A stretch of 64,000 nucleotides of DNA from Selaginella tamariscina (lineage: Eukaryota; Streptophyta; Lycopodiopsida; Selaginellales; Selaginellaceae): assembly GCA_003024785.1 (NCBI GenBank), contig PUQB01000861.1:20229-84228 (forward strand), in the 5' to 3' direction. Position numbers and translations under genes: made by a program. Below the pieces are notes generated by a model that was not told the origin of the DNA, did not search any database, and was given only the letters and a program-made list of their open reading frames with translations. Shown here in pieces: positions 1 through 64,000 of the stretch; position 1 is the first letter of the stretch; every line of letters starts with the position of its first letter.

Positions 1-300
1 TCTCGAATGCCATAACGGATATTTCTTCCCCAAGGGCTTTGATACTGAAAGTCATCAAAGTTTTGAGATAAACCTGAAAAATATAAAACTAAGTTAATAA
101 TCGCTAAATGTATTAAAGAATACATACACATATTATATGTAAACCGCATATACATATATATTAGATAAACCTTGTTTGAGGAGGCTAAGTTAGCACTTCC
201 ACCAATTAAACCAGGTAGTGCAGAAGCTAATGCATTCAAGCATTTCTCTGAATATCCTCGTGTTGCGTCAGTTGGCTCAGACTCTGACCATGTCTATAAA
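1..300 (+). other. Two possible exon remnants of an unrecognised gene
   Basis: Two short open stretches look protein-like. Positions 2-100 read through residues such as CHNGYFFPKGFDTES, and about 178-309 reads EEAKLALPPIKPGS followed by FKHFSEYPRVASV before a stop. The AT-rich DNA between them could be an intron, but I cannot see convincing GT and AG borders. I do not recognise the family. It lies outside the elements described below, next to their oldest debris. It may be a fragment of a host gene or of another transposon. Confidence 0.25.
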
Positions 301-560
301 ATCAAATAAAAGAGTAAGCATGTGTGCGTGTGAACAGGTGTGGGTGTTATACATATACATATATACTTACAAGTGTACATAGATTATCATATTTCTTGCA
401 TATATGTCTGTACATGATTGTCTGTATCCATCTCTCTCTTATCATCTATCTATATGTGTGTGTGCATGTGTGTGTATGTATGTGTATATATGCATATATA
501 TATACATACATACAATATATATACATATATATGCATAGCATACACGTACTTGTATCACAA
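301..560. repeat. TG/TA microsatellite
   Basis: Low-complexity alternating TG, TA and CATA runs. The small open frames here are compositional (repeated Y, I, C, V) and are not genes. Confidence 0.8.
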
Positions 561-570
561 AAAAATTTGG

Positions 571-1096
571 ATTACACATGAAGTAATTATAAAAATAGTA
601 TGGTTAAGGTTGCATGATTCAAACTACAAAAATGGCGACATGAGAAGGAAAGCGAAAGATATAATGGATGCCTAAAGAAAACATGGTCTCCCAATCGAAA
701 AGACATAGCATGTTTTATAAATGTTAAATTCATTCGATCTGGATAGATGTCGAGAAGCGTTGATAAAGTCACAATTAATAAAACTGCAAGAGAATGTATA
801 TTTTCTGAAGCTTAAAGTAATTACAAAATTTGGATTACACATGAAGTAATTATAAAAAATAGTATGGTTAAGGTTGCATGATTCAAACTACAAAAATGGC
901 GACATGAAAGGAAAGCGAAAGATATAATGGATGCCTAAAGAAAACATGGTCTCCCAATCGAAAAGACATAGCATGTTTTATAAATGTTAAATTCATTCGA
1001 TCTGGATAGATGTCGAGAAGCGTTGATAAAGTCACAATTAATAAAACTGCAAGAGAATGTATGTTTTCTGAAGCTTAAAGTAATTACAAAATTATA
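571..1096 (+). pseudogene. Tandemly duplicated 3-prime end of the DUF7869-like transposase
   Basis: A segment of about 263 bp is present twice in direct tandem (571-833 and 834-1096). Both copies match the last 80 or so codons of the transposase gene in the full elements (compare 17107-17345 and, on the other strand, 44900-45150), including the stretch for WSPNQKDPACFI and the terminal FSEA-stop, with several changes. It is a decayed remnant: no upstream part of the gene is present. Confidence 0.75.
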
Positions 1097-1609
1097 AAAT
1101 ATCGTATATTTAATATTCATAATTATAATAAACTTTTTAATAATAGTATCAAATTGTTTACTTAACTATATAAATTTATAAAAGATATGGAAGATTGACT
1201 ATATTAGTATAGGATTTTGTATAAATATATATAAATATTATTATTAGTACAAATTTTTAATTAATGTTATATTTAAATATTAATATTTTAATAACAACAT
1301 CAATATTTATATAATGTACCTCTTATGCTCTTCCTTAATTTTTATATTAGGCCTATACAATCTTAAATATAATATATTATATAACTTAATACCTTCTACT
1401 TTTATAATGTTATTAATTTTTGGTCCATGAATGCTATAATTTATTAAAATGTCGATTACAAAATAGAATATTTTAAAGAATATTCTATCTTCAAACGTAT
1501 ATTCTAAAGAATATTTCTTTAATATTATAAAATGCTAATTCAATAACTAAAATTGCTAATTATTAAGAAATGGGACTATAGACATGCCCATTTTAGTTAT
1601 AACATGCTC
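1097..1609 (+). mobile_element. Subterminal region and decayed terminal repeat of an old element copy
   Basis: AT-rich DNA collinear with the subterminal region on the transposase side of the full elements (compare 17333-17816). It includes the AATATTC-type motifs and ends near 1568-1609 with a recognisable but mutated terminal repeat (CATGCCCATTTTAGTTATAAC). This is the right end of an older, otherwise lost copy. Confidence 0.65.
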
Positions 1610-1659
1610 TTCGAATTGAAAGGATTAATCATGTGACATAATTCCTCCTCTTATAATCG

Positions 1660-2570
1660 GGCCTGATGAGATTAATCTTGCCATTAATTAGTTTATGCAT
1701 TTCACAGAGAAAATATTTATAGATCTTGTAAAGTTTTAATTGTGTATTTGTATTTTCGGGTTTGTATAAGTGTATGTGCATTTTAATAAAATTGTATTCA
1801 TAGTGTACTATTGTGCAGAAAGGCGACTTGATTAAACAAAGTGATTTTACCATTAATATGGCGTCATCTTTAGATTCTAAATAAGAAAATCTATTATACT
1901 CGGACATGTGATTGAAGACTTATTAATTTTGTATTCAAATATGGCATTGAGGTAACATTAAAGACAAAAGGACGAAATGAGATGGGTAGGGGGATTCTGG
2001 AATTAACTTGGTCATATTTTAAAAATAACAAGAAGCATATTGGATCAACTATGGTTTCTGTCAAATTACTTTTTATTACATCACGTAGGCAAACAAAACA
2101 ATAAAAAATAAATTCAAAAGGGAAGTACCCAAGGGCAGGCTGGATGATGCTTAAAATATATACCTCATTTCATTCAATGTAATGTTTTGGATTTTAAAAA
2201 TGCCAAATATTGATTCGAATCTCGGGTGGTTTTGTTGACTTGTGAATTATAACACACCAATGATGTCAACCATGGAGCCATTTATGAAAGGGATCCGGTT
2301 AAATATCTTTTTTGAGGATCTTAATACTTATTGAGTAGGTGTATTCACTGTAAATATTGCTTCACACTATAAAAGATTCACAAATGAAGCAATTGTCACA
2401 ACTGTCATTAAAGAAAAACACAAACAATTATTAAGAAGATTGAAAGGGTAGCTCGATCTCAAATTCTTTATAGATCACATTCAATTTATTTGAGAATTTT
2501 TGGAAGCTGGAAGAGTGCGTTAAGAACACTAGAACAACTACATTCAAGAGTGGATATAGAAATTATAATA
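1660..2570 (+). pseudogene. Decayed 5-prime part of the ParB/methyltransferase-like gene
   Basis: Collinear with the start of the ParB-like gene in the full elements (compare 21840-22650 and 38830-39600). It keeps the leader intron, the small exon that reads ATGGCGTCATCT, and part of the large exon (GAGATGGGTAGGGGGATTCTGG). Stops and indels are numerous, and everything downstream is missing. A worn palindrome copy lies just upstream (about 1662-1680). Probably the same old insertion as the flanking debris. Confidence 0.7.
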
Positions 2571-2599
2571 TATAAAAACATGTACATATAATATAGGTG

Positions 2600-2820
2600 T
2601 GTATGTGTGAGAGAGATAAAAAACTTATATATACTAATACACATGTACATTCACATATAGGGTAGTAAGATTAATCTCATCACCCTTCTCCGTCTTAGAT
2701 AGTTGTAGGCGGGATTAATCTCGTTTACCATTTTAGAAGGCAGGGAAGGGGTGGCAGGATTAATCTCACCACTTCCCTATCTCAAGCATGTGTGTGTGAG
2801 AAAGATATATGAAATTATAA
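2600..2820. repeat. Decayed fragment of the palindromic-repeat array
   Basis: Three or four worn copies of the GGCGGGATTAATCCCGCC palindrome (for example GGCGGGATTAATCTCG and GGCAGGATTAATCTCACC) with spacers like those in both arrays of the full elements. It directly abuts the left end of element A. Confidence 0.7.
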
Positions 2821-2847
2821 ATGCACGTTGTAACTAAAGTGGGCATG
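2821..2847 (+). repeat. Terminal inverted repeat, FCP1 side, element A
   Basis: Reads ATGCAC, GTTGTAACTAAAG, TGGGCATG. The other end of A (17790-17816) is its reverse complement with three differences: A for C at position 6, A for G at position 19, and a decayed G-to-A in the outer TGCA. Confidence 0.85.
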
Positions 2848-3106
2848 ATACGTGAAAATGGGAATATAAAATAAATTACTAATTAATACTTAAGTTTTAA
2901 TTATTATTAATCATTTAATTAATATGTAATTAAGCCTTAAATATTAATTAATTAATTAATTAATCCTTCAATAACCTTACTTAGTAAGGAATATTCCTAA
3001 AATATCTTAGAATATTCATATTATTCTAAAAATAGTTTACAATAATGAAGAAATACTATCAAACATAATTACCAATGAAATCATTTTCTTATCAATATGT
3101 TAATTT
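2848..3106. other. AT-rich subterminal region, element A
   Basis: Contains runs of TTAATTAA and the inverted motif CCTTACTTAGTAAGG flanked by GGAATATTCC and AATATTC motifs. It matches the FCP1-side ends of B, C and D on the other strand. No gene seen. Confidence 0.7.
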
Positions 3107-4326
3107 TTTATAAACTTTCTTCCTATCATACAAAGAAATCTCCTCATTTTGTCTAAATCATCACTCTCCGGATTAATCAAATCATTTTAGTCAATATCTT
3201 GATGTTGTTGCACCACTTAACACTCTCACGAATGCAATTGGGAGTTGCCATCCTTGTTAATACATAAGATGTGATAAGAGAAGGTCTGCATAAAGGCTCA
3301 TCTAAAACTGACGTTCCTTAAGAATAATATTATAAAGCGCCCGGTTGCTATCCTTCATTTTATAAAATTCAATATCACGAGAAAGAAAAGCTTCAGGAAA
3401 TGTATGATATGGTGGATACTGCTCACAAAAATTTTCGAGATTCTTCTTTCTGAGGCACGTATCCAAGTAGTTCACTAGCTCATCAGTATCAGAATATGGA
3501 TCAAAAGTGATTGGATGAATACAAGCAATGTTTTGGTTGAGCATAGCCCTGAGGAGAGTCGTCTACTACTAACATCTGTGCGTTCTTCATTATCCTTAAG
3601 CGACTGATCTCCCATGAGTCCCAATTATTTTCATTCTTGAAGAAGTACGGCTTGCTTTCCTTTCTTATATGTGAAATTCGAGAGGTTTATGACACATTCG
3701 CTGATCAAAAATCCAATCTTTACGAATCACCTCTTCTGCAACACTACAATGTTTTCTTAAGTAAATTCAAACAGCAGTGTTAAGTTATGAATCTGCATGC
3801 ATGACCAAATCCCCACAAGCGCACCCATCTCCTTAAGCTTTTGAAAGAGAAGATCCAACCCTGGACGAAAAATAATATCATATCGAAATTTACCATGACA
3901 AGGAATGAAATCTCCTTGTTTGATTTCTTTTTTCCTATCCTCGGGCCATTGTCGATGAAGCAGAACACCATTGACATCCAACAACACAATATGGCCATGA
4001 GTAACATGAGAATAACGTTGCCTCTTGAATACTTTGCAAATCACTTGTTTGCTCCCTTTCACATTTATCTGTTGCCACTATCTCGTTGCCTATCCCTTCA
4101 TCATTTAATTGTACATCATCCTTACAAGATTCAGATATTGCATGCCTGAAGAAATTGATTTTGGAATTGAAGCCAATAAAAATGATGATGAAGTGGCCCC
4201 CATGGTAACGATGTTTTGAACTGCATTATTATCCATTTCCTGCATGAACTCTGTCCATTCTGACATGTGGCCAAGAAAATTGTCGCCAAACCCCTCTCTT
4301 ACCTCATGCCAATGCTGAAAATCCAT
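3107..4326 (-). pseudogene. FCP1/HAD-phosphatase-like gene, element A (frameshifted)
   Basis: Same gene as the intact reading frame in element D (57935-59110). In A the start reads MDFQHWHEVREGF and stays open for about 70 codons, which suggests the ancestral start lay at this ATG. Frameshifts then break the frame: one piece (4062 to 3757) carries the HAD motif LLDVNGVLLH and RPGLDLLFQKLKE, and another (3544 to 3302) carries the conserved tail. Not functional as it stands. Confidence 0.75.
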
Positions 4327-4528
4327 GTTCTCAATTATTTCATTACATCTGCAAAATGATAATTAGCTACCTTAAAATTATCAAGGTATATAATTTACCT
4401 TGTTAATGTGTGACCATGTTTGAACTAAAAGCTTCATTAATCCTTGAGAATTTATTTTCTGTACAAATATAAAAGAAATATACAAAAATGCCTTATGTTA
4501 CACTCATTTACAACTATTCGTCACTCTA

Positions 4529-7500
4529 TCAATTCATTATCAATTCTTCTTCGCTATTACCTTCTGAGTGAGGCGAAGAAGGTCTAAGCCGCTTGTGAGA
4601 TGGTTCAAGATCTTTGCATCTTCTATTGATGTTTCCATGGGTCCTGGAGTGTGAGAATGTTCTGTACTCCTCGAGATAACTTCCGGTCTAAATATCTGAT
4701 TGAAGTTCGTTCTCAGACTCCGAGATTGAACCAGATTCACCTTCAGAGCTATCTGCACTTATCTGGAGGAAACTTTCTCAAATACGCCTTTATGGAATCG
4801 TTGGGGTACTCAGTTGAGACCCAATCTATCCACTTGTTCAGGTCCTCAACCATGGTCTTATCCTTTTCAACGGCAAACACACATGTATGCCGAAGGTAAC
4901 ACTCCTTCAAGACGGACCCCCTAGTGCAGTAGTCAAAAACCCACGCATCACTGTGAGGACCCCTAATCAAGTTGACGATGCTCCGTGCCGCTTGACTTGT
5001 GATGTTTGGATAACGTACATTGTCGAATACGTCACTCATACCTATCGGTGTATCGGATGGAGGTTCAGGGCCGTTGGAGTGCAAACAGATGCCTGGCCAG
5101 TCATTTGGAAGCTTGAAATTGTTTGGCGCATTCCTAACAACCAAGTGACAACGGTATCAATGCACTTGGGATTAGCATCGTTCATATAAAATCCTGTCCA
5201 ACGATGTCTATTCTTCTTGGCGAAGGCGAAGGCAAAAGTATCGGTGACATGAGCAAGAATCAAGAAATAAATACCTGAAAAAGTAGGTATCAGTGAAGAG
5301 CGCAAGCATGAATTCAATAATAAATACCTTCTATGTTATGCTTGCACGCTAAGTTTCTCCACAGATCCTAGTGCCCTATCTGTCGAAAGATTTTTTGACA
5401 CCCGCGTCCATCACGAACAATTGAAACGGTTTCCTACAAGCAGTGATGTTACCCCATAAAGTCTCCGAATCTAACAACAAACATCTGTAGGGCTTGTGTG
5501 ATTTGTAGCATCCTCCTTATATAAGGTTCAATTCGGTTCTCCGCTGCTGAAGGACTGCCATAAGAGAAGGCGTCATCCCAATGTCTCCTTTTTGGCGTTG
5601 GCGTGCAATAGATTCTTGCCTAGATCTTCCGATTGGTTCACCCATTCGACAAGCATATCATCATTCGTCACATGCAAATATTTGCTGACCTCTTCATATG
5701 TTGAAGTCGAGGTCCAACCCAGTTTGTGGCAGTGTATTCCAACCACTCCTTGAAATGCCTGACCGTCTTCAACTCCATTGCCTTGAGATGAAAAGGAGAG
5801 GTTGGGTTGCTGTTATTAATTTGTAGTTTGCCATCGATCACCAAATCAGCCAAGACTTCCATCCCTCCATCGTTTGTTCCATTTAAAAGGCTTCAACCAT
5901 GTGAGCTTTGAAATCGTTGTCTACATCCTTTGTAGATTGAACAGACTTAGCCTTCGGCGTCTTACTGGGTTTCTTTTGCAGACTTTTCTGAGGGCTCCCC
6001 TTCACTTGTCTGCTTCTTCTTCAGTGTTCCTTTTGAAAAGGATTCCATAATCCCCAACCATTTGGCAAAGATCCTATCTTCGGGGCAAGAAATCACACAC
6101 ATCAGAAAAGATGTTTCCTTCCCGCCCACCTGGGCAAAATCAACTGCTGCAATTTCTTCAACTCTTCTGAGGAAAAAGACAGATTAATATACCGGCGAGA
6201 TAAATCCCGCCCAAACAATTTGCTTACCCGGTATTCCGCAGATTGTGTATTCCCTGCGGTAGCTCTTTGTGGTCGCTGAAGAGATTCCCACACGGCTCGC
6301 GTGTGTTTAAACTTCTCCCATATTTTGCTGTTGTAGTGGTTGGTGTCGGCAGCGTCCCATTCCGCCGATAACTTATGGTACTGCTCGATTGTGAGATTCG
6401 GCTTAGCTAAAAACGCCGATCTTTTTGTCAGCTTCTCACGGGTATGCTCGGAAAGTTTTGTTGCCATCGTTCCTTTGTTGTGTTCCTCGAGAAGTCGTTG
6501 GGCTGCCGTTATTGTGTGCTGGCCACTAATGATGTAGTACTTGATAGATTTTTTATTCTCCGTCTGAATCTTCATGAGTTGTTCTGGTGTTGTGATCCAG
6601 ACTTTGTCAGCGCCCTTCCTTCTTTCATAGTATGGACACAAAACAGCATTATGTGGAACGGTATAAGAATTGTCGTCCTTCATCTTCTCCATGAGCTCAG
6701 CTACACGTTCCTGGTTGAGTGGCCTGTAATTGAAGTTTGGGTTGACGCTGCAATATTTAACCCTACAAGGATAAATCTTATCATCCAACATCATTTCCTT
6801 GTGACTTATTGCAGCATGAGATGCCACAGGTGCAGCTGACAAAACGATTGATGATTTTCTTTTGCGATCCGAATCAACATGTGTGATCCCCGACTGCAGC
6901 TGTTCTAGTGTTCTCGGTACACTCTTCCAGCTCCCAAAGCTCCCTAAGCAAATTGAACGTGATCTGTAGAGAACCTGAGACCGAGCCACCCTCTCAATCT
7001 CCATTATGATGTCGCTGTGTTCTTCTTCAATGTGAAGAGGGAGATTGCTTCACTTGCTGATTTTCTGTATTGTGAAGCAATATCTCCTGACAATACACCT
7101 ACTCGATGAGTCTGAAGATTTTCGAAGTAGACATCCAGATGGATCCCCTCCATAGATGGGCTTTCGTTGAGTTGAAGAAGAACTCCAAGGTCAACATCAT
7201 TAGTGAACACGTGAACGTCATTATCCACAAGTCGACAAAACCACCCGAAATTAATGTTGTAACTGACGACCTCTGGATCCGAGAACGTGACATTGGATGG
7301 AACAAGGCATATGTGTCGAGCATCGTCCAATCTGGGTTCGCAGCCTGCTTTCGGGTGCTTGACTAGCGAATCTACTTTCCATTGTTTTGCTTGTCCATGA
7401 GATGTGACAGAGGTTAATTTGACAGCAGCCATGGTTGCTCCAATGCGCTTCCCATTTATCTTAAAATATGGCCAAGTTGATTCCAGAATCCCCCTGCCCA

Positions 7501-7628
7501 TCTCTTCTCCTGCTCTTGTCTTTAATGTCACCTCAATTCCACATCTGAATACAAAAATGATTAGTTCAAGTATCCGAGTATAACAGATTTTATTTTAATT
7601 CTTACCCAGAATTTGACGACGACTCCAT
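4529..7628 (-). pseudogene. ParB-like/DNA-methyltransferase-like fusion gene, element A (frameshifted)
   Basis: Collinear with the open gene of element D. The small first coding exon (ATG at 7628) and its GT-AG intron are preserved. The large exon is split by a one-base loss near 7046 into pieces 7531-7004 and 7004-6102; the second piece has the ParB motif KYYIISGQHTITAAQRL. The next exon carries several indels (about 6110, 5970 and others), and the methyltransferase-like exon (about 5280-4529) is also interrupted. Exon order and splice sites match the other copies, so decay is by small indels, without rearrangement. Confidence 0.8.
6168..6228 (-). other. Short intron holding a palindrome relic, element A
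   Basis: A 61-bp GT-AG intron between the large exon and the next exon of the ParB-like gene. Its centre is a variant of the element palindrome (GGGCGGGATTTATCTCGCC on the gene strand). The same intron and relic occur in B, C and D. Confidence 0.7.
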
Positions 7629-7772
7629 ACTAATGACTCGATCTCCTTGTTTGATCAAATCGTCCTTCTGCAAAATAATACACTATAAATATAAATTATA
7701 TAAAAACGCACACACACTTGTATAAACCCGAATATACAAAAATAATACACAGAGAGAAGTAGACGTAATTAA

Positions 7773-7855
7773 CTGTCCGAAGCTCACATTTGTGTTAGTG
7801 CAAAAGAAAGATAACATTTCGTTTTAGAACCACCACAAATGTGAGCTCTGGACAG
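7773..7855. repeat. Conserved 22-bp-arm hairpin upstream of the ParB-like gene, element A
   Basis: Arms CTGTCCGAAGCTCACATTTGTG and its near-perfect complement (7834-7855) enclose about 39 bp. The same structure is at 38665-38746 (C) and 54331-54413 (D), and in a decayed form at 21725-21802 (B). It lies in the putative 5-prime intron of the gene, between array 1 and the first coding exon. Confidence 0.7.
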
Positions 7856-7969
7856 TTTTACATAGATTCCTAGCTTTTACTCGAAATATTATGATAAGAT
7901 GATAAAAGTAAATAAAATGAGATATGCAACTTATATATACTAATACACATATATATTCACATGGAAGGT

Positions 7970-9590
7970 GCGGCGGGATTAATCTCGCCACCCCTTCAAT
8001 GCCTCCTGAAAGAGTGGGCGGGATTAATCTCGCCACCTTTCTGGAGGCCTTGAACGGGAGTGCGGAATTAATCTTGCCACCCTTCTCGGTTCAGAGAGAA
8101 CTGGGCAGGATTTATTTCTCACACCCCTTCAGTGACTCCAGAAAGGGGCGGGATTAATCTCGCCCACCATGTAAGTGATGGTTAAATGAATTTCCCCACC
8201 CTTCCCAATTCTCTCCATTGGTATGTTGAAAACCTTCTACGTCTCAGACAGAAACGTTTGGGATTGGTCCGACTCACCAATGGAGAAAAAAGGAAGGGTG
8301 GCGGGATTCATTCCTCCAACAGGCATTGAAGACTCGGCGGGATTAATCCCGCCGCCCAGGGCCTTCACTCGGTCCCTATGCGGCGGGATTAATCCCGCCG
8401 GACGCCAATTCCCTGCGCGGAATCGGGCGGGATTAATCCCGCCGCCTAGGCACTTCAGGCAGGCCAATGGCGGCGGGATAAATCCCGCCCGATTCCGCGC
8501 AGGGCATGCGTACGCGGCGAGATTAATCCCGCGTCCCAGGCCCTTCACTCAGGCCTTAGTCGGCGGGATTAATCCCGCCGAACGCCAATGCCCTGTGCGA
8601 AATCTTGCGGGATTAATCCCGCCGCCTAGGCCCTTCAGGCAGGCCAATGGCGGCGGGATAAATCCCGCCCGATTCCGCGCAGGGCATGCGTACGCGGCGG
8701 GATTAATCCCGCCCACCATGTAAGGGATGGTGAAATTAATCCCACCACCCTTCTCAGTTCCCTCCATTGGTATTTTGTAAACCTTCTCCGTCTCAGACAG
8801 AGTTAGTCGGGATTGATTCAACATACCAATGGAGGAAAAAAAGAAGGGTGGCGGGATTAATCCCGCCACCGGGTAATGAAGGTTCGGAGAGACTAATCCG
8901 CCGCCCTCTCGTAAATCATGCGCTCACACATATATATTGGCTGCGGCATTTTGAACAGGGATGGGTGGGGGCGGGATTAATCCCGCCGCTTATATCCTGC
9001 GGAAGTGCCTGAGCGGCGGGATTAATCCCGCCGCCCTCCGCGAAGGGCATGAGCGTGGGGCCGGATTAATCCCGCCGTTCATGTCCTGCGTGAATTCCCT
9101 GGGCGGCGGGATTAATCCCGCCGCCTTACGCGCAGGACATGTCATGCAGGCTCTTCGGTTAGCCTTCCGTGCAGGATCTTTCATGCAGGCTCTTCGGTTA
9201 GCCTCATGAGCGGCGGGATTAATCCCGCCGCCCATCCCCTGTAAATGCCCTGCGCGGAATCCGGCGGGATTAATCCCGCCCATTAGGGCCTTCACACAGG
9301 CCATTGCCGGCGAGATAAATCCCGCCGCATTCCGCGCAGGGCATGGGTGAGCGGCGGGATTAATCCCGCCGCCGAGGCCCCTCACGCAGGCCATGGGCGG
9401 CGGGATTAATCCCGCCGCTCTTCGGTTTGTCGTAGAGCGGCGGGATTAATCCGCCGCCCATAGCCTGCGTGAAGGGCCTCGGCGGCGGGATTAATCCCGC
9501 CGCCATGGCCCCAACCATATAGCGGCGGATTAATCCCGCCGCCGAGGCCATAAACCTATAGCGGCGGGATTAATCCCGCCGCTCGAGGGC
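7970..9590. repeat. Palindrome array 1, element A
   Basis: Dense array of the 18-bp perfect palindrome GGCGGGATTAATCCCGCC and close variants, about every 40-60 bp. Spacers are variants of GGCCTAGGCCCTTCAGGCAGGCC or GGAATTGGCGTTCCGC type and often pair with a neighbouring spacer in inverted orientation. Two 69-bp units bounded by CCATTGGT and ACCAATGG are embedded (8215-8283 and 8764-8832). Frames through the array give GGINPA and AGLIPP strings on both strands because the unit is its own reverse complement; these are not proteins. Confidence 0.95.
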
Positions 9591-9599
9591 TTAGCGTGT

Positions 9600-9671
9600 G
9601 TGCGAGAGATAAAATTAATAAATAAAAAAATTATACAGATAAAAACACACACATATATATATGTGTGTGTG

Positions 9672-9702
<31 letters not shown>

Positions 9703-10338
9703 GTATGTATAGGAGTGTACGTGTGTGTGCAAGAGATAGATAAATAAATAAAATTATACAGTACTGGTACACATAATATATGTGTGTACATAGGTATATT
9801 ATGTGTGTATATGTATATCGTGTGTATGCGTGTGAGCGAAACAAATAAAATCATACAGATAAACAAACACACACACACACATATATATACACAGGAGTGT
9901 GCGTGTGTGTGCGAAAGATAAAACTAATAAATAAATAAAATTATACAGATAAACACACACATATATATGTGTGTATATAGATATATAATCCATAGAGAAA
10001 GAGAGAGAGTCTGTGAATATATAAGCATATATATAAACTAGTGTTGTATGTATGTATATATGTATATAGGTATATATTATGTGTATATGTATATTGTGTG
10101 TATGCGTGTGTGAGCGAAACAAATAAAATCATACAGATAAACAACACACACACACACACACACATATACATACACAGGAGTGTGCGTGTGTGTGCGAGAG
10201 ATAAAACTAATAAATAAATAAAATTATACAGATAAACACACACATATATATATGTGTGTATATAGATATATAACCCATATGAATATATAAGCATATATAT
10301 AAACTAGTGTTGTATACTATTTGTTAATATGCATTGAT

Positions 10339-10404
<66 letters not shown>

Positions 10405-10671
10405 GCAGTGTGCGTGTGTGTGGGAGAGATAGATCAATAAAAAAAAATTTACAGATACTGGTACACATAATATATGTATGTATATATGTATATAGGTATA
10501 TATATATATGTGTATATGTATATCGTGTGTATGCGTGTGTGAGCGAAACAAATAAAATCATACAGATAAACAAACACACACCCACACACACATATACATA
10601 CACAGGAGTGTGCGTGTGTGTGCGAGAGATAAAACTAATAAATAAATTTATACGCACACTCCTATACATAT

Positions 10672-10704
<33 letters not shown>

Positions 10705-10714
10705 CAGATCTCAC
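9600..10714. repeat. CA/TA microsatellite block, element A
   Basis: Long runs of (CA)n, (TA)n and CATA. A repeated unit of about 250-300 bp contains the TGTATAATTTTATTTATTTA and CGCACACACACGCACACTCC words on the minus strand. It lies between array 1 and the GC-rich leader exon, as in B, C and D. No gene: the long open frames are low-complexity. Confidence 0.9.
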
Positions 10715-10860
10715 CTGTGTGCACAGCCGCCGCCGCCGATTTCACAGCCGCCGCCTCTTGAAACCCTAAGAATATACCTAAACCCTAAAGGAATTAAATA
10801 TATATATTAACCCTAATAGAATATTCCTTCTGAGAATATACTTAAACCCTAAAAAGAATA
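10715..10860 (-). promoter_or_regulatory. Putative leader exon and donor of the ParB-like gene, element A
   Basis: On the minus strand a GC-rich stretch with repeated GGCGGC, preceded by several AAACCCTAA telo-box-like motifs, ends at a strong splice donor (CACACAG then GTGAGATCT). The donor is conserved in B (19493), C (35772) and D (51464). Splicing it to the acceptor before the first coding exon would put the microsatellite and array 1 in a 3-kb 5-prime intron. This is inferred from splice signals only. Confidence 0.5.
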
Positions 10861-10899
10861 AAATATAGATTCGCCCTAAACGAATATTCTTTCATTATA

Positions 10900-11870
10900 T
10901 TATTAGCGCGTGCGTGTGCGTGGGTGTATCACATACACCCCAAAAATATAAATCATGCAGGGATTTAACATGTGTGTGTCCATGAGAGTGTTAAAGTTTC
11001 ATGTGTATCAATACATACATACACATTGCATATATTAATACACATAATATATACATACACACGTGTATACACACAGACATACATACATATTACATGGGTT
11101 TAGGGTTTAGGGTTTAGGGTTTTGGATTTAGGATGGATGCATGGTGTGTATGTATGAGAGAAGAGAGAGTGTTGAAAAATTATTTTTGTACACATTGCAT
11201 ATATTAGTACACATATACTTACACATATTATACACAGATATACATACATAGTATATGAGAGAAGAGAGACAGTACATATTATGGATCATGCATGGTGTGT
11301 ATTATACACACAGACATACATACATATTAGTACATAATATTAGAGAGACCGAGTACATATTATAGATCATGCATGGTGTGTATGTTTGAGAGAAGAGAGA
11401 CAGTACATATTAACATGGATCATGCATGGTGTGTATGTATGAGAGAAGACAGAAAGTACACATATATACATACAGAGTACACATATATACATGCACACGT
11501 GTATACACACAGACATACATACATATTACATGAGTAAATTCATTGTGTTACATATTAGGGTTTAGGGTTTAGGATGGATCATGCATGGTGTGAAGAGAGA
11601 GTGTTGAAAAATTATTTTTGTACACACATGTATACACAGGGTTTAGGGTTTAGGGTTTGCTCCCAACAAGCTTAATATAAATATTACACATGTAAATTCA
11701 ATGTGTTACATACACACAGATTGAGTACATATATCATACATGCGTTGAACATGATGTTTTCAATAAAGAAGCAACATATTTCTTCAGTTTGGTTTAGGGT
11801 TGTGCATGTGTGTGCATATGTGTTTTTGTAAGTTCTTGTAATGCGTGTGTAAATTTATGATTGTGTTTAT
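10900..11870. repeat. Telomere-like repeats and CATGCATG-type tandem repeats, element A
   Basis: Short runs of TTTAGGG occur near 11095-11130, 11549-11570 and 11636-11660. Between them are imperfect tandem units built on CATGCATGGTGTGTATG and GAGAGAAGAGAGA. The block is conserved in all copies on the matching strand. No coding sequence seen. Confidence 0.8.
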
Positions 11871-11879
11871 ATATGTGTG

Positions 11880-12760
11880 CAAAACAAACATCGAATAATT
11901 AAGAAAATAATATTAATAAACACACTATGAACATATTTTAAATTATACATAATAATATATGATTTTATCTAATATATAGCCATATATAGTTTTAATAATA
12001 TATATTAATTTAATATTGATAAAAAGGTTTAACATTGAAATATTCTTGAAATAATAAGAAATTAATTGAGAAAATCCCATTAATATATACAAATGTAAAT
12101 TAAGTACTCAAATAATTAACTAAATTAATTATCATAATCATGTTTAATATTGGAATATTCTTGGAATAATAAGAAAATAATAAAGAATATCCCATTAATA
12201 TAAAGAAGATTAATTACTCAAGTAATTAAGGAAATGATATTAATATATATATTATTAAAACTATATATGACTATATATTAGATAAAATGATGTATTATTA
12301 TGTATAATTTAAAATATGTTCATAGTGTGTATTAATTTAATATTGATAATAAGGTTTAACACATGAATATTCTTGAAATAATAACAAATTAATTGAGAAA
12401 ATCCCATTAATATATACAAATGTAGAATAATTACTGCAATAATTAAGAACAAGACTAATTTAATTATGATAATCAGGTTTAATATTAGAATATTCTTCAA
12501 ATATTAATAAAATATTAAAGAATATCCCATTGATACTAGGAAATGAAAACTAAATACTCGAGTAATTAAGAAATAATAATAATAAACAGACTATGAATAT
12601 ATTTTAAATGATACATAATAATATATCAATTTATTTATGTATAAGTATATTTATATATATATATATAATATAAATATACTTGAATACTAAGAATGTAGAA
12701 TATAGTCTAAAATTTCGTAATATTAAACAGCTTGAATCACTTGAATAACATTAAATGCAA
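11880..12760. repeat. AT-rich core with imperfect ~190-bp repeats, element A
   Basis: Repeats of a unit that includes AAAATCCCATTAATATATAC, GAATATTC and AACTATATATGGCTATAT-like words. It separates the two divergent gene blocks. The hydrophobic 60-codon frames in the C and D copies arise from the repeat and are not supported as genes. Confidence 0.75.
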
Positions 12761-12788
12761 TTTTAAAATACTCATTGGAACTGGAGAG

Positions 12789-13085
12789 TATATATGTCAG
12801 AGTGTCGGATATTTGTGTCAACTCATCTTAAATTTTATTTTCTGTTCTTTTTAAAAAATTTGAATTTCTGACATATGTATTGTCGGTCTGACATGTAAAT
12901 TTGAAAATGCATTTAATTTCCCACTCAAATTCAGATCTGGTTCTTTCTCCGGCAAGGGTTTCTTCATTTCTGTATTTTTCACTCTTTAGATCTTCTTTTT
13001 TCTTCATAGTGATCATCTCAGGAGCGAGATTAAATTGGGTGCTATTCTTTATAGGAAAGCACGGCGCCTTCAGTGCTGTTTACAA
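12789..13085 (+). promoter_or_regulatory. Putative TATA box and leader exon of the transposase-like gene, element A
   Basis: A TATATAT at 12789-12795 is followed by a conserved leader that ends at a good splice donor (TTTACAA then GTAAGTATT at 13086). The transposase coding exon begins after a TTTATGTGCAG acceptor at 14269, so array 2 would lie in a 1.2-kb 5-prime intron. A 62-codon frame from 12901 runs to the donor, but it is out of frame with the transposase and broken in copy H, so I treat it as leader. Confidence 0.5.
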
Positions 13086-13249
13086 GTAAGTATTATAAAC
13101 AAATTTAAAAATACTTATAAAGATTCACTCTCTTACATTCTCTCTTAAAATTACAATTTAGGGGTTTAGGAATGCATTAGGATTATAATATATTCCGTTA
13201 GGGATTTATCCCGTTTAAATATCCTTTTAACTTAATATTCTAGGTTAAC

Positions 13250-14130
13250 CGGGGCGGCGGGATTAATCCGGCCATTTCTTTTTCGCCTCTTCGAAGAGGT
13301 GGCGGGATTAATCCCGCCACCATCTCTCGGGCAATGCTTCTCCGCCACTGAAAAAGAGTGGCGGGATTAATCCCGCCGATAACCTTCTCAACTGATGAAG
13401 AGTTACCAGAATTTATTAGAAAGAGTTGTCGGCGGGATTAATCCCGCCAACCATTTTAGGAGGCAGGGAAGGGGTGGCGGGATTAATCTCGCCACCACAT
13501 CCCTGTTTTAAGGATTTGGGGACAGGATTTATCCCGAGATCTCTTTGAAATCATAGTTTTGGAGAGAGTTATGTGCGGGTTTAATCCCGCCACCCATTCC
13601 CCGTCGTAAGAATTGTGGGCGGGATTAATCCCGCCTTGGACTCCCTCCGACAAGGAAGAGCCGGCGGGATTAATCCCGCCGCCTCTTCCTCCTCGGGGGA
13701 GTCCGCGGGATTAATCCCGCCGACTCTCCCGCGAGGATGAGCGGCGGGATTAATCCCGCCGGACTCCCTTCCGAGGAGGAGAGAGTGGCGGGATTAATCC
13801 CGCCGGACTCCCCGAGGGAAGAGGCGGCGGGATTAATCCCGCCGCTCTTCCTTGTCGGAGGGAGTCCAAGGCGGGATTAATCCCGCCGACTCGGCGGCGG
13901 GATTAATCCCGCCGACCGTTCCTCGTCGGAGGGAGTGGCGGGATTAATCCCGCCGGACTCCCGAGGGGAGGGCGGCGGGATTAATCCCGCCGGCTCTTCC
14001 TTGTCGGAGGGAGTCCAAGGCGGGATTAATCCCGCCGACTCTCTCGAAGGGGTTGAGTCGGCGGCGGGATTAATCCCGCCGACCGTTCCTCGTCGGAGGG
14101 ATTCGTGGCGGGATTAATCCCGCCCATCAG
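13250..14130. repeat. Palindrome array 2, element A
   Basis: About 16-20 copies of GGCGGGATTAATCCCGCC. The spacers belong to a different class from array 1: GACTCCCTCCGACAAGGAAG and its inverse CTTCCTTGTCGGAGGGAGTC recur, so adjacent palindromes and spacers form nested inverted repeats. Upstream copies near 13250-13570 are more diverged. Confidence 0.95.
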
Positions 14131-14275
14131 TTGTATTAATCAAACATGAGATATTATCTTTAAACATAATATTATTGGTATTATTGCATATTATTTACAA
14201 TTATTTATCAGATTTCTTAGAAATATTGCATAAACAGATATCATAAATAATACAATTATTTATGTGCAGGACAAT

Positions 14276-17200
14276 ATGTTTAATACTGAGATAAAGTATG
14301 TCTTCTTCGGAACAACGAGATAGTTGGCACTGGAACTGTGGAAGTTCGAGATAATAATGCATCATGTCACAATATTGCCCAAGGATCTTGTGTCGTATGG
14401 TGAACACCATTTACAAGCATGTTGAGGTTCTGGGAATGGAATTTGAGGAGGGTTCTCCTGTATTGTGGAATTTGGATGAAGTCAAGGCTGACACAGAATA
14501 TGCAGAGTCACAAACAAATAGTAGCACGAGTTACCAGATGATGGCTTGCCTGCTGTGATGGATGAGGTGATTCTCTTTCTTCGTGAGATTGAAGTCGGAA
14601 GAGGCATCATCACAGCTATAAATCCAATGGAAGCAGTGTCAGAAGAGAAACTAGGGTCCGACTTCGTGGGTAGTTGTGACAGAGGTTTCACCTAATGGCA
14701 CATTGTATCCTGGATCCCTCGTGAGGTGGCGAACATCTGAATTAAGACGGCAAGATGGTTCAACATATTCTGGGTTGGATTTCAATAATAACAACCCGGA
14801 AGAACAACTCATATTTGAAGAGGTTCCTTGCATTGGTCCTATTGTAAGAAAAAGGCGATTCATGGGTTGTAGATCTTCCCCTGCAAGTTTCAGCAAGAGG
14901 GTAAAGATGGATCCTACCTTCCGAAAGTGTTACGAGCATTTCCACGATTGACTGTTGCAAGAAGAAGTGTTGTCAGATGGCAGACCGGAATGAAATTACC
15001 CAATGTAGACATGTCTTTCGTATGCTCACCCAAAAGCAAAGGCATGAGTTTGTATATGCTGCACTAACTGGGTGTATTGATGGAATGGCCTCGGACACAG
15101 GTTATCAGAGTACATCCATGGTATTTAATAAGGTGCCATCTGCTTCAAAGCTTGGTACAGTATATACGGGATCCCAAAGACCACGTTCTACCGTCGGAGG
15201 ATAGTGGCTAGATGGAGCGCGAACCTCAGTTCATGGGAACACTCGCTTGGTCAAAACCCGCTCTCACATCATGGCAGCCATAGAGATACTCAAGGCTTTT
15301 GTGGAAGCAAATGCAGACAGGATGCCTCACAAATGCCGAACCACAAATGCAGGGGGAAAAATCTCAAGGTTTGCCTTCAATCTACATCAATTGAAGCTGT
15401 GTGAACATGTGAACAAGTGCCTCAATTTGATGGGCTCCAAGCAATCTGCACTGGTACCTTCAACAACATATGGAATACTCATTTTAAGGATGTGAGATTG
15501 CAAAACACTCTAGCTTTCTCTAAGTGACACTTGTACATCATTGAAGGCTGCAGAGGCTTGTGCAAAAAACCTTGGTGGAGATCACTACCATTCAAAGGAA
15601 GATGGAGCCCACATGATTGCACAACAAACTTGCGGTCTCAGTACTATGCACACCGCATGCTTTCTGTGTCACGCCCATCAGAGTACCTTGCTTGATCCAT
15701 GACAAGATGGATCATTCAAAGACAGCATTCCAAAGCTCTTTGCAACACCAAAGTGCCTTGGAAATGTTATGAAACTTCCGATTTCATTACAGGTGTGCTA
15801 ACACATGACACGTTGTGATCATATGGACACTTTTCACTTCCACATTGGTCTAGCGACTCCAATTTCACTATTGGTCTTAGCCATGTGTTTTCAGAAACCT
15901 TGAAGCCCACTCACAGACAAGTCCTATCAGTGATCTCAAAGTGAAGAAACAACACCTCAACCTTTACATAATGCTCTCATGAACACATCTGCACTTGAGG
16001 CTACTTGGGAATATGAGAGGCATGTCAGCAACCTGCACAAAAAACAGATGCCCTGTTGAAGTTCTGGTTCAGTGGAGGGATCTAGCTCAAATAGTGTAAC
16101 ATGTGTCCTCAAATCAAATAAGCTTCCTCGTCATTTGCTTTTACAGATGATAATTGTGCAGGCGAGAACAAAAATAGGTAAATCATTTTACTTAAGGTTT
16201 CTCAAGCTCATACTTACTTTTATTTTCAGATATGTGCTAGCATACTTGTCAATGCTTTTGCCAAAGGTGTGTTTGAAACAATCACGCTCAGTTTCCTTAT
16301 GGTTGGTCACACTCATGAAGATATTGATGCGTTCTTCAGCAAGGTCTCCAACTCTACAAAAAGGACAAGTGCACTTACCTTACCGCATATGAGAATCTTT
16401 TGAAAATTCATCTCAAAAAAAGTTGTGCTTTGCTTGTGACTGAGTGCCAGACTTCAAAAAATTTCTCAAGGAGTATATAAAAGAAGGAGTGATTCTTTAG
16501 TTGGTCACCTTGTCCGCTACAATTCTTTTTCTCATACGAATGGTATACCTATTATGCAGTACAAGTTACGGCCATCAGAGCAGGAGTGGTACCGAAAGGG
16601 CTTAATGCTCTTCAAAAGTGGAGAGGATGGAAAAGCCACTTCTCCCAGAAGGACAACCAGACCCTATTCCATTGAGTGCCCAGCTCAAGGAACAAGAGGT
16701 TATTATTGATGGCATCAAAAAATATGTGGCATGGGTTCAAAAATCGATGCCAAAGAATTCTGATAAGGCAACTGGTTACTCAGAACTATATAAGCATGTG
16801 GTCAACTATTGGGAGACTGTTGTTCGAGAGTTGGAAGGGCCTACTGTCAAAGTACAGAATTGCAACACCTTCTGGCCTAAAACAAGGTGGCGAGAGGAGA
16901 TTGAAATGACATCACTAACATAGATGACATAGAAGCCAGTAGTATGTGGAAGTGCAAACCCCACACTTTGTTGGACAAAGGAACCAAAAACCTAAACATA
17001 CTTTGATTGCTGCAAGATCTTCAAAAACTAATGATGGTCTCATTACTCCAGATGCGTCATATAATCAGCCTATTTGGATGGGTCAAATTATCGACACACC
17101 TGAAGTAATCACAAAAATAGTATTGTTAAGGTTGCATGGTTCAAACCACAAAAAAGGCGACACGAGAAGGAGAGCGAAAGATATAATGGATGCCTAGAGA

Positions 17201-17332
17201 AAACATGGTCTCCCAATCAAAAAGACCCAGCATGTTTATAAATGTTAAATCCATTCGATATGGGTGGATGTCAAGAACGTTGATAAAGTCACGATTAACA
17301 AAACTGCAAGGAATGTATGTTTCGAAGCTTAA
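14276..17332 (+). pseudogene. DUF7869-like transposase gene, element A (many frameshifts)
   Basis: Collinear with the gene of element D (48037 to 44916). Recognisable pieces include the N-terminal beta-domain (VEVRDNNASCHNI), the second copy of that domain, the K-C-D-T-C-type region, and GHTHEDID in a shifted frame. Frameshifts recur every 100-300 bp (for example near 14300, 14670, 15190, 15500-15950 and 16300). This is the most eroded of the near-complete copies of this gene. Confidence 0.75.
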
Positions 17333-17816
17333 AGCAATTACAAAATTATAAAATCATATATTTAATATTCATAATTATTATAAACTCTTTAATAATAGTA
17401 CCAAATTGTATACTTAACTATATAAAATTAAAAAATGATAGGAAGATGACTATATATAGGATTTATATATATATTATACTACAAATTTTTAATTAATAAT
17501 GTTATATTTAAATATTAATAATAACAACATCAATATTTATATAATGTACCTCTTATGCTCTTCCTTAATTGTTATATTAGCAATATATTATATAATTTAA
17601 TACATTCTACTTTTATAATGTTATTAATTTTGTTCAATGAATGCTATAATTATTAAAGGGTAAGAATACAAATAGAATATTCTAAAGAATATCTTCTTTT
17701 CAAACATATATTCTAAAGAATATTCCTTTAATATTAGAAAATGCTAATTAAATAGCTAAAATTGCTAATATTAGGAAATGGACTATAGCCATGCCCATTT
17801 TAGTTACAACTTACAT
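17333..17816. mobile_element. Transposase-side subterminal region and TIR, element A
   Basis: AT-rich, with repeated GAATATTC-type motifs near 17670-17730, ending in the inverted terminal repeat (17790-17816). The outer TGCAT is mutated to TACAT here. No gene. Confidence 0.75.
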
Positions 17817-18300
17817 AAGTATATATTATTAAGTTTATATTATATATATATATACACTAATACAATAAATAAATTGATTATATTATTATGTATCATTTAA
17901 AATATATTCATAGTCTGTTTATTATTATTATTTTATTAATTACTCGAGTAATTAATTTACATTTCCTACTATTAATGGGATATTCTTTGTTATTTTCTTA
18001 ATATTCAAAGAATATTCCAATATTAAACATGATTATCATAATTAAATTAGTCTTATTCTTAATTATCTCAGTAATTATTCTACATTTGTATATATTAATG
18101 GGATTTTCTCAATTAATTTGTTATTATTTCAAGAATATTCTAGTGTTAAACCTTATTATCAATATTAAATTAATATATATTATTAAAACTATATATGGCT
18201 ATATATTAGATAAAATCATATATTATTATGTATAATTTAAAAATGTTCATAGTGTGTATATTAATATTATTTCTTAATTATTCCATGTTTGTTTTGCACA
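17817..18300. repeat. AT-rich core fragment, element B
   Basis: Reverse-complement match to 26782-27280 and to the cores of the other copies. No gene. Confidence 0.7.
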
Positions 18301-19440
18301 TATTATATATAAACACAATCATAAATTTATATATACATGTGCACACGCATTAGAAGCACTTACAGAGACACATATGCACACACATGCACATTGCCCTAAA
18401 CCAAACTTGAGAAATTATATGTTGCTTCTTTATTGAAAAACATCATGTTCAACGCATGTATGATCTATATGTACTCAGTGTGTGTATGTAACACATTGAA
18501 TTTACACATGTAATATATATGTATGTCTGTGTGTATACACGTGTGTATATATGTGTACTAATATAATATATGCAATGTGTACGATTTTCATTTGTTAACA
18601 CTCTATCTCTTCTCTCATACATACACAGTGTCACCATGCATAATCCCTTCTCTCATACATACACACCATGCATGATCATGATCTATAATATGTAGCCTGT
18701 CTCTTCTCTCATACATACACACCATGCATGATCCATAATATGTACTGATGTTACAATATTATGTAATATGTATAATGTATATCTGTGTATAACACTCACT
18801 CCTCTCATACATAAACACCATGCATGATCCATCCTAACCCTAAACCCTAAACCCTATGTAACACATTGAATTTACACATGTAATATGTATGTATGTCTGT
18901 GTGTATACACGTGTGTATGTATATGTGTGTACTAATATATCCAATGTGTATGAATTTAATTTGTTAACACTCTCACTCTTCTCTCATACATACACACCAT
19001 GCATGATCCATGTAAATACGTATTGTCTCTTCTCTCTCAAACATACACACCATGCATGATCCATAATATGTATTATCACTCTTCTCTCATACATACACAC
19101 CATACATGATCCTGTACTCTGTCTCTCTAATATTAATATGTACTAATATGTATGTATGTCTATGTATATAATACTATGTGTGTATATATGTATCGCTGCA
19201 TGTGAAACTTTAACACTCTCATGGACACACACGTGTTAAACCCCTGCATGATATTTATTCTTGGGTGTATGTGATACACCCATGCACACGCACACGCTGA
19301 TAATATAATGAAAGAATATTCGTTTAGGGCGAATCACTAGTTTAATCTTTTTAGGGTTTAAGTATATTCTTAGAAGGAATATTCGATTAGGGTTAATATA
19401 TATTCTATTCCTTTTAGGGTTTAAGTATATTCCTAGGGTT
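18300..19440. repeat. Telomere-like and CATGCATG tandem repeat zone, element B
   Basis: Contains a CCCTAAACCCTAAACCCTA run near 18835-18857 and repeated CATACATACACACCATGCAT words. Same position as in the other copies. No gene. Confidence 0.75.
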
Positions 19441-19492
19441 TGTAAGGCGGCGGCAGCGGCGGCGGTGAAATCTCCTTCTCTCTCTCACACAG
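19330..19492 (+). promoter_or_regulatory. Putative leader exon and donor of the ParB-like gene, element B
   Basis: GGGTTTAAGTATATTC-type motifs, then a GGCGGC-rich leader that ends in CACACAG and GTGAGATCT (donor at 19493). It is the counterpart of the sites in A, C and D; conservation in this diverged copy supports a real splice donor. Confidence 0.5.
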
Positions 19493-19658
19493 GTGAGATC
19501 TCTCTCTCTCTCTCACACGCACACTCCTCTGAGTTTATTTATTTATTTATATATTTATATATGTGTATCTTAATAATATAATTTAGATCTCTATCTCTCG
19601 CACACACGCACACTCGTATACATACACACACACACACACACAATATACACACACACAG

Positions 19659-19689
<31 letters not shown>

Positions 19690-19775
19690 ATATATATATA
19701 TCCTTCTCTCTCTCTCTTCTCTATAGATCTCTATCTCTCGCACACACACACACACTTGTATACATATACACACAC

Positions 19776-19834
<59 letters not shown>

Positions 19835-20085
19835 TTGTTTGTTTGTGTATCTGTATAATTTTATTAATTTATTAATTTTATCTCTTGCACACGCACGCAC
19901 ACTCCTGTTTATCTGTATGATTTTATTTGTTTCTCTCACACACGCATACTCACGATATACATACATACACACCACACACACACATATATATACCTATATA
20001 CATATATACATACATATATTATGTGTACCAGTATCTGTATAATTCTATTTATTTATCTATTTTTCGCACACACACGCACACTCCT

Positions 20086-20142
<57 letters not shown>

Positions 20143-20625
20143 TATATGTGTGTGTGTGTATCTGTATAATTTTATTGATTTGTTAATTTTATCTCTCGCA
20201 CACACACGCACACTCATGTATATATATATGTGTGTGTGTGTTTTGTTTATCTGTATGATTTTATTTGTTTCACACATGCATACACACGATATACATATAC
20301 ACACATATATATATATACCTATGTACATATATACATACATATATTATGTGTACCAGTATCTGTATAATTTTATTTATTTATCTATTTCTCGCACACACAC
20401 GCACACTCCTATATAATATACACACACACACACTATATTATATAATTTTATTGATTTGTTTATTTATCTGTATGATTTTATTTGTTTCACACACGCTACA
20501 CACGATATACATATAATTGTGTATCGGTATAATTTGTGTATCAGTATAATTTTATCTGATTTGTCTATCTCTAGCACACACATACACTCTCCTACACACA
20601 TATACATATATAAATATATATGTGC
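19493..20625. repeat. CA/TA microsatellite block, element B
   Basis: Includes a pure (TA)n tract near 19779-19831 and repeated TGTATAATTTTATTTATTTA words. Low-complexity frames only. Confidence 0.9.
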
Positions 20626-21620
20626 GTAGCGGTGGGATTAATCCCGCCGCTATATGGTGAGACGTGTGTAGCGGCGGGATTAATCCCGCCGCTATATGGT
20701 TAGCCCTCGCGGCAGGATTAATCCCGCCGCTATATGGTTAGACCCTCGGCGGTGAGATTAATCCCGCCACCCTTCAGGCAGGCTATTCCGTTAGCCTCAT
20801 GAGCGGCGGGATTAATCCCGCCCGTACGCATGTCCTGCGTGGAATCGGGCGGGATTTATCCCACTGCCAAAGGCTTGCCTGAAGGGCCTGGCGGCGGGAT
20901 TAATCCCACTCGATTCTGCGCAGGGATTGGTGTCCGGTGGGATTAATCCCGCCGCCTAGGGCCCGAGTAAAGGGCCTGGCAGCGGAATTAATCCCGTTGC
21001 CAAAGGCCTGCTTGAAGGGCCTAGGCGGGGGATTAATCCCGCCGCCTAGGGCCCGAGTGAAGGGCTGGGCGGCGGGATTAATCTTGCTGCCTTGCGCGGA
21101 ATTGGGCAGGATTAATCCCGCCGCCAAAGGCCTGCCTGAAGGGCCTAGGTGCGAGATTAATCCCGCCCGATTCGCGGAGAGAATTGGCGTCCGGCGGATT
21201 AATCCGCCGCATAGGGACTGAGTGAAGGCCCTGGGCGGGATTAATCCCGCGAGCCTTTCAATGCCTATTGGAGGAATGAATCCCGCCACCCTTCCCTTTT
21301 CTCATTGGTGAGTCGGACCAATCCCAAACGTTTCTGTCTGAGACGTAGAAGGTTTACAACATACCAATGGGAGAACTGGAAGGTGGCGAAATTCATTTAA
21401 CCATCCCTTACATGGTGGGCGAGAATTAATCCCGCCTCCTTTCTGGAGTCACTGAAGGGTGTGCATAATAAATCCTGCCAAGTTCTCTCTGAGACCGAGA
21501 AGGTGGCAAGATTAATTCTGCACTCCCGTTCAAGCCTCCAGAAAGGTGGCGAGATTAATCCCGCCCACTCTTTCAGGAGGCATTGAAGGGGTGACGAGAT
21601 TAATCCCGCCGCACCTTCCA
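20626..21620. repeat. Palindrome array 1, element B
   Basis: Shorter and more mutated than in C and D. Many units read GGCGGGATTAATCCCGCC with one or two changes. A CCATTGG-type unit (about 21300-21375) and the TTTCTGGAGTCACTGAAGGG spacer are conserved. Confidence 0.9.
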
Positions 21621-21944
21621 TGTGAATATATATGTGTTAGTATATATAAGTTGCATATCTCATTTTATTTACTTTTATCATCTTATCATAATATTTCAAG
21701 TAAAAGCTAGGAAACTATGTAAAACTGTACAGACATTTGTGGTGGTTTTAAAACAAAATGTTATCTTTCTTTTGCACTAGCACAAAGGTGAGCTTTGGAC
21801 AGTTAATTCCGTTCACTTCTCTCTATGTATTATTTTTGTATATTCGGGTTATACAAGTGTGTGTGCGTTTTTATATGATTTGTTTCATAGTGTATTATTT
21901 TGCAGAAGGACAATTTAATTAAACAAGGAGATCGAGTCATTAAT

Positions 21945-24900
21945 ATGGAGTCGTCGTCAAATTCTGGGTAAGAATTAAAATAAATCTGTTATACTCGGAT
22001 ATGTGCTTGAACTAATCATTTTTGTATTCAGAGTGGAATTGAGGTGACATTAAAGACGAGAGCAGAGAAGAGATGGGCAGGGGGATCTGGAATCAACTTG
22101 GCCATATTTCAAACTAAATGGAAGCACATGAAACAACCATGGTTGCTGTCAAACTAACCTCTGTCACATCGCATGGACAAGCAAAACAATGGAAAGTGGG
22201 TGGCTAGTCAAGCATCCGAAAACATGCTGAACCCAGATTGAACGATGCTCACACATATGCCTTGTTCCATCCATGTCACGTTCTCGAATCCAGAGGTCAC
22301 CAGTTACAACATTAATTTCAGGTGGTTTTGTCGACTTTGGATAATGACGTTCACGTGTTCACTAATGATGTTGACCGTGGAGTTCTTCTTTAACTCAACG
22401 AAAGCCATCTATGGAGGGATCCAACTGGATCTACTTCGAAGATCTTTCAAATTCATCGAGTAGGTGTATTCTTAGGAGATATTGCTTCACAATACAGAAA
22501 ATCCACAAATGGAGCAATTGTCCCTCTTTACATTGAAGAAGAACACAGCGACATCATAAAGGAGATTGAGAGGGTGGCTTGGTCTCAGGTTCTTTACAGA
22601 TCACGTTCAATTTGCTTAGCAAATTTCTGGAGCTGGAAGAGTGTGCCGAGAACATTAGAACAACATCAATCGGGGATCACACATGTTGATTCGGATCGTA
22701 GAAGAAAATCATTAGTCGTTTTGTCAGCTGCACCTGTGGCGTCCCATGTTGCAATAAGCCACAAGGAAATGATGTTGGATGATAGGATTTACAAGTGTAG
22801 AGTTAAGTATTGCAGCGTCAACCCAAACTTCAATTACAAGCCACTGAATCAGGAACGTGTAGCTGAGCTCATGGAGAAGATGAAGGACGACAATTCTTAC
22901 ACCATTCCACATAATGCTGTTTTGTGCGCATACTACGAGAGAAACAAAGGCGCTGACAAAGTGTGGATCACAACACCGGAACAAATGAGGAAGGTTCAGA
23001 AGGAGAATAGAAAATCAGTTAAGTACTACATCATTAGTGGCAAGCACACAATAACAGCAGCCCAACGACTTCTCGACGAACACAACAAAGGAACGATGGC
23101 AACAAAACTTTCCGAGCATACCCGTGAGAAGCTAACTAAAAGATTCGGCGTTTTTAGCGAAGCTGAATCTCACAATCGAGCAGTACCATAAGTTATCGGC
23201 GTAATGGGACGCTGCAGACACCAACCACTACAACAGCAAAATATGGGAGAAGTTCAAACACACGCGAGCCGTGTGGGAATCTCTTCAGCGACCACAAAGA
23301 GCTACCGCAGGAAATACACAATCTGCGGACTACCGGGTAAGCAAATTGTTTGGGCGGGATTTATCTCGCCGGTATATTAATCTGTCTTTTTTCTCAGAGA
23401 GTTGAAGAAATTGTAGCAGTTGATTTTGCCCAGGTGGGCGGGAAGGAAACATCCTTTTTGATGATGTTGATTTCTTGTCCCGAGGATAGGATCTTTGCGA
23501 AATGGTTGGGGATTATGGAATCCTTTTCAAAAGGAACACTGAAGAAGAAGCAGACAAGTGAAGTGGAGCCCTCAGAGAAGTTTGCAAAGAAACCCAGTAA
23601 GACGCCGAAGGCTAAGTCTGTTTAATCTATAAAGGATGTAGACAACGATTTCAAGCTCACATGATTGAAGCCTTTAAATGGAACAACGATGGAGGAGATG
23701 AAAGTCTTGGCTGATTTGGTGATTGATGGCAAATTACAGATTAACAACAGCAGCCCCACCTCTCCTTTTCATCTCAAGGCAATGGAGTTGAAGACGGTCA
23801 GGCACTTCAAGGAGTGGTTGGGAATACACTGCCACAAACTGGGTTGGATTTCGGCTTCAACATACGAAGAGGTCAGCAAATATTTGCATGTGACAAATGA
23901 TGATATGCTTGTCGAATGGGTGAATCAATCGGAAGATCTGGGCAAGAATCTATTGCACGCCAACGCCAAAAAGGAGAAAATTGCGATGACGCCTTCTCTT
24001 ATGGCAGTCCTTCAGCAGCGGAGAACCGAGTTGAACCTTATAAAGGAGGATGCTACAAATCACAACAAGCCCTACAGATGTTTGTTGTTGGATTCGGAGA
24101 CTTTATGGGTACCATCACTGCTTGTAGGAAACCGTTTCAATTGTTCGTGATGGATCGGCGGGTGTCAAAAAATCCTTCGACAGACAGGACACTAGAGGAT
24201 TTGGTGGAAGAAACTTAGTCGTGCAAGTATGTACAAAGAAGGTATTTATTATTGAATTCATACTTGCACTCTTGACTGATATCTATGTTTTTAGGTATTT
24301 ATTTCTTGATTCTTGCTCATGTCACCGATACCTTTGCCTTCTCCTTTGCCAAGAGGAATAAACATCGTTGGATAGGATTTTATATGAATGATGTTGATCC
24401 GAAGTGCATTGATTCGGTTGTTCACTTGGTTGTTAGGAATGCGCCAAACAGTTTCAAACTTCCAAATGACTGGCTAGGCATCTGTTTGCACTCCAACGGC
24501 CCTGAACCTCCATCCGATACACCGATATGTGAGAGTGACGTATTCGGCAATGTACGTTATCCAAACATCACAAGTCAAGTGGCACAGAGCATCGTCAACT
24601 TGATTAGGGGTCCTCACAGTGATGTGTGGGTTTTTGACTACTGCACTAGGGGGTCCGTCTTGAAGGAGTGTTACCTTCGGCATACATGTGTATTTGCCGT
24701 TGAAAAGGATAAGACCATGGTTGAGGACCTGAACAAGTGGATAGATAGGTTCTCAACTGAATACCCCAACAAATCCATAAAGGAGTATTTGAGAAAGTTC
24801 CCTCCCGATAAGTGCGATAGCTCTGAAGACGAATCTGGTTCAATGTCGGAGTCTGAGGACAAACTTCAATCAGATATTAGACCGGAAGTTATCTCGAGGA

Positions 24901-25043
24901 GTACAGAACATTCGCACACTCCATTACCCATGGAAACATCAATAGAAGATACAGAAGAGCATGAACCATCTCACAAGCGGCTTAGACCTTCTTCGCCTCA
25001 CTCAGAAGGTAATAGCGAAGAAGAATTGTTAATGAGTTCTTAG
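21945..25043 (+). pseudogene. ParB-like/DNA-methyltransferase-like fusion gene, element B (stops and frameshifts)
   Basis: Same exon plan as D: small first exon (ATG at 21945), large exon with the ParB motif KYYIISGKHTITAAQRL (the GQH of other copies is GKH here), a 61-bp intron with the palindrome relic near 23356, the lysine-rich exon, a short intron near 24242-24294, and the methyltransferase-like exon (24295-25043), which is fully open. Breaks include a TAA in place of CAA near 23624, a TGA in place of TGG near 23662, and frameshifts near 22200 and 23150. Confidence 0.8.
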
Positions 25044-25243
25044 AGTGACGAATAGTTGTAAATGAGTGTAACATAAGGCATTTTTGTATATTTCGTTTAT
25101 ATTTGTACAGAAAATAAATTCTCAAGGATTAATGAAGCTTTTAGTTCAAACATGGGTCACACATTAACAAGGTAAAAATATACCTTGATAATTTTAAGGT
25201 CAGCTAATTATCATTTTGCAGATGTAATGAAACAATTGAGAAC

Positions 25244-26506
25244 ATGGATTTTCAGCATTGACATGAGGTAAGAGAGGGGTTTGGCGACAATTTCTTGTGC
25301 CACATGTCAGAATGACAGAGTTCATGCAGGAAATGGATAATAATGCAGCTCAAATATCGTTACCATGGGGTCACTTCAGTTTTTTCATCATCATTTTTAT
25401 TGGCTTCAGTTCCGAAATTAATTTCTTCAGTGCATGCAATATCTGAATCTTGTAAGGATGATGTACAATTAAATGATGAAGGGATAGGCAACGAGATAGT
25501 GGCAACGGATAAATGTGAAAGGGAGCAAACAAGTGATTTGCAAAGTATTCAAGAGGCAACGCTATCCCATGTTACTCATGGCCATATTGTGTTGTTGGAT
25601 GTTAATGGTGTTCTACTTCATTGACAAAGGCCCGAGGATAGGAAAAAAGAAATCAAACAAGGAGATTTTATTCCTTGTTATGGTAAATTTCGATATGATA
25701 TTATTTTTCGTCCAGGGTTGGATCGTCTCTTTCAAAAGCTTAAGAAGATGGGTGCGCTTGTGGGGATTTGATCATGCATGCAGATTCATAACTTAACACC
25801 GCTGTTGAATTTGCTTAAGAAACATTGTAGTGTTGCAGAAGAGGTGATTCGTAAAGATTGGATTTTTGACTAGCGAATATGTTATAAACCTCTCGAATTT
25901 CACAATATAAGAAAGGAAAGCAAGCCGTACTTCTTCAAGAATGAAAGAATAATTGGGACTCATGGGGAGATTAGTCACTTAAGGATAATGAAGAATGCAC
26001 ATATCTTAGTGGTAGACGACTCTCCTCAGAAGGCTATGCTCAACCAAAACATTGCTTGTATTCATCCAATCACTTTCAATCCATATTCTGATACTGATAT
26101 TATGGATGAGCTAGTGAATTACTTGGATACGTGCCTCAGAAAGAAGAATCTCGAAAACTTTTGTGAGCAGTATCCACCGTATCAAACATTTCCTGAAGTT
26201 TTTCTTTCTCGTGATTTTGAATTTTATAAAATGAAGGATAGCAACCGGGCGCTTTATAATATTATTCTTAAGGAACGTCATTCTTTAGATGAGCCTTTAT
26301 GCAGACCTGGTCTTATTACATCTTATGTATTAACAAGGATGGCAACTCCCAATTACATTCGTGAGAGTGTTAGGTGGTGGCAACAACATCAAGATATTGA
26401 CCAAAATGATTTGATTAATCCGGAGAGTGATGATTTAGACAAAATGAGGAGATTTCTCTGTATGGTTAGGAAGAAAGTATTTATATTAAATAAATTAACA
26501 TGTTGA
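25244..26506 (+). pseudogene. FCP1/HAD-phosphatase-like gene, element B (premature stops)
   Basis: Encodes the same HAD motif (LLDVNGVLLH) and a long open C-terminal half (25988-26506). It is interrupted by TGA for CGA near 25622, TGA for TGG near 25769, and TAG for CAG near 25871. These are C-to-T or G-to-A transitions, as expected from deamination of methylated cytosine. Start assumed by alignment to the MDFQHW start in element A. Confidence 0.75.
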
Positions 26507-26781
26507 TAAGGAAATGATTTCATTTGTAATTATGTTTGATAATATTTCTTCATTATTGTAAACTATTTTTAGAATAATATGAATATTCTAAGATAGTTTA
26601 GGAATATTCCTTACTAAGTAAGGTTATTGAAGGATTAATTAATTAATTAATTAATTAATATTTAAGGCTTAATTATATATTAATTAAATGATTAATTAAT
26701 AATTAAAACTTAAGTATTAATTAGTAATTTATTTATATTCCCATTTTCACGTATCATGCCCACTTTAGTTACAATGTGCAT
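26507..26781. mobile_element. FCP1-side subterminal region and TIR, element B
   Basis: AT-rich with TTAATTAA runs and CCTTACTAAGTAAGG, ending at the terminal repeat (26755-26781, with one change, ACAATG for ACAACG). No gene. Confidence 0.8.
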
Positions 26782-27377
26782 ATATATAATATGTGCAAAA
26801 CAAACATGGAATAATTAAGAAATAATATTAATATACACACTATAAACATATTTTAAATTATACATAATAATATATGATTTTATCTAATATATAGCCATAT
26901 ATAGTTTTAATAATATATACTAATTTAATATTGATAATAAGGTTTAACACTAGAATATTCTTGAAATAATAACAAATTAATTGAGAAAATCCCATTAATA
27001 TATACAAATGTAGAATAATTACTGAGATAATTAAGAATAAGACTAATTTAATTATGATAATCATGTTTAATATTGGAATATTCTTTGAATATTAAGAAAA
27101 TAACAAAGAATATCCCATTAATAGTAGGAAATGTAAATTAATTACTCGAGTAATTAAGAAAATAATAATAATAAACAGACTATGATATATTTTAAATGAT
27201 ACATAATAATATATCAATTTATTTATTGTATTAGTGTATATATATATATAATAAACTTAATAATATATACTTAATATTAAGAATGTAGAATAATTACTAG
27301 AATTTCGTAATATTAAACAGCTTGAAGCACTTGAATGATATTAAATGCAATTTTAAAACACTCATTGGAATTGGAGA

Positions 27378-27675
27378 GTATATATGTCAGACTGTCGGTT
27401 ATTTGTTTCAACTCATCTTAAATTTTCTTTTCTGTTATTTCAAAAATTTTGAACTTCTAACATAAGTATTGTCGGTCTGACATGTAAATTTGAAAATGCA
27501 TTTAATTTCCCACTCAAATTTAGATCTGGTTCTTTCTCCGGCAAGGGTTTCTTTATTTATTTATTTTTCACTCTTCAGCTTTTCTTTTTTCTTCTTAGTG
27601 ATCAGCTCAGGAGCGACATTAAATTGGGTGCGTTATTGTTTATAGGAAAGCACGGCGCCTTCAATGCTGTTTACA
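27378..27675 (+). promoter_or_regulatory. Putative TATA box and leader exon of the transposase-like gene, element H
   Basis: TATATAT near 27378, a leader similar to the other copies, and the donor TTTACAA/GTAAGTATT at 27676. The small leader frame seen in A, C and D is broken here, which argues that it is not a protein under selection. Confidence 0.45.
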
Positions 27676-27839
27676 AGTAAGTATTATAAACAAATTTAAA
27701 TATATTTATAAAGATTCACTATCTTACATTCTCTCTTAAATTTTAGAATTTAGGGATTTAGGAATGCATTAGGATTATAATATATTCTGTTAGGGATTTA
27801 TCCCGTTTAAATATACTTTTAACTTAATATTCTCGGTTA

Positions 27840-28560
27840 GCTGGGGCGGCGGGATTAATCCGGCCATTTTTTTTCGCATCTTCGAAGAGGTGGCGGGATT
27901 AATCCCACCACCATCTCTTTGATAACTATAATAGAATTAGTTCGGGCAATGCTTCTCCACCTTTTAAGAAGAGCGGCGGGATTAATCCCGCCAATAACTC
28001 TCTCAACTGATAAAGAGATACTTGAATTTATTAAAAAAAGTTATCTACAGGATTAATCTCGCTATCCATTTTAGGAGGCAGAGAAGGTGTGGCGGGATTA
28101 ATCTCGCCATCACATTCCTGTTTTAAAATATTTGTGGGCAGGATTCATCCCGAATTTCTTTAAAATCATAATTTCGTAGAGAATTGTGGGCGGGATTAAT
28201 CCCGCCGCTTATTCCCCGTCGTCAGAGTTGTGGACGGGATTAATCCCGCTGCCTATTCTCCTTCGTCAGTGTTGTCGGCGGGATTAATCCCGCCCCCTCT
28301 TCCTCGTCAGAGGGATTTGCGGCGGGATTAATTCCGCCGCCGATTCCCTCCCGCGAGGAAGAAGCGGCGGGATTAATCCCGCCGGTACTTCCTCGTCGGG
28401 AGTTATGGCGGGATTAATCCTGCCGCCTCTCTTAGACGAGGAAGTACCGTCGGCGAGATTAATCCCGCCGACGATTCCCTCCCGCGAGGAAGAATCGGCG
28501 GGATTAATCCCACCCATCGTTCCTCGTCGGATGGAGTTGTGGGCGGGATTAATCCCGCCC
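27840..28560. repeat. Palindrome array 2, element H
   Basis: About 13 units of GGCGGGATTAATCCCGCC, several mutated, with GATTCCCTCCCGCGAGGAAG-type spacers and their inverses. It is a separate length and sequence variant of array 2. Confidence 0.9.
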
Positions 28561-28715
28561 ATTAGTTGTATTAATAAAGTATGAGATATTATCTTTATAC
28601 ATAATTATGTATTATTGCACATGCATATTATTAAGCAACCGCAGTTATGATTTCTTAGAAATATTGCATAAACAGATATCATAAATAAATGCAAGTTGTA
28701 ACTAAAATGGGCATG

Positions 28716-29194
28716 GCTATAGTCCCATTTCCTAATAATTAGCAATTTTAGCTATTTAATTAGCATTTTCTAATATTAAAGGAATATTCTTTAGAATATA
28801 TGTTTGAAAAGAGAATATTCTTTAGAATATTCTATTTTGTATTCTACCCTTTAATAAATTATAGCATTCATTGAACAAAAATTAATAACATTAAAAAGTA
28901 GAATGTATTAAATTATATAATATATTGCCTAATATAACAATTAAGGAAGAGCATAAGAGGTACATTATATAAATATTGATGTTGTTATTAAAATATTAAT
29001 ATTTAAATATAACATTATTAATTAAAAATTTGTAGTAGTAATAATATATATATAAAATCCTATAATAATATAGTCAATCTTCCATATCATTTTTTAAATT
29101 TATATAGTTAAGTATACAATTTGGTACTATTATTAAAGAGTTTATAATAATTATGAATATTAAATATATGATATTTTATAATTTTGTAATTGCT
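28716..29194. other. AT-rich subterminal region, transposase side, element C
   Basis: Contains clustered AATATTCTTTAGAATATT-type palindromes (about 28783-28845). No gene seen. The same region is in D at 44437-44915. Confidence 0.75.
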
Positions 29195-32100
29195 TTAAGC
29201 TTCAGAAAACATACATTCCCTTGCAGTTTTGTTAATCGTGACTTTATCAACGCTTCTTGACATCCACCCATATCGAATGGATTTAACATTTATAAAACAT
29301 GCTGGGTCTTTTTGATTGGGAGACCATGTTTTCTCTAGGCATCCATTATATCTTTCGCTCTCCTTCTCGTGTCGCCTTTTTTGTGGTTTGAACCATGCAA
29401 CCTTAACAATACTATTTTTTGTGATTACTTCAGGTGTGTCGATAATTTGACCCATCCAAATAGGCTGATTATATGACGCATCTGGAGTAATGAGAACCAT
29501 CATTAGTTTTTGAAGATCCTTGCAGCAATCAAAGTATGCTTTAGGTTTTTGGTTCCTTTGTCCAACAAAGTGTGGGGTTTGCACTTCCACATCACTACTG
29601 GCTTCTATGTCGTCTGCTCAGTGATGTCATTTCAATCTCCTCTCGCCACCTTGTTTTAGGCCAGAAAGGGTGTTGCAATTCTGTACTTGTGACAGTAGGC
29701 CCTTCCAACTCTCGAACAACAGTCTCCCAATAGTTGACCACATGCTTATATAGTTCTGAGTAACCAGTTGCCTTATCAGAATTCTTTGGCATCGATTTTT
29801 GAACCCATGCCACATATTTTTTGATGCCATCAATAATAACCTCTTGTTCCTTGAGCTGGGCACTCAATGGAATAGGGTCTGGTTGTCCTTCTGGGAGAAG
29901 TGGCTTTCCATCCTCTCCACTTTTGAAGAGCATTAAGCCCTCTTTCGGTAACCACTCCTGCTCTGATGGCCGTAACTTGTACTGCATAATAGGTATACCA
30001 TCTCGTATGGAGAAAAAGAATTGTAGCGGCACAAGGTGACCAACTAAAGAATCACTCCCTTCTTTTATATACTCCTTGAGAAATTTTTTGAAGTCTGGCA
30101 CCTCAGTCACAAGCAAAGCACAACTTTTTTTGGAGATGCAATTTTCAAAAAGATTCATCATATGCGGTAAGGTAAGTGCACTTGTCCTTTTTGTAGAGTT
30201 GGAGACCTTGCTGAAGAACGCATCAATATCTTCATGAGTGTGACCAACCATAAGGAAACTGAGCGTGATTGTTTCAAACACACCTTTGGCAACAAGCATT
30301 GACAAGTATGCTAGCACATATCTAGAAAATAAAAGTAAGTATGAGCTTGAGAAACCCTTAAGTAAAATGATTTACCTATTTTTGTTCTCGCCTGCACAAT
30401 TATCCATCTGTAAAAGCAAATGACGAGGAAGCTTATTTGATGTTGAGGACACATGTACACTATTTGAGCTAGATCCCTCCACTGAACCTGAACTCTCAAC
30501 AGGGCCATCTGTTTTTTGTGCAGGTTGCTGACAATGCCTCTCATATTCCCAAGTAGCCTCAAGTGCAGACGTGTTCATGAGAGCATTATGTAAAGGTTGA
30601 AGGTGTTGTTTCTTCACTTTGAGATCACTGATAGGATTGTCTGTGAGTGGGCTTCAAGGTTTCTGAAACACATGGCTAACGACCCAATAGTGAAATTGGA
30701 GTCGCTAGACCAATGTGGAAGTGAAAAGTGTCCATATGACTCACAACCGTGTCCATGTGTTAGCACACCTGTTAAAGAAATCGGAAGTTTCATGACATTT
30801 CCAAGGCACTTTGGTGTTGCAAAGAGCTTTGGAATGCTGGTCTTTGAATGATCCATCTTGTCATGGATCAAGCACAGATACTCTGATGGGCGTGACACAG
30901 AAAGCATGCGGTGTGCATAGTACTGAGACCGACAAGTTTGTTGTGCAATCATGTGGGCCTCCATCTTCCTTTGAATGGTAGTGATCTCCACCAAGGTTTT
31001 TGCACAAGCCTCTGCAGCCTTCAATGATGTACAAGTGTCACACTTAGAAAAGCTAGAGTGTTTTGCAATCTCCACATCCTTAAAATGAGTATTCCATATG
31101 TTGTTGAAGGTACCAGTGCAGATTGCTTGGAGCCCCATCAAACTGAGGCACTTGTTCACATGTTCACACAGTTTCAATTGAGTGTAGATTGAAGGTAAAA
31201 CCTTGAGATTTTCCCTGACCCCTGCATTTGTGGTTCGGCATTTGTGAGGCATCCTGTCTGCATTTGCTTCCACAAAAGCCTTGAGTATCTCTATGGCTGC
31301 CATGATGTGAGAGCGGGTTTTGACCAAGCCAGTGTTCCCATGAACTGAGGTTCGCGCTCCATCTAGCCACTCATCCCTCCGACGGTAGAACGTGGTCTTT
31401 GGGATCCCGTATATACTGTACCAAGCTTTGAAGCAGATGGCCACCTTATTAAATACCATGGATGTACTCTGATAACCTGTGTCCGAGGCCATTCCATCAA
31501 TACACCCAGTTAGTGCAGCATATACAAACTCATGCCTTTGCTTTTGGGTGAGCATACGAAAGACATGTCTACATTGGGTAATTTCATTCCGGTCTGCCAT
31601 CTGACAACACTTCTTCTTGCAACAGTCAATCGTGGAAATGCTCGTAACACTTTCGGAAGATGTAGGATCCATCTTTACCCTCTTGCTGAAACTTGCAGGG
31701 GAAGATCTACAACCCATGAATCGCCTTTTTCTTACAATAGGACCAATGCAAGGAACCTCTTCAAATATGAGTTGTTCTTCCGGGTTGTTATTATTGAAAT
31801 CCAACCCAGAATATGTTGAACCATCTTGCCGTCTTAATTCAGATGTTCGCCACCTCACGAGGGATCCAGGATACAATGTGCCATTAGGTGAAACCTCTGT
31901 CACAACTACACCCACGAAGTCGGACCCTAGTTTCTCTTCTGACACTGCTTCCATTGGATTTATAGCTGTGATGATGCCTCTTCCGACTTCAATCTCACGA
32001 AGAAAGAGAATCACCTCATCCATACAGCAGGCAAGCCATCATCTGGTAAACTCGTGCTACTATTTGTTTGTGACTCTGCATATTTTGTGTCAGCCTTGAC

Positions 32101-32310
32101 TTCATCCAAATTCCACAATACAGGAGAACCCTCCTCAAATTCCATTCCCAGAACCTCAACATGCTTGAAAATGGTGTTCACCCATACGTACACACAAGAT
32201 CCTTGGGAAATATTGTGACATGATGCATTATTATCTCGAACTTCCACAGTTCCAGTGCCAACTATCTCGTTGTTCCGAAGAAGACATACTTTATCTCCAG
32301 TATTAAACAT
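29195..32310 (-). pseudogene. DUF7869-like putative transposase, element C (few single-base frameshifts)
   Basis: Near-identical to the D copy, with a GT-AG intron of 54 bp at 30322-30375. The exon after the intron is open through YVLAYLSMLVAKGVFE and the GHTHEDID motif. It differs from D by a one-base loss near 32023, a one-base loss near 30642 and a two-base loss near 29617, each breaking the frame. The C-terminal part (29590-29195) is open. Because C and D break at different places, either recent mutation or assembly error could explain the pattern. Confidence 0.8.
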
Positions 32311-32454
32311 ATTGTCCTGCACATAAATAATTGTATTATTTATGATATCTGTTTATGCAATATTTTTAAGAAATCTGAATTACGGTTACTTAATAATATG
32401 CATATGCAATAATACATAATTATGTTTAGAGATAATATCTCATGTTTGATTAAT

Positions 32455-33320
32455 ACAACTGATGGGCGGGATTAATCCCGCCAACGAATCCCTCCGACGA
32501 GGAACGGTCGGCGGGATTAATCCCGCCGCCGACTCAACCCCTTCGGAGAGAGTCGGCGGGATTAATCCCGCCGACTCCCCCGACGGAGAGAGCCGGCGGG
32601 ATTAATCCCGCCGCCCTCCCCCTTCGGGGGAGTCCGGCGGGATTAATCCCGCCGACTCCTCCGACGGAAGAGTCCGGCGGGATTAATCCCGCCGACTCCC
32701 CTCGGGGAGTCGGCGGGATTAATCCCGCCGACTCTCTCCGACGAGGAAGAGTCCGGCGGGATTAATCCCGCCGACTCTCCTCGCCGGGAGGAGTCCGGCG
32801 GGATTAATCCCGCCGACTCATCCTCGCCGGAGAGAGTCGGCGGGATTAATCCCGCCGGACTCCCTTCCTCGTCGGAGGAAGAGGCGGCGGGATTAATCCC
32901 GCCGGCTCTTCCTTGTCGGAGGGAGTCCAAGGCGGGATTAATCCCGCCCACAATTCTTACGACGGGGAATGGGTGGCGGGATTAAACCCGCACATAACTC
33001 TCTCCAAAACTATGATTTCAAAGAGATCTCGGGATAAATCCTGTCCCCAAATCTTTAAAACAGTGAAGTGGTGGCGAGATTAATCCCGCCACCCCTTCCC
33101 TGCCTCCTAAAATGGTTGGCGGGATTAATCCCGCCGACAACTCTTTCTAATAAATTCTGGTAACTCTTCATCAGTTGAGAAGGTTATCGACGGGATTAAT
33201 CCCGCCACTCTTTTTCAGTGGCGGAGAAGCATTGCCCGGGAGATGGTGGCGGGATTAATCCCGCCACTTCTTCAAAGAGGCGAAAAAGAAATGGCCGGAT
33301 TAATCCCGCCGCCCCGGTTA
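32455..33320. repeat. Palindrome array 2, element C
   Basis: About 18-20 units of GGCGGGATTAATCCCGCC with GACTCTCTCCGACGAGGAAG-type spacers that recur in both orientations. More units than the array in D, although the rest of the two elements is near-identical. Confidence 0.95.
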
Positions 33321-33480
33321 ACCTAGAATATTAAGTTAAAAGGATATTTAAACGTGATAAATCCCTAACGGAATATATTATAATCCTAATGCATTTCTAA
33401 ACCCCTAAATTGTAATTTTAAGAGAGAATGTAAGAGAGTGAATCTTAATAAGTATTTTTAAATTTGTTTATAATACTTAC

Positions 33481-33777
33481 TTGTAAACAGCACTGAAGGC
33501 GCCGTGCTTTCCTATAAAGAATAGCACCCAATTTAATCTCGCTCCTGAGATGATCACTATGAAGAAAAAAGAAGATCTAAAGAGTGAAAAATACAGAAAT
33601 GAAGAAACCCTTGCCGGAGAAAGAACCAGATCTGAATTTGAGTGGGAAATTAAATGCATTTTCAAATTTATATGTCAGACCGACAATACATATGTCAGAA
33701 ATTCAAATTTTTTAAAAAGAACAGAAAATAAAATTTAAGATGAGTTGACACAAATATCCGACACTCTGACATATATA
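33481..33777 (-). promoter_or_regulatory. Putative TATA box and leader exon of the transposase-like gene, element C
   Basis: Minus-strand counterpart of 12789-13085, with the TATATAT near 33771 and the splice donor at 33480. It would join the transposase acceptor near 32317 across array 2. Confidence 0.5.
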
Positions 33778-33849
33778 CTCTCCAGTTCCAATGAGTATTT
33801 TAAAATTGCATTTAATGTTATTCAAGTGATTCAAGCTGTTTAATATTAC

Positions 33850-34680
33850 GAAATTTTAGACTATATTCTACATTCTTAGTATTCAAGTATATTTATATTA
33901 TATATATATATAAATATATACTTATACAATAAATAAATTGATATATTATTATGTATCATTTAAAATATATTCATAGTCTGTTTATTATTATTATTTTCTT
34001 AATTACTCGAGTATTTAGTTTTCATTTCCTAGTATCAATGGGATATTCTTTAATATTTTATTAATATTTGAAGAATATTCTAATATTAAACCTGATTATC
34101 ATAATTAAATTAGTCTTGTTCTTAATTATTGCAGTAATTATTCTACATTTGTATATATTAATGGGATTTTCTCAATTAATTTGTTATTATTTCAAGAATA
34201 TTCATGTGTTAAACCTTATTATCAATATTAAATTAATACACACTATGAACATATTTTAAATTATACATAATAATACATCATTTTATCTAATATATAGTCA
34301 TATATAGTTTTAATAATATATATATTAATATCATTTCCTTAATTACTTGAGTAATTAATCTTCTTTATATTAATGGGATATTCTTTATTATTTTCTTATT
34401 ATTCCAAGAATATTCCAATATTAAACATGATTATGATAATTAATTTAGTTAATTATTTGAGTACTTAATTTACATTTGTATATATTAATGGGATTTTCTC
34501 AATTAATTTCTTATTATTTCAAGAATATTTCAATGTTAAACCTTTTTATCAATATTAAATTAATATATATTATTAAAACTATATATGGCTATATATTAGA
34601 TAAAATCATATATTATTATGTATAATTTAAAATATGTTCCTAGTGTGTTTATTAATTTTATTTTCTTAATTATTCGATGT
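33850..34680. repeat. AT-rich core with imperfect repeats, element C
   Basis: Repeats of TATTAATGGGATTTTCTCAA and related words, with spacing near 190 bp, plus several GAATATTC motifs. No supported gene. Confidence 0.75.
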
Positions 34681-35560
34681 TTGTTTTGCACACATATATA
34701 AACACAATCATAAATTTACACACGCATTACAAGAACTTACAAAAACACATATGCACACACATGCACAACCCTAAACCAAACTGAAGAAATATGTTGCTTC
34801 TTTATTGAAAACATCATGTTCAACGCATGTATGATATATGTACTCAATCTGTGTATATGTAACACATTGAATTTACATGTGTAATATTTATATTAAGCTT
34901 GTTGGGAGCAAACCCTAAACCCTAAACCCTAAACCCTAATATGTAACACAATGAATTTACTCATGTAATATGTATGTATGTCTGTGTGTATACACGTGTG
35001 CATGTATATATGTGTACTCTGTATGTATATATGTGTACTTTCTGTCTTCTCTCATACATACACACCATGCATGATCCATGTTAATATGTACTGTCTCTCT
35101 TCTCTCAAACATACACACCATGCATGATCTATAATATGTACTCGGTCTCTCTAATATTATGTACTAATATGTATGTATGTCTGTGTGTATAATACACACC
35201 ATGCATGATCCATATTAATATGTACTGTCTCTCTTCTCTCATATACTATGTATGTATATCTGTGTATAATATGTGTAAGTATATATGTGTACTAATATAT
35301 GCAATGTGTACAAAAATAATTTTTCAACACTCTCTCTTCTCTCATACATACACACCATGCATGATCCATCCTAAATCCAAAACCCTAAACCCTAAACCCT
35401 AAACCCATGTAATATGTGTGTATGTCTGTGTGTATACACGTGTGTATGTATATATTATGTGTATTAATATATGCAATGTGTACACATGAAACTTTAACAC
35501 TCTCATGGACACACACATGTTAAATCCCTGCATGATTTATATTTTTGAGGTGTATGTGAT
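34680..35560. repeat. Telomere-like and CATGCATG tandem repeat zone, element C
   Basis: CCCTAAA runs at about 34912-34940 and 35378-35405, and tandem units built on ACACACCATGCATGATCCAT and CTGTCTCTCTTCTCTC. It lies between the two divergent leaders and could act as promoter sequence; plant telo-boxes are a known promoter motif. Confidence 0.75.
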
Positions 35561-35599
35561 ACACCCACACACACGCACGCGCTAATAATATAATGAAAG

Positions 35600-35771
35600 A
35601 ATATTCGTTTAGGGCGAATCTATATTTTATTCTTTTTAGGGTTTAAGTATATTCTCAGAAGGAATATTCTATTAGGGTTGATATATATTTAATTCCTTTA
35701 GGGTTTAGGTATATTCTTAGGGTTTCAAGAGGCGGCGGCTGTGAAATCGGCGGCGGCGGCTGTGCACACAG
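35600..35771 (+). promoter_or_regulatory. Putative leader exon and donor of the ParB-like gene, element C
   Basis: GGGTTTAAGTATATTC and GGGTTTAGGTATATTC motifs, then GGCGGCGGCTGTGAAATC and the donor CACACAG/GTGAGATCT at 35772. The next good acceptor in a conserved place is TTATTTTGCAG at 38851. Confidence 0.5.
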
Positions 35772-36935
<1,164 letters not shown>

Positions 36936-36937
36936 CC

Positions 36938-38500
36938 CCTCGAGCGGCGGGATTAATCCCGCCGCTATATGTTGGGGCCATGGCGGCGGGATTAATCCCG
37001 CCGCCGAGGCCCTTCAGGCATGGGTGAGCGGCGGGATTAATCCCGCCGCCGAGGCCCTTCACGCAGGCTATGGGCGGCGGGATTAATCCCGCCGCTCTAC
37101 GACAAACCGAAGAGCGGCGGGATTAATCCCGCCGCCCATAGCCTGCGTGAGGGGCCTCGGCGGCGGGATTAATCCCGCCGCTCATCCATGCCCTGCGCGG
37201 AATGCGGCGGGATTTATCTCGCCGGCAATGGCCTGTGTGAAGGTTCTAATGGGCGGGATTAATCCCGCCGGATTCCGCGCAGGGCATTTACAGGGAATGG
37301 GCGGCAGGATTAATTCCGCCGCTCTTCGGTTTGTCGTAGAGCGGCGGGATTAATCCCGCCGCCCAGGGAATTCACGCAGGACATGAACGCGGGATTAATC
37401 CGGCCCCACGCTCATGCCCTTCGCGGAGGGCGGCGGGATTAATCCCGCCGTTCATGTCCTGCGTGAATTCCCTGGGCGGCGGGATTAATCCCGCCCCCAC
37501 CCATCCCTGTTCAAAAATGCCGCAGCCAATATATATGTGTGAGCGCATGATTTACGAGAGGGCGGCGGGATTAGCCTCCGAACCTTCATTACCCGGTGGC
37601 GAGATTAATCTCCGAACCTTCATTACCCCATTGGTATGTTGAATCAATCCCGACTAACTCTGTCTGAGACGGAGAAGGTTTACAAAATACCAATGGAGGG
37701 AACCGAGAAGGGTGGTGGGATTAATTTCACCATCCCTTACATGGTGGGCGGGATTAATCCCGCCGCGTACGCATTCCCTGCGCGGAATCGGGCGGGATTT
37801 ATCCCGCCGCCATTGGCCTGCCTGAAGGGCCTAGGCGGCGGGATTAATCCCGCAAGATTTCGCACAGGGCATTGGCGTTCGGCGGGATTAATCCCGCCGA
37901 CTAAGGCCCGAGTGAAGGGCCTGGGAGGCGGGATTAATCCCGCCGAACGCCAATGCCCTGTGCGAAATCGGGCGGGATTTATCCCGCCGCCATTGGCCTG
38001 CCTGAAGTGCCTAGGCGTCGGAATTAATCCCGCCCGATTCCGCGCAGGGAATTGGCGTCCGGCGGGATTAATCCCGCCGCATAGGGATCGAGTGAAGGCC
38101 CTGGGCGGCGGGATTAATCCCGCCGAGTCTTCAATGCCTGTTGGAGAAATGAATCTCGCCACCCTTCCCTTTTTCCTCCATTGGTGAGTTGGACCAATCC
38201 CAAACGTTTCTGTCTAAGACGTAGAAGGTTTACAACATACCAATGGAGGGGACTGGGAAGGGTGGCGAGATTCATTTAACCATCCCTTACATGGTGGGCG
38301 AGATTAATCCCGCCTCCTTTCTGGAGTCACTGAAGGGGTGTGAGAAATAAATCCTGCCCAGTTCTCTCTGAGACCGAGAAGGGTGGCAAGATTAATTCCG
38401 CACTCCCGTTCAAGGCCTCCAGAAAGGTGGCGAGATTAATCCCGCCCACTCTTTCAGGAGGCATTGAAGGGGTGGCGAGATTAATCCCGCCGCACCTTCC
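36938..38500. repeat. Palindrome array 1, element C
   Basis: At least 15 exact GGCGGGATTAATCCCGCC-core units and about ten variants. Spacers are the GCAGGCTATGGGCGGC, CCTGCGCGGAATGCGG and GCCTGCCTGAAGGGCCTAGG classes, many in inverted pairs. The unit near the CCATTGGT-bounded insert (about 37629-37697) is more diverged. Confidence 0.95.
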
Positions 38501-38563
38501 ATGTGAATATATATGTGTATTAGTATATATAAGTTGCATATCTCATTTTATTTACTTTTATCA

Positions 38564-38677
38564 TCTCTTCATATTATTTCGAGTAAAAGCTAGGAATCTA
38601 TGTAAAACTGTCCAGAGCTCTCTCTTCATATTATTTCGAGTAAAAGCTAGGAATCTATGTAAAACTGTCCAGAGCTC
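38564..38677. repeat. 57-bp tandem duplication shared by C and D
   Basis: Two direct copies of a 57-bp unit that includes ATTATTTCGAGTAAAAGCTA and ends in the left arm of the conserved hairpin. Present in D (about 54231-54343), single-copy in A and B. It marks C and D as a recent sub-lineage. Confidence 0.85.
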
Positions 38678-38746
38678 ACATTTGTGGTGGTTCTAAAACG
38701 AAATGTTATCTTTTTTTGCACTAACACAAATGTGAGCTTCGGACAG
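38665..38746. repeat. Conserved 22-bp-arm hairpin, element C
   Basis: Left arm CTGTCCAGAGCTCACATTTG and right arm ending CGGACAG, as described for A and D. Because of the 57-bp duplication, a second partial left arm (CTGTCCAGAGCT) lies upstream near 38608. Confidence 0.65.
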
Positions 38747-38890
38747 TTAATTACGTCTACTTCTCTCTGTGTATTATTTTTGTATATTCGGGTTTATACA
38801 AGTGTGTGTGCGTTTTTATATAATTTATATTTATAGTGTATTATTTTGCAGAAGGAAGATTTGATCAAACAAGGAGATCGAGTCATTAGT

Positions 38891-41800
38891 ATGGAGTCGT
38901 CGTCAAATTCTGGGTAAGAATTAAAATAAAATCTGTTATACTCGGATACTTGAACTAATCATTTTTGTATTCAGATGTGGAATTGAGGTGACATTAAAGT
39001 CAAGAGCAGGAGAAGAGATGGGCAGGGGGATTCTGGAATCAACTTGGCCATATTTTAAGATAAATGGGAAGCGCATTGGAGCAACCATGGCTGCTGTCAA
39101 ATTAACCTCTGTCACATCTCATGGACAAGTAAAACAATGGAAAGTTGATTCGCTAGTCAAGCACCCGAAAGCAGGCTGCGAACCCAGATTGGACGATGCT
39201 CGACAGATATGCCTTGTTCCATCCAATGTCACGTTCTCGGATCCAGAGGTCGTCAGTTACAACATTAATCTCGGGTGGTTTTGTCGACTTGTGGATAATG
39301 ACGTTCACGTGTTCACTAATGATGTTGACCTTGGAGTTCTTCTTCAACTCAACGAAAGCCCATCTATGGAGGGGATCCATCTGGATGTTTACTTCGAAGA
39401 TCTTCAGACTCATCGAGTAGGTGTATTGTCAGGAGATATTGTTTCACAATACAGAAAATCAGCAAGTGGAGCAATCTTCCCTCTTGACATTGAAGAAGAA
39501 CACAGCGACATCATAAGGGAGATTGAGAAGGTGGCTCGGTCTCAGGTTCTCTACAGATCACGTTCAATTTGCTTAGGAAGCTTCGGGAGCTGGAGCAGTG
39601 TGCCGAGAACACTAGAACAGCTGCAGTCGGGGATCACACATGTTGATTCGGATCGCAAAAGAAAATCATCAATCGTTTTGTCAGCTGCACCTGTGGCATC
39701 TCATGCTGCAATAAGTCACAAGGAAATGATGTTGGATGATAAGATTTATCCTTGTAGGGTTAAATATTGCAGCGTCAACCCAAACTTCAATTACAGGCCA
39801 CTCAACCAGGAACGTGTAGCTGAGCTCATGGAGAAGATGAAAGGACGACAATTCTTATACCGTTCCACATAATGCTGTTTTGTGTCCATACTATGAAAGA
39901 AGGAAGGGTGCTGACAAAGTCTGGATCACAACACCAGAACAACTCATGAAGATTCAGACGGAGAATAAAAGATCTATCAAGTACTACATCATTAGTGGCC
40001 AGCACACAATAACGGCAGCCCAACGACTTCTCGAAGAACACAACAAAGGAACGATGGCAACAAAACTTTCCGAGCATACCCGTGAGAAGCTGACAAAAAG
40101 ATCGGCGTTTTTAGCTAAGCCGAATCTCACAATCGAGCAGTACCATAAGTTATCGGCGGAATGGGACGCTGCCGACACCAACCACTACAACAGCAAAATA
40201 TGGGAGAAGTTTAAACACACGCGAGCCGTGTGGGAATCTCTTCAGCGACCACAAAGAGCTACCGCAGGGAATACACAATCTGCGGAATACCGGGTAAGCA
40301 AATTGTTTGGGCGGGATTTATCTCGCCGGTATATTAATCTGTCTTTTTCCTCAGAGAGTTGAAGAAATTGCAGCAGTTGATTTTGCCCAGGTGGGCGGGA
40401 AGGAAACATCATTTCTGATGATGTTGATTTCTTGCCCCGAAGATAGGATCTTTGCCAAATGGTTGGGGATTATGGAATCCTTTTCAAAAGGAACACTGAA
40501 GAAGAAGCAGACAAGTGAAGGGGAGCCCTCAGAAAAGTCTGCAAAGAAACCCAGTAAGACGCCGAAGGCTAAGTCTGTTCAATCTACAAAGGATGTAGAC
40601 AACGATTTCAAGCTCACATGGTTGAAGCCTTTAAATGGAACAACGATGGAGGAGATGGAAGTCTTGGCTGATTTGGTGATCGATGGCAAACTACAAATCA
40701 ATAACAGCAGCCCAACCTCTCCTTTTCATCTCAAGGCAATGGAGTTGAAGACGGTCAGGCATTTCAAGGAGTGGTTGGGAATACACTGCCACAAACTGGG
40801 TTGGACCTCGACTTCAACATATGAAGAGGTTAGCAAATATTTGCATGTGACGAACGATGATATGCTTGTCGAATGGGTGAACCAATCGGAAGATCTAGGC
40901 AAGAATCTATTGCACGCCAACGCCAAAAAGGAGAACATTGGGATGACGCCTTCTCTTATGGCAGTCCTTCAGCAGCGAGAACCGAATTGAACCTTATAAA
41001 GGAGGATGCTACGAATCACGACAAGCCCTACAGATGTTTGTTGTTAGATTCGGAGACTTTATGGGGTAACATCACTGCTTGTAGGAAACCGTTTCAATTG
41101 TTCGTGATGGATCGGCGGGTGTCAAAAAATCTTTCGACAGATAGGGCACTAGAGGATCTGGTGGAGAAACTTAGCCGTGCAAGCATATACATAGAAGGTA
41201 TTTATTATTGAATTCATGCTTGCGCTCTTCACTGATACCTACTTTTTCAGGTATTTATTTCTTGATTCTTGCTCATGTCACCGATACTTTTGCCTTCGCC
41301 TTCGCCAAGAAGAATAGACATCGTTGGACAGGATTTTATATGAACGATGCTAATCCCAAGTGCATTGATACTGTTGTTCACTTGGTTGTTAGGAATGCGC
41401 CAAACAATTTCAAGCTTCCAAATGACTGGCCAGGCATCTGTTTGCACTCCAACGGCCCTGAACCTCCATCCGATACACCGATAGGTATGAGTGACGTATT
41501 CGGCAATGTACGTTATCCAAACATTACAAGTCAAGCGGCACGGAGCATCGTCAACTTGATCAGGGGTCCTCACAGTGATGCGTGGGTTTTTGACTACTGC
41601 ACTAGGGGGTCCGTCTTGAAGGAGTGTTACCTTCGGCATACATGTGTGTTTGCCGTTGAGAAGGATAAGACCATGGTTGAGGACCTGAACAAGTGGATAG
41701 ATTGGGTCTCAACTGAGTACCCCAACGATTCCATAAAGGCGTATTTGAGAAAGTTCCCTCCAGATAAGTGCGATAGCTCTGAAGGTGAATCTGGTTCAAT

Positions 41801-41996
41801 CTCGGAGTCTGAGAACGAACATCAATCAGATATTAGACCGGAAGTTATCTCGAGGAGTACAGAACATTCGCACACTCCAGGACCCATGGAAACATCAATA
41901 GAAGATGCAGAAGATCTTGAACCATCTCACAAGCGGCTTAGACCTTCTTCGCCTCATTCAGAAGGTAATAGCGAAGAAGAATTGATAATGAATTGA
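38891..41996 (+). pseudogene. ParB-like/DNA-methyltransferase-like fusion gene, element C (two single-base frameshifts)
   Basis: Nearly identical to D with the same four coding exons. An extra A near 39841 shifts the frame ahead of the ParB motif, and a one-base loss near 40978 shifts it in the third coding exon. All splice sites are intact. If these two indels are assembly errors, the gene would be as open as in D. Confidence 0.85.
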
Positions 41997-42199
41997 TAAG
42001 TGATGAATAGTTGTAAATGAGTGTAACATAAGGCATTTTTGTATATTTCTTTTATATTTGTACAGAAAATAAATTCTCAAGGATTAATGAAGCTTTTAGT
42101 TCAAACATGGGTCACACATTAACAAGGTAAATAATATACCTTGATAATTTTAAGGTCAGCTAATTATCATTTTGCAGATGTAATGAAATAATTGAGAAC

Positions 42200-43439
42200 A
42201 TGGATTTTCAGCATTGCCATGAGGTAAGAGAGGGGTTTGGCGACAATTTTTTGTGCCACATGTCAGAATGACAGAGTTCATGCAGGAAATGGATAATAAT
42301 GCAGCTCAAAACATCGTTACCATGGGGGCCACTTCAGTTTTTGCATCATCATTTTTATTGGCTTCAGTTCCGAAATCAATTTCTTCAGCGCATGCAATAT
42401 CTGAATCTTGTAAGGATGATGTACAATTAAATGATGAAGGGATAGGCAACGAAATAGTGGCAACGGATAAATGTGAAAGGGAGCAAACAAGTGATTTGCA
42501 AAGTATTCAAGAGGCAACGCTATCTCATGTTACTCATGGCCATATTGTGTTGTTGGATGTCAATGGTGTTCTGCTTCATCGACAAAGGCCCGAGGATAGA
42601 AAAACAGAAATCAAACAAGGAGATTTCATTCCTTGTCATGGTAAATTTCGATATGATATTATTTTTCGTCCAGGGTTGGATCGTCTCTTTCAAAAGCTTA
42701 AGGAGATGGGTGCGCTTGTGGGGATTTGGTCATGCATGCAGATTCATAACTTAACACCGCTGTTGAGTTTACTTAAGAAACATTGTAGTGTTGCAGAAGA
42801 GGTGATTCGTAAAGATTGGATTTTTGACCAGCGAATGTGTTATAAACCTCTCGAATTTCACAATATAGAAATGAAAGCAAGCCATACTTCTTCAAGAATG
42901 AAAGAATAATTGGGACTCATGGGGAGATCAGTCGCTTAAGGATAACGAAGAATGCACATATCTTAGTAGTAGACGACTCTCCTCAGAAGGCTATGCTCAA
43001 CCAAAACATTGCTTGTATTCATCCAATCACTTTCGATCCATATTCTGATATCGATATCATGGATGAGCTAGTGAACTACTTGGATACGTGCCTCAGAAAG
43101 AAGAATCTCGAAAATTTTTGTGAGCAGTATCCACCGTATCATACATTTCCTGAAGCTTTTCTTTCTCGTGATATTGAATTTTATAAAATGAAGGATAGCA
43201 ACCGGGCGCTTTATAATATTATTCTTAAGGAACGTCAGTTTTTAGATGAGCCTTTATGCAGACCTTCTTATACATCTTATGTATTAACAAGGATGGCAAC
43301 TCCCAATTGCATTCGTGAGAGTGTTAAGTGGTGGCAACAACATCAAGATATTGACCAAAATGATTTGATTAATCCGGAGAGTGATGATTTAGACAAAATG
43401 AAAAGATTTCTTTGTATGATAGAAAGAAAGTATTTATAA
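42200..43439 (+). pseudogene. FCP1/HAD-phosphatase-like gene, element C (frameshifted)
   Basis: Open from about 42253 through the HAD motifs (LLDVNGVLLH and RPGLDRLFQKLKE). A one-base loss near 42867 ends the frame early. The second half (42993-43439) is open in another frame and includes a three-base loss relative to D near 43266. The start is uncertain; the ATG at 42200 matches the MDFQHW start of A but is out of frame with the main frame. Confidence 0.8.
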
Positions 43440-43728
43440 AAAAATTAACATGTTGATAAGAAAATGATTTCATTTGTAATTATGTTTGATAGTATTTCTT
43501 CATTATTGTAAACTATTTTTAGAATAATATGAATATTCTAAGATATTTTAGGAATATTCCTTACTAAGTAAGGTTATTGAAGGATTAATTAATTAATTAA
43601 TTAATATTTAAGGCTTAATTACATATTAATTAAATGATTAATTAATAATTAAAACTTAAGTATTAATTAGTAATTTATTTTATATTCCCATTTTCACGTA
43701 TCATGCCCACTTTAGTTACAACGTGCAT
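43440..43728. mobile_element. FCP1-side subterminal region and TIR, element C
   Basis: AT-rich with GAATATTC, GGAATATTCC, CCTTACTAAGTAAGG and TTAATTAA runs, ending in the terminal repeat at 43702-43728. No gene. Confidence 0.8.
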
Positions 43729-44409
43729 ATAACACAATTATTTATGTGCAGGACAATATGTATAATACTGGAGATAAAATATGTCTTCTTCGGAACAACG
43801 AGATAGTTGGCACTGGAACTGTGGAAATTCGAGATAATAATGCATCATGTCACAATATTGCCCAAGGATCTTATGTGTACGTATGGGTGAACACCATTTT
43901 CAAGCATGTTGAGGTTCCGAGAATGGAATTTGAAGAGGTTTCTCCTATATTGTGGAATTTGGATGAAGTCAAGGCTGACATAGAATATACAAAGTCACAA
44001 ACAAATAGTAGCACGAGTTTTTCAGATGATGGCTTGCCTGCTGTGATGGATAAGGTGATTCTCTTTCTTTATGAGATTGAGGTTGGGAGAGGCATCATCA
44101 CAGCTATAAATCCAATAGAAGCAGTGTCAGAAGAGAAACTAGGGTCCGACTTCGTGGGTGTAGTTGTGACAAAGGTTTTACCTAATGGCACTTTGCATCC
44201 TGGATCCCTCGTGAGGTGGCGAACATCTGAATTAAGACAGGAAGATGGTTCAACATATTTTGGGTTGAATTTCAATAATAACAACCCGAAAGAACAACTC
44301 ATATTTGAAGAGGTTCCTTGCATTGGTCCTATTGTAAGAAAAAGGCGATTCATGGGTTGCAGATCTTCCCCTGCAAGTTTCAGCAAGAGGGTCAAGATGG
44401 ATCCTACAT
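43729..44409 (+). pseudogene. Element H, right part: 5-prime piece of the transposase gene, cut by element D
   Basis: Resumes directly after C with the acceptor (ATTTATGTGCAG) and the ATG at 43758. The frame stays open for over 210 codons through both N-terminal beta-domains (VEIRDNNASCHNI and VILFLYEIEVGRGII) and RKRRFMGCRSSP, until element D begins. It is about as diverged from C and D as H is elsewhere. The 3-prime part of this gene is not found on the far side of D. Confidence 0.85.
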
Positions 44410-44436
44410 ATGCAAGTTGTAACTAAAATGGGCATG
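44410..44436 (+). repeat. Terminal inverted repeat, transposase side, element D
   Basis: Reads ATGCAA, GTTGTAACTAAAA, TGGGCATG, identical to the matching end of C (28689-28715). The right end of D (59373-59399) is its inverse with two substitutions and one extra G (TTTAGGTTAC). Confidence 0.9.
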
Positions 44437-44915
44437 GCTATAGTCCCATTTCCTAATAATTAGCAATTTTAGCTATTTAATTAGCATTTTCTAATATTAA
44501 AGGAATATTCTTTAGAATATATGTTTGAAAAGAGAATATTCTTTAGAATATTCTATTTTGTATTCTACCCTTTAATAAATTATAGCATTCATTGAACAAA
44601 AATTAATAACATTAAAAAGTAGAATGTATTAAATTATATAATATATTGCCTAATATAACAATTAAGGAAGAGCATAAGAGGTACATTATATAAATATTGA
44701 TGTTGTTATTAAAATATTAATATTTAAATATAACATTATTAATTAAAAATTTGTAGTAGTAATAATATATATATAAAATCCTATAATAATATAGTCAATC
44801 TTCCATATCATTTTTTAAATTTATATAGTTAAGTATACAATTTGGTACTATTATTAAAGAGTTTATAATAATTATGAATATTAAATATATGATATTTTAT
44901 AATTTTGTAATTGCT
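44437..44915. other. AT-rich subterminal region, transposase side, element D
   Basis: Same as 28716-29194 of C, including clustered AATATTCTTTAGAATATT palindromes. No gene. Confidence 0.75.
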
Positions 44916-47900
44916 TTAAGCTTCAGAAAACATACATTCCCTTGCAGTTTTGTTAATCGTGACTTTATCAACGCTTCTTGACATCCACCCATATCGAATG
45001 GATTTAACATTTATAAAACATGCTGGGTCTTTTTGATTGGGAGACCATGTTTTCTCTAGGCATCCATTATATCTTTCGCTCTCCTTCTCGTGTCGCCTTT
45101 TTTGTGGTTTGAACCATGCAACCTTAACAATACTATTTTTTGCGATTACTTCAGGTGTGTCGATAATTTGACCCATCCAAATAGGCTGATTATATGACGC
45201 ATCTGGAGTAATGAGAACCATCATTAGTTTTTGAAGATCCTTGCAGCAATCAAAAGTATGCTTTAGGTTTTTGGTTCCTTTGTCCAACAAAGTGTGGGGT
45301 TTGCACTTCCACATCACTACTGGCTTCTATGTCGTCTGTGCTCAGTGATGTCATTTCAATCTCCTCTCGCCACCTTGTTTTAGGCCAGAAAGGGTGTTGC
45401 AATTCTGTACTTGTGACAGTAGGCCCTTCCAACTCTCGAACAACAGTCTCCCAATAGTTGACCACATGCTTATATAGTTCTGAGTAACCAGTTGCCTTAT
45501 CAGAATTCTTTGGCATCGATTTTTGAACCCATGCCACATATTTTTTGATGCCATCAATAATAACCTCTTGTTCCTTGAGCTGGGCACTCAATGGAATAGG
45601 GTCTGGTTGTCCTTCTGGGAGAAGTGGCTTTCCATCCTCTCCACTTTTGAAGAGCATTAAGCCCTCTTTCGGTAACCACTCCTGCTCTGATGGCCGTAAC
45701 TTGTACTGCATAATAGGTATACCATCTCGTATGGAGAAAAAGAATTGTAGCGGCACAAGGTGACCAACTAAAGAATCACTCCCTTCTTTTATATACTCCT
45801 TGAGAAATTTTTTGAAGTCTGGCACCTCAGTCACAAGCAAAGCACAACTTTTTTTGGAGATGCAATTTTCAAAAAGATTCATCATATGCGGTAAGGTAAG
45901 TGCACTTGTCCTTTTTGTAGAGTTGGAGACCTTGCTGAAGAACGCATCAATATCTTCATGAGTGTGACCAACCATAAGGAAAACTGAGCGTGATTGTTTC
46001 AAACACACCTTTGGCAACAAGCATTGACAAGTATGCTAGCACATATCTAGAAAATAAAAGTAAGTATGAGCTTGAGAAACCCTTAAGTAAAATGATTTAC
46101 CTATTTTTGTTCTCGCCTGCACAATTATCCATCTGTAAAAGCAAATGACGAGGAAGCTTATTTGATGTTGAGGACACATGTACACTATTTGAGCTAGATC
46201 CCTCCACTGAACCTGAACTCTCAACAGGGCCATCTGTTTTTTGTGCAGGTTGCTGACAATGCCTCTCATATTCCCAAGTAGCCTCAAGTGCAGACGTGTT
46301 CATGAGAGCATTATGTAAAGGTTGAAGGTGTTGTTTCTTCACTTTGAGATCACTGATAGGATTTGTCTGTGAGTGGGCTTCAAGGTTTCTGAAACACATG
46401 GCTAACGACCCAATAGTGAAATTGGAGTCGCTAGACCAATGTGGAAGTGAAAAGTGTCCATATGACTCACAACCGTGTCCATGTGTTAGCACACCTGTTA
46501 AAGAAATCGGAAGTTTCATGACATTTCCAAGGCACTTTGGTGTTGCAAAGAGCTTTGGAATGCTGGTCTTTGAATGATCCATCTTGTCATGGATCAAGCA
46601 CAGGTACTCTGATGGGCGTGACACAGAAAGCATGCGGTGTGCATAGTACTGAGACCGACAAGTTTGTTGTGCAATCATGTGGGCCTCCATCTTCCTTTGA
46701 ATGGTAGTGATCTCCACCAAGGTTTTTGCACAAGCCTCTGCAGCCTTCAATGATGTACAAGTGTCACACTTAGAAAAGCTAGAGTGTTTTGCAATCTCCA
46801 CATCCTTAAAATGAGTATTCCATATGTTGTTGAAGGTACCAGTGCAGATTGCTTGGAGCCCCATCAAACTGAGGCACTTGTTCACATGTTCACACAGTTT
46901 CAATTGAGTGTAGATTGAAGGTAAAACCTTGAGATTTTCCCTGACCCCTGCATTTGTGGTTCGGCATTTGTGAGGCATCCTGTCTGCATTTGCTTCCACA
47001 AAAGCCTTGAGTATCTCTATGGCTGCCATGATGTGAGAGCGGGTTTTGACCAAGCCAGTGTTCCCATGAACTGAGGTTCGCGCTCCATCTAGCCACTCAT
47101 CCCTCCGACGGTAGAACGTGGTCTTTGGGATCCCGTATATACTGTACCAAGCTTTGAAGCAGATGGCCACCTTATTAAATACCATGGATGTACTCTGATA
47201 ACCTGTGTCCGAGGCCATTCCATCAATACACCCAGTTAGTGCAGCATATACAAACTCATGCCTTTGCTTTTGGGTGAGCATACGAAAGACATGTCTACAT
47301 TGGGTAATTTCATTCCGGTCTGCCATCTGACAACACTTCTTCTTGCAACAGTCAATCGTGGAAATGCTCGTAACACTTTCGGAAGATGTAGGATCCATCT
47401 TTACCCTCTTGCTGAAACTTGCAGGGGAAGATCTACAACCCATGAATCGCCTTTTTCTTACAATAGGACCAATGCAAGGAACCTCTTCAAATATGAGTTG
47501 TTCTTCCGGGTTGTTATTATTGAAATCCAACCCAGAATATGTTGAACCATCTTGCCGTCTTAATTCAGATGTTCGCCACCTCACGAGGGATCCAGGATAC
47601 AATGTGCCATTAGGTGAAACCTCTGTCACAACTACACCCACGAAGTCGGACCCTAGTTTCTCTTCTGACACTGCTTCCATTGGATTTATAGCTGTGATGA
47701 TGCCTCTTCCGACTTCAATCTCACGAAGAAAGAGAATCACCTCATCCATCACAGCAGGCAAGCCATCATCTGGTAAACTCGTGCTACTATTTGTTTGTGA
47801 CTCTGCATATTTTGTGTCAGCCTTGACTTCATCCAAATTCCACAATACAGGAGAACCCTCCTCAAATTCCATTCCCAGAACCTCAACATGCTTGAAAATG

Positions 47901-48037
47901 GTGTTCACCCATACGTACACACAAGATCCTTGGGAAATATTGTGACATGATGCATTATTATCTCGAACTTCCACAGTTCCAATGCCAACTATCTCGTTGT
48001 TCCGAAGAAGACATACTTTATCTCCAGTATTAAACAT
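44916..48037 (-). CDS. DUF7869-like putative transposase, element D (about two one-base frameshifts)
   Basis: About 1,020 codons, with a 54-bp GT-AG intron at 46047-46100. The first exon (48037 to 46101) is fully open. Residues about 5-70 and 100-145 are two related beta-rich modules (GDKVCLLRNNEIVG and VILFLREIEVGRG) that resemble the small Tnp1/En-Spm-like transposase module. Cys-rich segments follow (CCKKKCC near 234; SKCDTC near 425). A DDE/RNase-H-like core is suggested by HDKMDHSKT (about 485), LLLQMDNCAGENKNR at the splice site, and GHTHEDID after it, the signature I associate with DUF7869 proteins. A one-base insertion near 45978, just before GHTHEDID, and one near 45253 break the second exon. 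Likely mobilises the element; the activity is inferred. The ATG at 48037 follows a conserved AG acceptor. Confidence 0.8.
46047..46100 (-). other. Intron of the transposase-like gene, element D
   Basis: On the gene strand it starts GTAAATCATTTTAC and ends TTTATTTTCTAG. It splits the codon after MDNCAGENKN, and joining restores R-Y-V-L. The same intron is in C (30322-30375) and A (about 16178-16230). Confidence 0.85.
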
Positions 48038-48184
48038 ATTGTCCTGCACATAAATAATTGTATTATTTATGATATCTGTTTATGCAATATTTTTAGAAAT
48101 CTGAATTACGGTTACTTAATAATATGCATATGCAATAATACATAATTATGTTTAGAGATAATATCTCATGTTTGATTAATACAA

Positions 48185-49010
48185 CTGATGGGCGGGATTA
48201 ATCCCGCCAACGAATCCCTCCGACGAGGAACGGTCGGCGGGATTAATCCCGCCGCCGACTCAACCCCTTCGGAGAGAGTCGGCGGGATTAATCCGCCGCC
48301 GACTACCCCTTCGAGAGAGAGTCGGCGGGATTAATCCCGCCTTGGACTCCCTCCGACAAGGAAGAGCCGGGGGATTAATCCCGCCGCACTCCTCCTCGGG
48401 GGAGTCCGGCGGGATTAATCCCGCCGACTCTCTCCGACGAGGAAGGGAGTCCGGCGGGATTAATCCCGCCGACTCTCCTCCGGAGAAGAGTCGGCGGGAT
48501 TAATCCCGCCGGACTCTTCCTCGTCGGAGAGGCGGCGGATTAATCCCGCCGGACTCCCTTCCTCGTCGGAGGAAGAGGCGGCGGGATTAATCCCGCCGGC
48601 TCTTCCTTGTCGGAGGGAGTCCAAGGCGGGATTAATCCCGCCCACAATTCTTACGACGGGGAATGGGTGGCGGGATTAAACCCGCACATAACTCTCTCCA
48701 AAACTATGATTTCAAAGAGATCTCGGGATAAATCCTGTCCCCAAATCTTTAAAACAGTGAAGTGGTGGCGAGATTAATCCCGCCACCCCTTCCCTGCCTC
48801 CTAAAATGGTTGGCGGGATTAATCCCGCCGACAACTCTTTCTAATAAATTCTGGTAACTCTTCATCAGTTGAGAAGGTTATCGACGGGATTAATCCCGCC
48901 ACTCTTTTTCAGTGGCGGAGAAGCATTGCCCGGGAGATGGTGGCGGGATTAATCCCGCCACTTCTTCAAAGAGGCAAAAAAGAAATGGCCGGATTAATCC
49001 CGCCGCCCCG
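48185..49010. repeat. Palindrome array 2, element D
   Basis: About 17 units of GGCGGGATTAATCCCGCC. The central units differ from C in number and spacer order, and several have lost a base (GGCGGGATTAATCCGCC), whereas the flanks are near-identical to C. The array is a hot spot of change. Confidence 0.95.
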
Positions 49011-49174
49011 GTTAACCTAGAATATTAAGTTAAAAGGATATTTAAACGTGATAAATCCCTAACGGAATATATTATAATCCTAATGCATTTCTAAACCCCT
49101 AAATTGTAATTTTAAGAGAGAATGTAAGAGAGTGAATCTTAATAAGTATTTTTAAATTTGTTTATAATACTTAC

Positions 49175-49470
49175 TTGTAAACAGCACTGAAGGCGCCGTG
49201 CTTTCCTATAAAGAATAGCACCCAATTTATCTCGCTCCTGAGATGATCACTATGAAGAAAAAAGAAGATCTAAAGAGTGAAAAATACAGAAATGAAGAAA
49301 CCCTTGCCGGAGAAAGAACCAGATCTGAATTTGAGTGGGAAATTAAATGCATTTTCAAATTTATATGTCAGACCGACAATACATATGTCAGAAATTCAAA
49401 TTTTTAAAAAGAACAGAAAATAAAATTTAAGATGAGTTGACACAAATATCCGACACTCTGACATATATAC
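49175..49470 (-). promoter_or_regulatory. Putative TATA box and leader exon of the transposase-like gene, element D
   Basis: Minus-strand leader with ATATATA near 49463 and donor at 49174, as in the other copies. It has a one-base loss relative to C near 49229, further evidence that the small leader frame is not coding. Confidence 0.5.
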
Positions 49471-49529
49471 TCTCCAGTTCCAATGAGTATTTTAAAATTG
49501 CATTTAATGTTATTCAAGTGATTCAAGCT

Positions 49530-50370
49530 GTTTAATATTACGAAATTTTAGACTATATTCTACATTCTTAGTATTCAAGTATATTTATATTATATATATA
49601 TATAAATATATACTTATACAATAAATAAATTGATATATTATTATGTATCATTTAAAATATATTCATAGTCTGTTTATTATTATTATTTTCTTAATTACTC
49701 GAGTATTTAGTTTTCATTTCCTAGTATCAATGGGATATTCTTTAATATTTTATTAATATTTGAAGAATATTCTAATATTAAACCTGATTATCATAATTAA
49801 ATTAGTCTTGTTCTTAATTATTGCAGTAATTATTCTACATTTGTATATATTAATGGGATTTTCTCAATTAATTTGTTATTATTTCAAGAATATTCATGTG
49901 TTAAACCTTATTATCAATATTAAATTAATACACACTATGAACATATTTTAAATTATACATAATAATACATCATTTTATCTAATATATAGTCATATATAGT
50001 TTTAATAATATATATATTAATATCATTTCCTTAATTACTTGAGTAATTAATCTTCTTTATATTAATGGGATATTCTTTATTATTTTCTTATTATTCCAAG
50101 AATATTCCAATATTAAACATGATTATGATAATTAATTTAGTTAATTATTTGAGTACTTAATTTACATTTGTATATATTAATGGGATTTTCTCAATTAATT
50201 TCTTATTATTTCAAGAATATTTCAATGTTAAACCTTTTTATCAATATTAAATTAATATATATTATTAAAACTATATATGGCTATATATTAGATAAAATCA
50301 TATATTATTATGTATAATTTAAAATATGTTCCTAGTGTGTTTATTAATTTTATTTTCTTAATTATTCGAT
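49530..50370. repeat. AT-rich core with imperfect repeats, element D
   Basis: Near-identical to 33850-34680. No supported gene; the hydrophobic 63-codon frame at 49760 lies in the repeat units. Confidence 0.75.
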
Positions 50371-51250
50371 GTTTGTTTTGCACACATATATAAACACAAT
50401 CATAAATTTACACACGCATTACAAGAACTTACAAAAACACATATGCACACACATGCACAACCCTAAACCAAACTGAAGAAATATGTTGCTTCTTTATTGA
50501 AAACATCATGTTCAACGCATGTATGATATATGTACTCAATCTGTGTATATGTAACACATTGAATTTACATGTGTAATATTTATATTAAGCTTGTTGGGAG
50601 CAAACCCTAAACCCTAAACCCTAAACCCTAATATGTAACACAATGAATTTACTCATGTAATATGTATGTATGTCTGTGTGTATACACGTGTGCATGTATA
50701 TATGTGTACTCTGTATGTATATATGTGTACTTTCTGTCTTCTCTCATACATACACACCATGCATGATCCATGTTAATATGTACTGTCTCTCTTCTCTCAA
50801 ACATACACACCATGCATGATCTATAATATGTACTCGGTCTCTCTAATATTATGTACTAATATGTATGTATGTCTGTGTGTATAATACACACCATGCATGA
50901 TCCATATTAATATGTACTGTCTCTCTTCTCTCATATACTATGTATGTATATCTGTGTATAATATGTGTAAGTATATATGTGTACTAATATATGCAATGTG
51001 TACAAAAATAATTTTTCAACACTCTCTCTTCTCTCATACATACACACCATGCATGATCCATCCTAAATCCAAAACCCTAAACCCTAAACCCTAAACCCAT
51101 GTAATATGTGTGTATGTCTGTGTGTATACACGTGTGTATGTATATATTATGTGTATTAATATATGCAATGTGTACACATGAAACTTTAACACTCTCATGG
51201 ACACACACATGTTAAATCCCTGCATGATTTATATTTTTGAGGTGTATGTG
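50370..51250. repeat. Telomere-like and CATGCATG tandem repeat zone, element D
   Basis: CCCTAAA runs at about 50604-50631 and 51073-51098, with CATGCATGATCCAT tandem units between. It lies between the two divergent leaders. Confidence 0.75.
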
Positions 51251-51289
51251 ATACACCCACACACGCACGCGCTAATAATATAATGAAAG

Positions 51290-51463
51290 AATATTCGTTT
51301 AGGGCGAATCTATATTTTATTCTTTTTAGGGTTTAAGTATATTCTCAGAAGGAATATTCTATTAGGGTTGATATATATATTTAATTCCTTTAGGGTTTAG
51401 GTATATTCTTAGGGTTTCAAGAGGCGGCGGCTGTGAAATCGGCGGCGGCGGCTGTGCACACAG
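51290..51463 (+). promoter_or_regulatory. Putative leader exon and donor of the ParB-like gene, element D
   Basis: GGGTTTAAGTATATTC, GGGTTTAGGTATATTC, then GGCGGCGGCTGTGAAATC and the donor CACACAG/GTGAGATCT at 51464. Conserved in all four copies that reach this region. Confidence 0.5.
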
Positions 51464-51471
51464 GTGAGATC

Positions 51472-51502
<31 letters not shown>

Positions 51503-51724
51503 ATATGTATAGGAGTGTGCGTATAATTTTTTTTCTTAGTTTTATCTCTCGCACACACACGCACACTCCTGTGTATGTATATGTGTCTGTATGATTTATT
51601 TGTTTCGCTCACACACGCATACACACGATATACATATACACATATATATATATATACCTATATACATATATACATACATATATTATGTGTACCAGTATCT
51701 GTAAATTTTTTTTATTGATCTTGC

Positions 51725-51815
<91 letters not shown>

Positions 51816-52600
51816 ACCAGTATCTGTAAATTTTTTTTTATTGATCTATCTCTCCCACACACACGCGCACTGCTTTACACACACACACACACACACACAG
51901 ATATATATATATATATATCAATGCATATTAACAAATAGTATACAACACTAGTTTATATATATGCTTATATATTCATAATATACACACATATATATATGTG
52001 TGTGTTTATCTGTATAATTTTATTTATTTATTAGTTTTATCTCTCGCACACACACGCACACTCCTGTGTATGTATATGTGTGTGTGTGTGTGTTTGTTTA
52101 TCTGTATGATTTTATTTGTTTCGCTCACACACGCATACACACAATATACATATACACATATATATATACCTATATACATATATACATACATACAACACTA
52201 GTTTATATATATGCTTATATATTCACAGACTCTCTCTCTTTCTCTATAGATTATATATCTATATACACACATATATGTGTGTGTTTATCTGTATAATTTT
52301 ATTTATTTATTAGTTTTATCTTTGCACACACACGCACACTCCTGTGTATATATATATGTGTGTGTGTGTGTTTGTTTATCTGTATGATTTTATTTGTTTC
52401 GCTCACACGCATACACACGATATACATATACACACATATATATACCTATGTACACACATATATTAGGTGTACCAGTACTGTATAAGTTTATTTATTTATC
52501 TATCTCTTGCACACACACGTACACTCCTATACATACATACATACATACATATATATACACACACACACATATATATGTGTGTGTTTTTATCTCGCTAAGC
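51464..52600. repeat. CA/TA microsatellite block, element D
   Basis: Same order of words as C with shorter (CA)n and (TA)n tracts. Low-complexity frames only. Confidence 0.9.
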
Positions 52601-52606
52601 CCCTCG

Positions 52607-54160
52607 AGCGGCGGGATTAATCCCGCCGCTATATAGTTGGGGCCATGGCGGCGGGATTAATCCCGCCGCCGAGGCCCTTCAGGCATGGGTGAGCGGCGGG
52701 ATTAATCCCGCCGCCGAGGCCCTTCACGCAGGCTATGGGCGGCGGGATTAATCCCGCCGCTCTACGACAAACCGAAGAGCGGCGGGATTAATCCCGCCGC
52801 CCATAGCCTGCGTGAGGGGCCTCGGCGGCGGGATTAATCCCGCCGCTCATCCATGCCCTGCGCGGAATGCGGCGGGATTTATCTCGCCGGCAATGGCCTG
52901 TGTGAAGGTTCTAATGGGCGGGATTAATCCCGCCGGATTCCGCGCAGGGCATTTACAGGGAATGGGCGGCAGGATTAATTCCGCCGCTCTTCGGTTTGTC
53001 GTAGAGCGGCGGGATTAATCCCGCCGCCCAGGGAATTCACGCAGGACATGAACGCCGGGATTAATCCGGCCCCACGCTCATGCCCTTCGCGGAGGGCGGC
53101 GGGATTAATCCCGCCGTTCATGTCCTGCGTGAATTCCCTGGGCGGCGGGATTAATCCCGCCCCCACCCATCCCTGTTCAAAAATGCCGCAGCCAATATAT
53201 ATGTGTGAGCGCATGATTTACGAGAGGGCGGCGGGATTAGCCTCCGAACCTTCATTACCCGGTGGCGAGATTAATCTCCGAACCTTCATTACCCCATTGG
53301 TATGTTGAATCAATCCCGACTAACTCTGTCTGAGACGGAGAAGGTTTACAAAATACCAATGGAGGGAACCGAGAAGGGTGGTGGGATTAATTTCACCATC
53401 CCTTACATGGTGGGCGGGATTAATCCCGCCGCGTACGCATTCCCTGCGCGGAATCGGGCGGGATTTATCCCGCCGCCATTGGCCTGCCTGAAGGGCCTAG
53501 GCGGCGGGATTAATCCCGCAAGATTTCGCACAGGGCATTGGCGTTCGGCGGGATTAATCCCGCCGACTAAGGCCCGAGTGAAGGGCCTGGGAGGCGGGAT
53601 TAATCCCGCCGAACGCCAATGCCCTGTGCGAAATCGGGCGGGATTTATCCCGCCGCCATTGGCCTGCCTGAAGTGCCTAGGCGTCGGAATTAATCCCGCC
53701 CGATTCCGCGCAGGGAATTGGCGTCCGGCGGGATTAATCCCGCCGCATAGGGATCGAGTGAAGGCCCTGGGCGGCGGGATTAATCCCGCCGAGTCTTCAA
53801 TGCCTGTTGGAGAAATGAATCTCGCCACCCTTCCCTTTTTCCTCCATTGGTGAGTTGGACCAATCCCAAACGTTTCTGTCTAAGACGTAGAAGGTTTACA
53901 ACATACCAATGGAGGGGACTGGGAAGGGTGGCGAGATTCATTTAACCATCCCTTACATGGTGGGCGAGATTAATCCCGCCTCCTTTCTGGAGTCACTGAA
54001 GGGGTGTGAGAAATAAATCCTGCCCAGTTCTCTCTGAGACCGAGAAGGGTGGCAAGATTAATTCCGCACTCCCGTTCAAGGCCTCCAGAAAGGTGGCGAG
54101 ATTAATCCCGCCCACTCTTTCAGGAGGCATTGAAGGGGTGGCGAGATTAATCCCGCCGCA
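52607..54160. repeat. Palindrome array 1, element D
   Basis: Near-identical to 36938-38500 in C, with the same unit order. At least 15 exact cores plus variants. It lies between the microsatellite and the conserved hairpin, inside the inferred 5-prime intron of the ParB-like gene. Confidence 0.95.
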
Positions 54161-54330
54161 CCTTCCATGTGAATATATATGTGTATTAGTATATATAAGT
54201 TGCATATCTCATTTTATTTACTTTTATCATCTCTTCATATTATTTCGAGTAAAAGCTAGGAATCTATGTAAAACTGTCCAGAGCTCTCTCTTCATATTAT
54301 TTCGAGTAAAAGCTAGGAATCTATGTAAAA

Positions 54331-54413
54331 CTGTCCAGAGCTCACATTTGTGGTGGTTCTAAAACGAAATGTTATCTTTCTTTTGCACTAACACAAATGT
54401 GAGCTTCGGACAG
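54331..54413. repeat. Conserved 22-bp-arm hairpin, element D
   Basis: Left arm 54331-54352 (CTGTCCAGAGCTCACATTTG then TG) and right arm 54392-54413 (CACAAATGTGAGCTTCGGAC then AG) pair at 20 of 22 positions around a 39-bp loop. The loop is also conserved. Confidence 0.7.
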
Positions 54414-54557
54414 TTAATTACGTCTACTTCTCTCTGTGTATTATTTTTGTATATTCGGGTTTATACAAGTGTGTGTGCGTTTTTATATAATTTATATTTA
54501 TAGTGTATTATTTTGCAGAAGGAAGATTTGATCAAACAAGGAGATCGAGTCATTAGT

Positions 54558-57500
54558 ATGGAGTCGTCGTCAAATTCTGGGTAAGAATTAAAATAAAATC
54601 TGTTATACTCGGATACTTGAACTAATCATTTTTGTATTCAGATGTGGAATTGAGGTGACATTAAAGTCAAGAGCAGGAGAAGAGATGGGCAGGGGGATTC
54701 TGGAATCAACTTGGCCATATTTTAAGATAAATGGGAAGCGCATTGGAGCAACCATGGCTGCTGTCAAATTAACCTCTGTCACATCTCATGGACAAGTAAA
54801 ACAATGGAAAGTTGATTCGCTAGTCAAGCACCCGAAAGCAGGCTGCGAACCCAGATTGGACGATGCTCGACAGATATGCCTTGTTCCATCCAATGTCACG
54901 TTCTCGGATCCAGAGGTCGTCAGTTACAACATTAATCTCGGGTGGTTTTGTCGACTTGTGGATAATGACGTTCACGTGTTCACTAATGATGTTGACCTTG
55001 GAGTTCTTCTTCAACTCAACGAAAGCCCATCTATGGAGGGGATCCATCTGGATGTTTACTTCGAAGATCTTCAGACTCATCGAGTAGGTGTATTGTCAGG
55101 AGATATTGTTTCACAATACAGAAAATCAGCAAGTGGAGCAATCTTCCCTCTTGACATTGAAGAAGAACACAGCGACATCATAAGGGAGATTGAGAAGGTG
55201 GCTCGGTCTCAGGTTCTCTACAGATCACGTTCAATTTGCTTAGGAAGCTTCGGGAGCTGGAGCAGTGTGCCGAGAACACTAGAACAGCTGCAGTCGGGGA
55301 TCACACATGTTGATTCGGATCGCAAAAGAAAATCATCAATCGTTTTGTCAGCTGCACCTGTGGCATCTCATGCTGCAATAAGTCACAAGGAAATGATGTT
55401 GGATGATAAGATTTATCCTTGTAGGGTTAAATATTGCAGCGTCAACCCAAACTTCAATTACAGGCCACTCAACCAGGAACGTGTAGCTGAGCTCATGGAG
55501 AAGATGAAGGACGACAATTCTTATACCGTTCCACATAATGCTGTTTTGTGTCCATACTATGAAAGAAGGAAGGGTGCTGACAAAGTCTGGATCACAACAC
55601 CAGAACAACTCATGAAGATTCAGACGGAGAATAAAAGATCTATCAAGTACTACATCATTAGTGGCCAGCACACAATAACGGCAGCCCAACGACTTCTCGA
55701 AGAACACAACAAAGGAACGATGGCAACAAAACTTTCCGAGCATACCCGTGAGAAGCTGACAAAAAGATCGGCGTTTTTAGCTAAGCCGAATCTCACAATC
55801 GAGCAGTACCATAAGTTATCGGCGGAATGGGACGCTGCCGACACCAACCACTACAACAGCAAAATATGGGAGAAGTTTAAACACACGCGAGCCGTGTGGG
55901 AATCTCTTCAGCGACCACAAAGAGCTACCGCAGGGAATACACAATCTGCGGAATACCGGGTAAGCAAATTGTTTGGGCGGGATTTATCTCGCCGGTATAT
56001 TAATCTGTCTTTTTCCTCAGAGAGTTGAAGAAATTGCAGCAGTTGATTTTGCCCAGGTGGGCGGGAAGGAAACATCATTTCTGATGATGTTGATTTCTTG
56101 CCCCGAAGATAGGATCTTTGCCAAATGGTTGGGGATTATGGAATCCTTTTCAAAAGGAACACTGAAGAAGAAGCAGACAAGTGAAGGGGAGCCCTCAGAA
56201 AAGTCTGCAAAGAAACCCAGTAAGACGCCGAAGGCTAAGTCTGTTCAATCTACAAAGGATGTAGACAACGATTTCAAGCTCACATGGTTGAAGCCTTTAA
56301 ATGGAACAACGATGGAGGAGATGGAAGTCTTGGCTGATTTGGTGATCGATGGCAAACTACAAATCAATAACAGCAGCCCAACCTCTCCTTTTCATCTCAA
56401 GGCAATGGAGTTGAAGACGGTCAGGCATTTCAAGGAGTGGTTGGGAATACACTGCCACAAACTGGGTTGGACCTCGACTTCAACATATGAAGAGGTTAGC
56501 AAATATTTGCATGTGACGAACGATGATATGCTTGTTGAATGGGTGAACCAATCGGAAGATCTAGGCAAGAATCTATTGCACGCCAACGCCAAAAAGGAGA
56601 ACATTGGGATGACGCCTTCTCTTATGGCAGTCCTTCAGCAGCGAAGAACCGAATTGAACCTTATAAAGGAGGATGCTACGAATCACGACAAGCCCTACAG
56701 ATGTTTGTTGTTAGATTCGGAGACTTTATGGGGTAACATCACTGCTTGTAGGAAACCGTTTCAATTGTTCGTGATGGATCGGCGGGTGTCAAAAAATCTT
56801 TCGACAGATAGGGCACTAGAGGATCTGGTGGAGAAACTTAGCCGTGCAAGCATATACATAGAAGGTATTTATTATTGAATTCATGCTTGCGCTCTTCACT
56901 GATACCTACTTTTTCAGGTATTTATTTCTTGATTCTTGCTCATGTCACCGATACTTTTGCCTTCGCCTTCGCCAAGAAGAATAGACATCGTTGGACAGGA
57001 TTTTATATGAACGATGCTAATCCCAAGTGCATTGATACTGTTGTTCACTTGGTTGTTAGGAATGCGCCAAACAATTTCAAGCTTCCAAATGACTGGCCAG
57101 GCATCTGTTTGCACTCCAACGGCCCTGAACCTCCATCCGATACACCGATAGGTATGAGTGACGTATTCGGCAATGTACGTTATCCAAACATTACAAGTCA
57201 AGCGGCACGGAGCATCGTCAACTTGATCAGGGGTCCTCACAGTGATGCGTGGGTTTTTGACTACTGCACTAGGGGGTCCGTCTTGAAGGAGTGTTACCTT
57301 CGGCATACATGTGTGTTTGCCGTTGAGAAGGATAAGACCATGGTTGAGGACCTGAACAAGTGGATAGATTGGGTCTCAACTGAGTACCCCAACGATTCCA
57401 TAAAGGCGTATTTGAGAAAGTTCCCTCCAGATAAGTGCGATAGCTCTGAAGGTGAATCTGGTTCAATCTCGGAGTCTGAGAACGAACATCAATCAGATAT

Positions 57501-57663
57501 TAGACCGGAAGTTATCTCGAGGAGTACAGAACATTCGCACACTCCAGGACCCATGGAAACATCAATAGAAGATGCAGAAGATCTTGAACCATCTCACAAG
57601 CGGCTTAGACCTTCTTCGCCTCATTCAGAAGGTAATAGCGAAGAAGAATTGATAATGAATTGA
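54558..57663 (+). CDS. ParB-like / DNA-methyltransferase-like fusion protein, element D
   Basis: Four coding exons (54558-54580, 54642-55959, 56021-56864, 56918-57663) joined by GT-AG introns give one open frame of 976 codons. The ATG follows an AG acceptor at 54518, and the frame is open back to it, so an upstream start is possible. Residues about 270-360 fit a ParB/sulfiredoxin-type domain: PLNQERVAELMEKMKDD, then KYYIISGQHTITAAQRL, like the GHRR box. Residues 490-520 are Lys-rich (KKPSKTPKAKS), perhaps nuclear targeting. Residues 676-900 resemble a beta-class DNA methyltransferase in circular order: GIYFLILAHVTDTFAF strand-helix, then motif I as VFDYCTRGSVLKE (841 on) and motif II as FAVEKD. 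Where DPPY would stand I see LLLDSETLWG, so catalysis is doubtful. An acidic, Ser-rich tail ends the protein. Binding or modification of the element's own DNA is inference. Confidence 0.85.
55960..56020 (+). other. Intron with embedded palindrome relic, element D
   Basis: 61-bp GT-AG intron of the ParB-like gene. Positions 55976-55993 read GGCGGGATTTATCTCGCC, the array palindrome with two changes. Identical in C (around 40309-40326) and present in A and B. Confidence 0.85.
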
Positions 57664-57934
57664 TAAAGTGATGAATAGTTGTAAATGAGTGTAACATAAG
57701 GCATTTTTGTATATTTCTTTTATATTTGTACAGAAAATAAATTCTCAAGGATTAATGAAGCTTTTAGTTCAAACATGGGTCACACATTAACAAGGTAAAT
57801 AATATACCTTGATAATTTTAAGGTCAGCTAATTATCATTTTGCAGATGTAATGAAATAATTGAGAACATGGATTTTCAGCATTGCCATGAGGTAAGAGAG
57901 GGGTTTGGCGACAATTTTTGTGCCACATGTCAGA
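57664..57934 (+). promoter_or_regulatory. Spacer and putative 5-prime intron of the FCP1-like gene, element D
   Basis: After the ParB-like stop there is an AATAAA-like stretch (GAAAATAAATTC near 57734). A possible small exon ends at ACAAG/GTAAATAATA (57796), followed by the acceptor CATTTTGCAG at 57845. This fits a separate transcription unit, but read-through from the upstream gene cannot be excluded. Confidence 0.4.
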
Positions 57935-59110
57935 ATGACAGAGTTCATGCAGGAAATGGATAATAATGCAGCTCAAAACATCGTTACCATGGGGGCCACT
58001 TCAGTTTTTGCATCATCATTTTTATTGGCTTCAGTTCCGAAATCAGTTTCTTCAGCGCATGCAATATCTGAATCTTGTAAGGATGATGTACAATTAAATG
58101 ATGAAGGGATAGGCAACGAAATAGTGGCAACGGATAAATGTGAAAGGGAGCAAACAAGTGATTTGCAAAGTATTCAAGAGGCAACGCTATCTCATGTTAC
58201 TCATGGCCATATTGTGTTGTTGGATGTCAATGGTGTTCTGCTTCATCGACAAAGGCCCGAGGATAGAAAAACAGAAATCAAACAAGGAGATTTCATTCCT
58301 TGTCATGGTAAATTTCGATATGATATTATTTTTCGTCCAGGGTTGGATCGTCTCTTTCAAAAGCTTAAGGAGATGGGTGCGCTTGTGGGGATTTGGTCAT
58401 GCATGCAGATTCATAACTTAACACCGCTGTTGAGTTTACTTAAGAAACATTGTAGTGTTGCAGAAGAGGTGATTCGTAAAGATTGGATTTTTGACCAGCG
58501 AATGTGTTATAAACCTCTCGAATTTCACAATATAGGAAATGAAAGCAAGCCATACTTCTTCAAGAATGAAAGAATAATTGGGACTCATGGGGAGATCAGT
58601 CGCTTAAGGATAACGAAGAATGCACATATCTTAGTAGTAGACGACTCTCCTCAGAAGGCTATGCTCAACCAAAACATTGCTTGTATTCATCCAATCACTT
58701 TCGATCCATATTCTGATATCGATATCATGGATGAGCTAGTGAACTACTTGGATATGTGCCTCAGAAAGAAGAATCTCGAAAATTTTTGTGAGCAGTATCC
58801 ACCGTATCATACATTTCCTGAAGCTTTTCTTTCTCGTGATATTGAATTTTATAAAATGAAGGATAGCAACCGGGCGCTTTATAATATTATTCTTAAGGAA
58901 CGTCAGTTTTTAGATGAGCCTTTATGCAGACCTGGTCTTATTACATCTTATGTATTAACAAGGATGGCAACTCCCAATTGCATTCGTGAGAGTGTTAAGT
59001 GGTGGCAACAACATCAAGATATTGACCAAAATGATTTGATTAATCCGGAGAGTGATGATTTAGACAAAATGAAAAGATTTCTTTGTATGATAGAAAGAAA
59101 GTATTTATAA
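57935..59110 (+). CDS. FCP1/SCP-type HAD-phosphatase-like protein, element D
   Basis: About 390 codons from the ATG at 57935; the frame is open from 57905, and the MDFQHW start of A (57868 here) is out of frame. A nonconserved N-terminal 80 residues is followed by an FCP1-homology core: HIVLLDVNGVLLHR (motif I), RPGLDRLFQKLKEMGALVGI then WS (motif II), and ILVVDDSPQKAMLNQN (motif IV). The usual DxDGT/V of these phosphatases is DVNGV here, so the second Asp, the general acid-base, is Asn; a variant or non-catalytic protein is likely. The C-terminal 130 residues are conserved between copies. A Ser/Thr phosphatase-like or protein-binding role in the host nucleus is inferred from the family only. 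Confidence 0.8.
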   Translation: MTEFMQEMDNNAAQNIVTMGATSVFASSFLLASVPKSVSSAHAISESCKDDVQLNDEGIGNEIVATDKCEREQTSDLQSIQEATLSHVTHGHIVLLDVNGVLLHRQRPEDRKTEIKQGDFIPCHGKFRYDIIFRPGLDRLFQKLKEMGALVGIWSCMQIHNLTPLLSLLKKHCSVAEEVIRKDWIFDQRMCYKPLEFHNIGNESKPYFFKNERIIGTHGEISRLRITKNAHILVVDDSPQKAMLNQNIACIHPITFDPYSDIDIMDELVNYLDMCLRKKNLENFCEQYPPYHTFPEAFLSRDIEFYKMKDSNRALYNIILKERQFLDEPLCRPGLITSYVLTRMATPNCIRESVKWWQQHQDIDQNDLINPESDDLDKMKRFLCMIERKYL

Positions 59111-59399
59111 AAAATTAACATGTTGATAAGAAAATGATTTCATTTGTAATTATGTTTGATAGTATTTCTTCATTATTGTAAACTATTTTTAGAATAATAT
59201 GAATATTCTAAGATATTTTAGGAATATTCCTTACTAAGTAAGGTTATTGAAGGATTAATTAATTAATTAATTAATATTTAAGGCTTAATTACATATTAAT
59301 TAAATGATTAATTAATAATTAAAACTTAAGTATTAATTAGTAATTTATTTTATATTCCCATTTTCACGTATCATGCCCACTTTAGGTTACAACGTGCAT
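59111..59399. mobile_element. FCP1-side subterminal region and TIR, element D
   Basis: Same AT-rich sequence as 43440-43728, ending in the terminal repeat at 59373-59399. There is one extra G in the repeat (TTTAGGTTAC) compared with C. No gene. Confidence 0.8.
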
Positions 59400-61437
59400 C
59401 CATTGACAGATCTTACGAAAAACATTCCATGGCATTGGACTCCAGAGTGCCAACGTGCGTTTGTCAAACTCAAAGAGGCTATCTCTTCTGAGCCAATTTT
59501 GCAGTTGCCCATCTTTGAAGATCCCTTTGAAGTAGAATGTGACGCTTTCGACTTTGCAATTGGTGGTGTATTGCAACAGAAAGGACATCCAGTGTCTTTT
59601 TCTCGAAGAAGTTAGATGCCGCGCAAACTTGATGGCCCACTCGCGAAAAGGAGATGTATGCTATTTTGCTTCCTTGGAGTATTGGCGTCATTATCTTCCA
59701 AGTCATGGTACTGTGGTTTGGACAGATAGTGTAACTCTAAGGTATTTTGAAACGCAGTCGAAGCTATCACCGAAGTATGCTAAATGGCAGCAGAAGTTGG
59801 CACGATTTTAGTCTGAAATCAAACATAAAAGTGGGAAAGGACAATGTGGTAGCTGATGCACTCAGTAGGAAGGGTCATCTGCGAATTATGTTCAGCACCC
59901 ATTTCAACTTTAGTGGATGAATTTGTGACAGCGTATCCTCAGGACAAGTTTGCTAAGGAGGCTTTGAGCCTGGTGGCAAAGAGGAAACAAGTTCATCAGT
60001 TACGAAGAGATGGTAATGTTCCAGCAGGAATAGAAAGTCGAATGGATGCACTCAAACAGGCGCATTTTGCGGTACGGGATGGAGTTCTTTATTATAAAGA
60101 AAAGAGACTCTATGTTCCAGAAGGGACATGGAGGGAGAGGCTGTTAAGAGAGCATCACGATGTTCCTTTGGCAGGACATGGTGGAAGGCATAAGATGTTG
60201 GCTTTGTTGAAGCAGGGATTTTATTGGCTGGGTATGATAGATGATGTTGCCAAATATGTCAAGACATGCCCCACATGTCAACAAGTAAAGAGCCGGTCGC
60301 AAAAATGAGCTGGGAAGTTGCAGTGTATACCGATTCCAGAGCGGCCATTTCAAAGTGTTACTTTGGACTTTATCATGGGATTGCCAAAATCTTGTGGTTT
60401 TAATGCGCTCATGGTGGTAGTCGATCGGTTTTCAAAGGTTGTTCATTTCATTCCAACTGTAGAGACAGTGAATGCAATTCAAGCAGCGAAGTTGTTCTTC
60501 CACGAAGTCATAAAGTGTGTGGACTATCGGAAACCATGATCTCAAATCGGGATCCTCAGTTTACGGGAAAGTTTTGGGGGACACTGTTTAAACGTTTGGT
60601 ACAATGCTCAAGTTCAGTACAGCCTTACCATCCACAAACTGATGGTCAAACAGGAGAGGGTGAACCGACAAGTCGAGGACTATCTCAGATGCTATGTTCA
60701 AGTGATCAACTTGATTGGGCTGAACACTTGGATATGGCTGAGATATGTTACAATAACTCGACACACACTACAATCGGATGTAGCCCGATGGAGGTGTTAA
60801 CTGGGAATAAGGGTGGTATTCCTCAGAGTATGGTGTTACCGAAAGACGATAGCAATCGAGTTCCATCTGTAGCAGAGTTCACGGGACAATTGTATCGAAC
60901 ATGGGAAGCTGCTCGTCAAGCGATGGCTGCAGCACAGGAAAGGTATCGTCAGCAGTACGATAAACATCGGCGGGATGTAGAGTATCAGGTTGGGGAGATG
61001 GTATTGTTGAGTACCAGAATCCTAAAGGTTCCAACAACTCTTCGAAGAAGTTTCTATCGTACTACATAGGCCCATCAAGGTGGTGAAGCGAGTAGGGAAA
61101 GTGGCTTATGGGTTAGATCTTCCTCTAGAGTTGGGAACAATACACAATGTGTTTCATGTCAACTTGCTTGAGCCATTCCACAAGGATAAGAAACATCCAC
61201 ATAGATATCATAATTTACGTCCGCTTCCAGAGTTAGTTGGTGAGGAGAAAGAATTTGAAGTTGAGGCGATATTAAAGGGGCGAAACATTCATGGACGGCG
61301 AAAAACGTAAACGTGAATATCTTGTTAAGTGGAAAGGGTACCCGGCATGTGAGTCGACATGGGAACCATTGGAGAATCTGCAGAATGCGATGGAGTTGGT
61401 GAATGAGTTTGAGACAAGGTCTCAAACTGATTAAGAA
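59400..61437 (+). pseudogene. Ty3/gypsy chromovirus pol, 3-prime part (RNase H, integrase, chromodomain; broken)
   Basis: Begins abruptly at the end of element D, inside the polyprotein: PLTDLTKN, then the RNase H start (ECDAFDFAIGGVLQQKGHP) and NVVADALSRK near 59850. Integrase follows: the HHCC zinc module (HHDVPLAGHGGRHK; CPTCQQ), LDFIMGLP, VVVDRFSK, and ISNRDPQFTG with YHPQTDGQT. A GPY-type segment and a chromodomain (EYLVKWKGYPACESTWEP, about 61317-61368) end it, which places it among the chromoviruses. A stop near 60305 and frameshifts near 59610, 59810, 60535, 60650, 61060 and 61300 break it. The 5-prime half is not visible. Confidence 0.85.
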
Positions 61438-61815
61438 ATAAAGTTATTTCTTCTTAATCTAGGGGCCGACAGACAACCTTAACTAGAGGCCTCCAATATA
61501 AATTCTAGTTAACTTAAAGAAATTAACTAACTTGTTGTCTGTGTCGGGTGACAGACTTTGCAGACGTGCAAAAGGTCTCCAAGTGACTTCTTGTCGCAGG
61601 TGGTGCCTCCGGCAGCTGAGTTGTTGCTCAGTGAATGACGATTCTGAAGTACTTGGCTTCGCATAATGCAAGGGGGGTAATAAAACTTGTGAACTTTTTG
61701 GCTGACTCCGCATAGAGTGATTAGTGTTAGTTTTCAGTTAATTTTTCCTAAACCTAGTCTAGTCTTGGAGTTAGACGTCAACGAGGACGTTGACATTTTC
61801 AAAGGCGGGGGAGTG
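61438..61815 (+). other. Non-coding stretch between pol and the 3-prime LTR
   Basis: No gene seen. A purine-rich tract AAAGGCGGGGGAG at 61801-61813 is the likely polypurine tract that primes plus-strand synthesis, directly before the LTR. Confidence 0.6.
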
Positions 61816-62796
61816 TGTCATAGTTTTTACTATGACTCGACCCTTTACTTTGGGGTTTGACTGTTGTTACTTACTGAGTTGTGTGATGAACACCCTAGAT
61901 GTAGTAGGAAACAGGCCCGTTTAGTGCACTTGGGTATCTAGTGATGGTCCGGCCGGGTGTCATTAGGTATTTGTAGGAAACTCTAGGTGAAGCTAGAACT
62001 TACCTTCTAGAAACTCTCCCCAGTTTGACGTTCCAGGATGGGGTTTTTTCCAAAGTATAGCTTGTCAAAATAAGGGTTAGGGACACGCCTAGGGTTGACC
62101 TAACCCTAGGGTTTCCTTAACCCCACGTCCTAAACCCCCCCCCCTAGGGGTTAGGTTTAGATTAGGTTAGGACAACCATTTCTCTAAGGGCTGGCATTTC
62201 TGTGCCAGCCCACTTACTCATTTAGGTAAACAGGGGGGGGGGTCCGTCACATAAATAAGGTAGAGTATATATAGTGAGGCTTCCCTGGGTTCAAGAGAGA
62301 GCTCGTTAACCTCCTACCGATGCAAGCTAAGCTTTGTGTCGTCAAGATGCAACCCTCCATGTGCTGCCCAAACTTCCACACGATAGGGGAACCCACCCTA
62401 GGGTTAGACTATCCTTATCGTTGGCAGGATCTTGCCTTTTGAGATAGGGGCACGTCACTTCCAAGGAGTTAGTCAGATTCCTTGGTCCAAAAACCTGCCC
62501 GCAAGCTCAAAGACATTGCTCGAGTTCACGTTCCGCAAAACTACTGGTTGAGGCCTTGCTCCGGCCGCCTCAACCACGCCAAGCTAGAAACGACACCTAA
62601 AGCTCGGCTAGTCTGTGTATCCTAATTAACAAGGTGAGTCTCGTTTGTGGACTTAGTCAGCTAGGGGTTTGACTTCCTAAGGCTTGGGTTCCTAATACGG
62701 GTTACTTTACCAGGTTCTGTGGGGTTTCCAAGAGAGGGGATTCCAGGGTTGGCACCTGGCAAGCCGCCTTTGTGGCACCAGGTAAAAACTCTGACA
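61816..62796 (+). mobile_element. 3-prime LTR of the gypsy element
   Basis: Begins TGTCATAG after a purine tract and ends CTCTGACA, giving TGTCA/TGACA ends and a length of about 980 bp. A TATA box (GTATATATAG) lies at 62265-62274. The start could be two bases earlier (TGTGTCATAG). A 20-bp hairpin lies at the left edge (GTCATAG...CTATGAC). No second LTR is in the window, so the ends are judged from motifs. Confidence 0.65.
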
Positions 62797-64000
62797 TGCA
62801 ATGTTAGGATGAATGTGTAAGAACAATTCTTTGCCAAGTTGTCTGTAGCCAACTGTGAACGGATGTCCTGTAGGAGTGTTGAATTTACTGGAGCCTGATG
62901 AACCTGTAATGCCGCAAGCCGGAAATGATCAGGACCCAACAACACTTGTCTTTGACATCATATGCAGGATCGCCCGGGATCGGTGCAAGGTAAGAGCCCT
63001 AGACAATGCGTCCGCCTTGCCATTCCGAAAAACCAGGCCTAGAGACGATGACAAAATCAAACGTGATAGGAACTCCGCCCACCTAGCCTATCGCCGACTG
63101 AGAACTCAAGTCATTTAAAAATACTCCAGGTTCTTGTGATTCGTAAGGACTTGTACAGGATGTTAGCACCTTCCAGGAAAATGCCACCACTCCTCGAATG
63201 AATCCACAATGGCCTTGAGTTCCTTGTCATGAATTCTGTTAATTGATCTCCGCTAAAAGGAACTTACGAGAGTGAAAAGCTAAAGGATGAAGCAACTTGT
63301 CTTCTCCAACTTGTGATAAGACGGATCCTACTGCAAAATCCGAGGCATCTGCTTCACCGAAGAAAGGACGAGAAGGGTCAGGATGTGCTAAAATCGGAGC
63401 TGTCATGAAGCATCAGTAAGTGTTATGAATGCATGTTCCGCCTTGTCGGACCAAGAGAAAACTCCCTGCGTGCTTGGTGAGTTCTATGAGTGGAAGTACA
63501 CGCTTGGAGAAGTCCTATATGAACCGCCTATAGAAGTTTGCATAGCCAAGGAAACATTGTACATCTCGTACAGACTTGAGCCTCTCCCACTCCACAATGG
63601 TCTTCACCTTGTGCATGTCCAAGCATGAGAGACGATGTAGCCCAAGAACTCCACAGAATCCCTGTCGAAAAAACACTTCTCCAACTTTGCGTATAGGCCA
63701 TGCTCGCGAAGCCGCTGTAAACTAATCGTACGTGCTTGTCATGTGCCGCCTGGTCTTTAGAGAAAATCAAAACGTCATCGAGGTAGATCACCACAAAACT
63801 GGTCCAAGAAGTCACGAAAGATGTCATTCACCATGTGTTGGAACACAACTAGGGCATTGGTAAGGCCGAAAGGCATCACCGTGTACTCGAAGTGTCCATA
63901 CTTTGTACGAAAGGCAGTCTTTCACTCATCACCTGGATGAATCCGTACAAGGTTGTAGGCCCCTCGTAAGTCGATCTTCGTGAACACTTTGCTCCTCGCA
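62797..64000 (-). pseudogene. Second gypsy pol fragment, antisense (reverse transcriptase and RNase H; broken, runs off the window)
   Basis: Read on the minus strand from the right edge: [22 protein letters not shown], the catalytic [15 protein letters not shown] (about 63794-63750), GYANFYRRF-like words, then the RNase H region with [15 protein letters not shown] and GKADALSR (near 63020). It continues toward the integrase linker (NSTLLQDIRSQLATDNLAKN, about 62880-62820) and stops at the LTR. It carries a TGA in place of TGG near 63928 and several frameshifts. The LTR of the first gypsy element abuts it, consistent with nested insertion. Confidence 0.8.

Follow-up and report, generated by a model that had tools for sequence, protein, structure and literature searches.

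Dense arrays of an 18-bp palindrome, GGCGGGATTAATCCCGCC, occupy the centre of a transposon family in Selaginella tamariscina, beside the promoters of two divergent genes, one for a transposase-like and the other for a ParB-like protein. The best explanation, to which we assign a probability of roughly 0.43, is that a dimeric DNA-binding protein made by the element docks on the arrays, which would serve as internal cis-regulatory sites through which it acts on both promoters. The position of the arrays, their copy number and the conservation between units are observed; which protein binds, that it does so as a dimer and what it brings about are inferred.

Structure and copy number of the transposon

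The window (the whole stretch of 64,000 nucleotides that was analysed) holds three full copies of the transposon, and element fragments besides. The main features are listed below in window coordinates.

44410..59399, plus strand: whole transposon copy holding array B, 14,990 bp, with sharp ends common to three dispersed copies
44410..44436, plus strand: left terminal inverted repeat, ATGCAAGTTGTAACTAAAATGGGCATG
45250..48049, minus strand: DUF7869 transposase-like gene, with two main ORFs (46097-48049 and 45250-46020) and its ATG at 48037
48191..49004, no strand: array A, 18 units, 10 of them exact
49005..52609, no strand: AT-rich spacer between arrays A and B, with simple repeats and CCCTAAA runs
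52610..54157, no strand: array B, 29 units, 15 of them exact, with nested inverted repeats in the spacers
54558..57663, plus strand: accessory gene for a ParB-like protein of 976 aa, split into four exons
55976..55993, plus strand: lone palindrome unit GGCGGGATTTATCTCGCC within the second intron of the ParB-like gene
57905..59110, plus strand: NIF/FCP1-type phosphatase-like ORF, 401 aa (PF03031, E 5.5e-11)
59372..59399, minus strand: right terminal inverted repeat, with one additional base in this copy
28689..43728, plus strand: second transposon copy, 15,040 bp, with arrays at 32465-33310 and 36946-38491
2821..17816, minus strand: third transposon copy, reversed, 14,996 bp, with arrays at 7972-9580 and 13256-14124

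The order within the element is the transposase-like gene (minus strand), array A, the AT-rich spacer, array B, the ParB-like gene (plus strand, opposite to the transposase-like gene) and the phosphatase-like ORF. Both arrays are central and adjoin the divergent genes, array A lying 154 bp upstream of the transposase-like ATG (48037) and array B 401 bp upstream of the ParB-like ATG, at distances of 3,781 and 5,242 bp from the element ends. The spacer between them contains plant-type telomere-like CCCTAAA runs near 50605 and 51075, and a Ty3/gypsy-like polyprotein fragment, recognized by eye, adjoins the right end of the element (59400-61500).

The inverted ends read ATGCA(A/C)GTTGTAACTAAA(A/G)TGGGCATG. 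With the first base removed, this pattern has 2,298 exact occurrences genome-wide (1,178 + 1,120), corresponding to about 1,150 element equivalents. A 4-bp target duplication is found at the exact boundary in 7 of the 15 copies with both ends, as against 1 of 210 mismatched pairs. The other eight copies are without the duplication, perhaps because their ends are mispaired or recombined; the copy at 44410-59399 shows none. Given its inverted ends and fixed-length target duplication, the element is a cut-and-paste DNA transposon. The copy at 28689-43728 is nested in an older copy of the same family, interrupting the 5' region of that copy's transposase gene, and is flanked by the 4-bp duplication ATAA.

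The palindrome arrays

At up to 2 mismatches, GGCGGGATTAATCCCGCC has 156 matches in the window, while shuffled sequences gave an expectation of 0.00 and a largest count of 0 (n=100). There are 91 exact palindromes and 185 units at up to 5 mismatches, a threshold that places a floor of 72% on identity to the consensus. Eight arrays of 15–29 units each (7972-9580, 13256-14124, 20631-21610, 27848-28559, 32465-33310, 36946-38491, 48191-49004 and 52610-54157) contain 178 of these 185 units, and 7 lie outside arrays. An earlier note on this DNA had described dense palindrome arrays here, two per full element, of 15-25 units each, with a core kept where spacers vary. The arrays are real, with 29 units within 52610-54157 and none by chance, and there are indeed two in each of the three copies that have both ends in the window. 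The unit number agrees with array A, which has 18-20 units in these copies, and is too low for array B (29).

The kept core was likewise borne out between units. In five arrays, palindromes within one array are 80–95% pairwise identical, as against 39–43% for the unit flanks in their better orientation, with shuffled flanks at 29–30%. The inner GATTAATC is kept best, in 326–349 of 353 distinct unit contexts per position versus 290–330 of 353 at the outer positions. Of the spacings between units (n=170), 95 are 44–46 bp and 140 are 36–53 bp. The single unit GGCGGGATTTATCTCGCC also occurs at 23353 and 40310, in reverse at 6194, and at position 5217 of locus L105; in the four window copies and in L105 its place is the second intron of the gene for the ParB-like protein.

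The 300.7-Mb host genome contains 27,128 exact copies of GGCGGGATTAATCCCGCC and 0 of the control motif, which was the same motif read backwards. In a prokaryote collection of 257 Gb the motif is present in 49 stretches, and in viral contigs in 1. The 18-bp motif belongs to the transposon family described here and is rare elsewhere. Genome-wide, each element equivalent accounts for about 23.6 exact palindromes, close to the 25–30 in the three full window copies, and these totals make it unlikely that arrays spread without elements. A wide spread of arrays without the gene, which the earlier note had named as a result that would speak against its reading, has left no sign in the genome totals of 27,128 palindromes and 2,298 exact ends.

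The agreement of these two numbers also bears on the idea that a host transcription factor, for example of the E2F or homeodomain type, binds the arrays, the element having borrowed its sites to drive genes. E2F-type factors recognize the half-site GGCGGGA and homeodomain-type factors TAATCC, and the palindrome is composed of two inverted GGCGGGATT half-sites in arrays that adjoin promoters. However, each full element copy of the window carries at least 47 units, which is far above what a promoter needs, and the motif follows the element ends in copy number; a host factor is an unlikely explanation.

Within the spacers, inverted repeats are nested in one another and reach 97% complementarity, one example being an inverted repeat of 85 nt (96%) with 6 nt separating its arms. 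Such foldback structure, together with the variation in units and in array length, would fit if the arrays were a functionless, self-amplifying satellite-like repeat whose palindromes and foldback promote inversion and amplification, and the decay of the palindromes after insertion, which is not slower than that of spacers against one reference (see below), is in line with this. On the other hand, conservation is restricted to 18 bp with nearly random flanks, both promoters have an array next to them in every full copy within the window, and symmetric double changes are not in excess: symmetric positions are changed in 5 of 45 two-mismatch units, with 3.9 expected. We consider a satellite origin quite improbable. 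The same lack of symmetric covariation between the arms makes a hairpin-driven correction of one arm by the other unlikely.

Transposase-like and phosphatase-like genes

The transposase-like ORFs are matched by PF25273 (DUF7869), with Pfam E values of 2.7e-12 and 2.7e-18. Eight relatives of the gene were found at 28–36% identity, one of which has a weak likeness to Transposase_23 (E 6.6e-4, just below the cut-off); viral contigs searched with the transposase gave no relative. The N-terminal parts of the transposase (46097-48049, minus) and of the ParB-like protein (54655-55300, plus) align with an hhalign score of 20.6, the top five of 100 shuffles being 19.5, 19.5, 19.8, 20.6 and 21.3. The comparison is suggestive only, and the two N-terminal parts may be related. 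In the phosphatase-like ORF, the stretch at what we take to be the position of the nucleophile motif reads DVNGV.

The adjacent transposase-like gene raises the alternative that the arrays are internally placed transposase-binding or synapsis sites required for excision. Their pairing in the full window copies would suit synapsis, as would the motif clusters, separated by a few kb, that recur along contig C1. In En/Spm-type elements, however, such arrays are subterminal, and those described here are thousands of base pairs from either end. A transposase-binding array was one of the possibilities raised in the earlier note; one of the subterminal kind finds no support, with 3.8 and 5.2 kb between the arrays and the element's termini, and there is little likelihood that internal sites of this sort explain them.

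The ParB-like accessory gene

The four exons of the ParB-like gene were delimited with splice sites chosen by eye (54558-54580, 54642-55959, 56021-56864 and 56918-57663). A segment of the protein, KYYIISGQHTITAAQRL, aligns over 17 columns with a bacterial ParB profile built from 19 sequences (19 of the 22 loci fetched), with an hhalign score of 24.6 and a maximum of 18.3 in 100 shuffles. When a bacterial ParB profile was run against six-frame segments of the window and the fetched loci, the matches listed were all exons of the ParB-like gene (E 0.15-0.88). No ParB match for the protein was found in Pfam (to E 1), PHROGs, NCBIfam, PDB or phages, its matches in PHROGs and NCBIfam being at E 0.095-0.63 only, and a search of the host genome with PF02195 was empty. 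Protein searches with the whole ParB-like protein (under a length limit that excludes single-exon ORFs) and with exon 2 gave none; neither phages searched with exon 2 nor viral contigs searched with exons 2 and 4 contained a relative. Likeness to ParB is weak, though above the level of chance. Rfam gave 0 matches. In the host genome, light-harvesting proteins are matched by 26 pieces, which, with the plant-type telomere-like repeats of the spacer, points to a photosynthetic eukaryote.

Bacterial ParB carries a CTP-binding GERR-type box. The stretch aligned to it reads SGQHTITAA, with GQHT replacing GERR and the ParB arginines missing, and a Pfam scan of 10 ORFs, 6 belonging to copy 44410-59399, found no ParA ATPase partner. 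The protein has no DPPY-type or FxGxG methyltransferase motif and no Pfam methyltransferase match, and its hhalign score against a methyltransferase profile of 8 sequences (10.5) is below the shuffle median of 11.6; a degenerate methyltransferase relative may nevertheless be present within it. The earlier note had assigned the arrays to an element encoding a ParB-like domain fused to a methyltransferase-like fold, and had offered a parS-like or centromere-like site as one function. The arrays do belong to an element encoding a ParB-like protein, weak as the likeness is, the methyltransferase fold finds no backing in motif or profile score, and a parS or centromere site is unlikely, given the missing arginine box and the lack of ParA among the ORFs scanned.

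A separate abundant repeat of the host genome matches PF01555 (N6/N4 methyltransferase; e.g. G000:C565:331665-331829). The matches cover nearly always profile positions ~165-220 and are above the Pfam cut-off, with a best E of 2.3e-8 among 150 scored of 739 candidates; this repeat may represent a further transposon family whose methyltransferase is better preserved.

These observations bear on a further alternative, a ParB-parS-like partition or DNA-modification system in which the protein methylates the palindromes or clamps on them as a prokaryotic ParB or ParB-methyltransferase would. It would draw on the ParB-like segment and on the description of this protein class in algal transposons in the available part of PMC12477816. 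The absence of methyltransferase motifs and of a profile match, the GQHT in place of GERR, and the lack of ParA among the 10 ORFs all speak against it, and we judge it improbable; a feature of the mutation pattern that could favour it is taken up below.

Exon 2 was scored in 93 copies out of 6,579 candidates, at 90–100% identity. The match is stop-free in 85 of the 93 and has an internal stop in 8. In two older copies of the gene, amino-acid changes are fewer than neutral, with ratios of 63:45 (p=0.0016) and 35:29 (p=0.0028) against a neutral 2.66:1, though these copies have 14 and 20 gap positions, which possibly add alignment errors. Constraint is not apparent in a third comparison (13:7, p=0.45), and the 3:3 of 30 young copies carries no information.

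Decay and mutation of the palindromes

With w53 as reference, the differences in 26 distinct young copies add up to 55 among 7,677 palindrome sites and 88 among 17,643 spacer sites, sums that are row totals and not independent events; palindromes here differ as often as spacers or more. With w8r as reference, most of these copies have fewer differences in palindromes than in spacers. Variable sites in collinear, unshuffled units number 19 of 414 in palindromes versus 51 of 613 in spacers (p=0.023), or 5 of 396 versus 30 of 591 on a stricter count (p=0.0013); with the other reference the values are 20 of 414 versus 48 of 607 (p=0.056) and, stricter, 13 of 396 versus 33 of 579 (p=0.09). The earlier note had held that palindromes decaying at the same rate as spacers would count against its reading. 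On this point the outcome is mixed: fewer changes in palindromes were found in the collinear units in all four settings (p 0.0013–0.09) and for the most part against w8r, and not against w53.

Distinct events per site amount to 0.09–0.17 (A/T), 0.27–0.34 (CpG) and 0.19–0.22 (other G/C) in palindromes, and to 0.06, 0.47 and 0.15–0.22, respectively, in the unique flank. Because these rates are of the same order, decay of the palindromes after insertion is not clearly slowed, and a neutral reading fits too. Any transposon copy should decay neutrally once it has been inserted, and constraint would show in the transmitted lineage, with which the contrast between units is in line.

By distinct events, CpG leads in transitions, and its faster change in the flank suggests host CpG methylation; C5 DNA methylase matches in the host genome number 3 pieces. 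The commonest transition variant, in all arrays, affects the non-CpG positions 4/13, the middle base of the GGG/CCC arms (bracketed in GGCG[G]GATTAATC[C]CGCC). In unit contexts there are transitions in 81 of 706 half-sites at these positions versus 41 per CpG pair, and after merging to 108 contexts the figures are 25 versus 12 and 11. The excess could stem from variant units passed on by inheritance, from CHG methylation by the host, from a recognition-site position at which change is tolerated, or from specific modification. The last of these would favour the partition or modification system described above. However, in CHG context positions 4/13 reach 10/46 and 9/46 distinct events, above flank CHG (2/23 and 2/21) and no more than level with palindrome CpG (34/142 and 30/147), and inherited variants or host CHG methylation may be explanation enough.

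Proposed role of the arrays

In the docking-site model, an element-encoded dimer would coat the arrays cooperatively. The first candidate is the ParB-like accessory protein; the second is the transposase, whose N-terminal part possibly shares a domain with it. Coating would mark the element as self and would either control the transposase and accessory promoters or shield both from host silencing. The palindrome would be maintained because it is the recognition site, leaving the spacers free to shuffle.

The model agrees with the central, promoter-adjacent position of the arrays, with unit identity that is confined to 18 bp and best kept in the inner GATTAATC, with the collinear-unit contrast, with the stop-free exon 2 of 85 of the 93 scored copies, with the constraint on the ParB-like gene in two older copies, with the restriction of the motif to this family, and with the ParB-like signal itself. 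Precedents, as described in the available parts of PMC12477816 and PMC5735166, are an Ectocarpus ParB-methyltransferase gene opposite the transposase and the binding of motifs by VANC. Against the model stand the weak ParB homology with its lost arginine box, the young-copy decay relative to w53, the flank-like rates, the unit-detection floor, the neutral-looking comparison of the ParB-like gene (13:7), the methyltransferase score below the shuffle median and the variants at positions 4/13.

A more specific version would be a self-recognition pair, in which a ParB-derived protein without the bacterial chemistry cooperatively coats the promoter-flanking palindrome arrays, shielding the element from silencing or switching its genes. 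We regard this version as possible, if somewhat doubtful.

Comparison with known systems

Bacterial ParB proteins have a palindromic target, parS, similar in length to the 18-bp palindrome, and the protein described here shares a weak box-II likeness with them. Unlike the bacterial system, there are dozens of sites per element, the arginines of the box are missing, the setting is a eukaryotic transposon, and no ParA is found among the ORFs scanned.

En/Spm (CACTA) transposons carry subterminal arrays of TNPA sites. Dense arrays of a short motif, a second protein and the weak Transposase_23 likeness of one transposase relative are common features, whereas the arrays here are central, the unit is an 18-bp palindrome, the target duplication is 4 bp and the ends are not CACTA.

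VANDAL elements are of the MULE type and their VANC protein is not known to have a ParB-like part. Sola1 elements produce a 4-bp target-site duplication, a feature shared by the element described here, the transposase of which matches DUF7869 (PF25273) and is at most a putative Sola1 transposase. According to the available part of PMC5735166, VANC of Arabidopsis VANDAL21, the functional counterpart, is encoded by a transposon, binds short motifs arranged in tandem within that same transposon and brings about a loss of methylation. The two systems have in common a transposon-encoded accessory protein and short motifs accumulated in tandem in non-coding DNA. The VANC motif is 9 bp and non-palindromic, in contrast to the 18-bp palindrome, and anti-silencing, a demonstrated feature of VANC, is only proposed for the element here.

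The closing comparison is with Sola1-1_Ec32 of Ectocarpus, a giant transposon that, in the part of PMC12477816 available, has a ParB-methyltransferase gene opposite its transposase; it is proposed there that ParB-methyltransferase proteins of algal transposons bind the element that encodes them and mark it, and that part names no target site. No word in the main text of that paper begins with 'palindrom' and no palindrome array is mentioned in it, nor is one described as a ParB-methyltransferase target in the literature found, coverage of which lay mostly outside subscription journals. As far as the available part goes, both are giant DNA transposons with an accessory gene opposite the transposase, its product carrying a ParB-like domain in Ectocarpus and a weakly ParB-like segment here, and for both proteins binding to the own transposon has been proposed. 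They differ in size (15.0 kb and 976 aa here, 21.5 kb and 1104 aa in Sola1-1_Ec32) and in the methyltransferase, which is part of the Sola1-1_Ec32 accessory protein and of which no motif was found in the element here. For ParB-like transposon proteins, the present family offers a dense, high-copy and concrete candidate target, so that binding, modification and anti-silencing are directly testable with a short DNA probe.
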